64,000 nt of DNA from Quercus robur (lineage: Eukaryota > Streptophyta > Magnoliopsida > Fagales > Fagaceae): positions 51,883,406 to 51,947,405 of the forward strand of contig NC_065542.1 of assembly GCF_932294415.1 (NCBI RefSeq). Direction: 5' to 3'. The notes under the pieces were generated by a model, which did no database searches, was not told where the DNA came from, and saw only the letters and a list, made by a program, of their open reading frames with translations. Made by a program: the position numbers and the translations under genes. Of the stretch, positions 1-64,000 are shown piece after piece (within the stretch, counting starts at the first letter, position 1; each line of letters begins with the position of its first letter).

Positions 1-1660
1 TACAATCTGGATGAGCAGGATAACTGCAATCCTCACAGTAGTAAAACCAATACTTTGAATCTCGCCGTTCTTCTTCACAGATATCGCAATAATATTCACC
101 AGAGTCATCTTCAACTCTATAACTGAGAGCGAAGGGATGCTTATGTTGTTTGTATCTTGTAGAATGTGGCATTGTAGCACATCTAAAGTCCAAAGCAAAA
201 TCACAAGTGGTACAACGAAATATTGGGTAAATGGAAGAAGCACAACAACTACAATTCTGTTCAAATGGAATGCTAGAGAGAAGAAGTTGGTGCTCATGAC
301 CTGGGTGGATAAGGATTTCTGAGATCATACTACATTGAACATCCATATTAAACCAACATATCTCACACTGATAGGTGAAGCCATTGCAAAAACGATGACA
401 GGCATGACACTCAAAATGCATACTTGGTTCCATTGGGAGCAGGGTTAGTGGGTGTTGATGAAGTGGATGTCGCTTTTTTTTTGGTAAATTAGCACAAGAT
501 TTGTGAAGAAAGAAGTTGCACTTTACGCAACTATAATACGGAGGGAGAATGGCTCTTACGCACCCATCGCATTTTTGGTTATTTAGAACCTCATCAGTAA
601 GCTTTAAGTCATGCTCATGACTGAAGTGTTTGATTTTTGTAGCTATCTTATTTCCATCCTCCCTCATATTGAATTTGACTTTGTAAGTTGTTGAGTCAAT
701 CGATTCATTGAGCTCTAAAACTTCATCCTCATCTTTAAATTCTTGCAAATTTATGTTCTCCTTGTTTTGCATAGCACAATCAAGGTGGGCAACAAAATCA
801 CATCTAGAGCAATAGTAAAGCCCATAGTGTGTATCCACCTTTCGAACACAGATTTGACAAAATCGGGAGTCAGATTGATGGAATTCAAGAGAAGAATGGG
901 TGAGTTGGAGGAGGTGCTTGTGACGCACAACTTTGACTATGTGTAGGAACTGATAAGCACATCTTCCATGAACCTAGAAACTGCATAGTTGACACATGTA
1001 AGGCGTACCTTTGCCTTCTTTGCCGCAAATGTCGCAAGTGAATGTGAACGACTTCCAAATGGGAATCAATGGGTGGTCATGGAATTCAGCTTCTATGGTG
1101 AGTGGTATAGCAGCGCATGTGATGTGAAGGTTGAAGTCGCAACGGGAACACCGATAAGTGTATTCATCTTTATTTTCTTTGCAGAGTATGCAATTGCTAA
1201 ATTGTATGTCTTTGCCATAATCTATCTGTTCGGGAGAGAGAATAAGAGGATGGATTGGGTGCAAGGGATGGTGCAACCCAAGGGGCAGTTCTGCACATGA
1301 TTTATGATGAAAGTATCCCGGGCATCCATCTATTGGACACCAATAGCTAGGACCATAAATTGATTCTTGGCACCCACAACAAGTAGCTCCACTTCTGTAG
1401 TCTGGAATGAAGACTAAGGGATGCTTTGAATCGCAAAAATGTAGAAGCTGCTGGTGTGGCTGCTGCTCAGAAAAAAATTGAAGCCGCAGTTGCTGCTGCT
1501 GCTGCCGCAGCTGCCGTAGCCGCTGCTGCTGCTGCAGCTGCCGCTGCCGCTGCCGCTGCGGCAGCCCCTGCCCTAGCATTATCATCATCAGCCGCCGCTG
1601 CTGCTGCTGCTGCTGCTGCAGCAGCCACTGCAGCTCCATCTTCTTCTGCTGCTGCTCCAT
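1..1660 (-). pseudogene. DC1-domain (Cys/His-rich C1-like) protein gene, partial, with one in-frame stop
   Basis: The minus-strand frame opens at ATG 1658-1660, with an in-frame TAA a short way upstream, and runs to the left edge, so the C-terminus is missing. After a Gln-rich N-terminus it shows repeated DC1 modules (H-P-L, C-x2-C, Y-x-C-x2-C-x-F-x-x-H-x2-C), for example CCGCQESIYG, YRCSRCDFNLH, CDICGKEGKG, YYCSRCDFVAH and CDGCVRAILP. The frame is broken only by TAG at 974-976, codon 229. The motif there (CSF-stop-VHGRC) normally has Trp, so a TGG to TAG change is the simplest reading. The next 324 codons stay open with the DC1 spacing kept and no frameshift. Plant DC1 proteins bind zinc and are linked to stress and defence signalling, but the substrate of this one is unknown. 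It could be a recent pseudogene, a nonsense allele or a base error. Confidence 0.85.
1440..1645 (-). repeat. Imperfect CAG/CTG tract encoding a Gln-rich N-terminus
   Basis: Interrupted CTG/CCG triplets read as Gln with Arg and Leu on the minus strand, at the N-terminus of the DC1 protein. The complementary frame reads as poly-Ala and is a shadow. Runs of Q up to seven, interrupted by R and L, suggest triplet expansion. DC1 proteins usually begin directly with a His-rich module, so this extension is unusual. Confidence 0.8.
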
Positions 1661-2492
1661 CTTCTTCTGTTGGTGAATTTTAGAGTTGAATAAACGTGAT
1701 TATGGGTGAATGAATTTTAGAATTGTAGAAAGTAAAAGTAAAAAAAGAAAAGGAGGGATTTGGAAGAAGGTGTGGTTTTGGTAAGGAGATTTGATCGTGA
1801 ATGTTCTTTAAAGGCTTCGGGTTTGGGTGTGGCCCGTGGGTATTTTATTTTTGTTGGGTGTACTGGGTATTTTCAATTTTTTAATGTGAACAGTGAAAGG
1901 CTTAAAAACTACTGTATTGATTGGAATTCTTTTTATAGAATTTCATTAAAAATTAAAGTGATTTTTTTTTTTTTTGGGAAAGCATAAAAGTATTGTGTAA
2001 ATTGGAATTACTTTACTTGATTTCATTAAAAATAAAAGTGATTTAAAAAAAATAAATAAACGGAATGCATCTAGAAGTTAGAAATAAAATCATAAGAATG
2101 CTTGCACAACAAAAATTCAAACTATTTTTTTAATTGATCCTCCATTCTTGTTATTAGAAAAATATAATTTAGTTTTTACTTTTTTTTTCTCTTGTTTATG
2201 TCAATTGTCATCATTTATTTAAAATCATCTAACACATATCTATGTTTGCCTTTATTCAATATATAAGTAAATAGTGCAACTAAGTTTGCCTTCATATTTA
2301 TATATTATAATTTCTTTACGCAAGCTTTTACTTAATCTAGGTTACCCATTATAACTCATAACAACAAAGCTAATCCAACAAAATCACCGTGAGAAAGTTT
2401 AGTAGTAAAGGTGGTATGGGGCTACAAAAATGAAAGAGTAAAGCCTTTTAAAGCTTTACATAAACCTCATACGAGCTTGGTTCTATTAATCC

Positions 2493-2527
<35 letters not shown>

Positions 2528-3451
2528 AACAACAACAACAACAACAACATTATGGTTTTTTTTTCACTTAACAATTATTATTATTTTTTTAAAATGCGCT
2601 AAGTCTATCACTCCCTTAACATTTATGTATATTAATATTTTGCACATTTATGTATATTAATATTTTGCCTAGTGTTTTTTTAGCTTGGTGGTACTGGTAG
2701 ATATTCTTCATGAAAAGAATTTATGTTTAACTCCTCTCTTCCCCACATGGTAAATAGGGTGGAAAAATGTTTGGTAATGTTTGAGAAAGAATGTAATCTA
2801 TTTTAGTACTAATAAAGGACAAATCAAATATTTGATAGAGATTGGTTTCAGTTAGACTTTTCAGTAACTTTTACTGAAGTTATATTCCTCAATACTTTTT
2901 TTCTATAATAATAGTTTGTTAATCCCATTGTTAGACTAAATTTCTTTTCTCCAACTATCATGCTTACCAAATATTAAAGTGATCTATTAATCTTTTTGAA
3001 TGTCAAGATGATTGGACATTAAAAGCTCGCTAATCTATGAAGAGCAATTATATTTTTTTGCATTCTTAAATATAGTAAATGGCTACCTTATAAATTTATC
3101 AATAAATGGCAACTAATTATTTTAAAATTTTGCGTGTGATTAACCTATAATCGATATTAAATAAAAACATGATTCAAAAAAATAATGATTTATATAAAAA
3201 AGTTGAGTGATATACTATTTATCAAAATTGCATCAAATATAACATAAACCAAACCATTTAGAGCAATATATCTCACAAAAATATAGCAACAAGTGCAATA
3301 TAATATTACTACGTTTGACATTTATATGACAAATTTTAAGTAAGCAAAGTAACTATTGTTTATGAATACCAATACAAAAACATACATACATATGAACAAA
3401 TTTACGTAAGCAACTATAAAAACTTACAACAAGAAGAATCCAATTTTGGCT
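1661..3451. other. Gene-free AT-rich spacer
   Basis: This holds the 5' flank of the DC1 gene and no recognisable coding signal. It contains a poly-A run followed by an (AAC)n microsatellite near 2499-2550, and a perfect 25-bp tandem pair at 2619-2643 and 2644-2668. Confidence 0.6.
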
Positions 3452-5342
3452 TCAAAACACACCTTGGGAAGCTTCCAAGTTATTTTTTGTATCAAATTTT
3501 TTAAGGCTAAGTTCATATGAAAACCCATTATATCTTCTACTATATATATAGGATTATCAAGCTATTGTGTCAAAGAAGATATACCTTCTCCAACACAAAA
3601 GAAAACAAGAGAAAGAAGGAACAAAAGAAGAAAGCAAGGCATTTATGCTTCCTTGCCAACTTGGAGTTAAATCTTCATAGTAACATTTTCAATTTATTTT
3701 CCTCCTTTTTTTTTTCTCTCTTTTCTTTTGTGTATCCAATCATGTCCATACTAACATTAATAGTTCTCATTCATTTATGAGATTTCCTTATGCATCTCTA
3801 TCTAGGTTATACATAAATGAAATTTTATCTCTTGTGTTACATTTATATGATGAATTTTGAGTTTGAATTAACTAAAAATTTTACTTTTGAAATTTCTAAT
3901 ATTGATTGAATTTTATATATTAGATTTCAAAGTATCCAACTTCGAAGTCCAATTCCTAACTAGCAAAACAAACTAAATTCATATGCATTTCTTTCACTCA
4001 TCCCTTACCCTTTTTTTTAATTGAATAAACACCCTTCCTCTCTATATCTTTCTTTCATTTCATCACTCCCTTAATCAAGACATAAAGTACTGAGAAAGGA
4101 CACACATAAAAAAGCAAGCAAGTGATAAAAAGGTCCATATCTGCAAATTATTTACACACGGAGTCAACACCATATATTAAAAATTTGAAGGTATTTCAAC
4201 TAAGAATAACTAAATAACATTGGTAGAAATATAGAAGGTTCTCTCAATTTATCTAGCTGCTTCATTCCTTGTATTATTGGTGAAACTTTAAGTAAAAAAT
4301 GTTTCAATGCCAAAAAGGACAATTAAGTATGTATGAGTTAGAAATTAATTTCCAGCATTCCGGTCAAAACACACCTTGGAAAGCTTCCAAGTTATTTTTG
4401 TATCAAATTTTTTAAGGCTAAGTTGATATAAAAACCCATTATAACTTCTACTATATATAGGATTATCAAGCCATTGTGCCAAAGAAAATATACCTTCTCC
4501 AACACAAAAGAAATATTTTCTCCAACACAAAAAAAACAAGAGAAAGAAGGAACAAAAGAAGCAAGTAAGGCACTAATGCTTCCTTGCCAACTTGGAGTTA
4601 AATCTTCATAGTAAGATTTCCTATTTCTTTTCCTTTTCTTTTATTTATGTTTTTCTCTTTTTCTTTTGTGTTTCCAATCGTGTCCATACTAACATTAATT
4701 TTTCTCATTCATTTATGAGATTTCCTTATGCATCTCTATCTAGGATATACATAAATGAAATTTTATCTCATGTTACATTTAGATGATGAATTTTGAGTTG
4801 GAACTAACTAAAAAATTTACTTTTGAAATTTCTAATATTGATTTCTATTGTTTATGTTAACAAAATAGGATAATTCAAAAATTATATAGAATTTTATACT
4901 TTAGATTTCAAAGCATCCAAATTCAAAGTCCAATTCCCAGCTTGCTAAACAAATTAAATTCATTTGCATTTCTTTCACCAATCCCTTACCCTTTTTTAAA
5001 TTGAATAAACACCCTTCCTCTCTATATCTTTCTTTCATTCCATCACTCCCTTAATCAAGACATAAAGTACTGAGAAAGCACACGCATAAAAAGCAAGCAA
5101 TTGATATAAAGGTCCATATCTACAAATTATTTACACACAGAGTCAACACCATATATTAAAAATTTGAAGGTATTTCACCTAAGAAGAACTAAATAACATT
5201 GGCAGAAATATAGAAGGTTCTCTCAATCTATTTAGCTGCTTCATTCCTAGTATCTCAGGTGAAACTTTAAGTAAAAAATGTTTTTCAGTGCAAAAAAGGA
5301 CAATTAAGTATGTAAGAGTTGGAAATTAATTTCCAGCATTCC
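3452..5342 (+). repeat. Large tandem duplication, unit about 912-979 bp
   Basis: Two direct copies abut: about 3452-4362 and 4364-5342. Both begin with tcaaaacacacctt and end with aatttccagcattcc, and both carry the same TATA-like tract, a 'gcttccttgccaacttgg' segment and a 'cataaagtactgagaaagg' segment. Copy 2 is about 68 bp longer because of small insertions near 4505 and 4850. No conserved reading frame is seen in both copies. The array ends about 90 bp before the last endo-beta-mannosidase exon, so it duplicates that gene's 3' flank. Confidence 0.85.
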
Positions 5343-6341
5343 AGGAACTTGTGATAAATATTTCCTCTGTAAGACCTCAATAGATTTTATACTTCCACAA
5401 GGTTGCAAACAAACATTAAAAGTGTATTCTTTACCTAGCTCAATGGACAGTCATGGTAATTCCAACCATGAAGTGAAACTCGAGGCATGACACCTGTACA
5501 GCAGACAATGTCAAATAACTTTTTTGAAAAAAGCAATGCTGAAATAGGTTAATGGCAATTAAAAAATACAACTGAACTCAACAAAGCCATTATACTAAGT
5601 AATCAAGTTAAATCATTAATAATGGCAATAAAAGATAGAATACAAAATAAATGTATTCACTAAAATCTAGATGTAGCTTTGAGGAGTAGATATAGACAAT
5701 TTGATTAAGACAATTTTTAATTATGTAAACAAAAACCACTGAGCTGACTAGTAAGGAGTTCTTTATTTATATTTCAAAGAATTTGAGAACAAGAGGGGGC
5801 TAGAAATATATTAGGTCCAAGGCAGAGGCAATCAAAAAAGAAAAAAACAAAAACAAATGTCTAACTAGAGTGTATAGCCTGAAATAGAGATCAAGGTCAA
5901 ATGATAATGATGGTAGTAATAATCCATGTAGCTGACCTGAGAAATTAGAAATCAAGAAGTGCTGAGTTGTACCAAAGAAAATAAAGAATTTTCTCGCAAG
6001 CATAGGCTTGCTCATGTATTAACTTGTTCTTATAACATCAGTTATGCTTGTTTTAAAATCAAATTTTGACAATTAGAAGAAAGGAAATAAATTTTGCTTG
6101 TGACACACTATTGCCACTATGTAAGTACACTACAGTTGAAGGTAAAAGCTCTGTGGACAATTTAGGTCAAAGAATATAAATACCCTAATAAGTTTCAAAA
6201 GCATTATAAAATCAACAATGCCACAATTTATGGTAACTTTCATAATGGGACTGATTTCAGTAATTAACATATCATCAATTTATATGGTTACAAGAACACC
6301 ATCATTAATGGGAAAGTACTGCAGATTATAGTTGTTAAATT

Positions 6342-6616
6342 TGTTGGAAGTATGTGGTTAATTGATTAAATTTACCATATCCCAATAGTTGAAACTTTTG
6401 AGAGAATTGGTAATTTAACTTGGTATCAGAGCAGAAGGTTTTGAGTTTGATCCCTGCTCCTCCACTCAACCTTCCATTTAAAATCTCATTTGTTGGGCCT
6501 CACCTTATAAAAAGGAGTTTGAGCCCACACATGAGAATGTTAGAAGTATGTAATTAAATGATTAAATTTACCATGTCCCAATAGCTTAAGCTTTTGGGAG
6601 AATTTGTAATTTAACA
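6342..6616 (+). mobile_element. TRIM/SMART-type miniature LTR retrotransposon
   Basis: Two direct LTRs of about 78 bp (6342-6419 and 6538-6616) both run from TGTT(G/A)GAAGTATG to GTAATTTAAC. The primer-binding site TGGTATCAGAGC at 6421-6432 is complementary to the initiator tRNA-Met 3' end and directly follows the left LTR. The internal part is about 120 bp and non-coding, with a purine-rich stretch before the right LTR. No clear target duplication remains, so the insertion is old. It lies within the endo-beta-mannosidase remnant. Confidence 0.8.
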
Positions 6617-6792
6617 AGCTTTTTTCAATTATAAAACTTACTCTACAACACTTTCTTGGCATTCCCAGCAGCATCTTATGCAGCAATCATCCCGTGACAA
6701 TACCCTCAGTATAAAGCATAAAAATTTTGGTGAATCTAAAATCTTTGATGTTCCAGGATTTGTCCCAATTTTACTAACCCACCAACCTCCCA

Positions 6793-7351
6793 TTGATATA
6801 CATATAGGGACATCATTCTATCTCAAAAGCTTCATCCAATAGGTTTGCACCCAACTATATATATCAACTCTTCATTTTCTTTACTTTTTCTCTATATGGG
6901 ACTCAACCCTCACACATGCACTCACAATAGACCTCTCCCTCCCATGTGAGCCTCTACCACATCAACCTAGCTTCCCACTGCGTGTGAGTCATTAGCAAAT
7001 CCAGATTGTGCATACAAGAGTTGCATAAAATGCAGCAATAACCAAATTCACACCAACCACATCAACACCAAGATTCTCATTCAAAATTTTTTTTTTGATA
7101 GATAACAAACATTTAAAATTTCGAACCAAAAGTTGAACCATAACTCTAATACCAATTTTTTGGGTTCAGAAGTGTCCCTAGGGTCCAACAAGAGCCTATA
7201 GATATATATTGAGGTACCAATTGATATATATTGGGGTACCACTCAAACAGCTTAAGCCAAATGGTTTAGACCAACTATGTCCATCAACTTCTCACTTTCC
7301 TTACTTTTTCTATCAATGTGGAAATCAACCCTTACATGTGCACTAAGAACA
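6793..7351 (-). mobile_element. Second TRIM-like element, degraded
   Basis: Segments 6793-6930 and 7221-7351 are diverged direct repeats, sharing for example 'ctttactttttct' and 'caaccct(c/t)acacatg'-like text. On the minus strand a degenerate primer-binding site (ttggtattagagttatgg, 7138-7155) lies inside one repeat. LTR boundaries cannot be placed exactly. Confidence 0.4.
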
Positions 7352-8770
7352 GTTGCTGCCTTTGGTATAGTTTGTTTTTCATCTTCTTGTTGTGTACAAG
7401 AAAGCAAATAGTACTATCTAGTCCTATTTGGTTGGGTAATCTCCACAAAAAGTTACCAAACCAACTTTGTAGCCATAATCTTTGTTATTAGTAAGAAAGA
7501 GCTCATTGGGTGTATATGGGGTTTAGTTTTGTGCAACTATTGTAGTCATGTTTGCTAGTAAATTTTTCTTCTCAATGCCTGCCTTTGGACATATGTCTAA
7601 ATCTGAACCATGTAAGTCTCTATCTCTATGTTCCCTGTGTGGTTGTTTGTTCTATATTTCTATTTCTATACACCCTCTATAATTGATCACACACACACAT
7701 AGGAGAGAGAGAGAGAGATCACCAAAAAAGACCATAAATATCACAATAATGATAAAATTCTATCCTCGCAGCCAATCCACCACCCCAACAGTGAGTCATA
7801 TTAAAATGCATATTGGCATGAAACTTGATGTCTGTTTCATAACGTTCCCTTGAAAGACATAGTAACCCATCTGACAATATCCAATTACCACCACAGATAA
7901 TGAAAGGTTGTCCATTGACCTTGAACAACCTTTAAATCAAAAATTTGTAGACTACATATCATAATATCAAAATAAGAACCTAAGTAAAATGTTCTAGAAG
8001 GCATATAAAGCAATACCTTCCACTTGTGGCACTATCAATATGGCTCTCAAGCATCAAATTCTCCATATCCCTTTACATCAACAGTAATATGAACATTGTA
8101 CAAGAACTGTTTTCCCATACCGTTCAGCCACCATAAGTCAGGATTGTAGAGGAAAAGCTACAAATTCATTCCATTATAACCTACAATAGAAGTATTTGGA
8201 GCCTAAAACTAGATAAAAATGCCCATGGGGACAGGGCTACCCCAACTTCCATAGGTCCTTGGTTCGACCTCCTAATCAAAATTGAGGATGTTTGAATCCA
8301 TAATAATTGGATTGACCAAATGCTCAGTAATCAGAAATTACACATCTATAGATACCATTTTGGATAATTCAAGGCACAGATAAGTAATGAAGGCCATATT
8401 CCTTGGGCACAGTATGCAATTTATTAACTTGGAGGAGGAGGGGGTCTTTTATGCTTTCACCTTTCTTTAATGGTAATGTACAATATCAATGAAATGAATC
8501 GAGAAGGAAATTCATTACCTAAATGTACAATATCATTGTATGATTTTTTAAGATATTGAGAAGGAAAAAAAAAAAAATCTAATTTTACTTTACTGAATCA
8601 TAAGAGGAAGATATGAGTGTCATAGACAGTCTAGTCTACACACATATTAACAAGGAAAACTGTAGAGGCCAAAAATGGTTCAGCTTTTTACCAAAATAAA
8701 AATAAAAGGTTCAGCTTTATGACATGCTCTAGCAAAAATCTGATGGTTGACAGATATGTATGTATGTGTG

Positions 8771-8776
<6 letters not shown>

Positions 8777-8801
<25 letters not shown>

Positions 8802-9756
8802 GAGATAAGTTCAAGTTATACCTTTTTATAGCTACTGATTTTCATAACATCTAAGGGTGAAAAAAACACCATTTAGCATATCATTAATATAGAGTTATTA
8901 ATTGCCACATTAGCTAATTTTCCTTTAAAAACCCATCCATTCACGGTTCCCAATACTTAATCATTTTCCTTTTTTTTTTTTTTTTTTTTTTAATAGTGAA
9001 GGAAAAAGATATTTTCAAAATATTGTTCATACTTCCATAACTATCTCTCACATATTGAATTTCTGGTAGATTTTGCTATTGAGGGAGGTTATTGCACAAA
9101 TAAAAATACAAAACCTTAATTCAACTTGAGTTACACTTGTGTCCCTATTTGATTTTGTTGTGTTTCATCCTCTTTGGATACTGAAAATTGCAGCTAATAA
9201 TTGTTACTTGGTCAAGACTTTGTTGATGATGCAATTCTGTGTTTAATTTTGATAAATTTCTCACTTATTGCCTTTATTTCTTTACACAATTTAATACATG
9301 GCCATGCAATATTAAATGTTCAAAAGAGCTCTACCTTAGTAAGGATCCCATGTTACAAATTCTATAGAATGAGATTGACTAACTGGTACTGTTATGATCA
9401 GAGACAATGGGGGGAAGGATCATTATTAATGGATTACTAAATAATTACTAATTATCTAATTTCTTTTTATTATTTGTGTAATAACCTCCCTCAATAGCAA
9501 AATCTACAAGAAATTCGATATATGAGAGATAGTTAAGGAAGTATGAACAATATTAAGAAAATATCATTTTCCATCATTTTTTTTTTAAAGGAAAAAGATT
9601 AAGAGTTAGGTACAGTGAATGTGGGTGGGTTTTTTAAGGAAAGTTAGTTAATGTGGCAATCGATAACTCTATATTAATGGCATATTAAGTGGTGTCTTTT
9701 TCTCCCTTAGATCTTATGAAAATCAATGGCTATAAAAAGGTGTAACTCTAACTTGA

Positions 9757-9836
<80 letters not shown>
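8777..9836. mobile_element. Long inverted-repeat (foldback) element with microsatellite ends
   Basis: The left arm at about 8802-9105 is repeated as reverse complement at about 9474-9772. The arms share 'cctttttatagc', 'ttcataa', 'atatagagttat' and 'gattttgctattgaggg' in inverted order. The ~370-bp centre (9106-9473) shows no recognised gene. A (TA)n run lies at the left edge (8777-8800) and (CT)n then (TA)n at the right (9760-9836). Long arms suggest a Mutator-like or foldback class, but no target duplication was identified. Confidence 0.75.
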
Positions 9837-10279
9837 AGACAAAACTTAGGTACAGTATCTTAAGTGTTGTTCCTTAAGTTCCTCTAACTCACTCAATGAC
9901 CTTCTATGGTTGAGTTAGTAGGATTTTGACCCAACAAGTGCAGTGCGCACAGCCTCAGGGCAATCACTGCTGGTTCCTAGAGAAACTAACAAAGAAATCG
10001 TTGTTTAATGTATTAATTAATTTGAGACCACTCTGGTGGCAGAAGATCATGAATATCCTTCAACTGTTATCTCCTCATCTTACTATTTCTAAACTCACTC
10101 TAATTGCCTGTAAATATATGTATTCGTTTCTCTTACTAATGACTCCTCCCTTAAGATTCAGCCATGTGGCTACTTAACTAAAAAATACACTTCCATCTCA
10201 TGAGAAAAAATCCACATGGCATAATGTTAAAAGGGAAACCTAAGGAACAGCACCTAAGTATTGTATCTAAGTCTTGCCC
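9837..10279. mobile_element. MITE inserted within a (TA)n microsatellite
   Basis: Terminal inverted repeats of about 40 bp: the left starts agacaaaacttaggtaca, and the right, reverse-complemented, reads gggcaagacttagatacaa; both continue to TGTTCCTTA. Both ends abut (TA)n tracts (9811-9836 and 10280-10297), as expected for an element that inserted into a TA repeat, like the 'micron' class. No coding capacity is seen. Confidence 0.7.
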
Positions 10280-10360
10280 ATATATATATATATATAAAAC
10301 AAGGTGAACCACAATCACCACAGTAAATTCTATACATCAAATAGATAAGACCTTCTTTCT

Positions 10361-10400
<40 letters not shown>

Positions 10401-10893
10401 AGACCTAAGAGCATATTTAATGAGTAGAAACAAAAGCAATCCTTTAGCTTAAAGAAGAAGAACAAGTAATTGAGTAAAAAAGAGAGGGTATACCAAGCGT
10501 CAGAAGCATAAGGAGGAATGTATTAACACCAAAAGAGACATGGTTATTAATAAACGGACTTCTATGATAAGTATTAAAGGTTGCATAAGATGCTAGAATA
10601 AGTCTTCTTCACCTCAATTGGAAAGAAGGACATAGATAGCTCACATAGCCTAGTTCCTTAACTTCAACCCCAAGCCGGTCTAATCTTGTTTTTCTTTTTT
10701 TCCATGTGGGGTGGCAATCCAACGGGGCAAAGACTTAAAATTGTGCTAGAGATACTATGAAGTTTGCTCTTAATGGTTGGTAACTTCTTAGTAAAAGAAG
10801 ATTATCTTAAATTTTGAATTTCTTAAGAAAGAGGCAAGCTGAAAGAAGACTATTCTTCACAAAATTCTCATAAGAATGAATGCTATCACTAAC
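10280..10893. other. Gene-free spacer inside the mannosidase remnant
   Basis: This contains a poly-A run of about 37 bases (10363-10399). No coding similarity was recognised. It corresponds to intronic sequence of the decayed mannosidase gene. Confidence 0.5.
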
Positions 10894-12014
10894 CTCAGGA
10901 AATGTATATTGCACATGTGATCCTACAGGGAATGACAAGTGTTGGTCTGAAGATGCCCTACTAAACAAATGTTTCCCTCAACTCCCATTGTTACTTGGAT
11001 ATTCAAAGAACACTCATCAACCCAGGCACGTCTATTTTCTAACTCTGTTGTAGCATGCAAATACACCCTCTTGTAATTGTCAAAAAACAATGAAACCAAG
11101 TGGGGATCAATTATTTTCACTGGCTGCATCAAATAATAAAGCATCAGTATCTGAATTATCTGATTACAATAAGCATAGAACAATTCTCCCGACGGAACAA
11201 AAGCACCATTATATATTGAAATTCTAATTCAGAAAGAATTTCATGACCACAAACAGAAATTAATAAGGAACTACAGAAGAAATCTACACTAAATGTTTCA
11301 AAACCATGCATATGTACAGCTTATGAGGGTACTGAATTCCAATTCAATTTGAAATGTCAAAACCAGATAACAATTTCCAGATTTATTTTTTTTCTTGGTA
11401 AGTTACTCATACACCCAAAGGGAATTTGAACCCCCAACCTCACTCACCACCCATACTTATATGGGTTCCATTTGGCCCAAAGAACATTGGCAATTTCCAG
11501 ACAAATAAAAATTTTCAGACGATCTTTTGGTTAAAATCTGACCCAATAACAGTGACCAACTACCCAAGTACTGACAAATTACAAGAAAATAGTTCACACA
11601 AGGTTGACAAGAAAAAACACTATCAAGTGAAATTTATAGGGAAAGCAACCAAAGGAAAATCTTACAATTTCTTAAAAATTAGCATGAAAATCATTTAAAG
11701 AAGTATAAAATCTCAAGATCATATTTTATGTCTTCTGTCATGAATTGCATACCAGCTTACAATGAAAAGTTGTAAAAAAAAAAAAACCAGAATGTGTAAT
11801 ACTCTCTCCCAGAATCAGCTATATCTATAATTTGTCTCATTTTGAAGCCCATAGAAAGGACCAGGAACAACATTGTTCTCATTACAAGCATCACTAGAAT
11901 CCAACCTGTAAAATTAATGCCAAATATGGTAAAATAATGAACTCCAGGCAATAAAAACACTTACCCAAATACGCAAATTTGAGAGCTCAATCTTACAAAG
12001 CAGACAAGGCTTAA

Positions 12015-12115
<101 letters not shown>

Positions 12116-12248
12116 CTGTGTGTGATTAACTGATTATGTTTGTGTGTCGGTAGTGTCGGTGCATGAGGTGGGTGTGAGAGAGAAGGAAAAGGGAATAAGG
12201 GTATCTTTGGTAATATCAAAAATAGGAGGTGCGGCCGAGAATGCCAAT

Positions 12249-12581
12249 GGGTCCGTTTGGATTGAGCTTATTTTTGCTGAAACTGAAAACTGAAACTGAA
12301 AACACTGTAGCGAAATATTTTTTAAATATGTAAATAGTATCGTGAGACCCATTTTTAATAAAAAAAATTGTGAAAAGTGGAATTTGTGGGTCCGTGAACA
12401 GTGCACAAATGCACTGTTCACACTGGAAAAGTCCACATATACGGCTGCACAGTAACTGATCACTCTTGAAACGCGAGAAAAAAAAAAAAAAGGGAGGTGT
12501 TTGCTGTGTTACTGTAGCGTGGGTCCCACGCGGAAAACGCAAACGCGCATCAGCAAGAAAACGTCCAGCCCAAACGCCCTC
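12249..12581. mobile_element. hAT-like MITE
   Basis: The left end GGGTCCGTTTGGATTGAGC pairs with the reverse complement of the right end, GAGGGCGTTTGGGCTGGAC. Internally there is a 'ctgaaactgaaaac' motif, 'cactgtagcg' and 'gtgaacagtgcac'. Class assignment is from general resemblance to short hAT-derived elements. No convincing 8-bp duplication is visible. Confidence 0.65.
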
Positions 12582-14204
12582 ATAGTCTAGAATGAATAAA
12601 CTCTAATCCTAATTGACTTGCCCGAAGCCTAATTATTGAATTCTTACTCTAGAAAATTAAATTAAATACTAATAATTTAATTAATTAATAAGTCTAAAAT
12701 AAAATCCCTTCCTTAAAAAAAAAAAATTCCAATAGACTAATAATAAAAATATGATTGACTTTTAAAAAATAATATAAAATTATTCATATTTCATACATCA
12801 AGAACTAATCTGGCATTACACTTTTATATTTAGATGGTGATTCACAGAATTATGTGAGTGGCCATTTTTAAGAATTGCTTTGTTGTGATGATGCTAAGGG
12901 ATGTCTAACAAATTAACAACCTCTTCCATTTTTTACTTTTCTTCTTTTAAATTTTTTTAGTACTTTAATAGTTAGATTCGAAGAATTTGAAGCCTGAATA
13001 GTTCCATCAGAAATACAAGAAGTGCTAACTAGTTAGGTTATAAGGCAGAGAGGTCAACTACTCCCCAAGAACTCCAAAAAAAAAATCTTATTGGTCTCCA
13101 AAAATAATGAATTACAACTAGTCCCCAAAAATTTAATTTATCCAAAGAGTTCAAAAAAAAATTTTAAATAAAAATATTATATGGTTTGCCATGACATATT
13201 GATCATTCTAAGGGGAAAAAAAGAGACTTTTTAATATAATTTTTTTAATTCTTATGTTTTTTGAATTTTATCAGCCAAAATCATTTAGTAAACAAAATAT
13301 TTTTCCTAATCATTAGGGAAACAAGAGCAAATTGAGAAACAAGAGGTTAAGGGGTTTTTTTTTTTTTTTTTTTTTAATTTCTATTTTAAGGTAATTTCTT
13401 GTTCAGTCAAAAAATAAAAAGATGCGTAATTTCCTATTATTGGATATGCATATGTGAGCTTCCCTCTTTTTTAATCAATATATTTCATATTAGTTTTTTT
13501 CTTCAAAATTTTGAAGGAGATGAGATACTAACTCCTGACAACACATATGTTTATTTATTTATCATCATTTTTTTTTTTTTTTTTTGTTAAAACACAATTT
13601 TCACCCTTGAAATTTACATGAAATATCATTTTCATTCCTAAAGTTTTATTTGTCTTCTTTTTTCTTTTGAGAAAATTATTTTTGTCATTTTAGTCCTTAA
13701 ACTTTAACGTTTCGATAAAATTGTTCATAACTCTTAAGTATAACTTTATTGGGCATACGACGGTAGATGGTAATAGATGGAATGATCAATTTGTGAGATA
13801 CATTAAAGTTTAAGGATTAAAGCTCATCCAAAAAAAAAAAAAAAAAATGTTTAAGGATTAAAAATTTTAAAGACAAAGTAACTGTAACAATGACTAAAAT
13901 TTTGCATTGGATGGCTATCCTCATAACCATTTACTGAATGCGTTACCAAGACTATCAATAAACACCACATTTAAGATTCCTAAGTCAAAATGTTGTCATA
14001 TAAATCACACTTCACTTTGGTACAAGAAACAGAGATGGCATCTAGAGCACCTTGACATGCACGGCAACTTACAACAAGGAAAGATATTCAAAGGACAATT
14101 ATGGCTAAGAAAAGCTAAAAGCTCTTACATTCTTTATTCTCTTATCTATTTTTATGTACTGCTCATCACAAGGTACTACTCTGTATGACACTTAAGTTTG
14201 AAAC
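12582..14204. other. Gene-free AT-rich spacer upstream of the GPI-anchored protein gene
   Basis: Poly-A/T runs occur near 13358, 13570 and 13831. The stretch 13600-13880 has the look of a decayed dispersed repeat. No coding region was recognised. The last part should hold the promoter of the gene starting at 14205, though no clear TATA box was picked out. Confidence 0.5.
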
Positions 14205-14286
14205 ATGGCCTTCTTTAAACTTAAACTCTCCCTCTTTTTTCTTGTTCTTCATGTTGTGCAAGGAAAAGCATCACGTGATTGTGATG

Positions 14287-14291
<5 letters not shown>

Positions 14292-14371
<80 letters not shown>
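14292..14371. repeat. (CT)n(TA)n compound microsatellite in intron 1
   Basis: About 28 CT repeats pass directly into about 11 TA repeats, starting a few bases after the 5' splice site of the GPI-anchored protein gene. Confidence 0.95.
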
Positions 14372-14882
14372 GCAAGGTTGTCAAAATCGAGATCCTATGT
14401 AGGATCGTGGGAGATAGGTGGGATCGTAAATTGTAGGATCGAATCGTAGATCATAAGATCCTACATTATTTGAGAAAAAAACAAAAAATACACATTGGTA
14501 TGCTAAATAATCTCATAAATTATATATTCATTAATATAATTACCATACATCACTACATCCATTTATAAGCATCATTTAAAGAGGCCTAAAACCTCAAAAT
14601 ATGACACTCTATTGGGATATTTTTTATTTGAGTCCAACTGACACTCTCTCTACATTAGAGTGGAAAAACTTGGTTTATTGGGATTTTATTTTTCATTTTG
14701 GTCCAACTGAGCTTTCTGTCAAATTAAAGAAGATTACAAAAAACTGAGGTCATTTGGGATCATTAGAATCGTACGATCTTACCGATTCTGAATGATCACA
14801 AAGATCCTTGAAAGATCCAAATCGTTTTGGACAGGTGGGATCGTAAAATCGTAGGATTCAGATCGGGATTTTGACAACCATG
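14371..14882. mobile_element. MITE in the intron of the GPI-anchored protein gene
   Basis: The ends are inverted: left gcaaggttgtcaaaatcgag, right reverse-complement catggttgtcaaaatcccga. Internal text is rich in 'ggatcgta' motifs. It abuts (TA)n on the left and a TG-rich microsatellite on the right, so it also sits at a dinucleotide repeat. Confidence 0.7.
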
Positions 14883-15414
14883 TATATGTGTGTGTGTGCG
14901 TACACGCGTGCCATATGGTAATTCATTTCTCTTTCTCACACTTTTTTAGCAATAGTTATTGCACACACACATGTTTTTAACTGAAATCATGACTTTAATT
15001 AATTAGTTCCTCGACTTGAAACATAAAATTCATTTTGATTTTCAGTTTGAGTTGTAGGAGAAACAAAGTTTTGGAACAGGCATTTGCTCAATTCCAATCA
15101 ATGGGCACTGTGTACTTAGGATTACATAGGATTCTTACAGCATTTCATTAAGTTGCTAAACTAGTTTTTTGTGAACTTAATCAAACAAAATCCAGAGCCA
15201 TCAGGCGGCAACCTTTTGTAAAATCATGAAAGTATGACAAAGTTATTGGAACAGTGCTTAAAGAATTTTGCTGTAGAATAGGATAGCCTGTATAAGAAAA
15301 ATTGTACACTAACCATTTCATATGTTGATGAGTAAATGGTATTTGGTGCTAAATAATCTTCCTTTTTTCTTTTTCTTTTTTCTATACCTTTACTTTACTA
15401 TCCTGTTAAGATTT

Positions 15415-15447
<33 letters not shown>

Positions 15448-15471
15448 TTAAAGAATTGGCAAAGGATAGAC

Positions 15472-15560
15472 TAGCATTTTCTTCTCAAGCTCCAACATGG
15501 CATATTATAAACCTTGAATGCAAAAATCTCAAGCTCCCTGCTTCACCGCTTAATTCCATC
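15472..15560 (+). repeat. Intronic segment duplicated at 20430-20518
   Basis: About 88 bp from 'tagcattttcttctcaagct' to 'cttaattccatcaaa' recurs almost identically 5 kb downstream in the same orientation. Copy 2 differs by few bases (for example aacatggc against aacaagggc). Confidence 0.85.
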
Positions 15561-16198
15561 AAAGTATAAAATTATCAATTAACATTGGTAGCTAGTTGTA
15601 GAACATAGAGAAGACTACTGCTAAATAGGTTAACTTTGGTGCATTATTTACTTAATCTTCAAACTAATGCAACTTTTACATCTTCACAGCTACATTTGAA
15701 AAATATCTCTTGGAGGACCTTAATCTTTATAGGATGTCACTAAATTCCCCCAACTTCACTGAGAACAACAATGCAGCTTACCTAGCTAATAATATTGCAA
15801 GTCAATTAAAGAACGAAACTTGTAAAAATGCCTTTCACTACAGCTCCACTCCTGGCACTAAGCCTAATGTCACCGAATATGACAAGCTCATGGATGGTTG
15901 TGACATAAAAGAGAATCACACAGTTCAAGGGGTCATATTGCCTGTCTGTGTGCCCAAATTAGACCCATTTTTGGTGCTTTTTAATTATACAACACCTTAA
16001 TATGCAAAATATCTGAAGGATTCAAACTACACTCAGACTGGGATTGGCTTTGAGGATAATTGGATGGTGGTTGTTTTGAGCACTAACACATCAGCCGGAA
16101 ACTTTTCCGGTGCAGCTTCTTTGATTGCAAATGTCAGTATGGGTAACTCCTTGGTGGCTTTGTTCATTGGATTTCTTGTTGTTTCTGCAGTGAGCTGA

Positions 16199-17122
16199 AA
16201 TGCTCCAAGTGCTTGTCATTTATATACAGATTTTCCTTATTTTTGTGTGTTTGTTGTGTAAAGTTGTGAACTTGGGCGAGGTTGTTTTTTCTTGTCGTAA
16301 CATATATCATGATTGTAATTGTGCATATTTCTTATGGCAAGTTCATTCTTTTTGAATAGGTAAGATTTGAATAGCAAAAACTTGTTCAGTACATGAATAA
16401 GATATGTAGTTCCATAACTATGCTTTGTTAGCTAGCAATGGAGTAATAATTAGAGTGGTAAAGGCCTTGAATTAAATTTGACCATGTTTATTTACTATAT
16501 TCAATTGATTATAAGCATTCTTTTTAGATCATGCTTTATTTTAAAAAGTCCAATACACAGTCTTCCTTTAAATTAGTAGCACAAACGGAAGGTCCTTTTT
16601 CTCCCTATTCAATTATTCATTATGGCCTTTTATCCTAACTTCTTTTTAGGTGACAAATAGCAAATTGGGTTTATTAAAGATATTTATTAAAGCAAATTAA
16701 GAAGTTATTGAGGTTTTCATTTTATTGTTAAAACTTGAAAGTTATTTTGGTAATGTTAAGTAATAAAACTTGAAAGATTTTGATTCTCACACATCCACTA
16801 ATTCACATTTTTTTCAATTTTCATATTCACTTTTATGCGTTAAAATATGACAATTTTCACATCAATTATGGATGGATGTGAAATAGTGAATGTGTATGAA
16901 TGTCACACAATATTTTTCCAAACTTAAGACCCTACACTGCAAACCTTTTGTAACATGTGGCAAGTGTCTTTGTAAAAGACTAAATGCTACTTAGAGGCGT
17001 GATGTGCATGAAATATATTTTTTGATCCAATGTGCATGAAATATATACAATAAAGTACCATCAGATTTGCATAGTTAGCCTTACTTTTATGTTATTTTGT
17101 GACAGATTATATAATATATTTG
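16199..17122. other. 3' flank of the GPI-anchored protein gene
   Basis: This probably includes the 3' UTR just after the TGA. The remainder is AT-rich with no recognised gene. Confidence 0.45.
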
Positions 17123-20100
17123 TGTTGCAGGTAACAAGGGCAAGCCAATTGAATCAAGCCAACTTACATCCAGCCAGGCATGAATTCAAGAGAGGACCAA
17201 AAAATTAAAGAATAAGAAGTGACCCACCACTTAATCTGACGTGGTAAAAGTGCCAAGGATAAAGAATAAAGAGAAGTCCGCATGTGAAGTAAAATGAAAG
17301 AAATAAAAAGCAGAGATAAAGAATAAAGAATAAAGCTTTTTCTCAAAAAAGAAGAAGAAAAGAATAAAGAATAAAGAGAAGCAGCCTGGAGACACGCGAA
17401 GGAGCAAGGAAAAGAAAAAGAAAGAAGAAGAAATGTGGGCTTGGGCTTTCTTCTAACTCCACCGATTGGGGTGAGCATAATTGGGTTGGGTATATAAAAC
17501 TCATTTACCTATTAAAACTCATTTAATTAATTGCTTCTAACCTAAATCCAACCCAACCCAATTATTATGAGTAAAACCCAACCCACCCAATTACCCAATT
17601 ATTAAAATTACCAAAATGCCCCTAAAGTGTAAATAATCAAAGTACTCTAAAATCTTCAAAAATAACCAAAATACCCCAAAACTTAAAAATTACCAAAATA
17701 AACCTGAAACCTACAAAATGACCAAAATACCCCCGAAACCCAAAAAATGACCAAAATAACCCTAAAACCCTAAAAATGACCAAAATACCCCTAAAACTCA
17801 AAAAAGACCAAAATACCCCTGAAATCCAAAAAATGACCAAAATACCGCGAAAACCTAAAAATGACCAAAATACCCCTAAAACCCAAAAAATGACCAAAAT
17901 AACTTATAAACCTAAAAATGACCAAAATACCCCTAAAACCTAAATATAACCAAAATAACCCCTAAACCTTAAAATGACTAAAATATCCTCGAAATCTAAA
18001 AAATGACCAAAATACCCTAAAATCTATAAAATGACAAAAAAAACCCCTTAAACCTGTAAGTCGATAAAAATACACCCTAAATTTAAAAAATTACCAAAAT
18101 CCCCCCTAAAACTAAAAAATGACCAAAATACTCCCTAAACATAAAAAATGACCAAAATACCACCTAAACCTAAAAAATAACTAAAAACTCAGGAAACCTA
18201 AAGAATGACTGAAATATCCCCAAAACCTAAAAAGTGAATGACTGAAATATCCCCAAAACCTAAAAAGTGACTAAAAGACCTCCAAAACCTAGAAAATTAC
18301 CAAAATAGCCACAAAATCTAAAAAAACCTAAAAAATTAGTGGTATTCCCTCGAAATCTACAAAATGACTGAAATACTCTTAGAACCTTTAATTTAATGAA
18401 AATACCCTCGAAACATCCAAAATACCCCAAACCCCTATTTGGTAATTTTAGAGGCTTCAGGTGTATTTTGTTCATCTATAGGATTAGTGGTATGTTGGTC
18501 ATTTTAGATATTTTGAGGGGTATTTTGGTCATTTTATATGTTTAAAGCTATTTTGGTCGTTTTAGAGGTTTCAGGGTATTTTTGGTAATTTTAGAGGTTT
18601 CGGGTTGTTTGTGGCCATTTTAGAGGTTTTGGGTTCATTTGGGTCATTTGAAAGGTGTAGGGGTATTTTTGTCACTTTATAGGTTTGAGAATATTTTGGT
18701 CATTTTTTAGGTTTCAAGGGTATTTTGGCTATTTTTTAGGTTTAGGGGGTATTTTGGTCATTTTATAGTTTTAGGGGGGTATTTTGGTTATTTTTAGGTT
18801 TCTAGGTTATTTTGGTCAATTTTTAGGCTTCGGGATTATTTTGGCCATTTTTTAGGTTTCGGGGGTATTTTGGTCATTTTTAGGTTTCAAGGTTATTTTG
18901 GTCAATTTTTAGGTTTCAGGGTTATTTTGACCATTTTTCAGGTTTCGTACGTATTTTGGTAATTTTTAGGTTTCGGGAGTATTTTGGTCATTTTTTAGGT
19001 TTCGGGAGTATTTTGGTCATTTTTTGAGTTTTGAGGGTATTTTGGTCATTTTTAGGTTTTGGGGGTATTTTGGTAATTTTTTGGGTTTCAGTGGTATTTT
19101 AGTCATTTTATTGGGTTTCAGGAGTATTTTTGGTCATTTTTTTAGGTTTTGGAGGTATTTTGGTAATTTTTAAGTTTTAGGGGTATTTTGGTCTTTTTTT
19201 GGGTTTTAAGGGTATTTTGGTTATTTTTTGGGTTTTGAGGGTATTTTGGGAATTTTCAGGTTTTGGTGGTATTTTGGTCATTTTTTAGGTTAAGGAGTAT
19301 TTTGGTCTTTTTCTTTAGGTTTTAGGGTATTTTGGTCATTTTTAAGTTTAGGTGTTATTTTGGTCATTTTTTAGGTTTAGGGGGTATTTTGGTAATTTTA
19401 GTAGTTTTGGGTATTTTAGAGTGGGGTGATTTGTAGAAATAATACTTGAATCATAATTGAGTCTAATTGGATACCTAATTAAAACCCAATAAACATTAAT
19501 GTAAATTGGGTTTAATTTTATTGGGGTTTAATTAGGTTAATACCCATTTAACCCAATTAATAATTGGGTGGGTTTGGGTCTCATTTAAGTGAATGAGTTT
19601 GGATGGGCAAATGGGTTTGGGTTGATTTTGCTACCCCTTAGTCTATATATAAAGGGAGCAAAACAAAAAAATAAAAGGAGAGTGCTAAGGCTGGAGTGCA
19701 GGAAGCAGGCAGTCGCATGCGGCTTCCTCTATTGCTTTTTTATAGTATTGTGACTATTTCTTTCTCTATTTTATTTGTCTAGTTTAATGTTTAGTATTTT
19801 ATTCTTTTGTTTTGTTTCAATTACCATGAGTAGCTAAATTTATAATTAGGGTTAATGATAAAACCTTGTTAAGAATTATCAGTAATATTTATGTGATTTG
19901 AATTTATGCTTAAGAAGTGAAGAAGAACATGCTTTTGATTTTTAAAATAAGGATTTTGATGAGAATATTTTCCATGATAGCAAGATTGATTTCTAGATTA
20001 TCATGTAGTGATTGGGAAAAATTAATGATCATAAATATATGCTGATATGAATTAACAAGACGGATTCCAAAACCTTAATTCCTTTCTCTAGATTGTTTAC

Positions 20101-20325
20101 ATCTCTTTAGTGTTTTATATTATATCTTTGCTTAGTTTAATTATTTGCTTAGTATATTTAATTGCAAACAATCAATTTTTATTAAACTAGATTAGGATTA
20201 ATTTGGTTAGGATTTGATTTAATTTTCCTACGTTCATTCTAGTCTCTGTGGGTTCAACCTCATTCTTGTCAAACTATACTTCGGTATGGTTCGTACGCTT
20301 GCGAGTACTTTAAAATTTCACAACA
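17123..20325 (+). mobile_element. Possible solo-LTR remnant split by a foldback element
   Basis: The sequence begins TGTTGCAGGTAACAAGG and ends TTTCACAACA, so the ends are TGTTG and CAACA. Near 20290 it has the 'cgcttgcgagtact' text often found near the 3' end of Ty3/gypsy-type LTRs. No matching 5-bp target duplication or primer-binding site was found, so this is tentative. Confidence 0.3.
17468..19637. mobile_element. Foldback element made of a ~28-bp minisatellite in two opposed arms
   Basis: From about 17590 to 18440 the unit 'gaccaaaataccccta' plus 'aaacctaaaaaat' repeats about 30 times. From about 18450 to 19400 the reverse complement ('aggtttcgggggtatttt', 'ggtcatttttt') repeats about 33 times. 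Outer arms also match in inverted order: left ggggtgagcataattgggtt, right reverse-complement ggggtagcaaaatcaacc, followed by 'acccaaccca'-type text on both sides. The frames read through it (FWSF, GILVIF repeats) are artefacts. No transposase is present and no target duplication was found. Confidence 0.85.
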
Positions 20326-20981
20326 AGGCGGCTTCAAGTTATTATGGTGACCACATATTATGTTAGAAACAAGACAACATGTTTGAGCCGCTAAACTAAA
20401 GGGTCAAAAGTATCCTTTGGTGGACTAGCATTTTGTTCTCAAGCTCCAACAAGGGCATATTATAAACCTTGAATGCAAAAATCTCAAGCTCCCTGCTTCA
20501 CCGCTTAATTCCATCAAAACTTTTGATTGGAAGTGAATGTCCGTGAAGAATGTACTTGTTATTGTCCCCATCTATTTTATTTTGGTTGGGATTTTCAAAT
20601 TGGTGTATTGTTTGGTAGCTAAGAAAGTGCAAGAAAATTAAAGAAATTGAGGATCTAAAAAAAAAAGGTTTTCTTTATTTTTTTAAAAATTAATTTTTCC
20701 ATATTAGTTTTTGGTTTGACATGCATTTTTCCAGTTGTTGTTGAAATGCTTCTGTGGCCTTTTAAATGTTAAATATTTGATTTTATATATGTTTTTTGCC
20801 ACTTGTATGCCAACAAAGCATATCGTTAGCCACATAGGTATTTTCTATTAGTGAGTTAACGGTAGAGACCAAATTAACTCTAAGTTAAAAATAATAGGGA
20901 CCAAATTGACTACTACAAAAATGTAGGGGCCAAATTAATTGTGACTTCAAAATTTAAGAACCAAAATGATGTTTTTGCCTT
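20326..20981. other. Gene-free spacer
   Basis: This includes the second copy (20430-20518) of the intronic segment from the GPI-anchored protein gene, and a 'gggaccaaattgac'-type dispersed repeat at 20860-20960. No gene was recognised. Confidence 0.5.
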
Positions 20982-21980
20982 TATTTAATTGATACCATAT
21001 AAAAAATTCATAAATTCTTATAATTTTTGCTATTGCCTAGATATGTATATATAATTATAGAATTTGGGAGACGATTATATGTCAATTATATGAGTTGATA
21101 TATAATTTCATTTGAAGCATGTAGATATGTTTCAAATACATTGTTATGGACCTTATGGTATATTGTTACCCCCCACAGATTTTATGATAATATTTTTCAG
21201 AATGTTCATATCGGCATATTTTTATTGGTGTAAATTACTTTGAAAGTGAATAATGATTGCTTACAAAATAACTCAGGTTATTAATGTGCATATTATACCA
21301 GTCCAAAGGAAACGGGATCTAAAGTAACAACTGTTTATTTTTTTTTTAGAGAATTTCAACATATGGCGTCCGCTCCTGATAATAACTCTTTATTATCAGA
21401 CCAAGACACCAATCAGTTTTTGATGTAGGCGGGGATTGAACCTCAGATTTTTTATACAACCATCAAAGACTTTACCAGTTGAACTAACTGGAACCCACAA
21501 AGTAACAACTCTTAATTCTTCTTGTTTACCAAAAAAAAAACTGTTAATTCTTCTTCTTATAGTTTATGCATTACTTTCATTTTCTTTTTGTTCAATTAAT
21601 TACATATATGCAATATTAATTTATAACCTTAAAAGGATCTGAGGTGATTGCTACTGAAAAGACACTGACGCACATATCACGGCACAAATCCAATCTTATT
21701 AAAGGAGCCTATTGATTAATATTGACTTCAAGTACAAATAAAGGGCTATGTAACAATCTGTTTTTTTTTTTTTTTTTTTTTTGGTTCGTTTATAAATTGC
21801 ATTTGAATTTGCTAAACAATTCATATATAAAAAAGAAGCAAGGGTATGCAGTATTGTATCCAAAATGGAATTAGACTCCCCCAGAAACATGGTTAGACAA
21901 ACAGTAATTAGTTAATAATAATTTTTTTTCTTATAGACTAAATGACACTTGATTTCAACCTAAATTAGCGAATCATGCAA
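20982..21980 (+). repeat. Copy A of a ~1-kb segment repeated at 62643-63865
   Basis: Co-linear matches run from 'taccatataa' through 'gttatggacc', 'taataatgattg' and 'attaaaggagcctattgatt' to 'ttagactcccc' and 'cttatagactaaatgacac'. Identity is high but interrupted by indels. Copy A has an extra ~90 bp near 21340-21500 and a long poly-T near 21760. No coding frame is conserved. Confidence 0.85.
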
Positions 21981-22089
21981 TATTTAAATGCCAACTCATA
22001 TATGCAATATTAAAATCCTTTTGAATCAAGCAATATTGGAAGGCTAGCTTTTGTAGGGCTTAGCTTTTTATTGGAAGGTTCAATGGGAG

Positions 22090-22257
22090 CTAGCCTCCTC
22101 GGCAAAGGTTGATCCGGCTGCAACCACGTTTGTAGGGGTTAGCTGGAATAGGAACATTGTTCTTGGGATCTGGACAACCTGGGTGTGGACCTCCAGGCCT
22201 TTTGCATGGAATGACATTTTTACTTCCATCAAAAATGTTAGGCTGAGTTTCTTGGTA
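22090..22257 (-). pseudogene. RALF-like mature peptide, N-terminus missing
   Basis: The open stretch of 55 codons from 22257 down to TAG 22090-22092 begins just after an in-frame TAA. It ends with the RALF signature: VIPCKRPGGPHPGCPDPKN, then PANPYKRGCSRINLCRGG and stop. Four cysteines in RALF order are present, as is the NPYKRGC motif. RALF peptides are secreted ligands of FERONIA-type receptors that alkalinise the apoplast. A signal peptide, a pro-region and the RRxL cleavage site would be expected upstream. Instead there is a stop, then a poly-A run on this strand. Loss of the 5' half or an unrecognised upstream exon could explain this, and loss is more likely because RALF genes normally lack introns. 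Confidence 0.75.
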
Positions 22258-23115
22258 TTAAAGGGATTTTTTTTTTTTTTTTTTTTTGGTTGAGATAGGT
22301 TTTAAAGGGAATTGTTAAATCTTGAATTTAAGCTCTTTTTGACTATTGTTATGGATGTGTAGTAAGTGGTTAAATTTTACAATTGAAGATAAGTAGATAA
22401 CTCCCATTAATAAATTAGAATTTTCTCTTAAAAAAATATAAGAAATAATTGGGGAAAGATGTGTAAATAAAAGTTGGATAAATAAATCATTTAAAAATGA
22501 AGTATTCTTTTTCTATACTTCAGTAAAAAAGAAAAATTTTAGATATGCCCACAAATATGGGACTGAATTTAGTACTAATAATAAAAAGGAATAGTCGAAT
22601 AGATATGGAATAGAAAGGAATAGTCAACTCCATATCTATTCCTTTCTATTATCAATACTGATAATTTTTTTTTTTTAAATATAGATTTTAGCTTAGTATT
22701 GATGAAAAATTATTTCACCTGCAAATGCATAATACTCATCACACCCTTAGTGTTTTTTTTTTTTTTAAATTTTAATTTTTAATTATGATTGAAAAATGCA
22801 GTAATCTTAAATTATAATGAATGCAAATTAATAACCTTTATCTAACAAAATAGAAGAGCATCTTAGCACAAAATAGAAGAGCATCTTAGCACGTGTGTGA
22901 GCGCATGCGGCTAGTATATTTTCACTTGGGTTAGTAGGGAAGCTAATAAATCTCCTCATACAAATTCTTTGATTTAAGTTTTTGCCGAATTTTTCTTACA
23001 GGAGGTTTGCCTTGGTTCTAACATGGGGCTCCTCCTAAGTTGTCTACAGTAGTTTTCCTATTTGGACTTTTTAAAATGTATGTAGATATGTTTTTTTTGG
23101 TAAAGAGTAGATATG
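22258..23115. other. Gene-free AT-rich spacer
   Basis: This holds poly-T runs, a short inverted pair around 'aatagatatgga'/'tccatatctatt' near 22590-22640, and a 22-bp tandem pair at about 22850-22893 ('agaagagcatcttagcac'). No gene was recognised. Confidence 0.5.
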
Positions 23116-23118
23116 TTT

Positions 23119-23735
23119 CACTACAAAACGTGGGGGCCTTGGGCCGCGTTTTTTAAGCCGTGGCCATAAAAAACGCGGCCCAAGGCCCAGTTAAAGCCCC
23201 GTTTCAAAAAATGCGGCCCAAGGCCCACCTTAAGGTTGCGTTTTATACGCGGGGCCATAGACAGGTTATTAGGCCGCATTTTTTTGAGAAAAAAACGCGG
23301 CCTAAGGCCCTTCCGCATTTTATTTTTTTCTCAAACTCTTTTTTTTTTTTTTTTTTGTCTTCTTTTACTGTGGCCGCATTTTTAAAATGCGGCCCAAGGT
23401 TGAGCCTAAAGCCCCGTTTCAAAAAACGCGGCTTCACATAACCTTAAGGTCGCGTTTTTTGCGCGGGGCCATAGACGTGTTCTGAGGCCGCGTTTTTTTG
23501 AGATAAAAACGCGGCCCAAGGACTGGTTCTGAAGCCGCGTGTGAAGACGCGGCTCTAGTATGATTCTGAGGCCGCGTTTTCTTGAGAACAAAACGCGGCC
23601 TAAGGACTGGTTCTGAAGCCGCGTGTTAAAAACGCGGCTCTAGTTCGGGTTGGGGCCACGTTTTTGAAACGGGGCTTCAGAGTTCCCCTATAGCCGCATG
23701 TTAAAAATGCGGCTTTAGGGGAAGTATAAATATTA
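23119..23735. repeat. Left subterminal array of CACTA element
   Basis: Repeated short palindromes of the form GGCCGCGTTTTT...AAAACGCGGCC, spaced by 'caaggactggttctgaagcc' and similar text. GC content is well above the surroundings. In En/Spm the subterminal repeats are binding sites for TNPA, so these are the likely sites for the protein encoded at 45793-51881. Confidence 0.85.
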
Positions 23736-23749
23736 ATGAAACTCTCCAA

Positions 23750-24063
23750 CCCATCATCTACCCGTCCATCAGATCAACCGCTCCCATCCGATCTCAACCC
23801 ATCTCTGATCTACGCTCCACCCGATCACCTCCGTCCTCAGCACCTCCGTCCTCATCACCTCCGTCTGATCTCAACCCATCCTCATCACCTCCGTCCGATC
23901 TCAAGCCTTCATCCGATCTCAAGCCATCCTCATCACCTCCGTCTGATCTCAACCCATCCTCATCACCTTCATCTGATCTCAACCCGTCCGATCTCAACCC
24001 TCGCCCTCCATCCGATCTGAAGCCTTCATCCGATCTCAACCCTCGCCCTCCATCCGATCTCAA
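23750..24063 (+). repeat. C-rich minisatellite, 'TCCGATCTCAACCC' type
   Basis: Irregular repeats of 'catcacctccgtc(t/c)gatctcaaccc'. Reading frames through it on both strands are low-complexity artefacts. It lies just inside the left subterminal array. Confidence 0.8.
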
Positions 24064-24280
24064 CCGATCTCAAGATAAAACCCTAAATTTCACCCACTTT
24101 TTTTTTAATTTTTTTTATCCTTCCATTTGAGTATACTCTCCGCCGACGCCGCCGCCGAGAGACCAGCCCAGCGCCGACGACCCCAACGCTGACAAGGCCG
24201 AACCCAACTCAGCCTGCCGAATTCTCATACCCATCGACGACCCATACCCAACGCCGCCGAGCCCATCGCCGACAAGCGTA
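24064..24280 (+). promoter_or_regulatory. Candidate CACTA promoter and non-coding first exon
   Basis: A GC-rich stretch (24140-24275, rich in 'cgccg') follows an AT-rich piece and ends at a possible 5' splice site, AAGC|GTATGT near 24279. In En/Spm the promoter and first exon lie just inside the left end, and the transposase frames lie within the first intron. This placement is inference from that model. Confidence 0.35.
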
Positions 24281-27200
24281 TGTACTCTCTCTCTCTCTCT
24301 CTAGTGAATTATAAGATTGATTTTTTTTTTTTTAATCTATTTGGTTTGTTAATATGTTGAACTTTTCATTTATTATATCATGACTTCTCTCAGACTTTGA
24401 AAAAGTGGGATCTAAAGTGCGATCCATTAGGTACAGCTTGGTTTGGTTTTAGTTTGTAGTCAAATTGGGATCTAAATGACTTTTTTTTTTTTAATATGAA
24501 AAAGTGAGAGACCAACCTTGTAGATTAAGGTACATATGGGCTAGTTTATTGGGTAATATTTGATCTGGTGGTTTTGTGTGAGCTTTGAATATGTGTGAAT
24601 TTTTGGCTTTCCTATTTATAAAATGTACCATGATAATGTGAGTGATTCTGGGTAAAGAAATTTTGGGGACTTGGGCAATTGACTGTTTAGTAAAAAAAAG
24701 GAAAATTAAAACCTTTCTCAAAAATGGGGTTTTGGTTGAATTGAGTATTTTGTTTAAATCGAAATCAAAGGGGAATTTAGAGCATGGTAAACTTAGCTAC
24801 TGAAGTGAATTGAAGTCTGTATCTGAAACTTGGCTTCAATGCTTCAGCTGTGCTTGAAATTTTTTTCATCTGGATTTCCATAATTAATTTTAAAGATGCA
24901 TACCTAAGCATTTGTATGCATGAGGCATGTGCAATTTCTTTGGTTTGTGAGAATGCTTAATTATGGTAGAAGTTTGTATTGCAACTTAATATTTTTTCCC
25001 ATCTAAAGTGAAATGAAGAAGTTTGAGTTTTCTGATCTCTTAATCTTTATTCCAAAAGGACATTTATTTCTCATTCGTCCTCTACAATTGATGATTGAAC
25101 CACAGGAAAATTAGGAGGTTGCTCATCTTGATTCTTGACCACTAATTCTAAATTATTTTTGGCTGCAATATAGGCTGAATAGAAACTCCTTTTGGTCCTT
25201 TTCAAAAAGTTAGTGAATGGTCATTGCATCTACCTCAATAATAAGACAACTCATGTGAAGAAGCTTCACTTATATATATGCGTGTCTACATTTACTCTTG
25301 CTAAAACATATAGTTTATTATTGGGTGCCAGTGACTACAGATTTTACAAGTATATATGTACACCAAGAGGTAACACCTAATTGAGCTACAAATCTCTTAA
25401 CTATTGTAGCACAATCTTAAATAAAAGGTAAAGGGAGTACATACATGAACAATTTGTTTCTTGGATGACCTCAAAAAGAAAAATAAATGTGCTTCGATGC
25501 AATTTACTAAATAAGTGTGTAGAAATACATTTTTTATTTTTTAGAGAGTTTTAACCTTAATATTGATAATAAGAAGCTACTTTATATGAGAGAGAGTTGG
25601 TTCAACACTTGCTACTTTATATGTAGAGTTAGTGTCTTCCTTTTCTTAGTTGTTGGTATGGACTGCTGTTGTATGTCCAAGGGCAATGGACCCTTAATGT
25701 TGATAAGCTGTCACTGCAGTGTTTAGTTATAATTTGGTTATGGCTGCAACTGTTTCCTTGTTTCAGGTTCATCTACTGACTAAGTAGGTTGTTGGGATAT
25801 TAGGATGATAGGAAGGAAGGTGTAGAAGGCACAACAATAATGGGATTTGAAATGGTTATACTTATACCGCACTGCCTAAAATGGTGTATTTGTGAAAAAG
25901 AAATAACTGCACTTTTGCGGCTGTTGAGAATAACTGAAGTTCTTATGTTAGTCAATAGCTCCTCGATAGGATGTTTGCCATAATATGCTTCCCCCCACCC
26001 TCCCTTTCTCTCTCCTTTTCTCCTATCCCTCGATAGGATGTTACTGATGCTGTAAATTTTTCTTAAATAACAAATGGTTTGATGCATCCTTATGCTGTTC
26101 TTTCTATACTGTTACAGTTGACTAATATAGTTTACAAGTATTGCTCAAACTTATGGAAAAACTCAAAGTTTTACCTCGCAAGCCTCTTTTAAGATTTGAA
26201 ACAAACCTAGGTCTTATTTGTTGGAACTGTCCTTATAATGCGTGCCTTAGCTTCTGATTAGCTCCTTAAACCACTCTATTTTAAAGCCTCTGCTGCTGTC
26301 CAGAAATTTGTTATGACCCTGTTATTGTGTTCATATAAAATCTCAAAACCCTTTTACAGTTCCAGCCCTTAAATTACCATTTATCCTATTATCGGCAACC
26401 AATCATGTTTATTTTTTTTGGTTGGAAACTCTATATATGTACATATGTCACCCAGAACATGACCAAGGACAAGATCTAAAGGGGTAGAGGGGAATGAGAT
26501 TTTTGAAAATCTTTTAATACAATACACACTCAAAAAGGCTCAACTCTTAAACTTGTAGCACAAAGCTTTCATTGTGGGGTTTAACTAGTTAATATTTTTT
26601 TGATAGATAAACATACAGGGGTAGAGGGAAAAGAATTTTTGGAAACCTTACAATATGGTACACGCCACAAAATGGCTTAACTCTTTTTTGTTTTTTTAAA
26701 AGTCAAAAGGGCCTAACTCTTTGAACGTGTAATGCAAATAATTATTTTAGTTTTCCTTTGGTTATTGAATAATTGCTTTACACAGTCTTTCATTGCATTT
26801 ACTTGTGTGTTATGATCAACAAACCAGTTCTCAAGAACACGAAATGACGACAATAACTGCCAATCGTTACAAAAAGTTAATAAATAAATTGTATTTTATA
26901 TCCTTCATTACTTGTTTTTTCTTACAAATAAATTTTCGTAAAATTAGATTGTAAATTGTTACTTATTTTGATATTGTCCCTTACTCATGCTTTCTCACTA
27001 ATTGATAATTGCTACTATACCAGTGTTTTATCTTTTCTTAAACTGCTACTACACCAACACCTATAATAACGTTGGGCTTTGACTTAGACTTGGTCTTGCT
27101 CTTGGCTTCATAAATATGAAAGGAAGACACAATTGCTAACAATTCATATTTATATGATAAGAGTGCATACCTATGACTTACAATCATGAAACTTGACACC

Positions 27201-27420
27201 TATCCAAAATTAATAATAAAAATAAATAAATAAATAAGGATGGTAATAGGGGTGTGTGGTAATGATTGTTCCAGAAAACATATTTGATTCTTGATAGTTC
27301 AATTAATCAATGAATGTTTCTTGTATTACAATTATTGTGCTAATGAATAACATGATATGATATTCTTTTCTCATTTTGTTGATAAATTTAAAAATGGAAT
27401 TTTTTTTTTTTTTTTTTCAG
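24281..27420. other. CACTA left cargo region, no gene recognised
   Basis: AT-rich sequence without a recognised frame, except for the first copy (26195-26479) of a 285-bp segment repeated identically at 28441-28725. Confidence 0.55.
26195..26479 (+). repeat. 285-bp direct repeat, copy 1
   Basis: From 'tttgaaacaaacctaggtct' to 'aaggacaagatctaa' the text is identical, by eye over the whole length, to 28441-28725, including an eight-T run. The identity implies a very recent duplication inside the CACTA element. Confidence 0.9.
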
Positions 27421-28223
27421 AATCCAATTGTTTGTTTAAACTAAGCAAGCTAACAAATTTAAATTTAAGGGATAACTACTTTGACAATAAAATTTTATGA
27501 TTCTTTGGTGCCCTCCCAATTCCTAAATCTCTAAATCTAAGTTTCAATAACATGTGGTCTCTTTCTAGCCAAAGTACATGCATATCTGAATTTTCTTCCT
27601 CAACAATACCATGAAAAAGTTTAGACAACTAAAATCTTATAACCAATATTTACCTTTATCAACATTTACTCTCTTCGGGTTTAAAAGCACAAAATGCTTC
27701 AGAGCAATATATACCTAATGCTTTTGATATATGCAAATGATAGTAGTAGTATGCCTTCAACATTCAATTGGCATTTTAATCGAAAATTTTGTCCATTCTA
27801 ATATAAAAATGTATAGTTCTACTAGATATTTTTTATGTACTATTGGTTTCAAGCTGATATATGAAATTATGAGTATCTCTTCACCGGTGATGTAGAACTG
27901 GCTTATCTAAACAACTTGAAGTCCTCATCTTGGCTAGTAATGGCCTTGATGGAAGCCTACCATTCAAGGGTAAACATTTGATCTATTTTTAATGATTTTC
28001 CCTCAATTAATCGCCTAAATGGAAGCCATTGTAAAAGACTTTCTCCTAACACTACTATCGTTATTTCACTTGGTAGATATGGCAAATTTCAGCAGTTTGG
28101 AGATTTTAGATTTGAGTGGAAATTATTTCACTGGAAGCATTACTCCATATATCAAAGTGTTATCTTCTCTCAAGGCTATATCATTATTTGAAAATGAACT
28201 CAATGGAACTTTAAACACTCTAG
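27421..28223 (+). pseudogene. Captured receptor-like protein (LRR) gene fragment
   Basis: Three exon-like pieces with splice signals lie in order. Piece 1, from 27421 after a poly-T/CAG acceptor, reads LFKLSKLTNLNLRDNYF, then has a stop, then FFGALP and KSLNLS. Piece 2, 27896-27969, reads ELAYLNNL then, after a 1-nt deletion, LILASNGLDGSLPFK, ending at a GTAAAC donor. Piece 3, 28077-28223, reads MANFSSLEILDLSGNYFTGS, SSLKAISLFENELNGTL and ends at a GTAAGA donor. These are LRRs of the extracellular receptor-like-protein type. Introns are kept, so genomic DNA rather than cDNA was captured. No kinase, signal peptide or transmembrane part is present. Confidence 0.8.
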
Positions 28224-28445
28224 GTAAGAATCCACTTAAAAATCAGGTATTTACAATTTTGATTAGAAGTGTGGGAACAATTATTGAAAGAGAGTGCAAC
28301 CATTCTCTTTCAATAATTGTTCCCACACTTCTAATCAAAATTGTAAATACCTGATTTTTAAGTGGATTCTTACCTAGAGTGTTTAAAGTTCCATTGAGTT
28401 CATTTTCAGATAATGATATAGCCTTGAGAGAAGATAACACTTTGA
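28152..28445. repeat. Near-perfect 145-bp inverted repeat (hairpin) over LRR exon
   Basis: Arm 1 at 28152-28296 and arm 2 at 28301-28445 are reverse complements with a 4-base spacer (caac) and about two mismatches that I can see. The arms contain the end of the captured LRR exon 3, its 5' splice site and intron sequence. A transcript across it would fold into a long double-stranded RNA. Arm 2 ends in tttga, shared with the start of the adjacent 285-bp repeat. Confidence 0.93.
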
Positions 28446-28725
28446 AACAAACCTAGGTCTTATTTGTTGGAACTGTCCTTATAATGCGTGCCTTAGCTTC
28501 TGATTAGCTCCTTAAACCACTCTATTTTAAAGCCTCTGCTGCTGTCCAGAAATTTGTTATGACCCTGTTATTGTGTTCATATAAAATCTCAAAACCCTTT
28601 TACAGTTCCAGCCCTTAAATTACCATTTATCCTATTATCGGCAACCAATCATGTTTATTTTTTTTGGTTGGAAACTCTATATATGTACATATGTCACCCA
28701 GAACATGACCAAGGACAAGATCTAA
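28441..28725 (+). repeat. 285-bp direct repeat, copy 2
   Basis: This is identical to 26195-26479 at an offset of 2246 bp. It begins where arm 2 of the hairpin ends, sharing about 5 bp. Confidence 0.9.
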
Positions 28726-31700
28726 GCACTGCTGGCTTGCTTTCTTGCTTTGCAATGCCCCCAACAAATACCTTTGAAAAATAGGGCAAAGCAAAAGGGA
28801 AAAACAGAAACATCTGGTCAACTTGTTTGATTCTATGTCTGTGTGTGTGTCTCTCTCTCTAACATTGTATGCTCTCTCAAGGTGTACCTGTTTGAGAAGG
28901 GACATTGTTAATGACTAAAACCCCTTTTTATATTGCTAATAATGATGATTAGTGGCCCTCCTTTCAACCTATCTTTGTCATTAATTATTCATGTTTATAC
29001 ACTGCTTACTAACATGATTAACAAATGGGCTCCACACAGTACTGATCCAAACTTCTATTACTGATTTTGTGTTGTTTTGTTCTTTAAAATCCATGTTGTT
29101 CCACTTTTGAATACAAAGGCAAATCTTGGTTTTTAGCTTGTTCTTGATCTTATATATAGAATTAGGATTATTTATCTGCACATATAACACATAAGTTCGA
29201 CTGTGGCTTTGAAATTGTTCATAAAATAAACTATAAGTATTGTAGATTATGAATTTATTATTATGCGCCGCAAAACTCGACTAATTTGGATCACATCTAA
29301 TTTGAGACGTGCACGCATTAGCACATGGTTTTGGATTTGGGAAAACCTGCTCATTTTTTCCATATTTCTAAACTTAAAGGTGTCAATTCTCACTAGCTTC
29401 CAATTTTGTATGCGCTCAAGTACGTAGTATCCAAACATATTTTGAAACATTTTGACCAAAATTAAGTCCTCTATTTTATCATGCATGTTTAATAATTAAT
29501 ATAGTGATTTGAAATTTGTAATAATATAGTGGTTGATCGATCAGCTCCGATAAAAAATCCCTACATAGTGATGTGATATGCTCTAAATCACCTAACTTTA
29601 TTGAATTTTGTATATGTTCACAACCACAAAAGTATTGAAATAATCGGGCTGCATATTGATCTTCTAATATAAAAGAAATGACCAATATTGAGTCAGGTAA
29701 ATTTGAGAATTCAATAATTTAGTGTGGGAATAAAGCAGTTTTAAACTTTAAAAAAACTTAGAACATCATATTTAACCAAACTTTTTCTGTTTCTGTTTTT
29801 TTTTTTTTTTGGCTTGACTAACCTAGCTAGGGTTTCTATAAACCATTTTATTTTAGACTCATCCCTATCGATGTTTTCTGAATAAATGGATACACACATA
29901 TATTGTACTATAGTACAAAATAAAAAAAAATTACGTCACTAAGAAAGATTTTGGAAAGTTAAATAATGGTAATAACGCGCACCCAACTTTTCTTCTGACT
30001 CCTAATTAACATTGTCAAGGAAATTAAGCTGAGTGAATTAGTGAAAAGCTAATTTGATATGCTCCTAGGGAGCCTGCATGCAGCTAGCTTAATTTGATAC
30101 ATAATTATGCTTTTCACTTTTTATGGTTGGCTGCTCTTAATTAGGATGTTTTCTTAAAGCATGGGATTAGGCACACTAATAGCAAAAAACATGCAATAAT
30201 TAAAGCTTGCTTTAACCTGTTTAACTAAAAATATAGAAGGAAAAAAAAAAAGATTCCCTACGTAATAATGGTATGAATGTCAATATATGTATTGTGCATT
30301 TTGTTCTCGTGAGTGAGTGTTTGTGTATTTTGCTTAATTCTATAGTGTAATTGGTTGACTTGGTTCAATTGTTCTATTTGTGATTGGTTGAATGCTGCTT
30401 CCTTCATTGTTGACCACTTGTTTCTTGATAGTTGATTCCTTGTGATACATATCTGTTGCTGCCCATGCACTATGACACTTGTTGGGGGCTATTTAACACG
30501 GATAGAATTAGAAAGGCATCTAGGAATGCTCTTTTTGTAGGCTTGGGTTAGACTAATTTGTGATTTTAGTATTCCAAAAGGTGAGAGAGCTTTTAGGCTT
30601 GAACATTCTTAAGTAAAGTATTCACCACCACTTTATTTAACCTTATTCTCAGTATGGTGTTCTGCTTCATAATCTACTGTTTCTTGAAACCGTGACCTAT
30701 CGGTTTTGGTGGGAGGCATGTGCTACGAACCAAGGCTTGACTTTTATGCCTGAAAAAATCTAGCACCACACATTTTTGCGCTACTACTTTGTCACAACTT
30801 TGATGTGGCAGGCTATGAGTAGAGAAGAAAAAGAGGTGAGTTCATAGGACTGTAAAAAGCAATCAATCATAGTTTATCACAAAGGACAGTTATGGAAAGG
30901 GTGTTATTGAAACGCATTCTCTTGCTACTTAACAGATTTGACATGGGCTCTTTGGCATATACATCATGATTCTTTTTCTTTTTCTTTTTTGGATTTTATT
31001 GCTTGTATGAATTTTTATAGATGTGTTATAGTCATCCCTTGTACAACTTATTTGTTTGAATAAAATATAGAATGCTAAAGAGTTTCTTTTCAACATGAAC
31101 ATGATATGTGTACAAAATTGGCCACATGGATTGACACAGTTCAAGATCCAAGACTTAAAACATGATATTATGTCAGGAACTAACCCAATGTCTTTTTTCC
31201 CAGCTCAAAAAGTCAAAAACTCCACTCTGTTCAACCCATACGCCAGTCTGCTTCATATGGCTCTAACATATGCTTCTTTCAAACACCAATATCTGCAAAA
31301 AAAAAAGTATAAATTGCCAGTTAATACATAGTATTTTTGCTTGGTTAACGGCTATAAATATTATCAGGGTAGGATGCTAACATTAATACTATATGCAATT
31401 GAAAAAATAGCCACTGGCTTTCAAGAGAGCTACAAATGCATCATAATAGTAGGTCCATCATTTCCTTCCTGAGTAAAAACAGCTTAGACAACTCAATCAA
31501 ACCCCACTCTCTAACCCAAACATTTAGCATTTTTTTTTTTTTTTAAAAGCCAATACCTAATGTTTTAGTCCTAGAAAAGCAGGATCTTGGATACCATCCT
31601 AATTTATGCATTCTAGTGGCTGTTCTCATGGTGACAAGATAGCAGAAAAGGTAAAAGTGTTATTTTGGAGCCTTTTGGGTTTGAAAAATGAGCGTGTGAA

Positions 31701-33743
31701 AATACGAGCCATGAACTTCTTAGTTCTTATGGTGAAATTTTTTAGAGAAATTACACTTTACCTCCCTAACTTATACCCATGATTACAATTTGCTCTTTTT
31801 AGTGTAGTGTGTAGAAATGTTAGTAGAGGTAGAATGATGGATAGTTTTAAAATTTTCAATTTATACTTGTCCTTAATTAATCTGTCCTATTGTTAAATAA
31901 ATTTTAATTAACTAATAGGGTTTCTTGAAAGCACAAAAAGTGGACAACAAATTAAGATTTTTATTCCCTTGATAATAGTATAGATTACCTTAGAGAATTA
32001 CCCAAAAACCTACTATTTTACTGGTGTTGATCCGCATTAGGCTTTCACGAGGCAGCCAATTAACACCTTTTTTTTTCTTTTTTCTTTTTTCTTTTTTTGA
32101 TAGAAACCTTATATAAACTATTAATTGTAAAATAACACTATAGATTCAGCTTATATAAACTACTAATTGGAAAATAATACTATAGATTAGCAATTCTAGT
32201 ATATTCGTAGGTAGATGAGCCTATTTCTTTACAAAGTGGCTAGGACAGACAAGCCCATGGGCCCTTGGCTTAAGATAGCCACTAAATTGTAGAATAAGTT
32301 GGCTATAGATGGGTCATCCCCAGGAACCTTGTGCAAGGTGGGCTCAATCTTCCCATCCGAATTGGGATGATGATTGAGCTAAATGCCCCACGGATCTCCT
32401 TCGTTCAGTCCTAGGGCTACGATAGCGTTTAGGATAAGCAAACTATGGCCTCTACATTGTCACCTACTCACAACCACCCAACATTAAAGTGAAGAATAAT
32501 TCCTATGAACGGTAGATCAAAGAGATTAAAGAAATTATCCTATCAGTAAATCAAAATGAGTGAATAAGGTAATTCATTAACTGGATTAGAGATTAAAGAA
32601 ATTTAATCTAGACTCAACAAATCAATGCGTATATAAATGTTAAAAAAAAAAACTTTTTTTTTCTCCTAATGATTGCATTGGGGAAGTCTTGTATATTGTA
32701 ACAAAAACAGTCTTGGCAGGTGTATTATCTTTATCTCCATACACAAAGATATTTTTATGTTTTCTCTTTTTAATTTGTTTTTGTTTCGAAACGAAGGCAA
32801 GAAGCCGAAGGCACTCGCTATGAGCCTACGAGTGACTCTTCAGCCCATGGGCTGGTGTTGAAAAGTCCGGGTGTGTGTTGAGACCTTTTTCACTTTTTGG
32901 GCTAAATGTGTTTGTGACTATTGTGTCAACCAACGTGGTCTAGCCATATAAAAATACTAATTAAGTGAAATGCTCCACGGCATAAATATTTAAATATAAG
33001 TCATTGAAAGAGTTACAACTTTTATAAGTCATTGATTTGTAATTAATCTAATGGCCATGTCATCAACTTTCTACAAATAAGTGATCTAATAGCGTTAGTT
33101 ATCTCCAACCATGTCAATATATGTGGAGTAAGGCAGTTATCTAATTAACCTTTTGACATAATGTTCTTATGATATGTATAAATGCTGTTTTACATTCTTG
33201 TAATATTAAGTTTGTTGTTGTTTTTGCTTGCTTGCCATTGGCAACCAAGGCAGTGTATTATCAGACAAGAATGATAATAATTAAATTTAATGGGAATGTC
33301 TGCCACACTTCAGTTTGTTCAAAATGATCCACACTAATCTTCCTAACTTTGTGTCTTGGTTGCTGCCTTCATTAGGATATGCAACCTTCACTTCAGTACC
33401 ATTACATGCATTGTTTAGATGATTCATTAATCCATGGCTTTGTCTTTCATGCCCAATTCTTGAAGTTCTTAGAGTATGACTTAAGATTTTAATCTTTTGC
33501 CTTTGTAAATGTGGAAAATAGAGATGCATTTTGAAGACTTTCCATGGCTTGTTTTACCTACGCAGAACTTGCATTGCTGTCCTGGCATGCATCTTTGAGT
33601 TGGCAATTAATGGAATGCATTTTCTTTCTTCATTTAAAAATTTTTGGATACATGCTTCGTTGGATTATGTTATTATTGTTGATGTCCATGGGCAGGAAAT
33701 TGTCTTGGTATATACTCTAAAGGATTCTTTGATTCAATCTCAG
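28726..33743. other. CACTA cargo region, no gene recognised
   Basis: Unrecognised AT-rich sequence. It contains a 41-bp tandem pair near 32105-32190 ('cttatataaactaataatt'-type text). The stretch 30460-30830 has higher GC but no frame I can assign. Confidence 0.5.
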
Positions 33744-33815
33744 GTACTTGGATCACAACCAGTTGACAGGGAGAATTGACGCAGACTTCTAGAAACATCC
33801 TTTCTTGAAAGAATT
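33744..33815 (+). pseudogene. Isolated 72-bp LRR exon
   Basis: The exon is flanked by a CAG acceptor (33741-33743) and a GTGAGT donor (33816). Its length of 72 nt is the classic size for one 24-residue LRR in plant LRR receptor kinases. It reads YLDHNQLTGRIDADF, a TAG, then KHPFLKE. The stop replaces a residue that is probably Tyr in relatives. This gene fragment is separate from the one at 27421-28223. Confidence 0.65.
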
Positions 33816-36440
33816 GTGAGTATTCTTTGCCACTCAGATCTACGAAAGTCGTCAATTCCTGAGCTTGAGCATTGAATTGGGTATTCTATTGTCAATTACT
33901 TGTTTTTAACAGGTCTATTGAGGGTAGAATTTTTGTGTTCTGTTTGATAGAATTTTACTGATGGACTTTGTAGAATAATTGATTTTTTTCCCTTTGGCTA
34001 TAGACAAATTTGTGTCATGCTCACAGTGATAAAATTAATATGATCTTCATTCACACAGCTTGAAGTTTTGTAGAAATAACATTAATTACATAAGAATTGA
34101 AGAAAAAGGAATGCCAAAGTTGGAGGCTATTATTTACATTTTGTTTTTTGGCCTCCCTTTTACAATTACATTACGTTTTAACCACAATAGGTGTGAGTGC
34201 TTTTGTCTATCATATGATTTAGTAAACTCTCTATTCACATATTCAATGCATGCTCTTCAAAAGAGTTTGTAAGTTTTTCACTCTGTGAGTCTTGTAAATG
34301 TCTCAAATATACTAGAATTGTATATAGATAGGCCATGTCATTAGTTATAGGCTCTGGATGTTACCCTCTTGTTATGTCAAATTTGGAGAATCAGTGAGTA
34401 CAAATATGGAGTTTGAGCACTTGCTAATTTGATACTACTGTCCTCAGATTCAGTTGTGTTGAATGAAACTTCTCTAGGCATATTTTGTGTTTCACTTGAT
34501 CACAATTTTTTTTAACGTTCATATTTGAATGGTATCATTAATGTTTTCTCCTATTTATAAACATTTCATGCATTTATGAAAATATCCCAACCTAACTATA
34601 ATGAAATGAATATTTGACACACGGGTTATCTAACTACCACAATTGGAAAGAAAAAAATTTGTGTATGACAAAAACAAAAAGATATTCACAAGTAAGTTCT
34701 GATTTATCCGTTTTTATCAACATAAATTAATTTGATTTGGATATATTTTTCCAATAATTTAATTTCCAACTAGTTTTTAATAGATGAAGATGAAGCTCAC
34801 ACAGTCACTGCTTTCAAAGTGTAATTATTGTGCTCTCTTGGCATTGAGCCTTAAGTCAAAAGTCATTGGCTGCATATGTGACTTACCAATACAAATATTA
34901 CTTTGATTTTTATTTTATTTTTTGGTTTTCTTCTCCTATTGTCTTTTCTCATTTTCAATTTTCTAAACTCATTTGCATCATAACTATAGGTGCTATGGTT
35001 AATAATCAGTTCCGGCTGGCTGCTTCAGTGTAGACACCTGCGAAGATAAATTTTCAGCACATTTCTGGTGCTGTTATGATATACTAAAGGTATGCTTCTG
35101 CCCATATTTTATTTTATTTGTAATTCTTGGTTGAATTCTGATAGCTTTTGGACATGTAATTTGGGTAATAACTACATAGATGGAGTTGATCTTTGGTAGT
35201 GATGTATCTAAAATCAAAGACGTTCATTCTTTGACCTTTTCTGATTCTTTTGAGTACAAATATATACATAATAATAATCGTGGCAGGACTTAATCATTGA
35301 AATTCTGAAATATGCAAGGAAGCGTCTGAATAACTTTTTGAATAAATTTAGAGGTTTCTATGCAGCACAAAATCATGGAGTCATGCAAATAGTCTATCTC
35401 AGCAGATGTTGATGCTGCTGAAATTTATAAGAACTCTAACTGGCCAGCCATACATTAAAAATCATTAATTTTTGTGCTGTTAATATGACCTTTTGGTTTA
35501 CCCAGGAAATTTAAAAAATCTTTGCAGCAGTATTTTTTTGCCAGAGTAAGGAGAAAATGCTTCGACATGATTCATAGTGGCATATGCATATAAGTTTCTA
35601 ACATAGGCAAACCAAGTTACAGTTACATAAGTCTCATTATATATGCAACAGTTACAACTTCTTATATAAAACTTTTCATGTTCTTTAATATGAATTATTT
35701 CTTAATTTCAGGTGCAAACAGTAAACAAGCCGTGTGAAAATTTCATCCAGACTGGGCATCAAAAACTGACATTCGCTACCAGGTTGAAGCTGAACCATAA
35801 TTTATGCTTATTTCCCGTACAATATCATAAATATTTTGCAACTTCATGTCACTAAATAGTATGCTGATGGAATGATTTTTATTTTGTTTGGGAGGTCTGA
35901 ATTTTCTCTGGATATTTAGTTGTCTTTTGTTGTTAAAGTACATGATTTTATGTTAGGGATGGACCTAGTAGGGGGATCGGACCCTCCCCCGGCCCAAATT
36001 TTTTTTTTTTTTTCGTAGGTATATTTTATGTTATTAATAGTTGGGCCCCTCCCTTCCACAACCTTGGCCAATGTTAGCCAGCCCCGCCCAGACAACCTAT
36101 AGGACCCTTTTCAACTTTTGGACGCAAGGGAGAGCAAGGTGATCAAAGAGAGGAGATTGGAGAGGGAAGAGAGTAGATAGGCCAGACATGAAGCAGAGGG
36201 AAGAGAGAGAGAGAGTGTGAGGGAATATAAATCAATATATAGAAAAATAGAGGGTCCACCTAGGTGAATAAAAAAATAATAAAATTTTTTCTACCACGCC
36301 ACAATGCGGTTTTATTTATAGAACCACATTATTGCGTGTTGGAAAAATATTTGAGATTTGAAACACCCATGGAACAATGATTTTGGTGTTTGTTTTCCAA
36401 ATACCAAAAATTTGGCATTTGGCATTTGCCATTCTTTTCT
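33816..36440. other. CACTA cargo region with exon-like pieces of unknown origin
   Basis: Two short stretches have plausible acceptor and donor signals, 34990-35090 and 35712-35782, but I recognise no protein in them and both contain stops. At 35940-36080 a GC-rich 'gggggatcggaccctccccc' patch resembles a dispersed repeat. Confidence 0.35.
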
Positions 36441-36766
36441 AGAGCATTCACAATTGGCCATGCAAATGGCATATGTAAGCAAATTTTACCATTGAAGTAC
36501 TAAAAAGGCCCCAGCATTTGGCCTTGTATTGGTCTAGTATCCTAAAAAAATTATAATATTTTTTGTTGTTGGCATGGGGGAGAAGGGAGAGAGAGAGAGA
36601 TTGAATTATATTATTTTATTAGATAGTATATATTAATTTAATGGGTGGAATAGGAAAATAAAAATTGAGATGTTCAGGGTGTTTTAAAATAGTATGATGT
36701 AATGAATAAAATACCTTTTTGAGATGGTAAAATAGAATAAAATAGGAATTGAAGATGTGAATGCCC
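36441..36766. mobile_element. Short MITE, PIF/Harbinger-like ends
   Basis: The left end is GAGCATTCACAATTG and the right end, reverse-complemented, is GGGCATTCACATCTTC. The ends resemble those of the larger element at 53244-54605. It has no coding capacity and no exact target duplication. Confidence 0.45.
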
Positions 36767-39288
36767 TAATAGGAACAATTGGTACTTGAGCTCTTATCTT
36801 TTCAATATTAACCAAGTCTGGCGATAAATTATCATCATCAACCAACAATTCTTTTGGACTCGAGTTCCACTATCCAAATCAACAACTTCTACACCTGTTT
36901 CAGCACCCTCACAGACTAGTTGCCCTATCTTTACCGCACAAATGTACTAGATCATCCCAATTTGCAATTACTTTCCAATGAAAACTTCTAGCTTTTTCAT
37001 GGGACTATCAAGCATGAAAACGTAAGACTATGATAGTTCAAAATTTTTTTTTTTGGGTTATTAGGGATCATATATACGAACTAGTAGCACTCAAAGCTGC
37101 AACATTACAAAGTCTTACAAAGTTTTGTACAAATTTGACGAAGGCAAATCCAGGAATGCCATTTTATTATTAAACATAATGCAATTACATAATAATATAA
37201 ACATTGTTTAATGCCCACAAATGAATACAAAAACAATATGAAAATCCACTTTCAACTTTAGCATGAGTTTGAAATTATTCCCCTGAGTTTGTTCTAAATT
37301 ATGCAGTACCTTGAGTATTGGTGTACCGTTTCTGTTTTAACATAAGTCTGTAATTGTTATGTACTATTTATTTTCACGAGCATCCATCACATCTAATAGA
37401 GGCAGCTAATTGAAGGGATCTTGCCCCTTTTAGCTGCTTCAGCCTCTCCTCTTTCTTTTATATATACATCTTCTGCATTGTAGGTACACTGAGAAAAATT
37501 TTAGAGACCGAGAGCAAATAGATATAGAAATGGATAAGAAATTAGATGTTCACAATATCGCACAAATACTTATCATAAATATGATTAAAAAATATGATTA
37601 AACAATATCGTAAAAAATACACATATATAAGACTATCTTTAATCATTTAATCTTCATAACATTATAATAGATAACGCTGTGAAAATTTGGGATTGATTCA
37701 CCTATCCATTCCATTTCGAGATAGTTTTAAATTAAAATTCTATTTGAGCACACCACTGGAAATATAGTTTGACCATACTTGCTACTCCAAATAATTCAAG
37801 TCAAGACGTTTGATTTTCCCCCCTCATCACCCAAGTAGATTAACTAAGATTTTAAGAATATAATTACATACAAAACGTATAAAAGCCCAAAATTGAAAAG
37901 GATGAAATCAATCTAAAAGCATTAGCACTATCATGCAATATCCAAGACAGCCACTTGTAATAAGCACTATGAGAAGCAAATATACAACAAAAGATCATTA
38001 AATAGAACAACTCATCATCATCAAGAATATACCCACTTATCTTGTTACAAAAGACACATGGGAACTTAAAATTTAAACATTTTATACTAAGACAATACAA
38101 AATCGATAATAATAATAATCTTCTTTATAATTACTTGCAAGAAAAAAAAACCTAAATTGATGGAGTCCTTCATAGAAATAAAAAATCTTATCTTGAAATT
38201 TTTTGCTCATTCAACAAAATTATAAATAGACCATTTATAAAAAACATTTAAAGAAAAAAAAACCTGTATTTCTTTACCAACCATGCACTCAAGTAGAAAA
38301 AAAGTGTTGTTTTTTTTTTTTTTTTACTCCAACAATTTATTATTCAAAACATGTTCCAACTGTCCAAAAGAATAACAAAATAAAATTATGACAGACCAAG
38401 AGAGATTATAGGCGTCTTTGTTTTTTGTAGAAGCAAATATAGGCGACTTCGACAAAAAAATAATTAATAATTATAATATTATGATATTCAAATCTTGTAG
38501 TATTAATCCATTAAATGCATCAAGCTACAATAGTAAATAGTCTCACAAAATTCTACACCAAAGTAAAATGCAGAGCAACAAACAAAGAAAAACAAGATAA
38601 AGAATTCGTGACTTTTGTCTAAATTGTTCAATATCCATTTACATTCCAGATATTATACCTAAATGCAAACCATTAATTTGAGGTATCATAATTTGTGCGA
38701 GGGTATGAAGGAACATATTAAAGTTGAAATCAAGAAGATCTTAATGTTTGTGATTAAGCCCAAGTTAGTACCCCTTAAGCCCCCATTTGCTTTTCTATGA
38801 CAGAAAGCATTAGTAAACTAAAGTCCACAACATTCTAATAAACTAATGGTAATTTCACGACAGATGGGACCCCCCTTTTTCTGGTCTGAATTGTAAGTAT
38901 TAGAAAACTATAGGCCATAACATTCGAATAACCTAAACAGAATTTCACAATAGATGACTTAGTCTTGAAATGCGTAGATACTCCTTATGAGCCAAGTAAT
39001 TGAGCATCATGGTATTATAGACTTAATAATTATTAAGTTTTTAATAATTAGTACAATTATTAAAAACTTGATATTTGTTTTCATATTTTGTAAACACTTA
39101 TGCTTAACTACTTTTACAACTTATCACATTGACTTAGTCTAGGACAAGTGTTATATGTTCTAAGAAAATAGCCGCATACTTGGGTATGTCTGTTCTTAAC
39201 AAATGACAAATGAATGTAATTATAATAATTAGTATCTTTGTAGTAACAAATCTTGGTGTAGGTAAAATTCCGTAAATATTGTATCGCA
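36767..39288. other. Spacer upstream of CACTA transposase
   Basis: AT-rich with no recognised gene. A 3' splice-site-like 'ttggtgtag' lies about 30 bp before the transposase ATG, so this may be the end of a long first intron. Confidence 0.4.
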
Positions 39289-42200
39289 ATGGACAAAAGT
39301 TGGATGGAGAAGCGGAGGGGTACAAGGGAATATTTTGAAGGTGTAAACCAATTCGTGGAATTTGCTGCTCCATCTGCGCGCAATGGGAACATCTTATGTC
39401 CTTGTGTGAAATGTGTGAATTTGCTTATACAACCGCTAAATGTGGTACGTGAGCACTGTTGGGCTTCGGGGATGCTTAAAAATTACAAAGTTTGGAAATT
39501 TCATGGTGAATCGGCGGCTGCTACGCCAGCTACCGAATGTGGGAGCTCTCATGTGCAAGAAACCCAAAATCCATATGGTGATTTCCATGGGATGTTGCAC
39601 GATTTGTGCCCCCCGCATGAAATCCCACCCGAACCAATGGAAGAAGGTCCAACTGCGCAATGTCCGGGTGAAGGTCCGAATGATGACGCCAAGAAGTTTT
39701 ACAATATGGTAGATGATGTAGACAAACCTTTATATGAAGGTTGTACAAAATTTAGCATTTTCTCAGCCATTGTCGTGTTGTTCCAGTTGAAGACTCTGTG
39801 TGGTTGGACAAATAAGTCATTTACTCTGTTGCTTCAAGTCCTGATGGATATGCTTCCTTCAGACGCTAAGTTGCCAAAGGACCATTATGAGGCTAAGAAG
39901 ATAGTTCGAGATTTGGGTTTGGGTTATGAGAAGATCCATGCTTGTCCCAATGATTGTATGCTGTTTTGGAAGCAAAATGTTAACCTTGAGGCGTGTCCTT
40001 GTTGTAAAGCTTCAAGGTGGAAAACAAATGAGGCATCTGTTGCTAGTAAGCATGCTTCATCCAGTAAGGGGAAGAAGAAAGCTGCGAAGATCCTACGGTG
40101 GTTCCCCTTAAAGCCAAGATTGCAGCGACTATTTCTGTCACCCGATCTGGCTAGTTCTATGAAATGGCATGTTAATGGTCGTATTGATGATGGGGTAATG
40201 CGGCATCCTGCTGACTCAGATGCATGGAAAATCTTTGACAGTAAGCATTTACACTTCTCATCTGACCCTCGTAATGTCAGACTTGGATTAGCTGCGGATG
40301 GGTTCAACCCCTTCGGAATTATGAGTACTAGTCACAGTACGTGGCCTGTCATGTTGGTCCCGTACAATCTCCCACCTTGGCTGTGCATGAAACGGTCATC
40401 TTTGATTCTATCATTAGTTATTCCTGGTCCTACCTCGCCAGGGATTGCTATAGATGTGTACTTGGAACCGTTAGTAGAAGAACTAAGGGAGTTATGGGAT
40501 GTTGGAGTACAAGCATACGATGCATCATCAAAAGAAGTATTCCAATTGCGTGCAGCATTGATGTGGACCATAAATGATTTTCCTGCATACGCAGATTTGT
40601 CGGGTTGGAGTACCAAAGGTGAGTTGGCGTGTCCTTCTTGTGCCGTTCAGACCGAGTCTCGATATTTGAGAAATGGTCGCAAATTCTGTTACATGGGACA
40701 TCGGCGATGGTTGGATGTTGACCACGATTTCCGCAAAGATGGTATGTCATTTGATGGATCTATTGATACTCGATTGGCTCCTGAACCACCAGTCACATCT
40801 GACATTATTGTGGAAACTGAACATTTACTTGGACGTTGTCTGGGTAGGAAATGTCAGCTTGCTTACAAAAAAAGGAAGAGAAGGGAGGCAGACCAGAGTG
40901 GTTGGAAGAAAATGAGTATATTTTTTACCTTGCCTTATTGGGAGGATCACAAGTTGCGACACAATCTTGATGTGATGCATATAGAGAAGAATGTGATGGA
41001 CAATATACTAAGCACACTGTTGAACTTGAAGGATAAAACGAAGGATAATTACAAGGCACGCCTTGACTTGGCGGACATGGGGATAAGGAGTGAACTCCAC
41101 CTACAACGAAAAAGTCATGACCAGTATACCATACCGGCTGCATGTTTTCATATGACTTCATCGGAGATAGATGGTTTCTTGCAAGTTTTGAAGGATGTAA
41201 CAGTGCCCGATGGGTATGCTTCCAATATCTCACGGCGTGTGAATATGAAAGAACGCAAGATTTCTGGTTTGAAGAGTCATGATAATCACATATTGATGCA
41301 GCAACTTTTTCCCATAGCATTACGTGGGTCTTTGCCATCTCATGTTAGTAGGCCTTTGATAAAGTTAGCTTGCTTCTTTAGAGAAATTTGTTCCAAAACC
41401 CTTACGGTTTCAGATATTGTGACTAGTGAGGCAGAGATTGCAGTGACATTGTGTGAATTGGAAAAAATATTTCCTCCATCCTTCTTTACAGTGATGGTAC
41501 ATTTGGTCATGCACTTAGCTGCTGAAGCTAAGATTGGTGGTCCAGTGCACTACCGTTGGATGTATCCCATTGAGAGGTAAGATGTGTGTAATATTGTTGA
41601 TCAACTTCCAGTTTCATGTGCGTGTTCGAATTACCATTGCCAATCATTAATCTTATCATTCCTTTATAGGTACCTCTCACGTCTTAAGTCTTACGTACGA
41701 AATAGAGCTGCTCCGGAAGGGTCTATTGCTGAAGGATACATAGTAGAGGAGTGCTTAACATTCTGTTCACGGTATATGGAAGGAGTGGAAACTATATTCA
41801 ATCGACCCACCAGGATGATTGAGGAGTCAACGGGGGTGGTTTCGATCATGACATTAAACAATAAAGAGTGGACCCAAGCCCATCGCTACGTTTTATTCAA
41901 TTCTGAAAACATCAACCGCTTTCGTGAGTAAGTATTACATATACAAATGGCCTTTGCACGTCAATCCAATGTACGTAAGGTCTATTAACCCTAATACAAT
42001 TGCCTGCACAGGATGCACAAAAGATTGATAGAGGATGAACTTCGAAAAGGCCACAATCGTAACGTTTCCGATGCCATTATATATAAGCACCACATGGAGA
42101 AGTTTTGTACTTGGTTTGGGGGTCACGTACGTATGACATTTTCAACTTATTAAACTTGTAACACTGTCTCAACCATGATTAACTGTACTGATATGAATTA

Positions 42201-42963
42201 TTTTGTTTTGGCCAACTGATGTTAGGTGATGTCCCTCACTGGTGCTGATAAGGAAAGGGAGGGAGTTAGTGATACCCTTGTTGCATTGTCCAAATGGCCG
42301 TATATTTATGTAAAGCGGTTCAAGCATTATGTAATAAATGGCTTAAAATTTAGGAGTGTAAATGATGAGGCAAATAGGAAAACGCAGAATAGTGGAGTTA
42401 GTGTGGCTACTGATGGGGGCAATACTTACTATGGTATTTTAAGTGATATAATTGAGTTGAATTATTCTGACAATATCAAACATGTGTTATTCAAGTGTAA
42501 ATGGGTTCATGACCAACATAGGAGAGGATATAGGACTGATGAATTTGGGTTTCCTATGGTAAACTTTACACACTTCATACATGGTGGGGATAAAATGATA
42601 GATGAACCATACGTTTTGGCATCTTAAACTACACAAGTTTTTTATGTGGAAGATAAAAGGCACAAGGATTGGTATGCTGTTGTCAAAACTAAAGCTAGGG
42701 ACGTGTTTGATGCTGGTGTTGGTCCCCAACGTGAGGAGGATGACATATATAGTTTTTCTGAAAATGTTCCCTACAATATAAGTAGTAATGAGGTTGTGAG
42801 TGACAACCTTCGTTGGGCTCGGGATGATCTAGAGGGAATGACAATTGATGCCTCCATCATTGCTGAAAGAGATCTTCATGGAGTAAACAATGAAGATGAG
42901 TTTATTGACGATGAGTCTGACAATGAAGACGACAACAAGGATGAGTACACCGAGGATGAGTAG
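39289..42963 (+). pseudogene. CACTA TNP2 transposase, four exons, one nonsense codon
   Basis: Exons 39289-41576, 41670-41927, 42012-42126 and 42226-42963 join in phase through GT-AG introns (for example ATTGAGAG|gtaaga, tttatag|GTACCTC). The 1132-codon frame contains an N-terminal transposase-associated domain (MDKSWMEKRRGTREY, CPCVKC), the TNP2 domain (LGLAADGFNPFG, NDFPAYADLSGW, CPSC, HNLDVMHIEKNVMDN), DUF4218 (GSLPSHVSRPLIKL to YPIERYLSRLKSYVRNRA) and DUF4216 (YYGILSDIIELNY, VFYVEDKRHKDWY), then an acidic tail. TNP2 cuts and joins the element ends. TAA at 42625-42627, codon 1021, stands where CAA (Gln) is expected. The 111 codons after it are open. If translated, the product would lose the end of DUF4216 and the acidic tail but keep the TNP2 core. 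Confidence 0.92.
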
Positions 42964-45792
42964 TGTAATAATTTAGTAGTGTATTATGTGTTTGGATGTT
43001 ACAGTTGTTAATGAAAACGTATTCATTCATGAATTAGTTGGAATGCCTCTGTGTAATATTTGTTGAATTTGGTAATTCCTCTTCATATTGTTAATTTTAT
43101 TAGTTTTTACTTATGATGTATCCAATTCCTTCCCCTCTTCGCTATTGGATTTGAAATTCATTTCTTATGAACTTGGATATATGATCGTGTGGTGTTAGGG
43201 TTTCTTTTCGTTGTGGTTGTAGTGTTTGGCAAAGAGAAGCTCTTAAACTTGGATAGGGTAGTTTATATATTTTTAGATATTAAAATAAGTTATTTTACCC
43301 AAATGAAAATATGGCTAGGACTGAAACCATTATTCCGAAACTAGGTTTATATCATACCATATAGATTCGAACCAACTATCATGTTAATAAATAGGTATGG
43401 TTAGGATCGAAACTAGTATTCCAAAACTAGGCTTAGGTCATACCATATTGATTTGAATCAACTATCACGATAAGAAGTAAGTATGGGGAGCTAATCCACT
43501 CGAGCCTAGTCCTAGTTCAAAAAGGAACACCTGTACAAGTGAATATACCTACCCCTCCAAATATACACTTTTACCATCACCTTCGTTTTGTTCACCAATG
43601 CAATACATTGTTTGAGCTTAGCGTGTCTAATAATCGAGCTTAAGCTTGTGATTAGATTTGACTTGTTTGCAAAAACCCAATTTTGAAAATTTTCTCTTGG
43701 AAACATTTTCTCTTCATATTCACTAGGAGAAAAACTGTCTTTCTTTTTGGATCACGAATTTATTAGCCCTAAGGTTTTTTGTAGGGGGGTTATTAGCCCT
43801 AAGGTCTTTTTTTAGGGGGATTATCATCATAACTATAGGGTAGTTTGATCATAATTATGTCGCACTTATTTATAATGTCATTTTTGAAATTTGGATCAAA
43901 TGATGTTGATATTGCCAATTGCGTTCTTCAAATGCAGATATAGATTGACAGTGATGGTAACCAGCAAGACTATAGATTAAAGAACCCGTGTATTAGGCAA
44001 TTTGCTTCGCACTAAGCTCCCCTCCAATCAGCCAAGACTATGCCTATTGGCTAGAAATACCTTTTTTGTCTCCGTTTTCCGTGAAACACCCTATCTCTTC
44101 GGCATCTTTGGAATGCCCTATCATTTTTCTCTCTTTACCAAGTCTGATATTAGAAAATAATCATGGCTTGTGTTTGTAAATGTTTTTTGTTTTACCTAAC
44201 CAACTTTATAATATGCCAATCCAAACTTTATCTTTTTTTTCTTTGGATAATTACATTGATTAGGAAAGAGATTTGAATCTTAAATGTCTTATTTGAAAAC
44301 AGTAATTGAGTTATGAGACTCTTGACAATTTTAATTGAACTTAAAACTGAGAGATATAAATCAATTGGAACCGAGCCAAGTATACATGTGTAAGTTCTTA
44401 AAGTTCGGCTGATCAAGCTAAAATTTTTCTGTCACGAATTATCTATGAATCTGATTACAGGAAAGTGAAATAGGCATGTCTTGCCAGGTTAGGTCATATA
44501 GCCTTAATTCAAATTGGGTATGTACTAAAACATGATCCCACTCCTCCATATTATTGTAAAAACAATTTATGAACAATTACAGTACTCTCAATAAACAACA
44601 TGCCAGTATTAGACATTTATAGGATCATAGTGGTCAGACTTTCGGTATGGGTTAGTTTAATATGAATGCTTTTTATTATCATGCTATTTTCCATTTGTGG
44701 CCTACTGTTCACAATTTTGCTATAAATGGAGGATTTTTTTTATTTTTTATTTTTTCAGTTTACCAATTGAAAACCGTAATAAAGAAAAATCAACAACCAA
44801 AACCTCACCCGTTCATTAAGTAATTAGTTGTATCTAGGGACACCAATACTCACTGCTAGCTAGGACCATATGACATCACCTTATATAAATTTTTTTTTAT
44901 TTTTTATTGAGAAGAAAAGCTTATATAATTTTAATGTAATAATGGCATGAGGTAAGCTGATTACATCACCATCCTTAACTTGTTCTGTGATATTTATGGG
45001 CCCATTTTATTGTGTCCTTCATTAAGACATTACCCCAATTATGTTGCATGAAACATTCCACCCTTTCTCCAAGTCTGATGGTGGATAGTACTCATCCTAT
45101 AGCTGAACGAGTCCTGAATATCTTATTATTTGTAATTTTTGAAAGTTGAAACCCCTATAGAAAGGGACATTCTAACCAAAGACATAAGCTGCATAGATAC
45201 ATTTTAGCCAGACAGACCCTACACAAAAAAGATGGAACCACAGTGGGTGGAGACTAGAGAAGAAGAGAGAAACCTTTCTTTCTTCCCAAACATCATTAAA
45301 ATTGAAAACCCATTTATCATATGTCAAAACACTTGATTTTTTGTACCTCAGTTGCTTATAACATGCAGTACAAGCTAACTGTCTAAACCCACCAACACAA
45401 AAAAGGTGTCATTAAAAACATAGACGTCAAAAGCAAATTAAAATTTTTCTTTTTCTTTTTCTTGTTGTATTTATTTACATGAGTTGTAGCAGATTGTAAA
45501 TATACCAAAGTCTAGCTTTTTATTGGTTCATTTATGGGGGTTTTAAAATCATCTTTAATATCTTACCTTCATGATCTTAATTACCATAGGTCCTAACCCA
45601 GCTCAATTCTAACAAAAATTGCGACATTTAATATAAAGTTTTCTTCTGGCTATCTTGGTGCACGAAACGTGTATATGGTTGAATTATTGTAAAGGGTGTC
45701 AGAACCTAAAAATGTTTAACTTACATTTTATGCAATTGCTTGTTGTCTATAGTTAACACTTTTTTTGTTTTGTAAAGTTGTTAGACGCAGGA
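42964..45792. other. Spacer between the two CACTA genes
   Basis: AT-rich with no recognised gene. It contains an 86-bp tandem pair at 43310-43395 and 43396-43481 ('aaactagg...tcataccata...caactatca'). The promoter of the second gene should be near its right end unless both genes share one transcript. Confidence 0.5.
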
Positions 45793-46412
45793 ATGGGTAA
45801 GAAACGCCGATTGCCAGTTGTAGAAGTCGGCGAAGGACCCTCGAGTTCACGACAGAGAGGGGAGGAGCTGCAAGCCGCCCATACTAGTGATGCTGGGTCA
45901 CAACCCACAGGTAGTTTACATATCTTGAAATGTAACGTTTGATATTTAAGACTGTTGTAACTAATTTTTCGGTCCTTTGCTGCAGGAAAGGAGAGGGACC
46001 ATCCATTGACAATTGTGCAAGTTGGCCAAGGTTCATCACGCTCACGAGACATCATGCAGGAGGAGTTAAGGGCCGCCTATGATGCTGAGCACGCAAGATG
46101 GGAGGAAGGAGATGATTATGATGATGATGAGACACAGCCGCCTTCTGCAGGTAGTTATTCGTACAGTGTAAATTATTCTTAGGGTAAGACTTTTATGTTT
46201 GATGTTAATGACTAAACACCTATATCTTTAACCTTATGTTTATATGGTTTCAATTTTTTAGTAGTTTTGACTTGATACATACTTTAATTATTGAAGTAAA
46301 ATGAAATTTACTAATTGAATGAATTAAAATTCACACAATGATCCAAAGAAGCAGACAACTAAGATAGCTTAGCTCAGTTGTACATCTCCACAAGAAGAAG
46401 ATATAGGGTCAA

Positions 46413-46449
<37 letters not shown>

Positions 46450-49400
46450 ATAGAAATTCATTAATTATTACAAACAACTGTACATTGGAGGCATTAAGAC
46501 TTGTGCTGATTATCAAAAATTAAACTGCAATATTTGTGCAGACTGCACATCAGAAATCTAAGTCATACGCTTAAAAAACTATTCCATAATTATGTTCATT
46601 ATAATATTTTTCAACAAGCTAATAAAACCTATAAGCATATGTAAATGAGTTGATGTGCTGTAGCAAATTTTAGAGTTCCTAACACAATTCTTGTTTCATT
46701 AACTCCAAATACAAATACAAATCTCCCTCTTCCCTCACTAAGCTTGAGAAAACTCTTAATTTTATTTTTCATTTTATCATTAAAAATTTCTGAAAATATA
46801 TTTTAAACTACTGCTCTTACTGCATTTTAATTAACTTTTCCCTTCTATTTCTAAGAAAAAAAAAAAAAAACACACTTTTCCCTTGTAAAAATGTGCAGTT
46901 TGCACAGTATAGAAATCAGTTTTTAGTTTTATGATGGATATATTTAGATCTAAACAAAAGAACACAATTAATGTTGGGGGGACATTACCTTATGTAATGG
47001 TAAAGTCACGGGATGGTCACAGGGGCGGCACCAAGTGAAGATTAGGGGGTTCAAAACTTTAAATAAACCATCTGAGCTGGCCAAAAAAGAAAAAGAAATA
47101 AAGTATAAGAGCTAAATAAAAAAAAAATGAATTATGTATAATATTTTTAAAATATTTTTTTGACCCTTTGAAATAAAATTTTGAACTCCTGATCCCAAAC
47201 TTTTTAAATTCAACAGAAAAAATGAGCTTAAATATGATTATCTAGACAATATCTTAGCATTTTTAAACATTAAATGCAAAAAGCCCAACAAGAAAGTAGA
47301 AAATTTGTTGACCTTAAAATTCAACAAAATTTTCTGTATGGTTCTCTGCTTTTGAATTTCTTATTTCCTTCTTTGTATTCTGCTTTCATGTCTTGGTATT
47401 TAGCTTATGCTTCTGCTCCATTTATCTTTCAATTTTTTTTTTTTTTTATGCTCTGTTGATGTTGTTTTCAAATGGGTTTTCTGGTTGGTTTGTATGAAGG
47501 GATTTGTCTTGGTATCTGATGGAGTTTTCAGTGTTGGGTTTATAGTGGCTATTTTTGGGTCTTCCTGAGAATTGTTAAGGGTTTGACAGTGGGGTTTTGG
47601 CTGTAGTTCCAGTGGGATTTTTCTTGGCTTATTATAGGATATTTGTAGTGAGAGTTTTGGAGGATTTGCTGGGTTATTTTCAGTGGGGGTTGAGATTGTC
47701 GATTTTGGGGTTGATTTTATGGGTTAAAACAGGGATATTTATGGTTCTATTTGGGTTTGCAAGGGCATTGTTTTTGGGTATTTTTTGTGGTGTTCTTGGC
47801 TGGGAATTTGGGTGTTTCTCTATAAAGTTTGTAGGGGTTTAGAGGTGGGTTTTTGGTTGGATTTCTATATGATTGAGGGATTCTTGCAGGTTCTGTTTGT
47901 GAGAAGGTTTTTTGTGTATTTTCTGGGTTTTGATAGTTTTTGTAGTGTGTCTGGGAGTTTGGGTGTTTCTCTGTGGAGAGGGTAGAGACGTGTGTGAAAA
48001 ATATTGAGGAAACTTGATTTGCATGGGAGGCCTTACTTATTTTTTAGTAAAAGATGGTGAGGTCGCGTGGGATGGGAGATCGCTTTTTCTTTGGCATTTG
48101 GCCAGCTTGCAATTTGTTGAGGGTATGGAAAATATTTGGTTGTGCATGGAACCAAATTGGCTGTGCAAACTTGGGGGTAAGGACAAAATTTGTTACATCT
48201 TCTCCTAGATGGGTTCTAGAAGAAGTGAGATTTAGGGAAATGATCCAATTAAGTACCACCACTTGACATAATTAGGGACCAAATCAATTTCAAATGTGCA
48301 CTTCTTTAAGCAATTAATAAAAAGCAAAGCCTAAAATGGTGATGACCCAAATTTTTTTTTTTTTTTTAGAAACGGTGATGACCCGATTTAATAGAATTGG
48401 ACTTGTTCCTTGGAAAAGTAAATGAATTTCTTAGGAACACAAACTCCGATAAAATTGGACTCAATAAATATAGTGGCACACATTTCATGCAAAATCAAGT
48501 AATACTAAGAAGGGAAGTGGTAATGAGTGTCCTTAAGTAAATTTTACTAAACTTCTTTGGAGTTTGGGTTCATATCAACTAAGTTAAAGTCTCTTAAAAA
48601 CAACTAATTCGGTCTCTAAAGGATATTTTTATTCCTAACTCCATTTAGCACAGTTACTTTTATCTCATATTTTGTTCACTGTGGATGTGTAACGTCCTTG
48701 TCATCAGAGAAAAAACAAAAAGAAAAGAGGGGGTCAAGTCAGATTTTTAGTTCGCACGTGCCCCCCACCTAACACCACTCCCCATCTGTTCATATTATGT
48801 TCTTGTTTGAGGTTATTTTACCCAAGCTGTAATAATGATATTCATGTGATTTACGAGCTTTGGAAATGATATTCAACTTGGCTGTGCATGTACATGACAC
48901 TGGCAGTAATGGTGTTATGGTTGAATTATATGCAAGTTACATATATTTTTTGGATAAAAACAGTTTTTTATTTTTGAAAGGGATAAAAACAGCTTTTAGA
49001 TAGAGACATCGACTTATTTGTTATTATCAATTTCTTTAAGTATCAAAATCTCCACATTTACAAAGATCACATATATCATCTTAGTTGAGCACTTGAGCTA
49101 TATACAGTGACTTCTCTGTAATTGTGAACTTTGAAATTTCATTCTCTCTAATAATGGTTTACTATATGCAGGCGATTTGGTCCAAGAAACCGCACCATCC
49201 AATGATGGGCGTGCAGAAGATTCAGTTCGGGAATCCCCAATATCTAATAATATAAATAAAAAACGTGGAATAACGCTAATGCAGCGTATATGGGCTCTTC
49301 CACCGAACAAGAAACTTGTATGTGGGTTAAATGGGAGCAAGCAACCGGTTGGGGAAAGCGGGCAAACATTCAAAAGGTGGTTGGGCACCTTATGCATCTG

Positions 49401-51881
49401 CCGCAACTATTGCCCACTTATGCCTGCTACTTGGACGCATGTCGACCGTAAATGCAAAGAAAACGCTTGGGTAGAGATAGAGGTTGTATCAAATTAAGAT
49501 ACTTTTAATTGTTATGTATAGGCGTGTATGTGCTAAATGGCATTTTCAGTAGGGTGAATTATTGCACTATGCTAACTCAATTTTTGCATTTCAGAAAAAA
49601 TGGATCATTGACCCAGAGATTATTAGCCCAGCTAATCAAATGAACTGGGCAATGCACTTGTTAGGAGAGTTGAGAAGAAACCAAAGAAGTAAGTTAAAAA
49701 AAAAATGCTACCCAAAAGATGCGTTAAAAGAAGATGTTTATCAAAGTAAACCATCTTGGGCTGACGAGCAGGACTACCGCGCACTAGTTGACTATTGGTT
49801 TGATACTAAAACGAAGGTTGCGCTATTTTCTTGCTCTATTTTCTTGCTCTATACCGAGTACAGTGTTTTAACTGATTTGTTTGTTTTAATTTGTTGGCGG
49901 GAATGTGTAAAGGACTTAGTGGAAACGAACAAGAGAAGTCGTTCGTTTCAGACGGATATAGCGAGGACAGGGCCTATAAGTTTTGCACAAACTGCTGACA
50001 ATATGGTAAGAAATGCATTATACAACAACTAGCCAAGTTTTAATGCTCTACTATTTTAATTGAACTTGTGACATATTGGTGGTATCAATAAATTCTAGTT
50101 GTATTTATTTATTTATTTTGTTGTTGAAAGAACATGGTCGATTCGAATTCATGGAAATTAAAATAGATTTTGTCGGCGTGAGTTTAGCATTGAGGAAGGG
50201 CTTGCATGGAGATGACAGTAATGGTGGCAATGCCCAACGTTGTCGTAGGGTCCAAACTAAGCAATCCACAATTTCATTACTGTAATAATACAAACTTCTT
50301 GGTTTAGAATTAATCAATATTAAAAAATCACAAAAGAGTTTCCGTACATATTGTTTGGTTGAATTAAAATTATTATGTGTGATGAATCTGAAGAGTTTGA
50401 AGAAACTAGTCTACTGATCATATGCACAGTGTTGGGGTAAGGAATACTTGGCTTTTTTGCATGTTTATGACTGTTAATAGACATTTCTTGTGATGTAATT
50501 GTAAAAATATTTAGGGGGTTGTAGCTGCGTTTAAAACGTGGCTATAGACAAATTCAAAAAATAGTTAGGGGGTTATAGCCGCGTTTAAAACGTGGCTATA
50601 GACAAATTCAAAAAATAGTTAGGGAGTTATAGCCGCGTTTTAAACGTGGCTATAGACAAATTCAAAAAATAGTTAGGGGGTTATAGCCGCGTTTTAAACG
50701 TGGCTATAGGTAACAGATATAACCACATTTAAGAAACGTGGCTATAGTTGTGGCATATAGTTATGGCCACACTTTTTCAAACATTACCTCTTATAAAATG
50801 GCTATTTTATTAAATCTAATACTATAAACACAGTGTTGGACCCAAAAACCGCTTGATACAAAACATTCACATGAAGAAAACAACTCGTCTTTTTGAACGT
50901 AATAAACTACATGTTTACGGAATTTGTTTTATGGTTATATTGCATGTTATGTTCCAAATTCCATTTGCTATGTTTGGTTGTCGCTTCATACCGACATAAT
51001 TTTTCACTATTGTAATGAGACTGTTGAATATGATGTAGGCAAAAGAAAACGGCCAAGCAGTGGAGCGTGCAGATGTTTTCATAAAAGCATACTGCACGAA
51101 AGATGGGACTCCTATTAGTAATGTAGTGCGAGACAAGATTGTAAGCCTATATCATAACCTATTTATTTTCTAATTTGTGCGTGAAATGTTTATAGCAAAT
51201 AATATGTTATTTGGTTCTTATATGAAAACAGGATAAAATGAAAGACATTTTAAACAACGGGGGCAAGCTAGTAGGAGACCATCGCGATGGAATTCTCTGG
51301 GCAAAAGATGATGCGTTCGCTCAAGTGATGGGCAAAGAACGTTCTGGACGTGTCCGTGGGGTCGGGTTTGGACCAACCCCATCAGGAAGAAGTGGGTCCA
51401 ACCTTCCATGTGTGCCTGGGCCGTCGTCCACTGAAACGGTCCAACGAATGACTGCATTGGAAAATTCGATGAGGGACCAACTTGCTGACGCAGAGCAAAG
51501 GCATCAGCAGCAACTAGCCGAAGCACTGGCCGAAGCAAAGCGGGAGTCAGATGCACGGCATGAGCAGCAACTAGCCGAAGCACTGGCCGAAGCAAAGCGG
51601 GAGTCAGATGCACGGCATGAGCAGCAAATGGCCGAAGCAATGCGCGAATCAGAAACACGGCATCAGCAGCAGCTGGACGAAACAAAGCGGGAAATGGCCG
51701 ATACAAAGCAGAGAATGGATGAAATAGTAGCCTTCTTCCAAAAGAACATGCCCAGTTTAAGTGGATATTCAGGTAATACAAACTTTGCGTTTTAGTTAAT
51801 GAAACTTGCGTGTTTATTGCAATATTATGTGCTACTAATTTTGCGTATATAATATTTTCAGGATATAGCGCAACATCATAG
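45793..51881 (+). CDS. CACTA TNPA-like protein (Transposase_24 type), eight exons
   Basis: Exons 45793-45910, 45986-46150, 49172-49482, 49595-49816, 49913-50005, 51039-51140, 51232-51772 and 51862-51881 all have GT-AG borders and join in phase to 523 codons ending TAG. The central part (MQRIWALPPNKKLVCGLNG, NYCPLMPATW, KKWIIDPE, DYWFDTKTK, SFAQTADNM, AYCTKDGTPISN, ILWAKDDAFAQVMGKERSGR) is the plant En/Spm transposase-24 pattern. It is followed by a Gln/Glu-rich coiled coil built of 19-residue repeats. In En/Spm, TNPA binds subterminal repeats and brings the ends together. Exons 1 and 2 look like a duplicated exon (VVEVGEGPSSSR against IVQVGQGSSRSR). Intron 2 is 3.0 kb and intron 5 contains a palindrome array. 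No internal stop was found, so this gene may be functional. Confidence 0.88.
47320..48000 (+). other. Strongly T/G-skewed intron segment
   Basis: This part of intron 2 is almost lacking in C and rich in 'gggtttt' and 'ttggtt' text on the plus strand. The frames in it (hydrophobic, Phe/Gly/Leu-rich) show no family signature. The composition resembles 5' UTR introns of plant genes. Confidence 0.45.
50512..50775. repeat. Palindrome array inside intron 5 of the TNPA-like gene
   Basis: Four copies of a unit of about 54 bp ('ttaggggg', TATAGCCGCG, TTTTAAACGTGGCTATAG, 'acaaattcaaaaaatag') start at 50512, 50566, 50619 and 50673, followed by two degenerate copies. The core reads the same on both strands apart from one or two bases and matches the right subterminal motif. 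Confidence 0.85.
51502..51680 (+). repeat. 57-bp coding tandem repeat in coiled coil
   Basis: The first two 57-bp units differ at one base by eye. A third unit is shortened to 45 bp and a fourth is partial. Each full unit encodes HxQQLAEALAEAKRESDAR. Confidence 0.9.
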
Positions 51882-52195
51882 TATAATATCTTCGTGGACT
51901 CGTCATGGACTCTTCATGTATAATTTCTAGTATATTCGGAATATTGTAACTTCGTGGATATTGAAAATATTGTAAACATAATTGTAATATTGTTTGGACT
52001 ATTTGTGGACTCTTCATGTATAGTTGTTTGGATATTTATTTAGAGAAAATTAATGCTTGAGAAAATTCTTACTTGATATTTTGTTGGAATTCTGGGTTGT
52101 TATTAGAGATATTTTGTTGAAATTTTTGTATGTTTGACAGGTTTTGTAAAAAAACTCTGCCCAGAAAAAGAAAATAAAAAGGAAAAAAAAAAAAA

Positions 52196-52830
52196 AATAC
52201 TATAGCCACGTTTTTAAAACCATAAAAACGTGGCTATAGACCAAATTCATATTAAGAATTCGGGGGGCTTAGGCCGCACTTAAAACGCGGCCTAACGTTG
52301 TAATCTTGGGCCGCGTTTAAAACGCGGCCTAAGCGCACAACCTTAGGCCGCGTTTTAAGTGCGGCCTAAGCATGAACCTATGGCCGCACTTTTTAAACGC
52401 GGCCTAAGGTTGAACCTTGGGCTGCATTTTAAACGTGGCCTAAGGTTCACCCTTGGGCTGCGTTTAAAACACGGCCTAAGGTTGAACCTTAGGCCACGGT
52501 TAAAACGCGGCTTAAATGAGTTTAACAGGCCATCACAATGGGACGTATGGCCGCACTTTTTAAACGCGGCCTAAGGTTGAAAGGCTTAGGCCGCGTTTAA
52601 AACGCGGCCTAAGGGTACGGTCTTAGGCCGCGTTTTAAACGGGGCTATAGGACCCGGGCTTGGGCCGCGGTTAAAAAGTGCGGCCATAGGACCATCAGTC
52701 CTATAGTCACGGGTTTTAGGCCACATTAGGAACCGTGGCCTAAAAAAACGTGGCTATAGGCTATAGCCACAGTTTTTTGTCTTGTAGCCGCGTTTTAAAA
52801 ATGCGGCCGGAGGTCCGTTTTTTTGTAGTG
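52196..52830. repeat. Right subterminal array of CACTA element
   Basis: More than ten GC-rich palindromes of the type TTAGGCCGCGTTTTAAACG, CGGCCTAA, spaced by 'gttgaacctt' or 'gcacaacct' text, run to the terminal TAGTG. Some units are the TATAGCC variant seen in the intron array. Confidence 0.88.
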
Positions 52831-52833
52831 TTT

Positions 52834-53240
52834 GATTATCGGGAAAGTGCAGAAAAAATTAAAAGAAAATATAAAGAATATGAAAACTTTTGGTCATTTG
52901 GATTTTTTTTTTTTCCATATAAATACAGGTCTGGCATATTTAAATGTTAAATAAATTTTTAATTATCATTTTATTTTGGACGTGAGCTTAGTCAATTTTT
53001 TAAAAAAAGTTATACTGATATGGCAATCCAAATAGTAGTTGATGTAGCATAAAAAATAATTTTTTATTATTATATTTGATACATCAATTTTTTCCATCCA
53101 AAAGATAATGGCAGAGACTAAAATGACACGACATTAAAAAAGTTAATAACTAAATTGACACAATTAAAAGTTTAGGAACTAAATTGATATGGTATAAAAG
53201 ATAGAAACCAACTTTGTAATTTACCCAAATTTATATTATC
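52834..53240. other. Short spacer, no gene
   Basis: AT-rich flank of the CACTA insertion with a dispersed 'aactaaattgacac' type repeat. No gene was recognised. Confidence 0.5.
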
Positions 53241-54118
53241 TAAGAGCACTCACATTAGTGGGTGTAAAATTGTGCAAAATAGAAGAAGATGCAAAATTTA
53301 CACAATATTTCCTAAATCTGCTCCACATCAGTCCAACTATTGTTGTGTAAATATACACATTTGCTATAGTAACCGTGCATATTTGCACGGTTACTGTAGA
53401 TGTGTATATTACTATTTTATTAATTTTTTCTCTCACCTCTGCTCTCATTAGTCTCTCTTCCCCCACATACTCTCAACACCGCCTAATCACCACTCAATCA
53501 CCACCACCACAACCCATCACAACCCATGATATTCCAATCACAAAATCAACCAAAAACAAAGAAAAATCAAACCGAAAATCAATCCAAACCCAAAATTAAA
53601 CCTTCAATGGAAAACTCAACAACTTAGAATCCAAAATCAAAGTTTCAACAAAAAACCCATCAACCCAAACCCAAACTCAAATCGAAGCCGCCGTCACCAC
53701 TGCCATGGAGAGTTTGCGGCTTTCTTTGCTCGTGGAGAGCTTGCTGCTGCCATTAGAGAAGAGAGAAACAATTGCTTGAGAGCTACAACAAAGGAAAAGA
53801 TCAAAAAATAAAAAAAAAATAAAAATGAAGAGAAAAGACCGTGGGAGAGGAAGTAGAGAAAAGATGTGATTTTGTGAGATAAAAAAGCAAAAAAAAAAGG
53901 TCAGATGTTTTAGTGGTGGGGGGAAAGGAAGCTTCCTTGAAGCTTCCTTACTTGTAAATATCTCTACAATATAATTTAATTAGAAAAGAATTATATTTAA
54001 GTTTTTTTTTTTTTTTTAAACAAAGCATGATTTTATTTGGAATTTTATTAAAGTCTATATTAAAATTTTTAATTCAAATCAGTTCATTTTTTTAAAACTA
54101 AAATCATACTAATAGTAA

Positions 54119-54162
<44 letters not shown>

Positions 54163-54608
54163 GCGTAACCCTGAAACGACACACCGAAATATTTTAGTAA
54201 TGGCAGAATGATGGTTGAAAACACTGATTTGTTGGCTGTCACTAAAGACACTATTTTAGGGGTCTAGCCACCAGTGTTGGTGGCACGATGGGCGGAGACA
54301 CCGATCTAATGGCGGTCGTAGGAAACATTATTTTGGCGGTTCGATCATCGAACCTCCAGCATAAGAGGCTCCACTAGCCGAGCCACCGATTTTGGTGGTT
54401 TACTTGAAATATAAGCTTAAAATAAAAAAGTATGACTATTAGAGAAAATAATAAAAAATTAATAAAGAACGAATATTTTATTGAAATATATTCTAAAATA
54501 AATTGACTAATGTGGGTGTTTTGGAAAAGTGGTTGTGTAAAATAAAAAAGTAAATCTTTTTGTTAAGATAGAAGGAAAATTTTACACGAACTAATATGAA
54601 TGCTCTAA
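53241..54608. mobile_element. Non-autonomous PIF/Harbinger-like element, 1.36 kb
   Basis: The left end GAGCACTCACATTAG and right end CTAATATGAATGCTC are inverted, with TAA on both sides (53241-53243 and 54606-54608), as for PIF/Harbinger. Inside is a C/A-rich stretch (53440-53680), a short gene-like GC patch ('gccgccgtcaccactgccatgg'-like text near 53690) and a (CT)n microsatellite at 54121-54158. No transposase was recognised. Confidence 0.7.
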
Positions 54609-54867
54609 CTTGACCCGGCAATTCTTCAACAAAAATAAAAATCCTAGACATAGCAAACTAACGGGTCGGTAACTTGTCGGGTAAAGGTTAATTAGGAATA
54701 GATTAATGGAATAAAACATGTTGCAAACATGACCTTTATCAAATATTAGACCTCTCCTCTAGATCGGAGATCTCTCTCTAACCTTGGGTGAGCTTTTCTT
54801 CCCATCAAGTGGGGGTTGAGTAAAGTAATCTTATTCATACAGTAGTCAATTCATCTTGCTCTCTCAA

Positions 54868-56266
54868 ATGGAAGCGGACTTTATAGAATGTATTGAGAAA
54901 CTCAAACTCACATCCGAAGAAGGTGAAGCAATATTAGTCCGACCTACTCAACGGGCTAAAACACTGGAAGAGTATTCAAACAGTATCATTGGGAAGTTCC
55001 TCACATCTCGACAGATAAATCTTCAAGCTGCGAAGAACGTACTGCGATCAGCCTGGAAGATGGGGAATGACTTGAAGATTATTGATGTGGGTGATGGATT
55101 GTTCCAATTTAAATTTGCACTGGAGAGCCAGCTGAGGTGGGTGATGGACAATGGTCCTTGGAGCTTTGATGACCAATTATTAGTTCTTCGCAAATGGGAA
55201 AAGGGCATGACGGCAAGATCAGTGTCTTTCCCGGTCATCCCGATCTGGGTCCAAGTCTGGGGATTACCTTTTGATCTTATAAATGAAGAAGCTGGTATGG
55301 ATATCGGAAAAGGGACTTGGTCACGTGGTGGAAGTGGATAGTAAGGCACTAGCATCAAAGCAGGCAAGATTCTTGCGGATCCGTATTGAAATTCCTTTGA
55401 ACAAACCTCTATGCAGGGGGGCTCCTATAGTCAGTCCGGAGGGTGATGAGGTGATAGTTGCCTTCAAATACGAAAGGCTTGTGGGGCTGTGTTACAATTG
55501 TGGCATGCTGGGTCATGAAATGAGGGATTGCTCTCAACCGATGAAGGAGGACGACGGTGAACTCCCATACGGGATATGGTTAAAGGCTAGACACCGGCGG
55601 CAAGCTGAAGCGTCAACAAAGAAAGCCAATGGTTCAGCAAGGCAGTACAGTTCAGAAAGAGGTGAAACACGTGTCGGGTATCCGCCACCACAACCCAAAA
55701 CTTCAGCATTAAAATCAGCAATAACTGATTCTCATGCACAGTGAGTTAATGCGGAATCTGTTATGGGAATAAATACAGAAACGAAAATTGAACCAGACAC
55801 CAAGTTGTACGTTATGCATATTAATGCTGATACGGAATTAAGTGAATTAAGTGATACGCATAAAGATGGGATAAATGATGGGTCCGAAATTAATGGGAGG
55901 GTATTAGTTAGTGTCCCAATCAAGTACGTGGAAGAGTAAGAATCAGATACGTTACCAAAACTGACCCCAACGCATAAACATATTGAAGTGGCACGTGAGG
56001 AAAATAGGGCTGATGGGGATGCACGTGATCGAGTTAAGTGTGGTACTTGGAAAAAAATAGAACAAAAGACAGCAGTAAGCATGCAACTGGACCCGCCGAG
56101 TGAAAAAAAACCAGGGAGCAAAAAACATCAACACAATGCCCAAAACATTGAGAAATTAGAATCGGAGGAGATGGGAGAGAAGAAACGGCTTCGGAGTTTG
56201 GCCGGTAACAAAACTTCAGACATGTCAATGGTGGAGGCTGCGAATCAGCCTCGTCGATCACAATGA
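54868..56266 (+). pseudogene. LINE ORF1: DUF4283 and CCHC zinc-knuckle protein
   Basis: The start at 54868 reads MEADFIECIEKLKLTSEE. DUF4283 features follow (WKMGNDLKIIDVGDGLFQFK, RWVMDNGPWSFDDQLLVLR, IWVQVWGLPFDL). A 1-nt insertion near 55310 shifts the frame, after which ARFLRIRIEIPLNKPL and the zinc knuckle CYNCGMLGHEMRDC are read. Two further in-frame stops occur, at 55742-55744 and about 55937. The last stop (TGA 56264-56266) overlaps the ORF2 start as ATGA, a common LINE arrangement for re-initiation. ORF1 proteins bind the element RNA. Confidence 0.85.
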
Positions 56267-59200
56267 AAATCATTAGTTGGAACTGCTGGGGGCTTGGGAA
56301 CCTCTGTGCAGTTACAGCCCTCTTTCATATTGTAAAGGTTCAAGCACCCAAGGTTTTGTTTCTTATGGAGACGAAACGATCAGTGACAGAGATGAAGCAA
56401 ATAACAGATGATTTACCATACCAAGGGGTCTTTGTGGTACCTAGTGTGGGAAGAAGTGGCGGATTGGTAATGATTTGGAAGGAGGAAGTCAACTTGCACA
56501 TTCAGACATACACCCAGAATCATATTGATGCAATCATCTATAACAACTCGAGTCCAGCATGGAGAATTACAGGCTTTTATGGCCAACCAGATGCAAATCG
56601 TCGACATGAAACATGGAGCCTACTAAGGCACCTCCATTCCTGATACACAATGCCATGGTTATGTATTGGGGATTATAATGAGATCCTTTCATTGCAGGAG
56701 AAGCAAGGTCGAATCCCAAACCAGCAGCTCTAATGGAGGCTTTTCGAAGTGCACTTCTTCATTGTAATCTTATTGATCTTGGGTACACTGGGAACAAGTA
56801 CACATGGAATAGTGGAAGACATCATGGAGAGTTTGTCCAACAAAGACTAGACCGAGCTTGTGCCACATTGGAATGGAGAGAGCTTTTTCCCCACAGTCGA
56901 GTAACTCACCTACAAGCACCATATTCAGATCATATCCCAATCTTGCTCACCACTCACAACACAAACATCTCTACCCGAAGAAAAAAATTCCCTCACCGGT
57001 TTGAGGAAAAATGGGCTTCACACCTGGATTGTGAACCAGTCATCCAAGCAGCTTGGAACCAAGTGCATCCTAGGGGGAGTCTGATGTTCAGGTTGTTCGA
57101 AAAAATCAAACATTGCAGGATGGATTTGATTGGATGGTCCCAATCTGCTTTTGGAGATACTGAAGCAAAATTGGAGGAGAAACAAAAGGAATTGGAGGAC
57201 CTAACAAAACAAAATACCGGTGACAAGATGGAGAGCATCAACATGGTGAAGAGTGAAATAAATAGATTGTTGTATCAAGAGGAATTAACATGGAGGCAAC
57301 AGTCAAGGGCAATTTGGCTACAAGCGAGTGACAAGAATACAAAATTCTTCCATCAAACAGCAAGCCAAAGGAGACGAAGAAATCAGATCATTGGGGTTTT
57401 TAATGATGAAGATAGCTGGTGTACAGATGACAATGAGATTGCAAATGTGGTTGAAAATTACTTCCATAATCTATTCACTACAGCACATCTAGATCACACA
57501 ATTATGGAAAATGTCCTTGATTCAGTTGACAGGCGAATAACAAATGACATGAACGGTATACTCCTACGACCTTACACTGCTGGTGAGATTAAGAAAGCCC
57601 TCTTTCAGATGCACCCATCAAAGTCTCTTGGGCCGGATGGTATGTCTCCTTTTTTCTTTCAAAAATACTGGCATATTGTGGGTAGGGATGTCATAGAAGC
57701 TATCTTATCAGTTTTGAACTCAAGACACTTTTTACATAAAATGAACCATACACATATTGTGTTGATCCCTAAGAAAAATGACCCAAAGTACCTATCTGAA
57801 TTTTGTCCTATTAGCTTGAGTAATGTAATATCCTGTATTTATTCCAAAGTCCTCGCTAATCGGTTAAAGATTATATTGCTCAATGTTATATTTGATGCCC
57901 AGAGTGCTTTTGTGCCAGATAGATTGATCACAGATAATACTACTGTAGCATTTGAAGTGTTGCACAGGATGCGTAATAGACGAAGGGGAAAAAGAGGACA
58001 CATGGCAGTAAAATTGGACATCAGCAAGGCCTATGACAGGGTGGAATGACCTTTCCTTGAAAGAATAATGGCAAAAATGGGAATGGACTCGAGATGGATA
58101 CACTTGGCAATAGAAACAGTCACCACAGCCTCCTACTCCATTTTAATCAATGGGGAACCTAGAGGTCACATCAAACCATCCAAAGGAATCAGACAGGGTG
58201 ACCCTTTGTCACCTTACTTATTTCTCATGTGTGCTGAAGGCCTGTCAGCCATGCTAAAAAGGGCAGAGGAGAGGAGACAGCTTTATGGTATACTATCTTG
58301 CAGAAATGGAGTCAAATTTCTCACTTACTATTTGCAGATGATAGCTTGCTATTCTGCCAAGCAAAAGTGGAGGATTGCCAACAATTGAAAACCATATTGG
58401 AGCAGTATGAGAGTGCATCGGGCCAATCCGTAAACCGGAGTAAAACAGCCTTCTTCTTTAGTAAAAATACAAGAGCAGAAGTGAGGGCAACTATTCAAGG
58501 CATATTGGGGGCTCAAGTTATGGGATTGTGAAAAATACCTTGGATTACCCATGGTGACTGGTTTATCTGAGGTGAAGTCTTTCAAGGAGCTTGAAGGAAA
58601 AATTACAAAGCGAGTCATGGGGTGGAAGGAGAAGTTTATTTCTAAAGCGGGACTGGAAGTATTGATAAAAACAGTGGCCCAAGCAATCCTCACTTACACT
58701 ATGGGAATTTTTAAAATCCCAATCTCCTTGTGTAACGACATCAATGCCATTCTAGCAAAATATTGGTGGGGGCAAACAAAAGATGAGAAAAAAAATCCAT
58801 TGGATTAACAGGAAGAAATTATGCAACCCAAAACATAAAGCATTCAACCTAGCCATGCTACCTAAACAAGCGTAGAGATTAGTACATCATACCCAGTCAC
58901 TCTTTTTTAAGGTTTATAAGGCAAGGTACTTCCCAAATTGTTCCTTCCTTGAAGCTGATATTGGCCATAATCCCTCGTATGTGTGGCGAAGTTTACCCAT
59001 GGCTAGGGATATCCTAGTGGAGGGGACAAAGTGGCATGTTGGGGATGGTCGGAAAATTGAGGTAGCTTCCCATAAATGGCTATCCCATGCACCGGTCTTC
59101 CGTGGTCCTCCACCATCTCCTCTTTATGTAAGGGACCTTATTGACGAGGATACCAGACGCTGGGATAGAGGGAGAATACAGGCATTGTTTGCCCCTTCAA

Positions 59201-59775
59201 CGCAACAGGAGATCCTGGCTGTACCCCTGGACAACCTGACCTCCAAGAACGAGTTGGTATGGAAAGAAAACGCTGCTCAGAAATTTACCGTAAAATCAAC
59301 TTATCGGGTAGCACTTGATCTTCAAAACAAACACCCAGCTGAACACTCACAAGCTCGGCATGATGGGAGTGTGTGGAGGAAGATTTGGAGATTAAATGTT
59401 CCTCCAAAAGTAAGGACTTTGTTGTGGCGGGCCTGTTCAAACATTCTGCCCACAAGAGAAAATCTGCAGCGTCGCAAGGTACAAATTGACCCAAAGTGTG
59501 AAATATGTCTCCAACATCCTGAGACAACATGACATGTATTTTGGGAATGTCCTTTTGCGAGGGATATCTGGGCAGTGGCAGGTAGGAGAATCCAGAAAAG
59601 TCCAAATGGTACGTCTGATTTGTTCAGCTTGTTTTGGAGTATGACAAACAGGTTGAGCAAGCAAGAACTTGAAAGCTGGGCCGTGGTGGTGTGGGCAATA
59701 TGGGGGGCACGAAATAAGTTTTACTTCAAGAAAACTCAGCTACAACCAATTGGGCATTGTGGAGGGAGCTATTAG
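56263..59775 (+). pseudogene. LINE ORF2: endonuclease, reverse transcriptase, zf-RVT
   Basis: The start MKIISWNCWGLGN is the apurinic-type endonuclease N-terminus. GDYNEI and SDHIPIL follow, after a stop near 56641 and a frame change. The reverse transcriptase has KSLGPDGMSPFFFQKYW, HIVLIPKKNDP, SAFVPDRLITDN, KLDISKAYDRVE then TGA (58047-58049, Trp expected), GIRQGDPLSPYLFLMCAEGL, and FADDSLLFC in a shifted frame. The zf-RVT part has VPPKVRTLLWRACSNILPTR and CEICLQHPE. At least six disruptions occur, including KQA-TAG-RL at 58873-58875. An RNase H domain is not evident. Confidence 0.9.
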
Positions 59776-59962
59776 TTTGTTGAAGGATTTTCAGCGTCTC
59801 ACAGCTTCACAGACAACGCCATAAAGGAGATACCAAGCCTGCAATTTTGTAACTAAAAACTAGTGTCTCTGTAATAGGCCTACGTGTACTGTAACTATAT
59901 CCAGCCATGGTAACTTCTATGTACCCTGTTGGAGTTTTACTTGTAATACTCTTTTCAATCAA

Positions 59963-61616
59963 TAATATATAGGGATAATTACAGTAAACCCACCTGAGGT
60001 TTGGCCCGTTTACACGTTACCTACCCGTGGTTCAAAACTTATCACTTTGCCCACCTGAAGTTAGTTCTGTTAGCCTTCCGTAACCCACCTCTCCATTTGC
60101 CGTTAGAAAAACACCATTTTATTAAAAATAGAACATAATACGGATCAAACATGAACCATCAAATCTTTTCCTCACAAACACAAGAACACAACATTTGTAA
60201 ATATAGTTCAAAATTTTCAGTTACACACATCCAAAACCAATTAAATCCTCTAAATCCATACCAAAATCCCTCACATTTTTCAAACCCAAACTGTAATAAA
60301 AAAAGTTTTAGAACCCAATCATAGATTAAACAGAAAATAGAAACAAACCAAAGAGAGAAAAACAGCACCATTGTTCATCTCTCCTCTAAAAACAAAAAAT
60401 AACAAAGAAAACTCAAACAAACAAGATCAAAGAGGGGGTTTTGTAGCTTGGGTTCAAGAACACACTTACTCTTGGTATGAACAGTCTTGAGCCAATCAAT
60501 CCGAATAAAATTTTCATATTCGCACAAATCTTAAAAAATATTTACAAAAATCCTACACTTGAAAGTGTTGTACTCTAATTTCACAAAAATCCTTTCAGTC
60601 ATTCACAAAAATCATACACAACTTCGTTCTCTCTCAAATCTCAAACCAAAACCAAAGCAAACCCCTCTTCAAAACCCAGACCCACTACACCCACAGCAAA
60701 GAAAATAAGATAGCAGAGAGAGAGAGGCGGATCGAAGTCACAGTCGCTGGAGATGGAACCGTCTGAGCCGATGCAGTCGCTGGAGATGCAGTCACTGGAG
60801 ATGAAGTGAACCAAGACACCCATGACCTCTTCGAAGTCACTCTCGAGTCCAACCATATCTAGACCCTCGTCACCCATACTCCCCAAATGGTCGACTCCTG
60901 GCTCTCCGACATCTACCGCATCCACCGCCGCCGTCTCCATCGCCTCATCGTCGGCCTCGACGTCGAGTGGCGACCCAGTTTCAACCACAACATCGAAAAC
61001 CCAGTTGCCACTCTCCAACTTTGCGTGGGTCGACGCTGCCTCATCTTCCAACTCATCTACGCCACTCACTTCCCCAACTCGCTCATCGAGTTTCTCAGCG
61101 ATGAGGATTTCACTTTTGTTAGAGTTGGGGTTGAGAGTGATGTGGAGAAACTGTTGGATGATTATGATTTGAAAGTTGGGAATGTGGTTGACCTTTGTGG
61201 ACTCGCTGTGGACTGGTTGGGGAACAGGGATTTGAAGAACGCTGGGTTGAACGGTTTGGCTCGAGCTGTGCTGGGACTCAAGGTACATAAGCCGAGGCAT
61301 GTAACTTTGAGTAGCTGGAGGTCCACGGAGGTTGAGAGATGAGAGAGAGAGAGATGACACGGTTGTTGTTGCATAGAGACACAAAACCCCATATTCCAAG
61401 CTCTTTAGAAAAAATTCAAACCCTAACTCTTTGATTCATGTTATGTTGTGTTTTGGTTGTAAAAGTTGTTTTCTAATGGAAAAGCCAAAGGTGGGTAACG
61501 GATGGGTAACGAATTGAAGTTCAAGTCGGCAAAGTGATAAATTTTGAACCACGGGTAGGTAACGTGTAAACGGGCCAAACCTCAGGTGGGTTTACTGTAA
61601 TTATCCCTAATATATA
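59963..61616. mobile_element. Pack-MULE with perfect 9-bp target duplication
   Basis: The 9-bp sequence taatatata flanks both ends (59963-59971 and 61608-61616). The terminal inverted repeats start GGGATAATTACAGTAAACCC and match for about 80 bp with one mismatch, then decay. This is the Mutator-like signature. There is no transposase; the interior carries a host-gene fragment. The insertion lies in the 3' UTR of the LINE. Confidence 0.93.
60809..61342 (+). pseudogene. Captured Werner-like 3'-5' exonuclease fragment
   Basis: The frame reads VTLESN then a TAG (60860-60862), THTPQMVDSWLSDIYRIH, LIVGLDVEWRPSFNH, NPVATLQLCVGRRCLIFQL, SDEDFTFVRVGVESDVEKLL, DLKNAGLNGLARAVLGLKV and stops at TGA near 61342. 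The GLDVEW motif holds the first Asp and Glu of the DEDD exonuclease site. The final exonuclease motif (YACxDA) is missing, so the domain is truncated. Relatives are plant Werner syndrome-like exonucleases, which degrade DNA from the 3' end. A 252-residue frame on the opposite strand is a shadow. Confidence 0.85.
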
Positions 61617-61637
61617 TTTTATCTTGGATCTCAAAAA

Positions 61638-61676
<39 letters not shown>

Positions 61677-62254
61677 AGACACCATGATTTGTATCTTTTC
61701 TCATAAAAACAAACAAAAAACAAAGTTGAGAATACTCTAAAATAAAAGTTGAATGATGGTGCATTTTAATAGTGAATGATAAATAACAAGAATAACCCAT
61801 CTAGAACCTCTTACAATGATCAAATCCCCCTCCCCTGTCCCATTAAAAAAAAAAAAAAAAACTCTACCTTGTTGTAACTATCAATTTATCAAGAAAAAAA
61901 AAATCAATTGATAAATAAAATGTAAAATAAAAATTCTTATATTTGTGCTATTTATTTGTATTAGAATTGGTTTGTAAATTAATTAAAATGTGTGGACATT
62001 TCAATTTTTTAATAGATTGCAAATGGCTTCAATTCTAACTCCCAAATTTTAAGTTTAGAAACTCTCACCTTGACAATAATAAGTATAATATTTATGTAAA
62101 TAAATGAGTTATAATTCCCATTAAACAATCAAACTTTCACCATGCCTAAACATAACATTTATATTATATACAAACATATATATATATATATATATGTATA
62201 TGTATATATTGTAATTTTTAGGTATTTTCAGAGTACGAAGAATGACGTTCTCTC
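61617..62254. other. Gene-free AT-rich stretch
   Basis: This contains the end of the LINE with its poly-A, a (TA)n microsatellite at about 61647-61672, a poly-A near 61845 and another TA-rich tract near 62175-62210. No gene was recognised. Confidence 0.6.
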
Positions 62255-62668
62255 CTTTCACATTCATAATAAGGTCAACTTATTAAATTCATGATGCGAT
62301 CCATCATGAATGTAAAAGGAATGAGCACAATTTCTCTGTACTTTAGGAACACCTAAGAATTTTTTGAGAGAGAGAGAGAGAGAATCAAAAAGGAATTTTG
62401 TTTTATGAGTTTTTGTTAAGGTATCTTTTATTTTATTTATACCATATAAGAAATTCGTAAATTTTCACATTCATAATGAGGTCAACTTATTAAATTCATG
62501 GTGCGATCCATTATGAATATGAAAGGAATGAGCACCATTTCTTTGTACTCTAGGAACACCTAAGAATTTTTTGAGAGAAAGAGAGAGAGAATCAAAAAGG
62601 AATTTTGTTTTTTGAGTTTTTGTTAAGGTATCTTTTATTTTATTTATACCATATAAGAAATTCGTAAA
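62255..62668 (+). repeat. Tandem duplication, unit about 207 bp
   Basis: Two copies start at about 62258 and 62465 with 'cacattcataat(a/g)aggtcaac'. Both include 'aggaacacctaagaattttt', a short GA tract and 'tatttataccatataagaaa'. Identity is high. The array leads directly into copy B of the 1-kb repeat. Confidence 0.9.
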
Positions 62669-63023
62669 TTTTTATAATTTTTGCTATTACCTTGATATGT
62701 ATAATAATTATGTAATTTGGGAGATGATTATATCTCAATTTATAAGAGCCACATATAATTTCATTTGACGTATGTGGATATGTATCAAATGCATTGTTAT
62801 GGACCCTATGGTATATTGTTGCCTATAGATTTCATGACAATGTTTTGCATTATGTTCATATGGGCATATCTATGATATGTATTGGGGTAAATTGTTTTGA
62901 AAGAGAATAATGATTGTTTACAAAATAACTCATAGGTTATTAATGTGACTAAGAGATATTATACCAATCCAACGTGTCATGACCAATCTTAATTGGCGAC
63001 AAGTTATTCTTTTCAAGGGCCAT

Positions 63024-63071
<48 letters not shown>

Positions 63072-63865
63072 CTAACAAAAATAAAAATTTTATGATCTAT
63101 TTTTGGGCTAGTAGTTCACGGAAAATAATATTGTGTTTATTATACCCATGATAAAGTTTGTGGAATGAAAATTTGATGTGAATTGGTCTTGCAAGTTTCT
63201 AAGCGCGAGATTTCATTTTCCATGCCTGAACTTGATTAGTTTTGTTCTAAATTTTATTTTGTGTCTCTTATTTATTTAGTTCTATTTTTTAATTTCTTAT
63301 CATTTTTATTGTATTATCACTTAGTTTTTAAGTATATAGTCCATAATAATAATCTTCATCACGATCGAATATCTCCAAATTTATAGATGTTGAAGCGGAC
63401 ATGGTACTTTACTTAACAAAATTAAATAGGATCTAAAGTAGCAACTTTTAATTCTTCTTCTTATTAGTTTATGCATTACTTTCATTTTCTTTTCGTTCAA
63501 ATTAATAACATATATGCAATATTTAAATCGTTAAAATAAATTACTCTTGAGAGTAAGGTGACTGTTACTAAAAAGACAATGACACACATATCACAACAAA
63601 ATCCCAATCGTATTAAAGGAGCCTATTGATTAATATTGACGTAAAGTACAAATAAAGGGATTTGTAACTATTTGTTTTTTTTAGTTTATAAAATGCATTT
63701 TAAAAAGAAGCAAGGGTATATGCAGTATTTTATCAAAAAAGGAATTAGACTCCCCTGGAAACATAGTAAGAGAAGCAGCAATTAGTTAATATTTTTGTTA
63801 TTATTTTTTCTTATAGACTAAATGACATTTGATTTCAACCCAAATTAATGAATCATGCTAATTGT
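62643..63865 (+). repeat. Copy B of the ~1-kb segment at 20982-21980
   Basis: This is co-linear with copy A in the same orientation, including 'attaaaggagcctattgatt' and 'cttatagactaaatgaca'. It has an extra block at 62990-63420 that includes a (TA)n microsatellite of about 38 bp (63031-63068). It diverges from copy A after 'gaatcatgc'. Confidence 0.85.
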
Positions 63866-64000
63866 AAAGCTAAGATACGTTGATGCTATCTCCATTTCCA
63901 CCATCGCCACCTCTGATGGTGGCGACAATGACAGTCTTCCCCAACGTTGTGGGTTTTTGAAGAAGAAAAAGAAAATACTAAGAAGAATACCAGTTTAAGC
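63866..64000. other. Right edge, nothing recognised
   Basis: A short GC-richer patch with 'accatcgccacc' text is present, but too little is in view to assign. Confidence 0.4.

Follow-up and report, generated by a model that had tools for sequence, protein, structure and literature searches.

How does a transposon come to carry a near-perfect hairpin made from a piece of an LRR gene? The question is raised by a palindrome in a 64-kb window of oak DNA (the window is the whole stretch that was analysed, 64,000 nucleotides). New siRNA and miRNA loci are supposed to start out as gene-derived hairpins, whose origin is hard to read in old, decayed cases. A preliminary description reported two 145-bp arms with a 4-base spacer and about two mismatches at this locus, and our analysis recovers the same structure at the same positions:

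28152..28296, + strand: left arm, consisting of 72 nt of an exon end and 73 nt of intron
28297..28300, + strand: spacer, CAAC
28301..28445, - strand: right arm, an inverted copy of the left arm (143/145 complementary)

The two mismatched pairs are at 28188 (T vs C) and 28294 (G vs A). Complementarity ends abruptly, as the first position outside the arms is unmatched and only 6 of the next 24 outward positions match. The 145-bp palindrome is far above chance expectation. In a screen of the whole 64-kb window that allowed at most two mismatches and a spacer of less than 60, the runners-up are a TA run of 24 and CACTA subterminal repeats of no more than 35 bp. The longest arm in each of eight random 64-kb sequences with the dinucleotide frequencies of the window is 15–18. 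In + strand RNA both arm mismatches become G-U wobbles, and all 145 pairs form in the predicted fold (−242.3 kcal/mol for 318 folded nt vs −56.0 ± 4.0 in 100 shuffles, none of which is as low). The structure is thus predicted to be capable of forming long dsRNA, as had been proposed. Searches of the window against Rfam return no match at gathering thresholds, ruling out a known RNA family or a described miRNA family for the hairpin.

The palindrome resides in a large transposon, with 5.0 kb between it and the left end and the transposase gene starting 10.8 kb downstream of it:

23119..52830, + strand: CACTA (En/Spm-type) transposon of 29,712 bp, with termini, TTT flanks, subterminal motifs and tnp2
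39262..41577, + strand: tnp2 transposase exon (PF02992, PF13963, PF13960), followed by an apparent GTAAGA...TATAG intron

Judged from its sequence, this is a CACTA element in its ends, target duplication, tnp2 and subterminal repeats, consistent with the setting given in the preliminary description. The element starts with CACTACAAAA at 23119 and the complement ends at 52830; 10 terminal bases are identical, a pair that falls short of a 12/15 terminal-match screen. A 3-bp target site duplication, TTT, flanks both ends, and all 23 of the GCCGCGTT/AACGCGGC subterminal motifs in the window are within the element, near its ends. Matches to tnp2 domains are above cut-off, and later exons extend to about 42624 (PF13960, PF13952). 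The transposase may be intact because the stop that closes the first exon falls in the apparent GTAAGA...TATAG intron. Weak Transposase_24 matches at 49.5–51.8 kb are under the curated cut-off. The element is potentially autonomous and looks able to move. A Pack-CACTA, which is non-autonomous, is ruled out, given that the element has its own tnp2 exons. Also within the element, at 31175–31303 on the - strand, is a weak match to PF01648 (ACPS; 17.4 bits vs a cut-off of 25), possibly another captured fragment or a match by chance.

The sequence from which the arms derive belongs to a series of LRR exons and introns inside the CACTA element, and the captured LRR-gene fragment that had been described there is supported:

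about 27421..27554, + strand: degenerate LRR exon, interrupted in frame by a stop at 27498–27500 (identified by eye in the translated frame, without a tool match of its own)
27905..27969 (start approximate), + strand: end of a second LRR exon, with an apparent change of frame within and a donor at 27970; inside a match to 9uob_A
28077..28223, + strand: 147-bp LRR exon (acceptor end, 28076; donor, 28224); LRR_1 above cut-off

The LRR exon end, the splice donor at 28224 and the intron are all within the arms, as first noted. The product of the 147-bp exon is MANFSSLEILDLSGNYFTGSITPYIKVLSSLKAISLFENELNGTLNTL. Alone, this exon matches Pfam LRR_1 with 23.4 bits (cut-off of 20.6), and the long read-through that contains it scores 13.8, below the same cut-off. 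Twelve of 13 matches to PDB sequences are to plant LRR receptor kinases or kinase-domain proteins and one is to an antifreeze polypeptide; in a further search of PDB sequences, the best 60 of 170 matches are mostly plant LRR receptors. No match to the 147-bp exon was found in NCBIfam and, as expected of plant DNA, none to 26480–28300 in a plasmid collection. The captured piece appears to be an internal fragment of plant-type LRR, and its donor was probably a receptor-like gene. The preliminary description went further and took the captured gene as receptor-like, with receptor-like-protein genes of a putative immune receptor family as the target. Its plant-type LRR character holds, whereas an identity as RLP rather than RLK and a role in immunity do not follow from matches that give plant-type LRR only. 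The stop in the first exon and an apparent break in frame before the donor at 27970, both read by eye, give the piece the look of a pseudogene fragment.

Absent from the preliminary description is the larger scar of which the palindrome forms one end:

26195..26479, + strand: first copy of a 285-bp direct duplication, with sharp ends (285/285 identical to the second copy)
26480..28440, + strand: insert between the two copies, 1,961 bp, containing the LRR fragment and most of the palindrome
28441..28725, + strand: second copy of the 285-bp direct duplication (285/285 identical to the first copy)
28441..28445, + strand: TTTGA, the overlap of the right arm with the second copy, a 5-bp microhomology

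This perfect flanking duplication suggests how the hairpin originated. Overlaps of at least 5 bp, the size observed, occur in 0.87% of 200,000 random joins within 24–39 kb. GC content is 0.345 and 0.325 in the outer flanks, 0.354 in the 285-bp repeat and 0.29–0.31 in the insert. Because the GC content of the insert is lower than that of the repeat and flanks, there is a weak hint that the repeat and outer flanks belong together as one unit. The termini of the repeat are TTTGAAAC...GATCTAA, and the outer flanks (...TTTAAGA and GCACTGC...) are unlike each other. Two ordinary sources of direct repeats do not apply. An LTR retrotransposon or TRIM is ruled out, as the repeats are without TG...CA ends or a target duplication of 4–6 bp, and a simple tandem duplication of 285 bp is ruled out, as each copy is followed by a different sequence.

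In our assessment, the best explanation, to which we assign a probability of roughly 0.6, is that the locus is a templated-insertion repair scar within the CACTA transposon that combined LRR capture, a fold-back and a microhomology join. The anatomy is observed, and from it we infer the mechanism and the order of events. A staggered break (or an equivalent repair intermediate) in the transposon would have left a 285-bp stretch on either side of the repair, a stretch that is presumed to run natively into position 28726. The left broken end would have copied ∼1.8 kb of an LRR gene located elsewhere, introns included. The nascent strand would then have turned back and used itself as template for 145 nt, and the end of this fold-back would have joined the right end via the 5-bp microhomology TTTGA. 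The predicted product is a mobile inverted duplication. Capture of the LRR piece and formation of the hairpin probably occurred together, in a single event at the DNA level.

Several features argue for a repair scar. A perfect 285-bp direct repeat, with ends that are not LTR-like, brackets 1,961 bp, and the palindrome enters the second copy via the 5-bp overlap. In six frames of 24130–38900, LRR matches are confined to the insert (the one Pfam match and 13 of 13 PDB matches), with no LRR exon found beyond it in those frames at E ≤ 0.5 for Pfam and E ≤ 1 for PDB sequences. The GC content of the insert is lower than that of its surroundings, which is weak support for the repair model. The introns are kept, so copying was at the DNA level rather than by retroposition, and a retroposed gene is ruled out. 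Last, differences are few, with none in the 285 positions of the repeats and two in the 145 of the arms.

The perfect repeat and the 5-bp overlap are equally well explained by a history of two steps, in which the LRR fragment was already in the element beside the 285-bp sequence and a later template switch contributed no more than the inverted arm and the second copy. Arms and flanks could then differ in age, and differences of 2/145 and 0/285 are too few to tell ages apart, so that two events may have occurred. But if the fragment had been there beforehand, the gene would be expected to go on past the palindrome, and no LRR was detected in the six frames of 28726–38900. The GC content of the insert is also unlike that of the repeat and of both outer flanks. 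We consider a two-step history unlikely. The palindrome might also have been present in the donor gene or pseudogene and copied along with it as filler. The window is compatible with such a history, yet the outer end of the palindrome is the very junction with the second copy and has the 5-bp overlap, which is better accounted for as a joining point than as a chance cut, making an inherited palindrome improbable. A fold-back chimera produced in assembly or amplification would belong to a known type of artefact, the inverted chimera with a short spacer. However, the two arms are not identical, differing at two positions, and beyond them the sequence goes into the second copy and then into new sequence instead of simply running back; we regard an artefact as very unlikely.

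What the hairpin might do is a functional matter that is compatible with any of these origins. Long hairpin RNA, once transcribed, is a good Dicer-like substrate, and any transcript across the hairpin would be expected to be cut by Dicer-like enzymes into small RNAs. The likeliest effect of such a transcript is silencing of its own locus; silencing in trans of related LRR genes may also be possible. The preliminary description proposed that the locus, if transcribed from the CACTA promoter, could feed production of small RNAs against receptor-like-protein genes. The long, near-perfect hairpin on which this idea depends is present, with an unbroken 145-bp stem in the predicted fold of the + strand RNA, and there are precedents in maize. 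Gene pieces captured by Helitrons, Pack-MULEs and Sireviruses reportedly serve as reservoirs of siRNA (PMC13317346), and Mu killer, which duplicates part of a transposase gene, silences MuDR by way of a proposed hairpin RNA of ∼4 kb that is suggested to arise from read-through from a flanking gene (PMC3440606). Like Mu killer, the locus is an inverted duplication able to yield hairpin RNA. It differs in that its hairpin is a piece of an apparent LRR pseudogene with arms of 145 bp, and any silencing by it would be hypothetical.

The case for silencing in trans is weakened by the pseudogene appearance of the captured fragment and by the composition of the arms. By their coordinates, 52 of the 125 possible 21-mers in each arm are wholly exonic, 53 are wholly intronic and 20 span the donor. 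With intron making up half of each arm, the 21-mers that could pair with a spliced mRNA are in the minority. There is also no second copy of the arm within the 64-kb window. Active silencing in trans is therefore doubtful, with little probability in our estimation. The fuller scenario, in which one repair event supplied both a captured gene piece and a silencing trigger to a potentially autonomous transposon, and small RNAs from the hairpin now down-regulate intact members of the receptor family, is very doubtful. If small RNAs are made, the locus would be a test case for how a transposon acquires a trigger that silences host receptor genes; otherwise, its value is as a clean record of plant fold-back repair.

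The age of the scar can be gauged only very roughly. The copies of the flanking repeat differ at 0 of 285 positions and the arms at 2 of 145. With a substitution rate of ∼7 × 10−9 per site per year, 2 differences in 430 sites would correspond to about a third of a million years. Both differences in the arms are C/T (G/A) transitions, a pattern that matches deamination of methylated cytosine, though with two sites this is no proof. Alternatively, the fold-back itself may have introduced the mismatch at the third pair from the loop.

The scar shares features with several types of repair product. Insertions with flanking target duplications, attributed to patch-mediated repair of double-strand breaks, were reportedly described in rice by Vaughn and Bennetzen in 2014. 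The insert here likewise has the direct duplication on both sides that is said to define this class (285/285 identical around 1,961 bp), although 285 bp may be long for it. It differs in ending in a snap-back palindrome and in being located inside a transposon. Foreign filler is reported in 58 of 94 excisions of DNA transposons in rice, with a mean of 13 bp and a maximum of 123 bp (PMC4423477), far shorter than the 1,961-bp insert. In yeast, fold-back inversions at breaks are reported to range from 2 to about 150 bp, most of them <14 bp, with 0–5 bp of joining microhomology; those described are primed by a 10-nt inverted microhomology and have a 41-nt loop (PMC11724301). The hairpin resembles these in being an inverted copy of adjacent sequence with microhomology of 0–5 bp at its joining end. 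Its 145 bp are near the top of the yeast range, and its loop is 4 nt versus 41; neither a loop of 41 nt nor a 10-nt inverted microhomology of the yeast type is visible at the hairpin. For the repair model, the frequent filler in rice and the size and microhomology ranges in yeast are supporting evidence; the shortness of the rice fillers and of most yeast fold-backs, and the differences in loop and priming, count against it. It is also from a plant, natural and joined with about 1.8 kb of ectopic filler, unlike the fold-backs reported in yeast (PMC11724301).

Other comparisons concern gene capture and the fate of hairpins. Tgm-Express1, a CACTA element of soybean, is reported to be 5.7 kb with fragments of five genes (PMC1947982), and Pack-CACTAs are described as non-autonomous (PMC8903248). 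The oak element is like both in having CACTA ends that carry host exons and introns. It differs in having tnp2 and in that the captured fragment and palindrome are between the copies of a perfect 285-bp duplication (PMC1947982; PMC8903248). In rice and Arabidopsis, inverted duplication is the assigned origin of most TE- and pseudogene-related miRNA genes (PMC3237417). An inverted piece of a gene or pseudogene is the raw material for a hairpin in those cases and here, but the arms of this hairpin are still near-identical and without a match to a miRNA family. A CACTA-borne hairpin from fold-back repair of a captured receptor gene does not appear in the titles and abstract starts of the open-licence PMC matches listed. 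Ordinary in kind, the hairpin documents with unusual clarity a way in which hairpins of this type can form. The arms match at 143 of 145 positions and the two flanking copies at all 285, so that the junctions are readable, and they point to a repair event that included a fold-back step.

The neighbourhood of the CACTA element includes other repeats. Near its right end, on the + strand at 55283–59529, are the remains of an L1-type LINE, with matches to a zinc knuckle, endonuclease, reverse transcriptase and zf-RVT across several frames. At 59965–61615, a 3'-5' exonuclease-like reading frame (PF01612 at 60863–61339) is flanked by inverted copies of ∼186 bp that are 84% alike; no target duplication of 8–10 bp was found around these copies. 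Two stretches (82% and 76% identical) recur with their order preserved at 20980–21978 and 62634–63858, to the left and right of the CACTA element, and are perhaps copies of one older element. A 207-bp tandem duplication is contained in 62256–62672, and another of ∼0.9 kb, with 85% identity, is at 3452–5342. A second, more diverged inverted structure is present at 17604–19417, where two minisatellite arrays with units of ∼29 bp and a CCCTAAAACCTAA-like motif are inverted relative to each other and are 74% alike over ∼1.65 kb. Last, at 977–1699 on the - strand is a reading frame with a C1 domain (PF03107) and a long Q/L-rich start.
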